Virus record (IMG/VR): IMGVR_UViG_3300044655_000820
Coordinates: 1 to 32,446 of that record
DNA: 32,446 nt
Source of the DNA: a virus
Strand: one strand, 5' to 3'
The notes beneath the pieces are model-generated. The model was not told where the DNA came from, did not search any database, and saw only the letters and a list, made by a program, of their open reading frames with translations. The position numbers and the translations under genes are program-made. Positions 1 through 32,446 of this stretch are shown piece after piece (the stretch's first letter is position 1; the number at the start of each line of letters is the position of its first letter).

Positions 1-3000
1 CATGGAGATGTGATTGATTCAATGACAGGTTACTGGAAAGCATTTTTATCATTATGGGATAACCCAGATGATAATTCTTGGGTTAAAAGTTTAAAGAATG
101 TGATTACATATTTAGATGAAATTATATCTAAATTTTTTGGTTTACGTACTGAAGCTGAAAAAGCCAAAGGAATAAAATCTGGTATTGAAGTAAATGTAGA
201 TGAATCAACTGTATCAGGAACTATAAATAGAGCTTTAATTGATAGTGGACGTTGGCTTGCAGAAAAAATGGGAACAGACAAGCTTTTTAAAGAAACACCA
301 AAAGACACTACAGTAGGTCCACTTGAAGCTGAAAAAAATAGAATGGATTTAGAAATAGCTGCAAAAACTGCTCTTGACGAGGGAGTACTTGCAGAAACAA
401 TAGAAGCACATAAATCTAGTTTAGTGGAATTAAATAGAGAAATTGAATTACAAAAGAAAAAAAATAAGTTACTTGAAGCTGATATAGATATGGCTGAAAT
501 TACATCTAAGCGTCTTGAAGAATCTACCATGAATGCACATGATGCAGCTGTTCGTGCAGTAATAACTAGAGAAGCAAAACAACGTGATGTGCTACTTAAT
601 AAAGGCAGTATTGATGAATCTAATAAAATAAATACTTTTGAATTAGCTAAAATACCTATACCACAAGAAAAAGATAAGCTTGCTAGTAAAATGTATTACC
701 AAGATGACCCTAATAAATTAAATCCAAAAGGAATGGATTGGCAAGCTGCTCGTGAATTTATGAAAACTGCAACTGAGTTAGCTGAAAAAGAAGTTACCAA
801 TAAAGAAAATGAAATAGCTAGACAAAAAGCAGAAAAAGAAGCACCCGCTAAAGCTAAACAAGAACTAGCAGACCAATTAGCAATTAAAAAAATATTAGAT
901 AGTACAGCTGAACGTGAACAAGCCATGATTAAATCTAGAGAAAACGCAAATACTAGACGCATGGATGTTGAACATATGAGTACATCTGAATTAGAAAAAC
1001 AATTAACAGTAACTACAAAAATGTCAGATATTCCTATGGAAAATTTGACTATGAAAATTAATGTTAAAGATGAAGATTTAAATGTAATGAGTAATGCTGT
1101 AGAAAGAAGCACTAATAAGATAGGTGCGCTTGTAAGAGCAGCTGCTGATAAATATGGCGTAGACTATAAAAGAATGTTAGCAATGGTTAAAACTGAATCA
1201 GAAGGTTATGCTGATGCAGTTAGCGGTGCTGGAGCAAAAGGCTTTAGTCAACTTATGCCAGCTACAGGTAAGCATTATGGTTTAAAACCAGAAGACTTTT
1301 TTGATGCTGAAAAAAGCCTAGAAGCTATGGGCAAGTATATGAAACATATACAAGAGATGCCACAATTTAAAGATAAACCTGATTTACAAACTGCTGCTTA
1401 TAACAGTGGAGAAAATCTACAGGCTTATAAAGAAGGTCGTATCCCAAGAATAAAAGAAACAGAAAACTATGTGGTTAATGTAACTAAGCTTATTGCAACA
1501 CCTGATGCACTTGATAAGTTCGCTGACCAAGTTGTGAAATATCATGATAAAGCACTTAAACCTATTGTGCAATATGATAAACAACTTGAAGCACAACGTC
1601 CAGTTGGACAGGCTTCCGTTGATGTACAAAGTCCAACTGGACAAGCTACAGCTGAAGGAACAATTGCTGATAAATTAAAAGCAGCAACTGAATATGCTAA
1701 TAAATATAGAGAAGCCTATAAACAAATAAATGCAGAAATGCAAAGTCATCCAAATTTAACTCGTGAAGAAGCTGATGCCTATAATGAATTATTACAAACA
1801 ATAGCCAAAGGTTCAGATACAGCTGAAGCACATTTAAAAACATTACAAGCCGAAGCTGATAAAATATCTGCTAAAATTATAGATATTATTAATAAAAAAG
1901 CAGCAATCACAAATGCCATTTCTTCAGCAGAAAGTTTATCACAATTGAAAGCTGATACAAATGAAACCGTAAATAAAAAGGGATGGGGTGCTATACCAGA
2001 ACTAAAAGCAAAAGCGGAAGAATATACAAAAACAGTATCCGATTTAACGGAACAGAAAGCAAAACTTGAAAGTTTGATTTCTCGTAGTGGTTCACTAGAA
2101 GATAAAAAAGGATGGGCTACTGAACTTAATAATGTGAATAATAATTTAAAAACTGCAGAAGACAGCACTAAGCAATTAGTTTCATCTGTCACATCACTTA
2201 ATGATAAAAAATTGGATAAAGCTACAAATGAAGCTAATAACTTAAAGAGTGCATTGGCTGATGTGAAAATAGATAGAATTGATTTTAGTCCTATTGCAAC
2301 GGCAATTAAACAATTGACAGATTCAATGCAAGGTTCATTTGGTGCTGCTTTTGATAGAATCTCTGCAGGTTTTAGTGGAACAGTATCGGCAGCAAGTGAA
2401 GCATATTCTGGTTTAAATTCTATGTCAGATTCTCGTAAAGAAAAAGAAATGGCTAATCAGAAAGAGCTTGATGGTATATCTGACCCTAAATTAAAAGTAG
2501 ATGCTGAAGCACGATTTGCTAAAGAAAAAATTAAATTTGATTCTGATTATGTGAACGCTACTATTGGTGGTACAGCTAAAATAGCAGGAGCTGCTTCTCA
2601 AATGTTTGCTCAAAATTCAGCTGGTCGTAAAGCTTTGCATGCTATTGAGGTTGGATTACATGGCGTAGAAATGGCAATGTCTATTGCCAAAATTGCCACT
2701 AGTATGGCTGCAGGTGCTGCAAAATTCTTTGAACAATCTGGTTGGGCAGGTTTCGCTGGTGTAGCTGCTATGGTGGCTGTTATGGCTGGATTTGGTATCA
2801 TGGCTATGGGTGGCGGGGGCGGTGGTGTATCTGATACTTCAACTAAAGATACTAAAACAACTGGTACTGTATTAGGTGATAGCGAAACAGCATCAAATTC
2901 AATGGAAAAAGTTATTGATACGTTGAATAGCATTCATGGTAAAGAATATGCAGCATTGCGTGATATTGTTGATAACTTTAAAAATATATCAAAAGCAGTT

Positions 3001-6000
3001 GATGGTACAATTCAATTAGCTGTTCAACAGCACGGTATATTCTCTGGCTCAACAAAAGGTATGAGTGCATCATCAGCAAACCCATTGGGTTCTGGTGGAA
3101 GAATTGCTGGAAGTCTTGGAATATCTGCTGCATCTGGTGCAGCTGGTTTAACTACTACTGTATTAGGTGCAGGGGCTAATGCTCTAATTGGTGCTGGTGC
3201 AACGACAGTTGGTACTGCTGTAGGTGGTGCAGCAACAGGTGCAGCAGGTGCATCTATTTCAACAGGTTTAGCTATGGGTGCATCATCATCTATGGCATCA
3301 ATGGTTGGCGGTTTGGCATTAGGATTGGTAGGTGGTTTAGTTCTCGCTGCGTTGCAATATGGTCTTGGTAAATTACTTGGTATCGGTAAAGTTAAATTTG
3401 AATCTATTGGTTATGGTATAGTTGAAAATGCAACGACTATGATAGTTGGTGGTGCTGAAAAAGCAATCAATGTATTTGATTACACAAAAGTTAAACAAAC
3501 TGTTAAAGGTTGGTTCAGCGATACCGTGAAAATATATGACGTAGTTAATGGAGTTAATAATCAATTATCTGCAGCAATGACAAGTGTATTTAATAATTTT
3601 AATAAAGTAATTGCAGATGTTGGTAAGTCTTTAAATATTGAAGATATTATGGATAAAACATTCACAATACCTAAAATCAAATTATCATTTACTAAATTGA
3701 AATCTGATGAAATATCTAAAAAAATAACAGATGCTTTAAACACAACAATGGATATTATCATTGAACAAGTTACCAATGGCTTCTTAAAACCATTTGCAAA
3801 AATGGGTGAAGGTGCATTAGAAACTTTTGTTCGTATTGCTGGTGAAGTTGCAGTAATAACATCTGTATTTAAAAAATCTGGTTATTCAATGTCTGCATCA
3901 GGTTTAGGTTTAATAACAATGGCAGAAGGACTATTAAGCTTATATGAGTCTTCAGATAAAGCAAACGATGGTCTTAAAAACTTCTTAACTTCTTTTGATT
4001 TATTTATTAAAACAGTGACAACTACTGGTGAAAAATTAGTTATCACTATTGATGATATGGCAACTAGACTTGCTGATATGAAAGCATTGGCTGATAGTCA
4101 GAAATCAAATGTAGCTGCTCCAGCAACATTAGCTTCAACTGATATAATTAAAACAATTAAAACAGCTCAGGAATCTCCATTAAGTGCTTCATATGATTCA
4201 ATGGCTGCTTTAGGTGGTACAAATATAGCCACTCTATTAAAAGGTATTGATAAAATTGTAGTTGGCTATGATGCTAAAAATAAACCTATATTCAGAACAG
4301 ATGCTGCTGGAAAAGAACTTACTATGACTAAAGACGAAAAAGAAGCTCGTCTTTTAGATTTATATGGAATGACATCAACTCAGTTTGGAGCTTCAGATAG
4401 AGGAAAATCAAAAGGTGGTCTTGATATAACAGCAAAAGACCTTAAATCAATGACTGGTGAACAGTTAAAAGGTTCACTAGGTATTGGTACACTTAGTTAC
4501 GAAACGTTACAAAGTAAAGCTAATACAGAAAAAGTAACCATTGATAAAAAAACAGGTGAAACTTTATTAGGAGTTTGGGCAACTGCAGCTAAAGATTTGA
4601 ATGTAGCTAGTGCAGTAGCAACTTCACAAACTTCAACATTAGATACAATAAATAAATTTATAACTAATCCTACTCAACAAACTGCAGGTAGTTTATTGAT
4701 GGGTGATATGAGTGGGTTATCTGACGCTGATTTAAAAGCAATTGCACAAGTTACTTCAGACGCTACAAAAAGTAAAAATCCAGAATTAACAATGTTACTT
4801 TCAGAATTGCCAAAATTAAAACCTGTTGAAATACCATCAGACCCATTAAAAATGACAGCAGCTGTAATGTCACAAGCTAGTAAAGATAATCTTGAAAATG
4901 CTAAAACATTAACAGAAATGTTAAATGTGTTTAAAGATATACTTGTAAAATTACCTAATTTAGATTTAAGTGGTTTACAAAAAGTAGATGGCACATTATT
5001 TAATAAACTTATTGATGGTATGACTTCGGGTACTGGTGGTTATGGTTTAACAGGTGTAGCATCTAAAACTCCACAATTAGCATTAGCTGGTTTAACTACT
5101 GATAAGTTAACTGATGCAATGAAAAAGAATATTTTTGGTGGTGCTGGCGAATTAGTTGGAAAATATCTAACAACAGGTACTGCAAAACAACAAGAGTTTT
5201 GGGGTAATGTTGCTAATCTAATTACAGGTAATGATAAGAATCGTGCTGAGTTAGCTATCATACGTGAAGATGTCGCTACTTATGTAAATACAAAATTCCC
5301 TTCATTTACTGATGAACAAAAATCTTTAATAACAAGACAACTTGATGCATCTCTATCTGTAAAAGACCCTATTACTGCTGTAACAGAAGCTATTAAAACA
5401 ATAACTGGAAAAGACCTTACTACAAAAGATACCGCTGCTATAACAGAAGGTATGTCTAAGGATACGTTAGCTGAAAGAATTAGTGCTATTTCTGATAGTA
5501 TTGCAACTATCTATGGAAAAGAGATTAATGCTACTACTTTAAAAACAGCAATTACTGAAGCAATGACTATACCAGTAGAAGACCAAATTGCAGCAATAAG
5601 TGCGGTGACAACTAAGTACGATACCCAATTAACTGCATCTAATAAGATAACACAAACATTAACTGATTCAGCTGCTACAATTGCAGCAACACTTACTGGA
5701 ATACAAAGAGTTAAAGATACTGCTGAATCAGCAATAAGTAAAGGTACTTCAGCTGATGCTACTAAAAAACGTGTACAGGAAACACAATTATTAGATATTC
5801 AAAATACTAAAGATGTGACTGCAACTTTATTAGCATTAGATACAGCAACTTCAAAAGTAGGAAGTGATTTAGTTGCAGCTTCTATAAAATGGTTAGATAC
5901 TCAAGATAAAGATACACAAGCTAAATTAGGATATTCTGCAAAAATAGTTGATGCTACTGGTAAAGTAACACAAGAAGCTATGTTAAGTGAACGTGCATTA

Positions 6001-9000
6001 AAAGCGTATGACTTTGAATTATCAAATAGTACTACATTATTAAATAATGCTAAAACAGCATTAACCAATTTCCAAAAATCAATTGCTGATTGGGTACAAG
6101 GTATGAAAGTCACTCAAGTTGGAAACACCAAATCACAACTTGATGCAGCAAGTAGAAAGTATGACCAATTATTAATGCAAATTAATAATCCAGCTACATC
6201 TGCTGAAGATAAAAACTTAGCATTGGGTAAGATGACTGGTGCAGCAGATTCAATGGTAACGGCAATTAGAAATTATTATGGCACATCTAAAACAGGTGCT
6301 GATATGACTTCTAAAATAATAGACCAAATGGATTCATTACCAGATTCATTATCTGTACAGGAATTAATGCTTGGCGAGTTACAAAAAATTAAAGACAACA
6401 CAGCAGCACTACCTACATTTGCTGGAATGACAACAAACGTAGATGGAGCTGGTAATAGCAAAAGCATTATTGATACATTATCGAAATCAATTGCAGCAGC
6501 AATGGCAATCGATAAAACTAATCCAACGCTAGCTAATACTGCTACATTAGATGCTAAAGCAAATGTGATGTTTGTTTTACAAAAAGCTACTGTTGGTGCT
6601 ACTGGTGCTGATGCAGTATTTTTAAATAATCTTGTTTCAGCTATCGGTGGCGATAAAGGTTTATCGGCTACTATTGATGCAGTAGTAAATGCTAAGCTTG
6701 GAACAACAACAACTGCAGATGTGCTTAACACATTAAAAACATCTTTTGCTGGATTAGAAGTTGAAATTGAAAAAGTTAAATTGAATCCAACTGAAGCTAA
6801 TATCAAACAGATGCAAGCTGATATTGATAACTTCAAAGTTTTAACTATGAAAATAAATGGTAATGTAGAAGCATTAAAACTCAATCCAGATGACCCTATA
6901 TTGAGAAGACAGTTGCAGGAATCACTAGATGAGATGAATGATTTTACAGCTAAAGTAACTGGTATAGATATTACAAGTACAGCTAAACGTTTAGCAGTTG
7001 GTGATTTAAAATCAACATTTGCTGATAGCACTTTCAAAGTTAATCCGTCTGTTAGTAATGGAAGTATTATTGAAATGATGTCTACATTACGTGAAAAATT
7101 TGCAGCCCTTATTGCTAAAGTAAATGTAACTGATAATCCTGTGGCAACGGCTACTTTAAAAGAAAGCTTTAGAAAATCATTCGGTACTATTGATTCAAAA
7201 GTATTTACTTCTCTTAATCAAGATAGCAAACTAGCAGTATTAAGTGCAATGGATGTTGCATTTGACCATATTGAAGCTACTGTAGACAGCACATTAAATG
7301 AGTCTAAAAAAGCAACTGTATTAACATCACTCAATCGTGCATTTGGTATTATACCTTCAGTAGTTACTGCAAATATAAATGAATCAGCTAGAATCGCAGC
7401 AGTTGAAGCTTTAAAAGTATCGTTTAAAACAATTACCACTGGTATTGCTCCAATGGTTAATGAAGATTTAAAACTCAAAGCACAAGGGATATTAGATAAG
7501 GCTTTTGATACTGTAGAAGCTACTATTAATAGCACTGTTGGTGAAGCTACTAAGAAAACTACATTCAATGCATTAAAAAATGCATTTTCTACAATAACAG
7601 CTTCTATTAGTTCAGATGTTAATGAAACATCACAGGGTCTTGCTTTAACTGCATTAGAAAAAGGATTCAAAGCTGTTAATGCTAATATAGTGAGTGATTT
7701 GGATGATGGTGCAAAATATGCAGTAGCTAATGAACTAAAAACAGCATTTGGTAAAATGACTGATATTATTTCAGTAGAACTAGACCCAAAAACTATGGAC
7801 AAAGCATTGACTGCTATAGATAGAGCTTTTGGTAGTATCGATGTATTAATTTCATCTAATGTTGAGCCAAAAACAAAACAAGCTGCCATAAAAGAAATAA
7901 CAGCTGCATTTGGTACTATCAAAACATTGGTTGAAAGCGATGTTGATGAGGAATCAAAATACAATACTATTGCTGCATTAGAACGTGGATTTGCTACAGT
8001 TGAAGCTGTTGCCTATGCTAGTATCTCACCTGCATCTAAAACAGCAGCAGTTAATAGTTTGAAAAATGCTTTATCTGGAATTCAAGCCTTAATTAATGAT
8101 GTAGCATTGAATCCAACTGATACTAATATCAGACAGCTTAATGATAAGATTAAAAAGTTTGGTAATCTAACTGCACAAGTTGAAACCACTATCAGTGGAA
8201 TAGCGATATCAACTAGTACTGAAGCTCAATTAGCTCGTGATATTTCTGCAATAGATGATTTAATGGCTGATGTTGGTTTAGGTGTTAAGAGTGGTGCAGC
8301 AACTGATTTGAATTCTCAAATAGCTGCTCTAACTAGTGCTATAAAAAATATTAAAGTTACTTTAAAAATTGATTTTGATGCTGTATCTGATGAAGCTGTT
8401 TCAAGAGTTGAGGGTATTCAAGATATATCACAAGACCCAATGGTATTTAAAATTCAAGTTCCACAAATAAGTACAGCTACTGTTGATAATTTAACAAATG
8501 CTCTTAAAGAATCAACAGCTGAAGCTGCTAAAATGATTACAACTTTTGATTCTATGTTATCCAATGCCCAACAAGTTCAATCAGCTATTGATATATTTGC
8601 CAATGGTAATACAATGATTGCTGCTTATATACCTCTTGCTGGTGAAGTTAGAGGTAGAGAAGGTTATCAAAAATTAGCAGACCTTACTGAAATCGAAGCT
8701 CAAATGCAGTTGACTACTACAGAGAAACAAAGACAAACTTATACTGATTTTGGACAAGATAAAATAAAAACAGAAAAGGATGCGTTGAAACTTGGTTCAC
8801 AACTTTATTATGATTTACAAACAGGAAGTAGTAAATATAATATTGCATTGAGTTATGTTGAAGGTTACAACTCAACACATACACCGGATATTCCACAAAA
8901 GGTTCATGTATTAGATGGTGCAAAGAATGAAGAATCGTATGCTGCTGGTGCAGTGTTAGGTAAAAATCCAAAAACAGATGCGAATAATGCATTAGCTGCT

Positions 9001-9417
9001 TATAACAGAGCATTGGCTATTATAAAATCTAGTTCTGATGAATACTATAAATTAATTGGCTATAATCAAGGTGGACAAAGCCCTTCATTCTTCGCAATGG
9101 GTGGTGCATTTACAAATGGCATAGTTAACACACCTACTGCATTTAACATGGGTGTTATGGGTGAAGCTGGTCCAGAAGCTATTATGCCATTAGTGCAAAC
9201 AAGTGGTGGTCTTGGTGTTCGTGCAATGACACCAGCATCTAATGACAATAACAATAATTCTGAAGAAGAATTACGTGAAGTTAAAAAACAAAACCAAATC
9301 TTAATGGCACAAAATGCAATATTGCAAGAAGGGTTCAAACAACTAATTAGTGTTAATACTAAACAAGCTGATAGCCTAGATAATATTGAAACAACAAATC
9401 GGAGAGCTGCTGCATGA
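1..9417 (+). CDS. Tail tape measure protein with SLT lysozyme domain (5' end outside window)
   Basis: The reading frame is open to the first base, so at least 3,138 codons are present and the true start is probably upstream; the GTG at 10 is only the first possible start inside the window. Numbering from that GTG, residues 110-310 are charged and helix-prone. A lytic transglycosylase (SLT, GH23-like) domain lies at about 373-490, with catalytic Glu 396 in TESEG, then GFSQLMPAT, AYNSG and ETENY. Two long hydrophobic Gly/Ala stretches follow at about 878-937 and 1038-1131, as expected for a protein inserted into the host envelope. The C-terminus has the GEAGPEAIMPL motif common in lambda-like tape measures, then a short coiled coil. 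The protein should set tail length and open the cell wall during DNA entry. The Ser/Thr/Ala-rich middle contains several tandem repeats, listed separately. The next gene overlaps by ATGA. Confidence 0.93.
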   Translation, partial: HGDVIDSMTGYWKAFLSLWDNPDDNSWVKSLKNVITYLDEIISKFFGLRTEAEKAKGIKSGIEVNVDESTVSGTINRALIDSGRWLAEKMGTDKLFKETPKDTTVGPLEAEKNRMDLEIAAKTALDEGVLAETIEAHKSSLVELNREIELQKKKNKLLEADIDMAEITSKRLEESTMNAHDAAVRAVITREAKQRDVLLNKGSIDESNKINTFELAKIPIPQEKDKLASKMYYQDDPNKLNPKGMDWQAAREFMKTATELAEKEVTNKENEIARQKAEKEAPAKAKQELADQLAIKKILDSTAEREQAMIKSRENANTRRMDVEHMSTSELEKQLTVTTKMSDIPMENLTMKINVKDEDLNVMSNAVERSTNKIGALVRAAADKYGVDYKRMLAMVKTESEGYADAVSGAGAKGFSQLMPATGKHYGLKPEDFFDAEKSLEAMGKYMKHIQEMPQFKDKPDLQTAAYNSGENLQAYKEGRIPRIKETENYVVNVTKLIATPDALDKFADQVVKYHDKALKPIVQYDKQLEAQRPVGQASVDVQSPTGQATAEGTIADKLKAATEYANKYREAYKQINAEMQSHPNLTREEADAYNELLQTIAKGSDTAEAHLKTLQAEADKISAKIIDIINKKAAITNAISSAESLSQLKADTNETVNKKGWGAIPELKAKAEEYTKTVSDLTEQKAKLESLISRSGSLEDKKGWATELNNVNNNLKTAEDSTKQLVSSVTSLNDKKLDKATNEANNLKSALADVKIDRIDFSPIATAIKQLTDSMQGSFGAAFDRISAGFSGTVSAASEAYSGLNSMSDSRKEKEMANQKELDGISDPKLKVDAEARFAKEKIKFDSDYVNATIGGTAKIAGAASQMFAQNSAGRKALHAIEVGLHGVEMAMSIAKIATSMAAGAAKFFEQSGWAGFAGVAAMVAVMAGFGIMAMGGGGGGVSDTSTKDTKTTGTVLGDSETASNSMEKVIDTLNSIHGKEYAALRDIVDNFKNISKAVDGTIQLAVQQHGIFSGSTKGMSASSANPLGSGGRIAGSLGISAASGAAGLTTTVLGAGANALIGAGATTVGTAVGGAATGAAGASISTGLAMGASSSMASMVGGLALGLVGGLVLAALQYGLGKLLGIGKVKFESIGYGIVENATTMIVGGAEKAINVFDYTKVKQTVKGWFSDTVKIYDVVNGVNNQLSAAMTSVFNNFNKVIADVGKSLNIEDIMDKTFTIPKIKLSFTKLKSDEISKKITDALNTTMDIIIEQVTNGFLKPFAKMGEGALETFVRIAGEVAVITSVFKKSGYSMSASGLGLITMAEGLLSLYESSDKANDGLKNFLTSFDLFIKTVTTTGEKLVITIDDMATRLADMKALADSQKSNVAAPATLASTDIIKTIKTAQESPLSASYDSMAALGGTNIATLLKGIDKIVVGYDAKNKPIFRTDAAGKELTMTKDEKEARLLDLYGMTSTQFGASDRGKSKGGLDITAKDLKSMTGEQLKGSLGIGTLSYETLQSKANTEKVTIDKKTGETLLGVWATAAKDLNVASAVATSQTSTLDTINKFITNPTQQTAGSLLMGDMSGLSDADLKAIAQVTSDATKSKNPELTMLLSELPKLKPVEIPSDPLKMTAAVMSQASKDNLENAKTLTEMLNVFKDILVKLPNLDLSGLQKVDGTLFNKLIDGMTSGTGGYGLTGVASKTPQLALAGLTTDKLTDAMKKNIFGGAGELVGKYLTTGTAKQQEFWGNVANLITGNDKNRAELAIIREDVATYVNTKFPSFTDEQKSLITRQLDASLSVKDPITAVTEAIKTITGKDLTTKDTAAITEGMSKDTLAERISAISDSIATIYGKEINATTLKTAITEAMTIPVEDQIAAISAVTTKYDTQLTASNKITQTLTDSAATIAATLTGIQRVKDTAESAISKGTSADATKKRVQETQLLDIQNTKDVTATLLALDTATSKVGSDLVAASIKWLDTQDKDTQAKLGYSAKIVDATGKVTQEAMLSERALKAYDFELSNSTTLLNNAKTALTNFQKSIADWVQGMKVTQVGNTKSQLDAASRKYDQLLMQINNPATSAEDKNLALGKMTGAADSMVTAIRNYYGTSKTGADMTSKIIDQMDSLPDSLSVQELMLGELQKIKDNTAALPTFAGMTTNVDGAGNSKSIIDTLSKSIAAAMAIDKTNPTLANTATLDAKANVMFVLQKATVGATGADAVFLNNLVSAIGGDKGLSATIDAVVNAKLGTTTTADVLNTLKTSFAGLEVEIEKVKLNPTEANIKQMQADIDNFKVLTMKINGNVEALKLNPDDPILRRQLQESLDEMNDFTAKVTGIDITSTAKRLAVGDLKSTFADSTFKVNPSVSNGSIIEMMSTLREKFAALIAKVNVTDNPVATATLKESFRKSFGTIDSKVFTSLNQDSKLAVLSAMDVAFDHIEATVDSTLNESKKATVLTSLNRAFGIIPSVVTANINESARIAAVEALKVSFKTITTGIAPMVNEDLKLKAQGILDKAFDTVEATINSTVGEATKKTTFNALKNAFSTITASISSDVNETSQGLALTALEKGFKAVNANIVSDLDDGAKYAVANELKTAFGKMTDIISVELDPKTMDKALTAIDRAFGSIDVLISSNVEPKTKQAAIKEITAAFGTIKTLVESDVDEESKYNTIAALERGFATVEAVAYASISPASKTAAVNSLKNALSGIQALINDVALNPTDTNIRQLNDKIKKFGNLTAQVETTISGIAISTSTEAQLARDISAIDDLMADVGLGVKSGAATDLNSQIAALTSAIKNIKVTLKIDFDAVSDEAVSRVEGIQDISQDPMVFKIQVPQISTATVDNLTNALKESTAEAAKMITTFDSMLSNAQQVQSAIDIFANGNTMIAAYIPLAGEVRGREGYQKLADLTEIEAQMQLTTTEKQRQTYTDFGQDKIKTEKDALKLGSQLYYDLQTGSSKYNIALSYVEGYNSTHTPDIPQKVHVLDGAKNEESYAAGAVLGKNPKTDANNALAAYNRALAIIKSSSDEYYKLIGYNQGGQSPSFFAMGGAFTNGIVNTPTAFNMGVMGEAGPEAIMPLVQTSGGLGVRAMTPASNDNNNNSEEELREVKKQNQILMAQNAILQEGFKQLISVNTKQADSLDNIETTNRRAAA
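5371..5694 (+). repeat. 108-bp (36-residue) tandem repeats inside tape measure gene
   Basis: Three successive units begin at 5371, 5479 and 5587, exactly 108 bp apart. Units one and two share the protein pattern I-x-A-V/I, then T-I-x-G-K-D/E-L/I, then A-I-T-E-x-M. The third unit keeps the first part and then drifts. The spacing without indels is read directly from the codons; the duplication history is inferred. Confidence 0.6.
7168..8058 (+). repeat. Eleven 81-bp (27-residue) tandem repeats inside tape measure gene
   Basis: Units start at 7168, 7249, 7330, 7411, 7492, 7573, 7654, 7735, 7816, 7897 and 7978, always 81 bp apart with no insertion or deletion. A decayed twelfth unit begins at 8059. 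The shared protein pattern is L-x-x-A-F-x-T-I, then a hydrophobic strand-like or helical stretch, then S-x-V-N-E-x-S-K-x-x-A. DNA identity between units is low, so the array is old but its length is conserved. Each unit probably forms a helical hairpin or helix turn in the extended tape measure. Near-identical LNPT-type segments flank it at 6781, 6880 and 8107. Confidence 0.85.
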
Positions 9418-11303
9418 GTAGTTGGATAGCGACAATACAGGTACTGGATACAAATTCAGTACCCAAAACACTTTACTTTTCAGATGATGGATATACAACA
9501 GCAGATGGTATTTATTATGAAGCCCGTATGCGTCAACCCGCTATTATAAACATAACTGGTAATGATGGTGGATTATTAAATGTGATGGCTAGTAATTCTG
9601 TTGGTGAAATTGAATTAGATAATACAGATGGTTATTTAGATTTCATGGCAGATTATTACATAGATGGTCGAGATTGTATATTGCAACTTGTAGACGACAA
9701 TAATATATTTACCACATGGTTTAGAGGTATTGTGACAAGACAATATCAAAAAGGCAATAATGTCTATCTAACTGTGAAATCTTTATCTGAAGCATTAGAT
9801 ACACCTTTTTCACTTAACCGTTATGATGGTTCAGGTGGTACACATGGCGTAGAAGGTTTGGCTACTGACATACGTGGTAATGTGAAACCCCGTATATATG
9901 GACGTGTAATAAATGCTACGCCTATATTGTGCAATGCTGCATTAGGTATATATCAAGTATCTGACTTAAGTACTTGTACTATCACAGCTGTGTATGATAA
10001 AGGTGCATTGTTAACACCAGAAGCATCACCTAGAGCTTCATTAGATGCTTTAGCTGGTTACACTTCTGGTGGTACTGATTATGATACTCCACCAGCAGAT
10101 GGATATTATGCATATTATCAAGGTTACTTTAGAATAGGCTCAATGCAAACTCAACAAGTCACTTGCTCAGCAGAGGATACTGTGATAAATGCAGGTGATG
10201 TATTTTTAAAAGTATGTCAAAGTATTTTATTCTCTAGTGGGGCTAGAACGATAGGAGAAGTTCCAGTAACGCTAAGTGATGTGCTTTATAAATACCAAGC
10301 GTCAGCATCAACTACAATCAAAATAAACAATGTGTTTAATGATGGCGCACCATTAGATTATGCAGGAACACCTTATGCGAGTTTATCTGAATTTAATAGT
10401 ACAGCTCCTCCTGTTGGAACATGGCGTGACTTTCAAGGGTATTTTAGATTAACACCTCCTATTGATGACCAATCTTACGATAGCATTAATGACCGTTGGA
10501 ATTCAATAATAATTAACAATGTGACATATAATTCAACTGACACAGCGATTACTTATGCGACTACACAAACTGTAGCTGTAAATACAGATTCAACTTATGG
10601 CATCGCTGCTGTATTAAATCCACTTGGACCGATTGGAATATATATAACAGCTGATACTACAATTAGACAGTTACTTGATAGTATTGTTTTATCTGGTGGA
10701 GCTTATTGGTGGTTTGGTGATGCTGTTAGTACTACTAACTATGCATCAAATAAAATTAACGTAGCCCTATATCAAGAACCTAGTTCTACTGCTGATATAA
10801 CTATTGAAAATTGGCAAATTATTTCTGTTGAGAGAACATCAACAGGTGTTGGTCAAAACGGCTTACCTATATATTCTGCTATGGCAAAATATGATAAAAT
10901 AGAAACTATACAAACTGATGTATATGGTGTAGTTAGTGATAACTTTAGAAGTTGGCAAGCGCGATTATTAATAGGTTCGCTTATAAATGAATCTGCTGAT
11001 TTAACTGTTAAAGCCAAACACCCACAAAGTACTCGTTTAGAGTTTAATAGTTTATGTCGTAACCAAACAGCAGTCAATACACGCACAACGGCTCTGCTAT
11101 CTTACTTTAAGAAAAGATGTGACATAGTTGATGCGGTAGCTTACTTCGATGAGCTTCCAAGAATAACATTAAATATGACAGTTAGACTTTACTATGACAG
11201 ATTAGGTTATACCAATGGAGTTAACTTTAGATTAGTTGGTTATGAGATTGACATTAAACGTAAGCGTGTGACTATGCGACTAATGGGGTATAAACTAATA
11301 TGA
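9414..11303 (+). CDS. Baseplate/tail-hub type structural protein
   Basis: A 629-residue protein whose ATG overlaps the tape measure stop (ATGA), with a GGAG upstream. The N-terminal part has the pattern of distal tail or hub proteins: IYYEAR, then GEIELDNTDGYLD, then DGRDCILQL. The middle has KPRIYGRV followed by IYQVSD and an AVYDKGALL segment. The last 130 residues (NQTAVNTRTTALLSYF to VTMRLMGYKL) resemble the C-terminus of prophage tail proteins of this type. A module ending in QGYFR occurs twice, near residues 197-245 and 304-345, which looks like an internal duplication. Position directly after the tape measure agrees with a tail-tip hub that nucleates tail assembly. The family is recognised from memory of similar proteins, so the exact role is inferred. 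Confidence 0.7.
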   Translation: MSSWIATIQVLDTNSVPKTLYFSDDGYTTADGIYYEARMRQPAIINITGNDGGLLNVMASNSVGEIELDNTDGYLDFMADYYIDGRDCILQLVDDNNIFTTWFRGIVTRQYQKGNNVYLTVKSLSEALDTPFSLNRYDGSGGTHGVEGLATDIRGNVKPRIYGRVINATPILCNAALGIYQVSDLSTCTITAVYDKGALLTPEASPRASLDALAGYTSGGTDYDTPPADGYYAYYQGYFRIGSMQTQQVTCSAEDTVINAGDVFLKVCQSILFSSGARTIGEVPVTLSDVLYKYQASASTTIKINNVFNDGAPLDYAGTPYASLSEFNSTAPPVGTWRDFQGYFRLTPPIDDQSYDSINDRWNSIIINNVTYNSTDTAITYATTQTVAVNTDSTYGIAAVLNPLGPIGIYITADTTIRQLLDSIVLSGGAYWWFGDAVSTTNYASNKINVALYQEPSSTADITIENWQIISVERTSTGVGQNGLPIYSAMAKYDKIETIQTDVYGVVSDNFRSWQARLLIGSLINESADLTVKAKHPQSTRLEFNSLCRNQTAVNTRTTALLSYFKKRCDIVDAVAYFDELPRITLNMTVRLYYDRLGYTNGVNFRLVGYEIDIKRKRVTMRLMGYKLI

Positions 11304-11309
11304 TAGACA

Positions 11310-11338
11310 TTGACTATTTTATAATATTGTGCTATAGT
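11310..11338 (+). promoter_or_regulatory. Putative sigma70-type promoter before tail-tip genes
   Basis: TTGACT at 11310-11315 and TATAGT at 11333-11338 are separated by 17 bases, in the only sizeable gap (67 bp) between genes of the + strand module. It would drive the tail-tip and fibre genes from 11371 onward. No transcription data are available. Confidence 0.55.
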
Positions 11339-11370
11339 GCAATGTGTTCTTATGATGAAGGGAAGTATTA

Positions 11371-12555
11371 ATGAGTAATATAATGTTGTGTCATCCAAAT
11401 AGATTATTGGAAAATACTGCTTTGTTATCTGTGTCAGCTGATTGGTCTACAACATTACCATTAGTAAATATATTATCACCGATATTACAAAAAAAAGCAA
11501 GAACAAAAACTTTTGCAGCTAATGTTCCAGCAACAGCTTGGTTTGCTGTGAATCTAAATAAAGTACCAGATAGATACATGGGTGCAGCTGCTATTATAAA
11601 TCATAATATGTCAACTGAAGGATTGATTAAATTTACTGTATATAAATCCAATCCGTATTTTTATAGCAATACTACTGCTACCATTAGTTCGTCAATGACA
11701 TTTACTGTTCCAGCTGGAACTATTATACCTTCAGGAACTACCGTAACAATTTATCCACATAGCTCTGACCCAAGTATAAACACTAATTATAAATTAGTAG
11801 GTACAGTAAGCGGTGGATTAGCTATTGGTGGAACATCATTGACTGTTAATATAACATCAATGCCAACAGGTGCTTCTGGAAAAATATTTAGTAAATGGTA
11901 CATTGGTGATGTGAAAACTTCTCAAATCAATACACCCGCTTGGGTGAGAGTTTGGACTAGAGTTTTTAGTACATCTGGTACACAGGCTATTTGGAATAGT
12001 ACTAATTTTTGGAATGGTTTAGTTGAAGAAGAACAACGCACTAGTTTTACTGGAATTCATATATCACAATTATATACATCTGGTGGTACAGGTTCAGTAA
12101 AAGAACAAGCTTACGGTACACACATGAGTGTTGAGATGTATGACCCCAGTCAACCAGCTGGATATAATTTTATTGATTTTGGTAGATTATTTATAGGTCA
12201 ATTTACAGCTCCAGTTGTAAACCCAGAATATGGTTCTGTTGAATTTGGTTATGTTGATAATTCAGAAATGCAACAAGCTAATAATGGAACAAAGTATTTT
12301 TATGAAAAAAGAAAAACAAGAACTGTGTCAATGAGTTGGAATCACCTAGATGTTGATGAAGCATTGGGTGGCATCTATGATGCCTATCGTGCGCAAGGCA
12401 TATCTCGTGAAATATTATATGTGTATAGCTTAGCACCATTTGAACCGTACATTTATGCAAAATCATTCTTAGGTCGATTCACATCCCTAAATGCAATAAA
12501 CCAACCTAACCCTGGATTATATTCAGCTTCAGTAAATATAGAGGAAATTTTATAA
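11371..12555 (+). CDS. Putative tail-tip structural protein
   Basis: A 394-residue protein with a purine-rich site (AAGGGAAG) before the ATG. The N-terminal third (LPLVNIL, RYMGAAAIINHNMS) resembles phage tail proteins with a jelly-roll or discoidin-like fold that begin by listing values along an axis. A beta-rich Thr/Ser/Gly insert lies at about residues 100-165. Conserved-looking aromatic segments follow (AWVRVWTRVF, WNSTNFWNG). The C-terminal part has a hydrophilic KYFYEKRKTRTVSMSW segment. It ends with TAATG, overlapping the next gene by one base, so the two are probably translationally coupled. Its place between hub and fibres suggests a structural tail-tip role, which is inferred from context. 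Confidence 0.6.
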   Translation: MSNIMLCHPNRLLENTALLSVSADWSTTLPLVNILSPILQKKARTKTFAANVPATAWFAVNLNKVPDRYMGAAAIINHNMSTEGLIKFTVYKSNPYFYSNTTATISSSMTFTVPAGTIIPSGTTVTIYPHSSDPSINTNYKLVGTVSGGLAIGGTSLTVNITSMPTGASGKIFSKWYIGDVKTSQINTPAWVRVWTRVFSTSGTQAIWNSTNFWNGLVEEEQRTSFTGIHISQLYTSGGTGSVKEQAYGTHMSVEMYDPSQPAGYNFIDFGRLFIGQFTAPVVNPEYGSVEFGYVDNSEMQQANNGTKYFYEKRKTRTVSMSWNHLDVDEALGGIYDAYRAQGISREILYVYSLAPFEPYIYAKSFLGRFTSLNAINQPNPGLYSASVNIEEIL

Positions 12556-13388
12556 TGGCAAACTCAGTAACCTTCCCAATAACAGGACACACATATACTG
12601 ACGACTCTGACCCTAATACTGGATTAGATGGTGGTGGTCACGTACTTAGATTTGTGCCAGCATTATCTGATGTAGTAACTGCAGCAGCAGGTGTTGTGAA
12701 TACTATTAATCAAGGTATTTCACAAATTAATTCAATTGCAGCTACTGTGACACAATCAGCTAGTACAGCTGGAACATTTGTTTCTACATTGACTTTAGCT
12801 AAAGGTTCTTTATCTTTTACATTAGGTCAAACATACAAAGCATTTTCAATTGGTCAAACAGTCAATATAGCTGATGAAACTGGTCTACATGTTATGTCTG
12901 GAACAATAACAGCATTTGTTTCATCAACTGGTGCTATGTCTGTAAATGTGACTACATTACTTGGTTCTGGTACTTATACAAGTACATGGACTGTATCTGT
13001 TGGTGCAGCAATGCCTGGTACAATGACATTCCCACCAGATATTGACCAAGTCGGTTATATGAATATGCCGCAGAATATTCAATCAGCTAATTATACTTTA
13101 GCATATAGTGACCAAGGTAAACATATTTATCATCCAATGGCTGATACTACGCCAAGAACATTTACGATACCCACACATGCTTCAATGGCTACCAAATATC
13201 CAAACGGAACTGTAATAACAATTATCAATGACACCAATGCGGGTGTGATTACAGTAACAACAGCTGATTCATTGGTTTTGGCAGGAACTGGTACAGTCGG
13301 TGATAGAACTATATCTGCTAATGGTATCGCAACTATTACTAAGATGACCGATACTCGCTGGATTATTGCTGGTTCTGGGGTTTTATAA
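12555..13388 (+). CDS. Putative tail fibre or tail-tip protein
   Basis: A 277-residue protein rich in Thr, Ser, Val and Gly. The first third contains a short alanine-rich helical stretch (about 35-75), followed by a beta-rich insert. The last 110 residues hold a domain seen at the end of many phage fibre proteins: YTLAYSDQGKHIYHP, TPRTFTIP, then GTVITIINDT and a final W-I-I-A-G-S-G strand. This domain probably trimerises or caps a fibre, as a general property of such proteins. Both ends are joined to neighbours by TAATG overlaps, which places it in one translational unit with the flanking tail genes. Confidence 0.65.
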   Translation: MANSVTFPITGHTYTDDSDPNTGLDGGGHVLRFVPALSDVVTAAAGVVNTINQGISQINSIAATVTQSASTAGTFVSTLTLAKGSLSFTLGQTYKAFSIGQTVNIADETGLHVMSGTITAFVSSTGAMSVNVTTLLGSGTYTSTWTVSVGAAMPGTMTFPPDIDQVGYMNMPQNIQSANYTLAYSDQGKHIYHPMADTTPRTFTIPTHASMATKYPNGTVITIINDTNAGVITVTTADSLVLAGTGTVGDRTISANGIATITKMTDTRWIIAGSGVL

Positions 13389-15292
13389 TGACTGGTATAT
13401 TATTAACATTAGTATCACGAGGTAGTACTACTTTGGCGTATACTGTATCGCCAGTTATTAGTGGAACTGCAGCTGAACGTGAAGTATTAACTGTATCAAA
13501 TGGAACATGGTTAGGAGCAGTACCTATTACATATAGTTATCAATGGTTTTCAAATAACGCACCTGTATTAACTGGCGCAACATCATACACAGTACAAGCT
13601 TCAGATATAGGTTATAATATATATTGTCGAGTTTCAGCAACTAATTTCTATGGAACTATTGTTGCCGAATCATTGCAGACGACTGTTGTTACACAAGGAG
13701 TTCCAACTAAACCAGTTGTTACTTATAATGGATTATCAACAACAGGGGTTACTCTAAATTGGTCAGCTAGTGAAAGCGGCATAACAGGTTATGATGTTTA
13801 TAACAATACTACAAAATTAACACCATCTCCTATAACAGCATTGACATATGCTGTAACAGGGTTAACGGCACAATCAAGTTATCCATTTTATGTGAAAGCT
13901 ATTAATGCAATAGGTACTACATCATCAGATGTTTTGAATGTGATAACCGATGCCAACGCACCTACTGGTTTAACACAATCGTCTATTACAAGTACTGAGT
14001 TTACATTATCTTGGACTGTGACAAGTGGTGTGTCATACACTATTTTTAATGATAGCACACAATTTGGTAGCGCACAAACAACTGGTAACGTGGCTATAAC
14101 AGGATTATCACCACAAACAGCATATACGTTCTATGTTAAAGCTACTTCAACTGGAAGCACTAATGCAATATCATCAACTGGTTTTGCTATAACTACAGCT
14201 CCAGCAGTACCAACTGGTCTATCGGCTTCAGCTATTGGTCAAAATGGGTTTACTATAAATTGGACTGGTGTAGCAGGTGTTACTTATCAAATATTAAATA
14301 ATACAACTTCAGTTACAACTGGAATAGTTGGGACAAATGGAGCTATGTCATATAATGTTACTGGATTAGGTACATATACAAGCTATCCGAGTTTTTATGT
14401 TAAAGCAAGTAATATTAGCAACGGTATTACATCAACAACACAATCATCTCCATTATCAGTTCAAACAACAAAAGCAATATTAACATTATCTGGTGCATTT
14501 GGAAACTCAGCTAATGTTAATACAATAAATAATGCTTATTTAACAGCCAGAGGTTTATCAAATTCTGTACCAACAGATATTTATATAACTAACATGTATG
14601 GTTCAATGTCATCGTCAAATTTATCTGGCGGCATACCTATTGTAGTTGACCATGCTTTATCTGGTACAGCTTCTGGTACAACATTAACAATGACAGTTGA
14701 TGCTGGATATAGCATTCAAGGTAGAGCTGGTACGTATAGTACAACAAATATGTATGTTCTCGGTGGTGGTGCTGCGTTACTTATTTATTATGCTGCTGAA
14801 CATGGAAGAATAAATTTAATAAATAACGGTACAATTGCAGCTGGCGGTGGTGTAGGTGGTAGAGGTGGAGGTGGAGCGCGTCCAGCTCAAGGTGACGTTG
14901 GTCAGCCAGGTGGAGATGCAATATATATAAACAATGGTTACGGTTCGGGAAATATTAATTTATATATAACCAATAATGGTAATATTTATGGCGGTGGCGG
15001 TGGGGGTGGCGGTGGCGGATGTGGTACAGGTACTGGTAGCACTAGTGCAAGTAGTCCTTCTGGAGCAAGTAATTGGACAGGTGGTTCTGGTACACAAGGT
15101 TCACAATCACCTGGTTATGGTGCAGGTGGCTCTGGAGGAGGTGCTGGACAAGCTGGTAGTGCTGGTGGTGCTGGTAACGGTGGTGCTGGTGCTGGTGGAG
15201 CAGCAGGTAGAGCTATATTTACTGGTTGGACCAATAGTGGTTTTAATTGGGTAACTACAGGGACTATTCTTGGAACTATATCTCATATCTAA
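13388..15292 (+). CDS. Ig/FN3-domain tail adhesin with glycine-rich C-terminal region
   Basis: A 634-residue protein. Residues 1-100 resemble an Ig-like domain (YSYQWFSNN, YNIYCRVSATN). Three fibronectin type III-like domains follow at about 104-193, 195-277 and 278-365, each with an L-N/S-W strand and a YPFYVKA-like strand. Residues 485-611 are extremely glycine-rich, with GGVGGRGGGG, a run of ten Gly followed by Cys at about 535-545, and many GGAG repeats, ending in a Trp-containing strand. Such glycine-rich blocks occur in phage adhesins of the T-even gp38 type, where they form polyglycine helices. This is the likely receptor-binding protein. It is the last large gene of the tail module and has no recognisable chaperone next to it. 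Confidence 0.75.
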   Translation: MTGILLTLVSRGSTTLAYTVSPVISGTAAEREVLTVSNGTWLGAVPITYSYQWFSNNAPVLTGATSYTVQASDIGYNIYCRVSATNFYGTIVAESLQTTVVTQGVPTKPVVTYNGLSTTGVTLNWSASESGITGYDVYNNTTKLTPSPITALTYAVTGLTAQSSYPFYVKAINAIGTTSSDVLNVITDANAPTGLTQSSITSTEFTLSWTVTSGVSYTIFNDSTQFGSAQTTGNVAITGLSPQTAYTFYVKATSTGSTNAISSTGFAITTAPAVPTGLSASAIGQNGFTINWTGVAGVTYQILNNTTSVTTGIVGTNGAMSYNVTGLGTYTSYPSFYVKASNISNGITSTTQSSPLSVQTTKAILTLSGAFGNSANVNTINNAYLTARGLSNSVPTDIYITNMYGSMSSSNLSGGIPIVVDHALSGTASGTTLTMTVDAGYSIQGRAGTYSTTNMYVLGGGAALLIYYAAEHGRINLINNGTIAAGGGVGGRGGGGARPAQGDVGQPGGDAIYINNGYGSGNINLYITNNGNIYGGGGGGGGGGCGTGTGSTSASSPSGASNWTGGSGTQGSQSPGYGAGGSGGGAGQAGSAGGAGNGGAGAGGAAGRAIFTGWTNSGFNWVTTGTILGTISHI

Positions 15293-15312
15293 AATTAATT
15301 TGGAGAATAAAG

Positions 15313-15504
15313 ATGCCATCAAAATCAGCAGCGCAACATAAAACAATGTTAGCAGCAGCACACAACAAAGCCTTTGCTAAAAAAGTTGGCATCCCAATGT
15401 CAGTAGCAATTGACTTTATGAAGGCTGATAAAAAAGCTGGCAAATTTAAAGCCAAAGAAAAACCAAAAGCTAAAACCAAAACTAAGTCAAAGTCTAAGGG
15501 CTAA
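15313..15504 (+). CDS. Small basic phage protein (MPSKS type)
   Basis: A 63-residue protein. The ATG at 15313 is chosen because GGAG lies at 15302-15305; a longer frame from 15247 would overlap the adhesin gene without a ribosome site. The first half (MPSKSAAQH, AHNKAFAKKVGIP, IDFMKADK) resembles small conserved phage proteins of unknown function. The last 20 residues are almost only Lys, Ala, Thr and Ser, like a histone H1 tail, so nucleic acid or envelope binding is possible but not shown. It overlaps the following membrane protein gene by TAATG. Confidence 0.75.
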   Translation: MPSKSAAQHKTMLAAAHNKAFAKKVGIPMSVAIDFMKADKKAGKFKAKEKPKAKTKTKSKSKG

Positions 15505-15779
15505 TGGACATTTTGACATTTGCTGGTGAGGTTGGTTTTCCAATAGCAATAGCGTTAGCTGGGATATATTTTGTCTTGCTAACGCTAAAGTTTATCCTAT
15601 TAAGTGTACAAGGTTCAATACAAGAATTGATTATTATAATGAAAAAGTTAGATAATCGTGTGACATGTATGAGCAATGACATCATAAAAATAGACATACT
15701 TGCATCAAATATGTTGGACTTAAAACCAGACATGGATAGAATTTCTCGTTCTGAAAAAGCCGATACAAGGAAAGATTAA
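15504..15779 (+). CDS. Small membrane protein, holin-like (first of a pair)
   Basis: A 91-residue protein with one hydrophobic segment at about residues 10-36 preceded by VGFPIAIA, then an amphipathic helix and a charged C-terminus. It joins its neighbours by TAATG on both sides. The GFPI motif at the membrane and the I-x-x-L-x-x-x-I helix recall YvrJ-type small proteins, a tentative likeness. It shares a pattern with the next gene: GFP, YFV, then a helix with N-D-x-I-x-I/L. End-of-module position and single membrane pass suit a holin or accessory lysis protein, but no lysis gene is adjacent on this strand. Confidence 0.6.
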   Translation: MDILTFAGEVGFPIAIALAGIYFVLLTLKFILLSVQGSIQELIIIMKKLDNRVTCMSNDIIKIDILASNMLDLKPDMDRISRSEKADTRKD

Positions 15780-16027
15780 TGGAATTACAAGAACTTGCTA
15801 ATAGTTTAAATAGATTTGGATTTCCCGTAATTGCATCGGGTGGTATGGGATATGTGATTTACTTTGTATGGATTTGGGCAACTACAATAGTAAAACCATT
15901 ACTATCAGAAGCTATAGATGTGTTGATTGCATTAGTTGACCGCATAAGATTATTGGACAATGATGTGATACGGTTAACCCAAAAGATTAATGTGGCATTG
16001 TCATACAAAAATAAAAGCCCCAATTAA
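15779..16027 (+). CDS. Small membrane protein, holin-like (second of a pair)
   Basis: An 82-residue protein with a hydrophobic, Trp-containing segment at about residues 13-36 (GFPVIASGGMGYVIYFVWIW), then a helix with LDNDVIRL. It appears paralogous to the preceding 91-residue protein, with matching GFP, YFV and N-D-x-I features at similar spacing. It starts in the TAATG of the previous gene. Its stop codon sits in the loop of the terminator hairpin at 16013-16036. A membrane role is clear; holin function is inferred. Confidence 0.6.
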   Translation: MELQELANSLNRFGFPVIASGGMGYVIYFVWIWATTIVKPLLSEAIDVLIALVDRIRLLDNDVIRLTQKINVALSYKNKSPN

Positions 16028-16036
16028 GGGGCTTTT
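16013..16036. terminator. Bidirectional rho-independent terminator between convergent modules
   Basis: AAAAGCCCC (16013-16021), loop AATTAA, then GGGGCTTTT (16028-16036). The A and T runs on both sides allow it to work in either direction. It separates the rightward tail module from the leftward replication and lysis module. Confidence 0.9.
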
Positions 16037-16042
16037 TAGTAT

Positions 16043-16516
16043 CTAGGCAAATTGCCCACTCTTTAGCACTAAGGCTAATTCAGTAGCTCGACCATGTACC
16101 TGCCTAGCCCATCGTGAGTGTAATAACTCATTAGAAGCTAATTGATACTTATTGTTACGAATATACTTAACAGCTTGTTTGAATGATGATAAACCACCAA
16201 CGCCCATGTTATAACTCATGTCGAGCATCACATATTGCACATTGTTTGGCAGTGTACCGTACCATTCAAAATTAACTGCTAACTCATCATTTAATTTGTG
16301 ACACATCTTTTTAGCCAACGATGTTGCTTGCCACTTTGTTATGCCATCATGTTTTAATTTTGAAATTTCAGCTTTAGGCAAAGCCAATGGGTTTTGTGTA
16401 AGGCTATAACCATAGCCAATTGAATAACCATTAGAATCTTTATACTGCTTAGTTCTAAATCCTTCGTGAGCAATCGCTCCGTTCAAACAAACAGCTAACA
16501 ATGTACTTGCAATCAT
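16043..16516 (-). CDS. GH24 (T4-type) lysozyme with hydrophobic N-terminus
   Basis: A 157-residue protein preceded by AGGAAG. Residues 1-16 are hydrophobic and end in AIA, so they may be a cleavable signal or a signal-arrest-release anchor. The catalytic region follows: HEGF with Glu 18, YKDSNG with Asp 27, and YSIGYG, where Ser 32 stands at the usual catalytic Thr. Later GH24 features are present: MLDMSYNMG, SSFKQAV and WARQVHGRATEL. It should cut peptidoglycan in the periplasm. It resembles the degenerate protein encoded at 20290-20718 over most of its length. It is the last gene of the leftward module, just downstream of the DNA polymerase and just before the shared terminator. Confidence 0.82.
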   Translation of the reverse strand: MIASTLLAVCLNGAIAHEGFRTKQYKDSNGYSIGYGYSLTQNPLALPKAEISKLKHDGITKWQATSLAKKMCHKLNDELAVNFEWYGTLPNNVQYVMLDMSYNMGVGGLSSFKQAVKYIRNNKYQLASNELLHSRWARQVHGRATELALVLKSGQFA

Positions 16517-16539
16517 AATTACTTCCTCAATTTTAAAAA

Positions 16540-16576
16540 CTTAATATTAACATATTAATCTTAAGATAATATTAAG
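16540..16576. repeat. AT-rich inverted repeat between polymerase and lysozyme genes
   Basis: CTTAATATTA (16540-16549) and TAATATTAAG (16567-16576) form perfect 10-base arms, with the short palindrome ATCTTAAGAT in the middle (16558-16567). The right arm covers the polymerase stop codon. It may be an operator or weak terminator; with only A/T-rich pairs, its role is uncertain. Confidence 0.4.
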
Positions 16577-18695
16577 ACGTTGCTCCAATGTCTTTTAAGA
16601 TACGGTAGGCTTCAGTTATATACCACTGCTTATCTAAATCAGCAGGTAAGCAATCTGGTAATCTTTGCAATGGTCGGCAATTATTACTCATTGGAACAAG
16701 GTTGCCACTATTGACATATACGATGGCTGTGTTGGTCGAATTACTGTGATAGTATCTAACTGTCTTACCTAAGTATTCACCGTCCTTTACAGCCCCTCCC
16801 TTGACGTTTCTCAATGTGATAAACTTGCGTATATCTGTATTATTGTTAATTGTATCTTCAATAGCAATAGCATTAGTCAAATAAGCAACTACAGCTTCAG
16901 TACATACCACATTGACAGGATTCTTAGCTATTGATGATTCAGCATAAGCACCTTTTAATTTAACTTCACCATTTGTTTTGATTGCAATATAGTTATTCAC
17001 ATCACGATTGTAAATAGCTGAGTAATGTGTTTCTTCCATAATCATATTGCAATGTTTTTCAAATCGTTTTGTGATGTCCTGCAACAAATCATATTTATCT
17101 GTATCACAGTAAACAACTATGCCATCTGTGTTAGACAATACTACGTCAATACCAGCAAGTTGTAAACGCTCCATAAACATAAGGATAGTTAATTGACCAG
17201 ATATTGTAACCTGTGCTAATAAGCGTGGCGCATAGAGAATACTGTATTTACTGCCAAACTTACCAAACGAACCATTAAGACAAATCTTAAGCATAGCATC
17301 TTTAACTTTATCTTTATTTTTCTTAGCTTGTAATCGTGGATAAAAGATTTTATTTTCATAAAGATTCAAGAATCCAAAACCCAATGATTCTGGTGATAAT
17401 TTTTGGTCAATAATCATTTTTGGATAAAATGATGCGGCATCAATATCAGTTACCTTTTTATTTTTAGTAGCAATATAAGCAATGCTTTCTTCAACAACAT
17501 GCAAACCACCCAAACCCATCTTGTGCTTAATACCGCCAATAGTCACAATCAAACCCTCAACATCGGGACACATTACCTTACCTTCTCCTGTGTCAATATC
17601 TGCATTGCGCACTATCTCAAGAATAGCTTGTAATTCTGGTGTTTTAAAATTGATATATGCTGGCACAGTATATTTGAATTTAAAACTAACAAATTCACGC
17701 TTTTCAGCTTCACGACCAGTTAGCTTTTTATATTCAGCACCAATGATAGCTTCAGCAACCTGTGCATCTGATTTAGAACGCAAGTCAACATCATATTCGG
17801 CTGTCATCTTTTCACGTAATTCAATAGCAGATAATCTATCTAAATAAACTAATTTAGTTACAGATAAATCATTGGCACAATAATACTTGACAACTGATAT
17901 TTTCTTTTCACAAAGGGTACTTAATGGTTTAAATGGTAAATCAATAATGCTATCGCAATGTAATCTTGCACCATATAGTTTTAATGAATATTGCAATGGA
18001 CACAATTCCATAATGTCAATTTGATTTATATTGACAAGTTTTGTTTTGAATGCTTTTAATACTTCATAGCCACGCACTTCTTCTTCAATTATCATGGTGG
18101 TTGCACGTTGCATATCAGCACATGTTTTATTATTTAAGAATAATGACATGATGATGGCATCGAAGCCAATGCCGTTAAAAGAAATCAATTCTTTATTATC
18201 AATAATATATTGTAACTTACGATAGTTAGGTTCACCATGAAATTCAGATAGTTCAAAGAAAGCAACCTTACCACTATCGATGCCTTCAAAAGCAATCAAT
18301 GTGTAATTAGCATACACCTCAATGTCATATGTCAATCGCTCTGTGCAATCCACTAATTCACGGTCTGTGTATTCATTAGGAATCCATCCAGCAACCTCGT
18401 CAAGAAATGGAATATAATCCTCATTTTCCCAAACTCTTTCTGGTTTAACTGTCATGGTTTTTGGCTCAGCTTGCCAAAACAAACCATCCAAATCTCTACG
18501 TTGTTTACCAATAACCACAGGTTGATTATCAAAATAACGCTGTAGTCTTTCTAATACATCATCATTGAGGTCTAATTGAAATGCGTCTTCTTCACTATAA
18601 GGACTTTCTAAACCCAATTGCACTTCAATCTGGCTAATAGATTCACCAGTGATTAGCATTAAGTCATAAGCACTTATTACACGTTGATTGAGCAT
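16572..18695 (-). CDS. Family B DNA polymerase
   Basis: A 707-residue replicative polymerase with 3'-5' exonuclease. Exo motifs are LTYDIE at about residue 123, FNGIGFD at about 175 and YCANDLSV at about 273. Polymerase motif A is DIDAASFYPKM (about 417), motif B is KICLNGSFGKFG (about 475), and motif C is SNTDGI (about 522). In motif C the usual DTD is NTD, but the Asp that binds metal in family B enzymes is kept. At 707 residues it is shorter than T4 or RB69 polymerases. It starts 13 bases after a tiny membrane ORF, with AAGGA seven bases before its ATG, and follows the sliding clamp gene, so polymerase and clamp are probably made together. Confidence 0.9.
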   Translation of the reverse strand: MLNQRVISAYDLMLITGESISQIEVQLGLESPYSEEDAFQLDLNDDVLERLQRYFDNQPVVIGKQRRDLDGLFWQAEPKTMTVKPERVWENEDYIPFLDEVAGWIPNEYTDRELVDCTERLTYDIEVYANYTLIAFEGIDSGKVAFFELSEFHGEPNYRKLQYIIDNKELISFNGIGFDAIIMSLFLNNKTCADMQRATTMIIEEEVRGYEVLKAFKTKLVNINQIDIMELCPLQYSLKLYGARLHCDSIIDLPFKPLSTLCEKKISVVKYYCANDLSVTKLVYLDRLSAIELREKMTAEYDVDLRSKSDAQVAEAIIGAEYKKLTGREAEKREFVSFKFKYTVPAYINFKTPELQAILEIVRNADIDTGEGKVMCPDVEGLIVTIGGIKHKMGLGGLHVVEESIAYIATKNKKVTDIDAASFYPKMIIDQKLSPESLGFGFLNLYENKIFYPRLQAKKNKDKVKDAMLKICLNGSFGKFGSKYSILYAPRLLAQVTISGQLTILMFMERLQLAGIDVVLSNTDGIVVYCDTDKYDLLQDITKRFEKHCNMIMEETHYSAIYNRDVNNYIAIKTNGEVKLKGAYAESSIAKNPVNVVCTEAVVAYLTNAIAIEDTINNNTDIRKFITLRNVKGGAVKDGEYLGKTVRYYHSNSTNTAIVYVNSGNLVPMSNNCRPLQRLPDCLPADLDKQWYITEAYRILKDIGATS

Positions 18696-18708
18696 TTGTT
18701 AATCCTTA

Positions 18709-18792
18709 TTAGTTGATGTGATACTTAAATTCAAAGTAAGTATAAGTGATTAGTAAACCAATTGCTACTCCTATAATTAAATAAACAATCAT
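18709..18792 (-). CDS. Tiny 27-aa membrane protein between clamp and polymerase
   Basis: The ATG at 18792 overlaps the clamp stop (ATGA), a GGGG lies 10-13 bases upstream, and the frame ends in TAA just before the polymerase ribosome site. The product begins MIVYLIIGVAIGLL and is one membrane span followed by a short polar tail (FEFKYHIN). The ORF exactly fills the gap between two conserved genes, in the same overlap style as other genes here. Its function is unknown; docking the replisome at the membrane is a speculation. Confidence 0.6.
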   Translation of the reverse strand: MIVYLIIGVAIGLLITYTYFEFKYHIN

Positions 18793-19748
18793 CTAGCATA
18801 CCCCACAATACATCCTCGTAATCTATCACCAGTAAATATAGCTGGTCGTGGGTAAGAGCTGAAATCAATTCTTTTCATAATACCTTCTAATAATATCAAT
18901 AAGTTATAATTATAAACACCGTATGTAATTGGTAAATTCATTTCATAAACAGCTTCATTTTTTGTAGTCAATCCTTCTTTTGTAAATGTAATAGATGTAA
19001 ATTCTTCATCACAGAATGCTTTAAGTTGTTTCAAACCCGTATAAAAATCTTCTGGCATTTCAATAGGTGAACATGGAATATTCAATATGCCACCAAAGTT
19101 AGGAAATTTATTTTCAAGTGTTCTGGTTTTTATCCATGAGTCATCATCATAAAAAAATGTAATTGACTTTTGGCAATACCTAACACTAACAGGAATCAAT
19201 TTTATTTTAATTAATTCCTTAATTGCTTGTGCTGGTATCACAATAGGCATTGTGATATTTAGCAATGTGTCATGTTGTATTGCAATAGTATTGCAGGTAA
19301 CAAAAGCATTATTGCCATTAAACATGATGCTATTAGCCCATGCTTTTGCAGGGTCAGTATTATTGCCCATAAATGGTTCTAATATAGTAATAACTTGCAT
19401 GAAGTTTTCACCATCAATTTCATAATCAATACCTTCTGGGCGATACTCATGTGTATGTGTTATATCACATTCAATCAATGCTCGTAACTTACCAGCCTTA
19501 ACTGATAACTTTCCAGTTGGCGTTAGATTAAATGATGGTATTGCATTAGCATCATTTGCCGCTTTTATTATCGCTGTAAAGGTATCTGCTTTAGGTTTAC
19601 AATCAATAGGTATGCCAATACTAGCACTTGCTGTTAACAAGCCATTGTGAGCAAATATACGGTTATTTTCAATAGAGAATATTCCACCTTGTACTGTGAC
19701 TGATTTCTTAGTCACTGCACGTTGTACAAAATTAATTGCATTTATCAT
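18789..19748 (-). CDS. Sliding clamp-like DNA polymerase processivity factor
   Basis: A 319-residue protein resembling phage DnaN-like beta clamps. Features seen are GGIFSIENNRIFAHNG near the start, GKLSVKAGKLRALIEC at about 78-94, and FPNFGGILN before the C-terminal third. These match the repeated beta-alpha-beta layout of clamp domains, although sequence similarity to cellular clamps is low. It lies directly upstream of the family B polymerase with only a 27-codon ORF between. A clamp would tether the polymerase to DNA. A short AT-rich leader with a dyad lies upstream. An unrelated structural DNA-binding role cannot be excluded. Confidence 0.72.
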   Translation of the reverse strand: MINAINFVQRAVTKKSVTVQGGIFSIENNRIFAHNGLLTASASIGIPIDCKPKADTFTAIIKAANDANAIPSFNLTPTGKLSVKAGKLRALIECDITHTHEYRPEGIDYEIDGENFMQVITILEPFMGNNTDPAKAWANSIMFNGNNAFVTCNTIAIQHDTLLNITMPIVIPAQAIKELIKIKLIPVSVRYCQKSITFFYDDDSWIKTRTLENKFPNFGGILNIPCSPIEMPEDFYTGLKQLKAFCDEEFTSITFTKEGLTTKNEAVYEMNLPITYGVYNYNLLILLEGIMKRIDFSSYPRPAIFTGDRLRGCIVGYAR

Positions 19749-19764
19749 TTTAAAGTCCGATGTT

Positions 19765-19804
19765 ATATTATTGTTGTGATAATAATATCATAAATTTTAG
19801 GCAA
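19765..19804 (-). promoter_or_regulatory. Candidate promoter with overlapping dyad upstream of clamp
   Basis: On the - strand, TTGCCT (19799-19804) and TATCAC (19776-19781) are 17 bases apart. ATATTATT (19765-19772) and AATAATAT (19781-19788) form an inverted repeat over the -10 region, suitable for a repressor. Both elements are weak matches. Confidence 0.35.
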
Positions 19805-19806
19805 TA

Positions 19807-19829
19807 AAAAGGGCTTTATCAGCCCTTTT
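19807..19829 (-). terminator. Rho-independent terminator after lysis cassette
   Basis: AAAAGGGCT (19807-19815), loop TTATC, AGCCCTTTT (19821-19829). Leftward transcripts would end in a U run. It lies 23 bases past the stop of the coiled-coil membrane protein gene. Confidence 0.85.
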
Positions 19830-19852
19830 GTAAAACTAATATGTTATAGCTA

Positions 19853-20290
19853 TTAATGCCTAGTAAATGCTTCTTGTATAAGCCATACTGCTATAGCACC
19901 TAGTGTTGATAATCCTGCATAAATTATTTTTTCAAGTGTTGCTATCTTTGTTGTGTGTTCAACGTCAGTTCCACTCTGTGAATTTTGTTCTATTTTAAGA
20001 TGTTCAATTTCTTTAAAGACTCTATCAAAGGCGGCTTTATTATCTATGTATATTTCAGATGTTCGTTTTTCTCGTTCTTCTGCTTTGATTGCTATTTCTT
20101 TCATCACTAAGGTGAATTCTGAAAATTTCTTAGATAGTTCACTTAAATCTAAGCGGATTTCTTTATCTATAGAACTTAATGTTGATTTTATCTCATCTAA
20201 ATCTTCCTTAACCATTGTGATATTCTCCTCAGCATGTTTGATTCTATATAGCTCAACCGATGCTGATTCTTTAATTAGTTCCGTATTCAT
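19853..20290 (-). CDS. Coiled-coil protein with C-terminal membrane anchor (XhlA/holin-like)
   Basis: A 145-residue protein. Residues 1-115 are highly charged with regular heptads (VKEDLDEIKSTLSSIDKEI and onward), a long coiled coil. Residues 120-141 form one membrane segment (AGLSTLGAIAVWLIQ), ending in a short polar tail. This layout matches XhlA-type proteins that act with lysozymes in some phages and prophages. The gene starts in the TAATG of the lysozyme-like gene and ends at a terminator, so it is the last member of a three-gene lysis unit. AGGGAAAG precedes the ATG. Holin function is inferred; a spanin-like role is less likely without a lipoprotein partner. Confidence 0.6.
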   Translation of the reverse strand: MNTELIKESASVELYRIKHAEENITMVKEDLDEIKSTLSSIDKEIRLDLSELSKKFSEFTLVMKEIAIKAEEREKRTSEIYIDNKAAFDRVFKEIEHLKIEQNSQSGTDVEHTTKIATLEKIIYAGLSTLGAIAVWLIQEAFTRH

Positions 20291-20718
20291 TATCTAACTT
20301 TCCCTGTTTTTAAAATAGTAATTAGTCTATTATTAACATTGCACTTTTGAAGTTCATATGCCGCTAAAGTAAACCGCCCTTGTTGTAAATAGTCCAACAC
20401 CTGTTTTTGAAATAATATTTCAGATACTGAATTTAATTTTGCTGACCCAATGATAACAAATTGACTCACTGAATCTAATTCATCAAACCATGTGATGCTA
20501 TTTAATATTTGATTTTTGATAGAAAAACATTCCAATCGTAATAATCTATCAGCTTTTTGTTCTGAAATACCATCAGTTTTTAATTCTGATACTTCAGAAG
20601 GTGGTAACAATAATCTATTTTTCATCATATCATATTTATAACCAATAGTGTGATTAACTACTGTATTATAAAATGGTAGTATCTCTTTTAATACTATTAG
20701 CCCATTATCTAATATCAT
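20290..20718 (-). CDS. Degenerate lysozyme-like protein (probable pseudo-enzyme)
   Basis: A 142-residue protein similar to the GH24 lysozyme at 16043-16516. Matching parts include HTIGYKY against YSIGYGY, LLLPPSEVSELKTDGIS against LALPKAEISKLKHDGIT, and the end LITILKTGKV against LALVLKSGQF. Key features are lost: the catalytic Asp region has become FYNTVV, the second Gly of TIGYG is Lys, and the WARxxxGRA segment is missing. Glu 12 may still align with the catalytic Glu. The frame is intact and coupled by TAATG on both sides, so it is kept and translated. It may bind peptidoglycan or regulate the endolysin; this is inference. Confidence 0.65.
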   Translation of the reverse strand: MILDNGLIVLKEILPFYNTVVNHTIGYKYDMMKNRLLLPPSEVSELKTDGISEQKADRLLRLECFSIKNQILNSITWFDELDSVSQFVIIGSAKLNSVSEILFQKQVLDYLQQGRFTLAAYELQKCNVNNRLITILKTGKVR

Positions 20719-21251
20719 TATTTTTCCAAATACAATGCACGTTCAGCTTGTCTACGCAAAGTCAAACCACGAAGTACAACTTTTTTGCCATTAACTGTTG
20801 CTTTATTCCATTTAAGAAACTCATCTGCTGCTCCAGCATCATCACCAGCTAATATCTTTTTGAGCAACGTGCTTACTTTTAGATTACCGTCACCGCAGTT
20901 ATAATCAAAAGAAACAACTGCCGCAAATTCATTTTCTGATAATTCTATTTTGCCACGAATAGCTCTAGTCACATTGTCGGCATAGACTTGTAAATCTATA
21001 TTTAACAACGCTTCAGCATCTTTTTCAGTCATCATGTGAAAAACTTCTGCCGCTTGTCTATATGCTTCTTTTTTATCAGCAGAACCTTTTAGAAATCGAG
21101 ATTTATCTGTAGTTTTTAAAGCACGACCATAACCAATAGTCCAAATTCCTGCTGGACATTGTTTTGGCTGTAATCCAATTTTGGTTAAATCGCCATCATG
21201 CAAAGATTCAAAATGCTTAATTAAGTCAATGCCTTTTTGGTTTATAGTCAT
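20718..21251 (-). CDS. Endolysin, GH24 lysozyme
   Basis: A 177-residue lysozyme of the lambdoid/P2 type. Glu 15 in HFES is the catalytic acid, and QCPAGIWTIGYG carries Cys 32 and Thr 38, the Glu-Cys-Thr arrangement known in this subgroup. Later features include AAVVSFDYNCGDGNL and LTLRRQAERALY near the end. It has no signal peptide, so it needs a holin to reach peptidoglycan. It is the first gene of the lysis unit and overlaps the lysozyme-like gene by TAATG. GGGAAA precedes the ATG. A promoter candidate overlaps the upstream terminator at 21280-21320. Confidence 0.93.
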   Translation of the reverse strand: MTINQKGIDLIKHFESLHDGDLTKIGLQPKQCPAGIWTIGYGRALKTTDKSRFLKGSADKKEAYRQAAEVFHMMTEKDAEALLNIDLQVYADNVTRAIRGKIELSENEFAAVVSFDYNCGDGNLKVSTLLKKILAGDDAGAADEFLKWNKATVNGKKVVLRGLTLRRQAERALYLEK

Positions 21252-21279
21252 TATTATTTCCCTATAATTAAAAATAAAA

Positions 21280-21315
21280 AAATCAAGCTAAATGGTACAT
21301 TATTTAGCTTGATTT
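21280..21315 (-). terminator. Rho-independent terminator after dUTPase gene
   Basis: AAATCAAGCTAAAT (21280-21293) and ATTTAGCTTGATTT (21302-21315) form a perfect 14-base stem with an eight-base loop. Leftward transcripts continue into a long U run. It ends the dUTPase unit before the lysis cassette. Confidence 0.85.
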
Positions 21316-21320
21316 GTCAA
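21292..21320 (-). promoter_or_regulatory. Putative promoter for lysis cassette, embedded in terminator
   Basis: On the - strand, a perfect TTGACA (21315-21320) is followed after 17 bases by TACCAT (21292-21297). The -35 touches the right arm of the hairpin and the -10 sits in its left arm and loop. Transcription would start near 21285 and read the endolysin gene. Confidence 0.5.
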
Positions 21321-21325
21321 GTTAT

Positions 21326-21766
21326 TTATGCAGTACCTGTACTACCAAATCCACTTTCACCACGAGCTGATGGTGGAAATTCAGTTACTACTTCAAATTG
21401 TGCTTGTTCTACTTTAATAAATACCATTTGTGCAACACGCTCATTCGGTGCAACAATAAATGAAGCTCCACTACGATTCCATAATGACACAAACACTTGA
21501 CCTTGATAATCAGAATCAATTAGACCAACTAGGTTTCCTAATACAATACCACTGTTATGACCAAGACCAGAACGCGGTAATAACACTGCCGCATAGTTAG
21601 CATCATCAATGTTAATTGCTAAACCTGTTCCAATCAACTTAACTTCATCTGGTTGTAATACTAACGGTTCATCTAAAATAGCTCGTAAATCTAATCCTGC
21701 TGAGCCACCTGTTGCATAAGTTGGTAATACTGCTCTTTCATCTACAACTTTAATTTGTACTCTCAT
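21326..21766 (-). CDS. dut: dUTP diphosphatase (dUTPase)
   Basis: A 146-residue trimeric-type dUTPase with all five motifs: [40 protein letters not shown] and the C-terminal [10 protein letters not shown] arm. It hydrolyses dUTP to dUMP and diphosphate, keeping uracil out of DNA and feeding dUMP to the ThyX encoded at 28172-29032. Length and motifs match the bacterial Dut type. The ATG is preceded by AAAGGTG. It closes a unit of small genes starting with the VRR-NUC nuclease and ends at a strong terminator. Confidence 0.97.
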
Positions 21767-21778
21767 ATCACACCTTTG

Positions 21779-21964
21779 TTAGTTATCGCCATTTTTAACA
21801 TCGAATTTGAGTGGCGGTGTATTCAAATCGACTCTACCACATTCTAAGCACTTTCTTGAATCTGTTGCGTATGATACCGAAAAACTTGTGCAAATATGTG
21901 GCTTTAACATATTCCACGTATCAACAATCAATAATCGTAACGCTTCTTTATAAAATTGGAACAT
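21779..21964 (-). CDS. Hypothetical 61-aa protein with CxxC
   Basis: A small protein with a good ribosome site (GAGGAG, seven bases before ATG). It contains Cys 25 and a CLECGR segment (Cys 39, Cys 42) that could be half of a zinc site, followed by a Pro- and Asp-containing tail. No family is recognised. It lies 12 bases upstream of dut in the same direction and overlaps the 54-aa ORF before it by 37 bases in another frame. Confidence 0.6.
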   Translation of the reverse strand: MFQFYKEALRLLIVDTWNMLKPHICTSFSVSYATDSRKCLECGRVDLNTPPLKFDVKNGDN

Positions 21965-22092
21965 TTATTTTCTCCTCTGGTATCAAAATAAACATATCGC
22001 ATTAACTTAATACGTTCATCTTTTTTATAACCCATTGAACATATTGATTTGCTGTAGCAGCTAGTATTTGTACACGTTATAGGTATATTCAT
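21928..22092 (-). CDS. Hypothetical 54-aa Cys-rich ORF
   Basis: Begins MNIPITCTNTSCYSKSICS and ends FIKKRYDY. Four Cys (7, 12, 18, 44) suggest a metal site or disulphides. The ATG lies four bases after the stop of the 97-aa gene, and the ORF fills most of an otherwise empty 130-base gap. No clear ribosome site is present, so translation would depend on coupling. The 37-base overlap with the next gene is longer than usual in this window and lowers confidence. Confidence 0.4.
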   Translation of the reverse strand: MNIPITCTNTSCYSKSICSMGYKKDERIKLMRYVYFDTRGENKCSNFIKKRYDY

Positions 22093-22096
22093 ACAA

Positions 22097-22390
22097 TCAG
22101 CTTGTATTACGTTTTTCTTCTAGGACAGCTATTGCTTTTTGTAAGTCACAAACTATAGCATCAATTTCATCATTTGGAAAGTCTATTTCTTCAAGTCGAT
22201 TGCTTATTGCGTTGATTGCTTCAGCAACATCAAAGTGTGTAGGATTATCGTGACTAACAAATTGTTCAATCTGCAAAGCACCTTTTAACAATGTATTTTG
22301 CAAAGATAACATTGTGCCAATTATTCCTTTTTCTGAAGAATCTAAATTACCTTTTAATTTCTTTTCTACATTCTTTAATATGTCAGTCAT
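22097..22390 (-). CDS. Hypothetical 97-aa helical protein
   Basis: A mostly helical, mildly acidic protein with no recognised family. The N-terminal part is lysine-rich (LKNVEKKLKGNL) and the rest alternates hydrophobic and charged residues (VAEAINAISNRLEEI, IVCDLQKAIAVLEEK), consistent with a helical bundle. AAGGA lies just before the ATG, and the start overlaps the preceding gene by eight bases. It belongs to the VRR-NUC to dut unit. Confidence 0.7.
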   Translation of the reverse strand: MTDILKNVEKKLKGNLDSSEKGIIGTMLSLQNTLLKGALQIEQFVSHDNPTHFDVAEAINAISNRLEEIDFPNDEIDAIVCDLQKAIAVLEEKRNTS

Positions 22391-22565
22391 TTGTCATCCT
22401 TACGCATTCAAATGTTGGTTCACGATTAAGCAAATCCACATTTTGGTGAATATGCGCAGTTTTCTTTTTTAATAAACATGCTTTTTTTGTTGGAAAGCGT
22501 TGATGCGTATCAACAATTGACGTACTATTTACAATGCCAATTAGTAACCAAGTTGTTATAATCAT
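22383..22565 (-). CDS. Small exported or membrane-anchored 60-aa protein
   Basis: Residues 1-18 are hydrophobic (MIITTWLLIGIVNSTSI) and look like a signal peptide or N-terminal anchor. The rest has two Cys (30 and 54) in the pattern FPTKKACL and PTFECVR, which could form a disulphide outside the cytoplasm. Similar short exported proteins with this Cys layout occur in many phages without known function. The start overlaps the nuclease stop (ATGA). Confidence 0.65.
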   Translation of the reverse strand: MIITTWLLIGIVNSTSIVDTHQRFPTKKACLLKKKTAHIHQNVDLLNREPTFECVRMTND

Positions 22566-22966
22566 CTGTTAAATCCTATATACTGTTCAATAACAGCAAT
22601 AGCTTCTTGATGACCTTTACATACTACAGCTTTATAACCAGAAGCATTAAGTTTAGCTATCCATTCTTTTTGTGTAGCACTGACTACACCACCTTTAAGT
22701 TTTTTCATTTCAATAAATAAACCATGATAACCAGCACTTGCAAACGGAATGAATAAATCGGGTACACCAGAACATAAACCTTCTGCTTGCGCTCTCATTG
22801 CCGCTACCATTGAGCGTTTACCACCATTTGGAATAGCAAATACATTTTGTAATAAAACATTACTTCTGCAATATGCAATTACTTTTACTTGTTCTTCATG
22901 TTCAGATAATGCAGTTGGGTCAATACCACCTGCTTTGAATTTTATTTTAATTTTAGGAATTTTCAT
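22562..22966 (-). CDS. VRR-NUC family nuclease
   Basis: A 134-residue PD-(D/E)XK nuclease of the VRR-NUC type. Key residues are Glu 24/25 near the N-terminus, PNGGKR (46-51), GVPDLFIP with Asp 70, LFIEMK with Glu 86 and Lys 88, and Gln 99 in TQKEW. Stand-alone phage VRR-NUC proteins act on branched or flapped DNA and are thought to process replication or recombination intermediates. It is the first gene of a leftward unit ending with dut, downstream of an operator-like region at 22985-23048. Confidence 0.9.
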   Translation of the reverse strand: MKIPKIKIKFKAGGIDPTALSEHEEQVKVIAYCRSNVLLQNVFAIPNGGKRSMVAAMRAQAEGLCSGVPDLFIPFASAGYHGLFIEMKKLKGGVVSATQKEWIAKLNASGYKAVVCKGHQEAIAVIEQYIGFNR

Positions 22967-22984
22967 ATATTTTTCTAATAATAT

Positions 22985-23048
22985 TGTGGAAATACACAGT
23001 TATCTGTGTGGAAATGCATACTTTAGCAGAGATTACTAAAGTGTGCAA
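22985..23048 (-). promoter_or_regulatory. Operator-like region: direct repeats, palindrome, hairpin and weak promoter
   Basis: TGTGGAAAT occurs twice, at 22985-22993 and 23007-23015, 22 bp apart (two helical turns). Between and overlapping the copies is the palindrome ACACAG-TTAT-CTGTGT (22994-23009). Upstream, GCATACTTTAG (23016-23026) and CTAAAGTGTGC (23036-23046) form a stem with one G-T pair, which could terminate the PhoH transcript. TTGCAC (23043-23048) and ACTTTA, read as TAAAGT (23020-23025), are 17 bases apart on the - strand. Together this looks like a controlled start for the nuclease-dut unit. Confidence 0.45.
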
Positions 23049-23065
23049 GCATTATTTAAAATTAT

Positions 23066-23776
23066 TTACCGCATATAAGCCATAACAATTTCTTTAGCTA
23101 TTCCACTACGAACTATATCCTGTACATCAAATTTAATAATACCCACATTATTAACATAAACAAGTCTACGAATGGCATCTGCTAAACCACTACGGTCATT
23201 AGTATCCTGTTGGTCTAAGTCCCCATCAATAATAACTTTAACATCTTCGCCAATACGTGTTAAAAACATACGCATTTGACTCTCAGAGCAGTTTTGTGCT
23301 TCATCTAATATAACTATAGCATTATCAAATGTCGTCCCTCTAAGGTAAGCTAAAGGCTTAAATTCAATGACACCTCGTTTCAAATAATAATCAACTGTAG
23401 ATTTACCTAATCGTTTATTTAAAATTTCAAGCATCGGTAACATGTAAGGTGCTGTTTTTTCACCTAATTCACCAGGTAAAAACCCTAGTTTTTCACCAGC
23501 TTCTACAATAGGTCTTGTGATAATTACTTTTGATATGTTTTTTAATTCTAATTGTTGTGCGGCATAACTTAATGCAATGTATGATTTTCCAACACCGGCA
23601 CAGCCGATGCCAATAGTAATTATGTTTTGTTCAATAGAGTTTAAATAAGAACGTTGTTTAACATTTCTCGGTTTAATTTCTTTCGGTTCTTTATATGTTG
23701 GAGTAATAATTATATCGTCAGTAACATAGTTAATTTTAGCAGTTCTAAAATTTCTATTATTTTTTTTACTTGCCAT
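23066..23776 (-). CDS. phoH: PhoH-like ATPase
   Basis: A 236-residue P-loop ATPase of the PhoH family. Walker A is GCAGVGKS (58-65), followed by the family signature around VIITRPIVEAGEKLGFLPGEL, Walker B VILDEAQN, and IDGDLDQQD. PhoH-like genes are very common in phages; the cellular family is linked to RNA metabolism and phosphate stress, but the phage function is not settled. The gene stands alone between the reductase terminator and an operator-like region. AAGGAAAT precedes the ATG. Confidence 0.94.
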   Translation of the reverse strand: MASKKNNRNFRTAKINYVTDDIIITPTYKEPKEIKPRNVKQRSYLNSIEQNIITIGIGCAGVGKSYIALSYAAQQLELKNISKVIITRPIVEAGEKLGFLPGELGEKTAPYMLPMLEILNKRLGKSTVDYYLKRGVIEFKPLAYLRGTTFDNAIVILDEAQNCSESQMRMFLTRIGEDVKVIIDGDLDQQDTNDRSGLADAIRRLVYVNNVGIIKFDVQDIVRSGIAKEIVMAYMR

Positions 23777-23806
23777 GTTTTATATTTCCTTATTTTATAT
23801 AAAAAA

Positions 23807-23836
23807 ATGACCACACTATTTTATTAATGTGGTCAT
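23807..23836 (-). terminator. Rho-independent terminator after ribonucleotide reductase
   Basis: ATGACCACA (23807-23815) and TGTGGTCAT (23828-23836) form a nine-base stem with a 12-base loop. Leftward transcripts run into six U residues. It lies just past the reductase stop. Confidence 0.85.
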
Positions 23837-23846
23837 CATTAAACTA

Positions 23847-26800
23847 CTATTTAACGGGACATACACCGCCCACACATTCTTGGGATTCAATCTCAGTAAA
23901 TGAACCACTTGTAACTACTTCACCTAATATTGACTTATATTCATCAAACGCTTCCTTAGTTACTACTTCTTGAGGTAAGTATTGATATCCTAGCATTTCC
24001 GCAGTTTTGGTAGGGTCTGCACGATATAGGAATGATACGCCAACATACAAATCCCAATTATTTAAAAGCCATTGAATAACATCTGGTACTTCTTCTGGTG
24101 AATAACTAATTGTCACAGACGTGTTTTGTTGCGTCCAATTATTTTGCAACAACGCATAACGGTCAAGTTGTGTAATAGCTGATTCTAAATTAACTTCCAT
24201 ACCATTATGACTATCAAACGGCACATCATCCCAACTAACTGGAAAACAAACGATACAGGATGTAGTGTCATTTGGATGTGGGATAATTTTATAATTAGCA
24301 TCACGTAAAGATTGTAAATTTTCATCATGGTTACTAAATACTACGTTGTTAAAAATGTATCTACCTAATGGTTTGTGTACACCTTCTGTAGTATCCATAA
24401 TTTTAGAAAGTGTATTGTGCGACTTAACCGAACCAGCATAATACCAATGTTCATTAGCAACTTCGATGTCATACGTTGGTTTAATACCAATTGACGTGAC
24501 ATTTCTAACCTTACCAATAATACCAGCGTTTGATGCTGTAGACTCATACATCCAATGTGACCCACGAGTTTCTTTAGCAATCTTTGTGCTATTTTTTGCA
24601 AGAACATTAAATGCGGCTTCAGTAGTATGAACACTTAATGTAGCAAGATACATTGATTTTCTAGCTTGATGGTTATATCCAAGTGTATTATGTGACATAC
24701 CAAATGCCAAACCAACTGCCCAACCAATATCTTGTACATGTTTTGCAAATCTACCGTCTGCACTCGAAATCATAACATTGCGCTTACCAGTTCTTGAATC
24801 AATTGCTATACAACCATCAGAATCAACTAGACCTGCAATAAATGAAATTATATCACAATGGGTTGATGTTCTAATACACGTAGGCATTAATTCTAATTTA
24901 TCAGCATCATATTTAAATACATTGTTTTTTAGTAACCAATGCCAAAGCATTTTACTTCCAATTTCTAATACATAAGCATCTCTATCTTGTGATGCTCTAT
25001 GAATTTCACCGCTAACCGAAAATTTATCAAAAATAATTTTACTCACTTTTTCTAAATTATTAATATTTTGGTCAATCCAACGTAAACGATACTTTAATGG
25101 TGACATTGAACCATCTCCCCATAAATAACCCAACATCCAAGCTAAATCATTATCCATATAATCTGGTTGTGTTATTACCGATACATCACCACGCATTTTT
25201 AAAGACAACGAATTTAATTTCAATAGTTTTTGATGTTCATGTTTTGTGTAAACACCAACTTTCACATCAATAATATGACCATTTTTTAAATTAGATGTTT
25301 CAACCCAATCATTAATATCAGTATATTTACGTTTTTCAGAATCATAATAACTTGTCACAAACCAAGGGTGATTGGCTGTAGACTCTACTGTTAAACCATG
25401 ATTCATGCTTACTGAAAATACTTCAGCTTCACCGTTATTATAGGTTTTTGTAATAGCATTATTTGAATCACCTTGAATAACTTTTAAATCGCTATTGAAT
25501 GAATCCCATTCTACAGATTCATCATGGTCAACAAATAGTTCTTCTAATGTAAAAATACCATCTTCTGTAGTAGTTAACGCATTCCAAGGACGGCAACCAC
25601 TTGGTTTAACACAAGTAGTGTTCTTAGGTTTCTGTGTACCTAATTCATCAGCCATGCCCATTGTAGCGGCAGTAGCAATACGTTGCATAGATTGATAGTC
25701 ATACGCAATTAAATCGGGTCTACGGGCAATTCCTGTTAAACCTACACCACATAAACGTAAGAACTCATTGTTTAAATGCCAAGACTCTTGCAAGATACCA
25801 TCTTTTAGATTTACTAATGTTTGACGATAATTAGCTCTACCCATAATATATAGCGCACGATTCAAACCATCAGTATCACCATGAAACTTACCAATGTCAA
25901 CTTCAGTTAGGTTACAAAATGACTTATTACCTAACAAAATTTCAACACATGGATTAACACCAGCAAACCAAGGCGCACGTCTTTTAGCCGCTTCACCATT
26001 GATAAAACCTGGTTCTGAGCCACCTGCACGTTCCATCAATGCAAACAATTCAGTTAGGCGTTCTTCAGTTGGTTTATTGTGAAATACTAATGAGTTATTA
26101 CTTTGACAACGATGTGCATTGTCATGTAACCAGTAGTCTTTTTTGGCTACTGAAAATTCGCTTGATTCATAATCATCAGCATCCATGATACAAATTTGTG
26201 CTGAGCGTCTGCTAGATAATACAGTACCTAAATGATTCATAATATCTAAAATATCAATTGCCGATAGTAAGCTACCTGCACGTTTAGACATAATTTTAGC
26301 AATTTTTACATAGGCTTTAGCAATTGATTCATCACCACTTGAAATCCAACCATAACCTTTTAGACGCTCACCTGCTGGACGAATATTGCTAAAGTCTAGC
26401 ACAAGTGTTTTAGCTGGAAATTTACCTGCTAATAATTTGCCAATTGATTTAGCCCATGCTTCAGCAGAATCACCAATGCGAATTGTCCACACTTTTGTAG
26501 CACGGTCATAACTTTCAAAGTTCTTTTGGTCGCCTAATTTATCTGTACGAGTAGAACGAATAACCTGAATATCATCAATAGCATTATTAAAACCATTCAA
26601 TGTGCCACGAATTGGTCTGAAGCCAACACCACAACCTTGAAGTAATAACCACAAACAATCTACCATATCATATACAGTTTCTACATTTGTAAATGAGCAG
26701 TTAAACATTGATGACATACGAGTACGAGAAATCTCAGTGCCACCTAACCACAAACTTCTACCAGACATTAATGCTTTGCGGTCTAACATTAATTGACGCA

Positions 26801-26990
26801 ATTCTTCTAATTCAGCAACTTGTACTTTATTTAATTTTGCATGTTTAGCTTGTTCCCATAACCATCGTTGATGACCAACAACACGGTCAACTGTTTCATC
26901 CCATGATTCAAATGCACCATCTTCTTTTGGTCTATTATAAGTACGTTTTGTAATTAAATTTGCTCTAACACTAACTTCATTTTTACTCAT
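23847..26990 (-). CDS. nrdJ: Class II (B12-dependent) ribonucleotide reductase with intein
   Basis: A 1,047-residue precursor; removing the 394-residue intein leaves 653. It belongs to the monomeric adenosylcobalamin-dependent type (Lactobacillus leichmannii RTPR). Cys 98 (MFNCS) and Cys 359 form the active-site redox pair. Cys 348 and Glu 350 in NPCVE give the thiyl radical site, with the 11-residue spacing to Cys 359 as in RTPR. Cys 1039 and Cys 1044 (CVGGVC) are the C-terminal shuttle pair with the same four-residue gap. It makes deoxynucleotides and needs no oxygen, only cobalamin. The intein interrupts the nucleotide-binding loop KPSG/TLSK. The start overlaps a 54-aa ORF by ATGA. Confidence 0.95.
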   Translation of the reverse strand: MSKNEVSVRANLITKRTYNRPKEDGAFESWDETVDRVVGHQRWLWEQAKHAKLNKVQVAELEELRQLMLDRKALMSGRSLWLGGTEISRTRMSSMFNCSFTNVETVYDMVDCLWLLLQGCGVGFRPIRGTLNGFNNAIDDIQVIRSTRTDKLGDQKNFESYDRATKVWTIRIGDSAEAWAKSIGKLLAGKFPAKTLVLDFSNIRPAGERLKGYGWISSGDESIAKAYVKIAKIMSKRAGSLLSAIDILDIMNHLGTVLSSRRSAQICIMDADDYESSEFSVAKKDYWLHDNAHRCQSNNSLVFHNKPTEERLTELFALMERAGGSEPGFINGEAAKRRAPWFAGVNPCVEILLGNKSFCNLTEVDIGKFHGDTDGLNRALYIMGRANYRQTLVNLKDGILQESWHLNNEFLRLCGVGLTGIARRPDLIAYDYQSMQRIATAATMGMADELGTQKPKNTTCVKPSGCRPWNALTTTEDGIFTLEELFVDHDESVEWDSFNSDLKVIQGDSNNAITKTYNNGEAEVFSVSMNHGLTVESTANHPWFVTSYYDSEKRKYTDINDWVETSNLKNGHIIDVKVGVYTKHEHQKLLKLNSLSLKMRGDVSVITQPDYMDNDLAWMLGYLWGDGSMSPLKYRLRWIDQNINNLEKVSKIIFDKFSVSGEIHRASQDRDAYVLEIGSKMLWHWLLKNNVFKYDADKLELMPTCIRTSTHCDIISFIAGLVDSDGCIAIDSRTGKRNVMISSADGRFAKHVQDIGWAVGLAFGMSHNTLGYNHQARKSMYLATLSVHTTEAAFNVLAKNSTKIAKETRGSHWMYESTASNAGIIGKVRNVTSIGIKPTYDIEVANEHWYYAGSVKSHNTLSKIMDTTEGVHKPLGRYIFNNVVFSNHDENLQSLRDANYKIIPHPNDTTSCIVCFPVSWDDVPFDSHNGMEVNLESAITQLDRYALLQNNWTQQNTSVTISYSPEEVPDVIQWLLNNWDLYVGVSFLYRADPTKTAEMLGYQYLPQEVVTKEAFDEYKSILGEVVTSGSFTEIESQECVGGVCPVK
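24414..25595 (-). mobile_element. Intein with LAGLIDADG homing endonuclease in nrdJ
   Basis: The 394-residue in-frame insert starts at Cys 466 (CRPWNALT) and ends at SVKSHN (Asn 859), followed by Thr +1. Block A is at the first Cys, block B is STANHPW, and the C-terminal block is YDIEVANEHWYYAG then HN. Two LAGLIDADG helices are seen: LAWMLGYLWGDGS (about 616-628) and FIAGLVDSDGC (about 715-725). Both have acidic residues in the catalytic position, so endonuclease activity looks intact. Joining the flanks restores KPSGTLSKIMDTTEG, the conserved reductase loop. Splicing is expected because all terminal residues are standard. Confidence 0.95.
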
Positions 26991-27151
26991 TTTAATGCCC
27001 TGTTATTAAATAATTTATTAAATTTTACCAATCGCTCATTGTTGGCGGTAACGTCTTTCGATTTATGAACAGCTCTTTGCTTAGCAGATTTAATTTCTAA
27101 ATAAGGAACTGTCCACAAATTTATCGGTGGTAGGTTTAAATCAGACCACAT
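26987..27151 (-). CDS. Hypothetical 54-aa ORF before ribonucleotide reductase
   Basis: Begins MWSDLNLPPINLWTVPYLE and ends LFNNRALK; the second half is strongly basic. It overlaps the reductase start by ATGA and begins eight bases after the stop of the preceding gene, filling a 168-base gap. No ribosome site is obvious. No family is recognised. Tight fit and matching overlap style support it as a gene. Confidence 0.55.
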   Translation of the reverse strand: MWSDLNLPPINLWTVPYLEIKSAKQRAVHKSKDVTANNERLVKFNKLFNNRALK

Positions 27152-27158
27152 TTTTAAT

Positions 27159-27512
27159 CTAGTTCAAATGTAATGACTTTTTAAATGTTTGATAAGCAGC
27201 TTCAACATTGGGCACATTATATAATCTTTCTTTTAAAAGATAACCTTCTAATTGCCAAATTTTATCACGAGCCGCTGTTCTAGCAATCTTTCTACCAATT
27301 TCAATATCAAAGTTTTCTGGAGATGCACATGCCGAACTACCGCAAACTTGAAAACCATTACGCAAAGTTAATAAGCACACAGTAAATGTTGAATCTGGAA
27401 ATACATAATAATCTTCATCTACAATAGCATTGTCAATAGACTCTGGGCTTAATCGTGGTGCATTCAAACCTTTAGCTTGAATTTCTTTCTCTAAATCATC
27501 TTCTGAACTCAT
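27159..27512 (-). CDS. Gp49-like phage protein of unknown function
   Basis: A 117-residue protein. The ATG at 27512 is chosen over one ten codons upstream because GGAG precedes it and it overlaps the previous stop as TAATG. The pattern LSPESIDNAIVDEDYYVFP, then VCLLTLRNGFQVCGSSAC, ASPENFD, GRKIARTAARDKIWQLEGYLL matches the small Gp49-like family of phage proteins, often encoded near replication or nucleotide genes. Function is unknown. It lies in the reductase unit. Confidence 0.8.
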   Translation of the reverse strand: MSSEDDLEKEIQAKGLNAPRLSPESIDNAIVDEDYYVFPDSTFTVCLLTLRNGFQVCGSSACASPENFDIEIGRKIARTAARDKIWQLEGYLLKERLYNVPNVEAAYQTFKKSLHLN

Positions 27513-27739
27513 TATTGTTCTCCAAATTTGGCAATTCGCCATTCTAAAACGCTGGAATAACCCAGCATGAAACGCAATTGAACCAATAGACGTGAACGTT
27601 CATCCTTGTCTATTTCAATTGTGTTGTCGGGTGAGTCTAAGTTATCTAATAATCCAGACAACTTAACTATTTTTATATAAAGTTGAGTATGTTCAGAAAT
27701 AACACGTTCTTGATGTGGTGTATATTGACTAGCTGACAT
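27512..27739 (-). CDS. Small helical phage protein (crAss001_48-like)
   Basis: A 75-residue protein with AGGAGA before its ATG. The pattern YTPHQERVISEHTQLYIKI, a charged middle, then LLVQLRFMLGYSSVLEWRIAKF matches a widespread small two-helix phage family named after crAss001 gp48, of unknown function. It is the first gene of the reductase unit, directly after a hairpin and promoter, and overlaps the Gp49-like gene by TAATG, a pairing also common elsewhere as I recall. Confidence 0.7.
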   Translation of the reverse strand: MSASQYTPHQERVISEHTQLYIKIVKLSGLLDNLDSPDNTIEIDKDERSRLLVQLRFMLGYSSVLEWRIAKFGEQ

Positions 27740-27758
27740 TAAGTTCTCCTAAATTAAA

Positions 27759-27783
27759 TAGCTGGTTGGTTAGAAACCAGCTA
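27759..27783 (-). terminator. Hairpin ending the RNA ligase-ThyX unit
   Basis: TAGCTGGTT (27759-27767) and AACCAGCTA (27775-27783) form a nine-base stem with a seven-base loop. The following tract (TATTTAATTT on the - strand) is only partly U-rich. It may terminate the upstream unit or protect the 5' end of the downstream transcript. Confidence 0.6.
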
Positions 27784-27787
27784 GATA

Positions 27788-27816
27788 AGTATAATCGTTT
27801 TTTACTATTTATGCAA
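27788..27816 (-). promoter_or_regulatory. Putative promoter for ribonucleotide reductase unit
   Basis: On the - strand, TTGCAT (27811-27816) and TATACT (27788-27793) are separated by 17 bases. The -35 overlaps the end of the DUF5664-type gene. Transcription would start near 27781, inside the hairpin at 27759-27783. Confidence 0.5.
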
Positions 27817-28185
27817 GTTATTATATCTGTCATCAAATTCTGGCATATCTCGCATTGTGCCAATGAACATCATTAAACCAGACATTGCATGTGCTGCATG
27901 TTTTAAACCGCTTTCTTCGTCAATGTCTTCACCATTTTGCAAGGCTAACACATGACGATGTACTGAGTTTAATATGCGTGTAACGTGCATACCTTTACGC
28001 CAATTGTTAGGTGGGTATTTCACAGCTCCATAACCAAATACCATTGCTGTATCAGTTAATGCACCTATGTCTAACAAATGTAAAGGTGCTTTATTGTCAT
28101 CATAACGTATAGCAACATCTGGTGTAGCATAAGTTGTGTTTAATGATTTGATGAAATCTTTACATAGCATATTATCTAAGCTCAT
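27805..28185 (-). CDS. dATP/dGTP pyrophosphohydrolase-type protein (DUF5664)
   Basis: A 126-residue protein. The ATG at 28185 has AGGA seven bases upstream and overlaps the ThyX gene by 14 bases. The pattern RYDDNKAPLHLLD, FGYGAVKYPPNNWRKGM, NSVHRHVLALQNGE, DEESGLKHAAHAMSGLMM matches DUF5664, described as the N-terminal domain of dATP/dGTP diphosphohydrolases and related to MazG-like folds. It may balance dNTP pools or remove damaged nucleotides. Placement after thyX and before the reductase unit supports a nucleotide role. Confidence 0.8.
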   Translation of the reverse strand: MSLDNMLCKDFIKSLNTTYATPDVAIRYDDNKAPLHLLDIGALTDTAMVFGYGAVKYPPNNWRKGMHVTRILNSVHRHVLALQNGEDIDEESGLKHAAHAMSGLMMFIGTMRDMPEFDDRYNNLHK

Positions 28186-29032
28186 CGTCAAATCCTATGC
28201 ACCGCGATTGTACAAAGCCTTTAAAATTACCACTCCATAGAACACATTGTTTATCCATGTGAGTAATACCTTTTTCCCATTGACTATTGGTATCACGGTA
28301 TTGCTTAACAGGTGTAGCTTGATGTTCAAATGGTGAATAATGTCCACTAGTCCACAAGTTATCTGACTGAGTAATATCTGCGTCAAAATCTGGGTTTGAT
28401 TTATTATGATTCAAATAGGATACTCGTGAACAACGTGCGGCTGATATGATGCGCAAAATATTATCATCTGAAGTTTTAGTACGGTCTTCATCAGTCACAT
28501 AAGGTAAATGCCATTCTCCAGATTTAAGCAATTGTGGATGAGTTTCATTCATACCTTTCAATATCAGTCTAGCCAACTCTTGAATCTCTGGCTGTGCATC
28601 ATGCTCTAGACGCAAGTTAAAGAAATTACCCCACTCAGTAGCAGTGATAATTACTTTAATATTCATAAATGGCATAAGCAATCTATTTACCCATTGCTTA
28701 TGTACACCTATTTTATGCAAAACCTTAGCTGTAGTAATAGCACTGCACCTAGCAACTTTCCACAGTTCACTAGCTTCTTTCATAGCAGTATCAGACAATT
28801 CCTCACCAGCTTCCATACCTGCTTTATTTTCAGCAAATCTAGGTGTAAATTTATCTTTTTCAATAAGCTCTAATAAACGCAACGTAGGTACAGCTCGTGA
28901 TGACTGTGCGTTACGCGAGAACATACGATGTGTCATAACCTGCGCATGAATATACAAAGGATATTCAGCTTCGATAGTAGTTATTCTATCACCAAAAGCA
29001 TTTTTTGAATCTGCAATTATTTTTACATACAT
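28172..29032 (-). CDS. thyX: Flavin-dependent thymidylate synthase
   Basis: A 286-residue ThyX. The signature RHRxxSxNxxSxR appears as THRMFSRNAQSSR (34-46), with the first Arg replaced by Thr, a change seen in other phage members as I recall. Other family-like parts are the helix with WVNRLLMPFMNIKVIITATEW, DAQPEIQELA and the HYSPFEHQAT segment. It converts dUMP to dTMP using FAD and methylene-tetrahydrofolate. It works downstream of the dUTPase and reductase of this phage. The start follows the previous stop by one base. Confidence 0.95.
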   Translation of the reverse strand: MYVKIIADSKNAFGDRITTIEAEYPLYIHAQVMTHRMFSRNAQSSRAVPTLRLLELIEKDKFTPRFAENKAGMEAGEELSDTAMKEASELWKVARCSAITTAKVLHKIGVHKQWVNRLLMPFMNIKVIITATEWGNFFNLRLEHDAQPEIQELARLILKGMNETHPQLLKSGEWHLPYVTDEDRTKTSDDNILRIISAARCSRVSYLNHNKSNPDFDADITQSDNLWTSGHYSPFEHQATPVKQYRDTNSQWEKGITHMDKQCVLWSGNFKGFVQSRCIGFDDELR

Positions 29033-29033
29033 T

Positions 29034-29297
29034 TTAATATCTCATTAAGGATTCAAGTTTATCTAAATCGCTACCAAGTTTTTTCTTAGCAGTATATTCA
29101 TCTAAGAAAAATTCAGAAATTTCGGAAGCTAGGATTGTAAGTATTTCAACATAATCATTATCAATAAATGCACTAACAAGATAGTATTCATCATCAACAT
29201 TGAATGAATCAACAATGACACCCATTGTTGTTTTAAAAGTAAACTCATCATTATTTTCATCAGAATACCATGAAACTACTTTACCTAATAATAACAT
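29034..29297 (-). CDS. Hypothetical 87-aa acidic protein
   Basis: Starts at ATG 29297, overlapping the previous stop (TGATG), with GGGAG upstream; a GTG one codon earlier is less likely. The N-terminus (MLLLGKVVSWYSD) and alternating strands (VIVDSFNVDDEYYLVSAFID) suggest a small beta domain, followed by an acidic helix ending KLESLMRY. No family is recognised. It belongs to the RNA ligase-ThyX unit. Confidence 0.7.
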   Translation of the reverse strand: MLLLGKVVSWYSDENNDEFTFKTTMGVIVDSFNVDDEYYLVSAFIDNDYVEILTILASEISEFFLDEYTAKKKLGSDLDKLESLMRY

Positions 29298-29455
29298 CAC
29301 AAATCTCCCATTTCATCTGATACCATACACAAAGCATTTAGGGCTAAGTCTAACTCATAATACTCAGCAACTTGTTTTAAATAATGTAGGCAGAAGTCTT
29401 TTAATTCACCTCTACCAAGTTCAGCGGCAGTATCTAAATAATATTGCTCATTCAT
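29297..29455 (-). CDS. Hypothetical 52-aa protein
   Basis: Starts at ATG 29455 (MNEQYYLDTAAEL); an upstream TTG would extend it into the neighbouring gene without support. The start overlaps the stop of the 49-aa membrane protein gene as ATGA. The product is an acidic helical protein with two Cys (C21, C43). No family is recognised. Confidence 0.65.
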   Translation of the reverse strand: MNEQYYLDTAAELGRGELKDFCLHYLKQVAEYYELDLALNALCMVSDEMGDL

Positions 29456-29601
29456 GCTATAACACCAATTAATTTTAATACGCTTATGCCAAGCCAATAG
29501 CTTATTGTACTTACTGCAACAAGACTAATTAAGAAAGTAGAAAACCCCATAGCAACAACAAAAGCACCGCCAATAGCGTCCTTTAAATCACGTAAAAACA
29601 T
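29452..29601 (-). CDS. Tiny 49-aa membrane protein after RNA ligase
   Basis: Begins MFLRDLKDAIGGAFVVAMGF and continues with a second hydrophobic stretch (FLISLVAVSTISYWLGI), so one long or two short membrane spans are likely. A GGAG lies eight bases upstream, the ATG overlaps the ligase stop (TAATG), and the stop overlaps the next gene (ATGA). These three facts make it a confident small gene. Function is unknown. Confidence 0.75.
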   Translation of the reverse strand: MFLRDLKDAIGGAFVVAMGFSTFLISLVAVSTISYWLGISVLKLIGVIA

Positions 29602-30632
29602 TATTTTTCTCCAAGTAAAAATTTATTTGAAATTGTTTTGAAAGTAAAATCAGAATCATAACTTTTATAAACTAAACCTTCACGAACTTTGTTGCTTAAT
29701 GATTCACCATCTGCATAGGCTAATAAATCAACCATATTATGTGCAGGTAGCCAGATAAATTGTTCAACAAAAGGAACATGTAAAGCGTCAAATCCAAACT
29801 CATTCAATTTCTTTAAAACAACCAATCGTTCATGTGGTTTAGCATAACGCTGTTCATCAATAAGCCATACGTCAAATACAAATAATTCTGTACCAACTAA
29901 ACCTTCACGATTACCTTGTATGCCTTCACCACATAATTCACCTTGAATTGCAATATTTGCATTAAGTTTTTCAAGTGCTTTATCTAAACCAGATGCAAAG
30001 AACTTTCTAACATAAGCATTATTCTCATTATCTAATTTAAGCTCTAGGTTTCTTGAACATACACCAAGTGAACCATTGAAGTAATAACCTGTGAATGAAG
30101 TACCATCTAATTTTAAAGTAATTTCAAAGTTTTCATGTCCATGATAACCCTTATGTTTATTATCAAATAATTCACGACTTAAATTCTGCGCACGTTCTTG
30201 GTCTGTCTTACGAATAAAGTAAGGGAAGTTACCTTTAGCCGCACCTTGTAACTGTGTGGGAATTGGACGTTCCCATTTTTCAACACCCAGTAATTCTGAA
30301 ATATCTTCATTTTCAGTAGGGTTTAAGATTTCTGGGAACAAGGACAATGGCAACAATAAGCCTTGTGACAAGGTTTTGCGTAATCTAATAGTACGCAATC
30401 TTACACCTTCTTTGCCTTCCCATGTAGTAGCCTTAGACGCTAAAAATGAGTATCTTTCATCGCTGATTGGCAAGAAGCTATCAATTTCAAAAAATACCGC
30501 TTGGTCGCCTACTTTAAATTCATCTTTCTTCACAACAACTTGCCAACCACCAATCATAGCTGTTTCAATATTATCTGCATCTACAATAGGATTAATTTCA
30601 CCTACTGTACGAACGGTAACTAACTTTCTCAT
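29601..30632 (-). CDS. RNA ligase (Rnl5/DraRnl-like)
   Basis: A 343-residue ATP-dependent ligase. The ATG at 30632 has AGGAG five bases upstream; a TTG seven codons earlier is rejected. Residues 1-120 form an N-terminal OB-like domain (MRKLVTVRTVGEINPI, WQVVVKKDEFKVGDQAVFFE), as in Deinococcus RNA ligase. The nucleotidyl-transfer Lys is in KLDGTS (about 174), motif III is GELCGEGIQG, IIIa is FVFDVWLID, IV is EGLVYKS and V is FKTISNKFL. DraRnl seals nicks with a 3'-OH RNA end. It leads a unit with ThyX, probably from the promoter at 30664-30692. The natural substrate in this phage is unknown; tRNA repair is possible. Confidence 0.88.
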   Translation of the reverse strand: MRKLVTVRTVGEINPIVDADNIETAMIGGWQVVVKKDEFKVGDQAVFFEIDSFLPISDERYSFLASKATTWEGKEGVRLRTIRLRKTLSQGLLLPLSLFPEILNPTENEDISELLGVEKWERPIPTQLQGAAKGNFPYFIRKTDQERAQNLSRELFDNKHKGYHGHENFEITLKLDGTSFTGYYFNGSLGVCSRNLELKLDNENNAYVRKFFASGLDKALEKLNANIAIQGELCGEGIQGNREGLVGTELFVFDVWLIDEQRYAKPHERLVVLKKLNEFGFDALHVPFVEQFIWLPAHNMVDLLAYADGESLSNKVREGLVYKSYDSDFTFKTISNKFLLGEK

Positions 30633-30663
30633 AATAACTCCTAACAGGAACAATAAAGGCTAA

Positions 30664-30692
30664 ATGTTAAATATATATCTATACTATGTCAA
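30664..30692 (-). promoter_or_regulatory. Putative promoter for RNA ligase-ThyX unit
   Basis: On the - strand, a perfect TTGACA (30687-30692) and TAACAT (30664-30669) are 17 bases apart. The -35 overlaps the helicase stop codon. It precedes the ligase ATG by about 30 bases. Confidence 0.6.
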
Positions 30693-32428
30693 GATATTTT
30701 AGTCTTATCAAAATTATAATTTTCAATTTTTGGATATTTACCTGCATTCATGTGAACATAAATTTGTGTAGGTACTTTTAAATCCTTACTATGTTCAAGT
30801 GCTTCATCAACAGTAGTTGGTTTATAAACTCCAGTCATACCATAATCAAATAATGTTGTTTTAACTCTATTATCCTTATAGCGCATTCTCCACCAAATAC
30901 TAGCCTGTGAACCAGCAAAACCTGTATGCTCTAAACAAATATATTCCTTATATGTTTTTATAAATCCACTATAGCTGACTACCAACATCGGTATATTATC
31001 TTTTTTACTTTTTATTGTACTATATGCAACAGATTTAACATCAATCCATTCTTTAATTGGTGGTTCATCTCTTGCAACAACAGAATCAGAACTTGCTGAA
31101 GTTTGCAATCGTGTTTTAAATTCAAATTCAAAATCACATAATTCACCAGTAAAAGGATTATATGTATTACATACTCTAGCACTTGCATAAATCAAAGCTA
31201 AGCACTTAGGACACGCTTTAATTGGCGCATCACCTGTGCCATCAGATTCGCCTTTTTTCTTAGGAATTCTAGGCTGATTTATTTTACCATTCGCCATTGT
31301 ATTACCAGCATAATCTAATAATACAGCAACTTGTTTTTTACCATTAGAAATAGCTTGTAAGCGTCCTTCAACTGTAGATAGGTCATAACCTTGTGCGTAG
31401 TATGCGCGTGTAATACGACCCACTTTCTGTACAAATAAACCAGATGAGCGTGTGGGTGCTAGGTCTATCATTAACGATATAGGTGGATGATTAAATCCAG
31501 TAGTTAGAATATCTTTATTAACAATAACTTTATATTTACCAGCTTTGAAATCTGTAATGGCTTTATCACGTTCAAAATCTGTCATTTTAGAATGAACACA
31601 AACAGCACTTATGCCAAATTCATCAACAAGCATTTCAGTAATGTGAATAGCATGGTCAATACCTGTGGCAAATACAATAGCACAATCATGTGTTTTTAAA
31701 TACGGTAATGCTTCACATATTGCCGCATAAGTAACTTCTGACTTATCACAAGCCTTTTGTAATTGTGATGGTATATATTCACCTCCACGTTTCTTAACAT
31801 CTGAAATATCAAGTGTAGTAACAGTTGATTTTGATACTACTTTTGTTAAATATCCATTATCTTCAAACCAAGTATAATTAGAGCCTAATGTTAAATCACA
31901 TACTATATCGGTAAACAAACCGTTGTCAGTTAACATACCTTGTGTCATACGCCACAATGTAGCTGATAAACCAATCACACGTAAATTAGGATTAGTTTCC
32001 ATCAAACCATCTAAAAATTTCTTATATTGTGTTTCATCAGACATATTGCATATTTGAACTTCATCGATAATTACTACGTCTATCTTTCCAAATTGCTCTG
32101 GTATTTTAGCAACTGATTGTATTGAAGCAAATGTAAATTGTTTTATGTCTTTTGAACCTAAACCAGAACAATATACACCCAATGGTGCATTTGGCATAAT
32201 ACCAAGAAGTTCATCTCTATTTTGTGATACCAATTCTTTATTATGTGTAATCATCATTAAACGCAATGATGGATTTTTAGTATAGATTTCTTTAAATAGC
32301 AAAGCAATACACATAGCTTTACCTGTTGCAGTAGGTAAAGCAATTAAAGGATAACCTTCTTTACCACTTCTATAAAAATCATAAACAGAATCTACTGCTT
32401 TTCGTTGATAACATCTAGGTTGTTTCAT
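30689..32428 (-). CDS. SF2 DNA/RNA helicase with C-terminal Cys motif
   Basis: A 579-residue helicase. Motif I is PTATGKA (32-38), motif II is DEVQ (122-125) in place of DEAH, motif III is SAT (155-157), motif V includes TTGFNHPP, and motif VI is QKVGRITR (about 333-340). After the helicase core, CPKC at about 404 and two further Cys by about 435 resemble the zinc knuckle common at the end of phage helicases. It probably unwinds DNA in replication or recombination. The frame stays open to the right edge, and no ribosome site is seen before ATG 32428, so an upstream start outside the window is possible; YQRKAV close to the N-terminus suits the present start. Confidence 0.88.
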   Translation of the reverse strand: MKQPRCYQRKAVDSVYDFYRSGKEGYPLIALPTATGKAMCIALLFKEIYTKNPSLRLMMITHNKELVSQNRDELLGIMPNAPLGVYCSGLGSKDIKQFTFASIQSVAKIPEQFGKIDVVIIDEVQICNMSDETQYKKFLDGLMETNPNLRVIGLSATLWRMTQGMLTDNGLFTDIVCDLTLGSNYTWFEDNGYLTKVVSKSTVTTLDISDVKKRGGEYIPSQLQKACDKSEVTYAAICEALPYLKTHDCAIVFATGIDHAIHITEMLVDEFGISAVCVHSKMTDFERDKAITDFKAGKYKVIVNKDILTTGFNHPPISLMIDLAPTRSSGLFVQKVGRITRAYYAQGYDLSTVEGRLQAISNGKKQVAVLLDYAGNTMANGKINQPRIPKKKGESDGTGDAPIKACPKCLALIYASARVCNTYNPFTGELCDFEFEFKTRLQTSASSDSVVARDEPPIKEWIDVKSVAYSTIKSKKDNIPMLVVSYSGFIKTYKEYICLEHTGFAGSQASIWWRMRYKDNRVKTTLFDYGMTGVYKPTTVDEALEHSKDLKVPTQIYVHMNAGKYPKIENYNFDKTKIS

Positions 32429-32446
32429 AATAGCATAGTCAAAAAA

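Follow-up and report, generated by a model that had tools for sequence, protein, structure and literature searches.

Genes at the Locus

The window, i.e., the whole stretch of DNA that was analyzed, comprises 32,446 bases of a virus record classed as a linear fragment. The genes relevant to the present work are all located on the minus strand and are listed here together with the similarities by which they were assigned.

16043..16516, minus strand: lys2, a second lysozyme of the same family, paralogous to the degenerate gene, 157 aa (PF00959, E = 2e-10)
16572..18695, minus strand: family B DNA polymerase (phrog_1252), a syntenic marker
18789..19748, minus strand: sliding-clamp-like DNA polymerase processivity factor
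19853..20290, minus strand: coiled-coil protein of 145 aa with a hydrophobic segment at the C-terminus; its gene is orthologous to the one after lysA in related contigs
20290..20718, minus strand: degenerate lysozyme gene for a 142-aa protein; its ortholog in contigs L030-L033 is lysA
20718..21251, minus strand: GH24 endolysin of 177 aa that looks active (PF00959 in Pfam, E = 3e-32)
21326..21766, minus strand: dUTPase, a syntenic marker that precedes the endolysin and, in the relatives, lysA
23847-26990, minus strand: ribonucleotide reductase with a B12-dependent-type insertion domain match

The original prediction of an intact gene for a 142-residue protein at 20290-20718 was borne out by an uninterrupted frame with an ATG start, to which the strand, missing from that prediction, has to be added. 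The proposed TAATG coupling to the endolysin gene upstream and to a coiled-coil gene downstream was confirmed for both junctions, each of which shares one base, and purine-rich stretches (TTTGGAAAAATAATG and AGGGAAAGTTAGATAATG) are present upstream of the two coupled starts. The product of the downstream gene had been described as a membrane coiled-coil protein, which agrees with our analysis; in detail, the hydrophobic segment is C-terminal and follows the coiled coil, with residues 122-140 of 145 forming the most hydrophobic stretch.

Relationship of the Degenerate Protein to GH24 Lysozymes

Comparison of the degenerate protein with Lys2 yielded a local alignment score of 153, as opposed to a mean of 27 and a maximum of 45 for 500 shuffled sequences (z = 31), and 29% identity over 107 ungapped residues. 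The likeness to the lysozyme encoded 4 kb away that had been noted before is therefore real, but this lysozyme is not the closest relative. A closer one is LysA, encoded at the same place in the viral contigs L030-L033 (E about 1e-20), with which the degenerate protein shares 38-40% identity vs. 27-29% with any Lys2. A recent copy of lys2 is ruled out as the origin of the gene by the existence of this closer syntenic ortholog. Likewise, the gene is not a duplicated and subsequently inactivated copy of the endolysin to which it is coupled, as similarity between the two proteins is not detectable at a significant level (z = 1.3). While LysA and Lys2 themselves match PF00959, the degenerate protein did not match PF00959, any lysozyme PHROG or any NCBIfam model at E-values up to 1; weak profile matches, among them LEF-8 and SaoE, were set aside as chance. 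Judged from these sequence comparisons, the degenerate protein is a diverged homolog of GH24 lysozymes that shares common ancestry with them. In the tree, the gene is only provisionally placed, on a long branch with a support of 42.

The catalytic triad of GH24 lysozymes follows the motif Glu(X)8(Asp/Cys)(X)5Thr (PMC8228626). LysA from L030-L033 fits this motif with a complete triad (E15-X8-C24-X5-T30). At the aligned positions the degenerate protein contains V9, N18, and T24, such that only the equivalent of the threonine is kept. The reported loss of the catalytic aspartate thus holds with respect to the position (N18), with the qualifications that the ortholog carries cysteine rather than aspartate there and that the catalytic glutamate has disappeared as well (V9). 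Two further losses listed in the original prediction were found as described: The last glycine of TIGYG is replaced (TIGYK, K28), and the W-A-R-Q/G-R-A region is disrupted by in-frame deletions of four and three residues. Apart from these deletions and a start six codons later, by which six N-terminal residues are missing, the gene corresponds to lysA in its full extent. In the MAFNLG motif, the conserved M, N, and G are changed to S, L, and S. A catalytically dead site in an intact frame is thus supported for the predicted protein. Muramidase activity retained via displaced residues, e.g., E12 and T24, is very improbable. T24 is indeed kept and E12 is located only three residues from the position expected for the glutamate, but the ungapped alignment puts V9 and N18 at the hydrolytic positions, both the cleft glycines and the W-A-x-Q element are missing, and the profiles of Pfam, PHROGs, and NCBIfam give no match.

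Deviations from the published motif occur in the other two lysozymes of the window. Lys2 features E18-X8-D27-X4-S32, i.e., serine instead of threonine and a spacing one residue shorter, while its relatives in L030, L032, and L033 combine serine with the X5 spacing. The endolysin carries about eight extra residues between glutamate and cysteine compared to the canonical X8 (E15...C32-X5-T38), an insert that it has in common with its relatives in contigs L017, L018, and L020.

Gene Order in Related Viruses

The contigs L030-L033 are four uncultured-virus contigs that were found with the ribonucleotide reductase as bait and are 75% identical to the window in this protein. They exhibit the order reductase, phoH, dUTPase, lysA, coiled-coil membrane gene, polymerase, and lys2, the latter being seen after the polymerase gene in L030, L032, and L033 (46-47%), as L031 ends after the polymerase. 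LysA (155 aa) occupies the place of the degenerate gene between dUTPase and coiled-coil membrane gene, and the coiled-coil genes of window and relatives are orthologous (32% identity). Neither the endolysin nor the clamp gene of the window is present at this locus in L030-L033, where the respective stretch is fully covered. The pair of degenerate and coiled-coil genes accordingly lies between two genes, for the endolysin and the clamp, that were inserted (or lost) in a lineage-specific manner. Homologs of LysA with about 40% identity are annotated as lysozymes in isolated phages and, in phage Alexa, the gene lies between the holin and Rz genes; on this basis, LysA plausibly was the endolysin.

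Relatives that share the dead state were not found upon direct search of viral contigs, phages, plasmids, and genome contigs. The phage collection returned matches to the degenerate protein only at E-values above 1, and the clamp and coiled-coil proteins recovered no usable relatives when used as search baits. Contigs L003 and L004 encode a near-identical polymerase and a Lys2 with 94% identity, and break inside the polymerase gene, short of the locus of the degenerate gene.

Probable Replacement of a Putative Former Endolysin

The endolysin encoded upstream of the degenerate gene is closest to the models for BgtA and SpmX among NCBIfam families and has relatives with 49-56% identity in L017, L018, and L020. 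There, the endolysin gene is followed by small membrane or coiled-coil genes without an adjoining lysozyme-like gene. In the light of these arrangements, the degenerate gene is best read as a putative endolysin gene that was superseded upon insertion of the gene for a distantly related GH24 endolysin. That replacement was the cause of its degeneration is suggested by the fact that an intact ortholog holds the locus in relatives devoid of the endolysin. Insertion of the endolysin and replacement of lysA would constitute the simplest history, and we infer its direction, gain in the lineage of the window and not loss in L030-L033. The reverse course, in which an old endolysin was lost in L030-L033, is possible and would leave the dead state unexplained.

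As the best explanation overall, we consider it probable that the degenerate gene is the remnant of lysA, the lineage's former lysis lysozyme. The inserted endolysin would have taken over wall cutting and LysA would thereby have been released from catalytic constraint.

It had originally been suggested that the degenerate protein serves as regulator, decoy or wall-binding partner rather than being subject to decay. The premises of this suggestion, a lysozyme homolog without catalytic residues, encoded in an intact frame that is coupled to the genes on both sides, are all in place, while the proposed roles did not find support. A role directed at the upstream endolysin, be it as regulator, inhibitor or decoy, would agree with the one-base coupling of the two genes, but the two proteins are not detectably similar, the endolysins in L017, L018, and L020 show that this type of enzyme needs no such neighbor, and lysA resides at the locus in lineages that lack the endolysin altogether, such that a function of this kind appears improbable. 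Nothing specific supports binding to the cell wall, for which the protein would depend on the cleft that it no longer has.

Residual Function or Drift

To what extent the gene has been decaying was addressed on the basis of substitutions and of the open frame. Family-conserved columns are kept to 32-39% in the degenerate protein vs. 64-100% in active members, while it keeps about 0.33-0.35 of the variable columns, just as pairs of active proteins do. Uniform decay is disfavored by this comparison (p = 0.04, 0.066, and 0.004 at three thresholds). Conservation is furthermore distributed differently along the protein. Residues 47-72 of LysA, corresponding to residues 41-66 of the degenerate protein, are kept to 58% as compared to 23-38% between active homologs, whereas only 23% of the N-lobe/active-site residues are kept vs. 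44-56% in comparisons of active proteins (interaction z = 2.8, for regions chosen after the alignment was seen). Recent recombination as the source of the conserved stretch is ruled out, as for about half of its conserved amino acids the two genes use different synonymous codons.

Simulation of unconstrained drift left the frame open in about 1% of the genes at the fitted retention of about 0.64 (0.62-0.65), before indels were taken into account, and in about 10% at a retention of 83%. The substitutions themselves resemble neutral ones. Compared with LysA, polar-to-hydrophobic changes amount to 0.31, which falls into the range of the neutral simulation (0.27-0.32) and not into that of active pairs (0.10-0.20), and the mean BLOSUM62 score of -0.51 equals that of a neutral simulation in which the frame is kept and is worse than that of most active pairs. 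Two lines of evidence are thus to be weighed. The intact frame and the rearranged conservation favor a residual, presumably non-catalytic role, while the neutral-looking substitutions favor a relic that may have been kept open by recent origin or by translational coupling. With regard to the claim that the gene is not decaying, it follows that the neutral substitutions allow for decay, and that the rarity of open frames (about 1%) and the redistributed conservation oppose decay in its simple form. The arguments derived from the open frame lose force if selection acts solely on the frame, by virtue of its coupling to the coiled-coil gene.

This last case would apply to a protein without any role, the frame of which is maintained since ribosomes that terminate at TAATG start the coiled-coil gene. 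Such a relic would account for the TAATG junction, for the neutral-looking substitutions and for the fact that family-conserved columns are no better kept than variable ones. On the other hand, the coiled-coil gene has its own upstream AGGGAAAG stretch, uniform drift predicts a lower identity at variable columns than is found and does not lead one to expect that conservation moves to residues 47-72 of LysA; we regard this explanation as possible yet doubtful. An inactivation so recent that a chance stop has yet to arise is unlikely. While it is compatible with the share of frames surviving at 83% retention and with the circumstance that the dead form is known from this lineage alone, the gene has lost two catalytic residues along with several of the conserved glycines and carries two deletions that preserve the frame, and at the fitted retention open frames are scarce.

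If lysA was indeed replaced, its remnant may, with a likelihood not far below even, now be a non-enzymatic protein in which the helical lobe of the fold is retained and whose partner would be the coiled-coil membrane protein, the next one to be translated. The pairing of the degenerate gene, or lysA, with the coiled-coil gene is kept in both lineages. More specifically, and as a tentative proposal, a repurposed pseudo-lysozyme could make its contacts mainly through the helix between the lobes (residues 41-66) and through the C-terminal tail. Otherwise, and this takes up the remaining probability, the protein would be functionless and its frame open through recent inactivation or through feeding of ribosomes to the downstream gene.

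Predicted Structure

A structural model of the degenerate protein was obtained with AlphaFold2 on the basis of an alignment of seven sequences, restricted to those from the window and from viral contigs. The model has a mean pLDDT of 72. Its C-terminal lobe is predicted with a pLDDT of 84-92 and matches T4 lysozyme (Z up to 13.7). Confidence is low for the N-lobe, and it was equally low for the active-looking Lys2 modeled from the same sequences; the idea of an N-lobe specifically disordered in the dead protein was dropped in view of this control.

Comparison With Known Systems

With GH24 phage lysozymes such as T4 lysozyme (PF00959) and LysA, the degenerate protein has in common the homologous sequence, the predicted helical lobe and the genomic position in a probable lysis block. 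It differs from them by the absence of the glutamate, of the Asp/Cys residue, of several conserved glycines, of W-A-x-Q and of a Pfam match. A precedent for co-option of this type of domain is SpmX, a localization factor of Caulobacterales with a muramidase domain that derives from phage lysozyme and has been re-used without normal muramidase action. SpmX is, however, a bacterial, membrane-anchored protein with an extension of its own, while the degenerate protein is a free-standing phage protein, and it is the intact endolysin of the window and not the dead gene that matches the SpmX model. T7 lysozyme gp3.5, an amidase, binds T7 RNA polymerase in addition (PMC5445346). It is an example of a wall-degrading phage enzyme, encoded in the company of replication genes, that has a further binding role apart from the wall. 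It differs from the degenerate protein in being still active and unrelated in fold and chemistry; a gene for RNA polymerase was not identified in the window. SpmX and T7 lysozyme are therefore precedents for non-wall roles, and the degenerate protein belongs to neither family.

The coiled-coil neighbor bears some likeness to the releasin gp25 of phage Mu, a small membrane-tethered DUF2730 protein encoded just after the endolysin (PMC9239132), in that it is also small, predicted to be tethered to the membrane and encoded after an endolysin. The transmembrane segment of DUF2730 is N-terminal, whereas the hydrophobic segment of the neighbor is C-terminal, and DUF2730 was not matched in a Pfam profile search. 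A SAR-like segment is not present in the sequence of the window's endolysin.

The individual parts, i.e., lysozyme paralogs and endolysin swapping, are ordinary, and phages swap endolysins frequently. To our knowledge, a displaced endolysin gene is rarely caught in place. What is unusual here is that both states are visible at one locus, such that the state before (L030-L033) and the state after (window) can be compared. The dead gene would represent an enzyme caught either in becoming a helper protein or in slowly fading; should its product still act, a phage lysozyme would have a separable second role in lysis.

Further Features of the Virus

At about residues 481-859, the ribonucleotide reductase probably contains an intein with a LAGLIDADG-like domain, and it matches the reductases of L030-L034 in two segments. 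A second pair of paralogs adjoins lys2 and consists of two adjacent genes for small hydrophobic proteins on the plus strand (15504-15779 and 15779-16027), both of which match phrog_18771 (function unknown). In the 3135-residue protein encoded at 10-9417 on the plus strand, residues 374-470 form an SLT transglycosylase domain, by which the number of units derived from wall hydrolases in this virus amounts to four, the dead lysozyme included.
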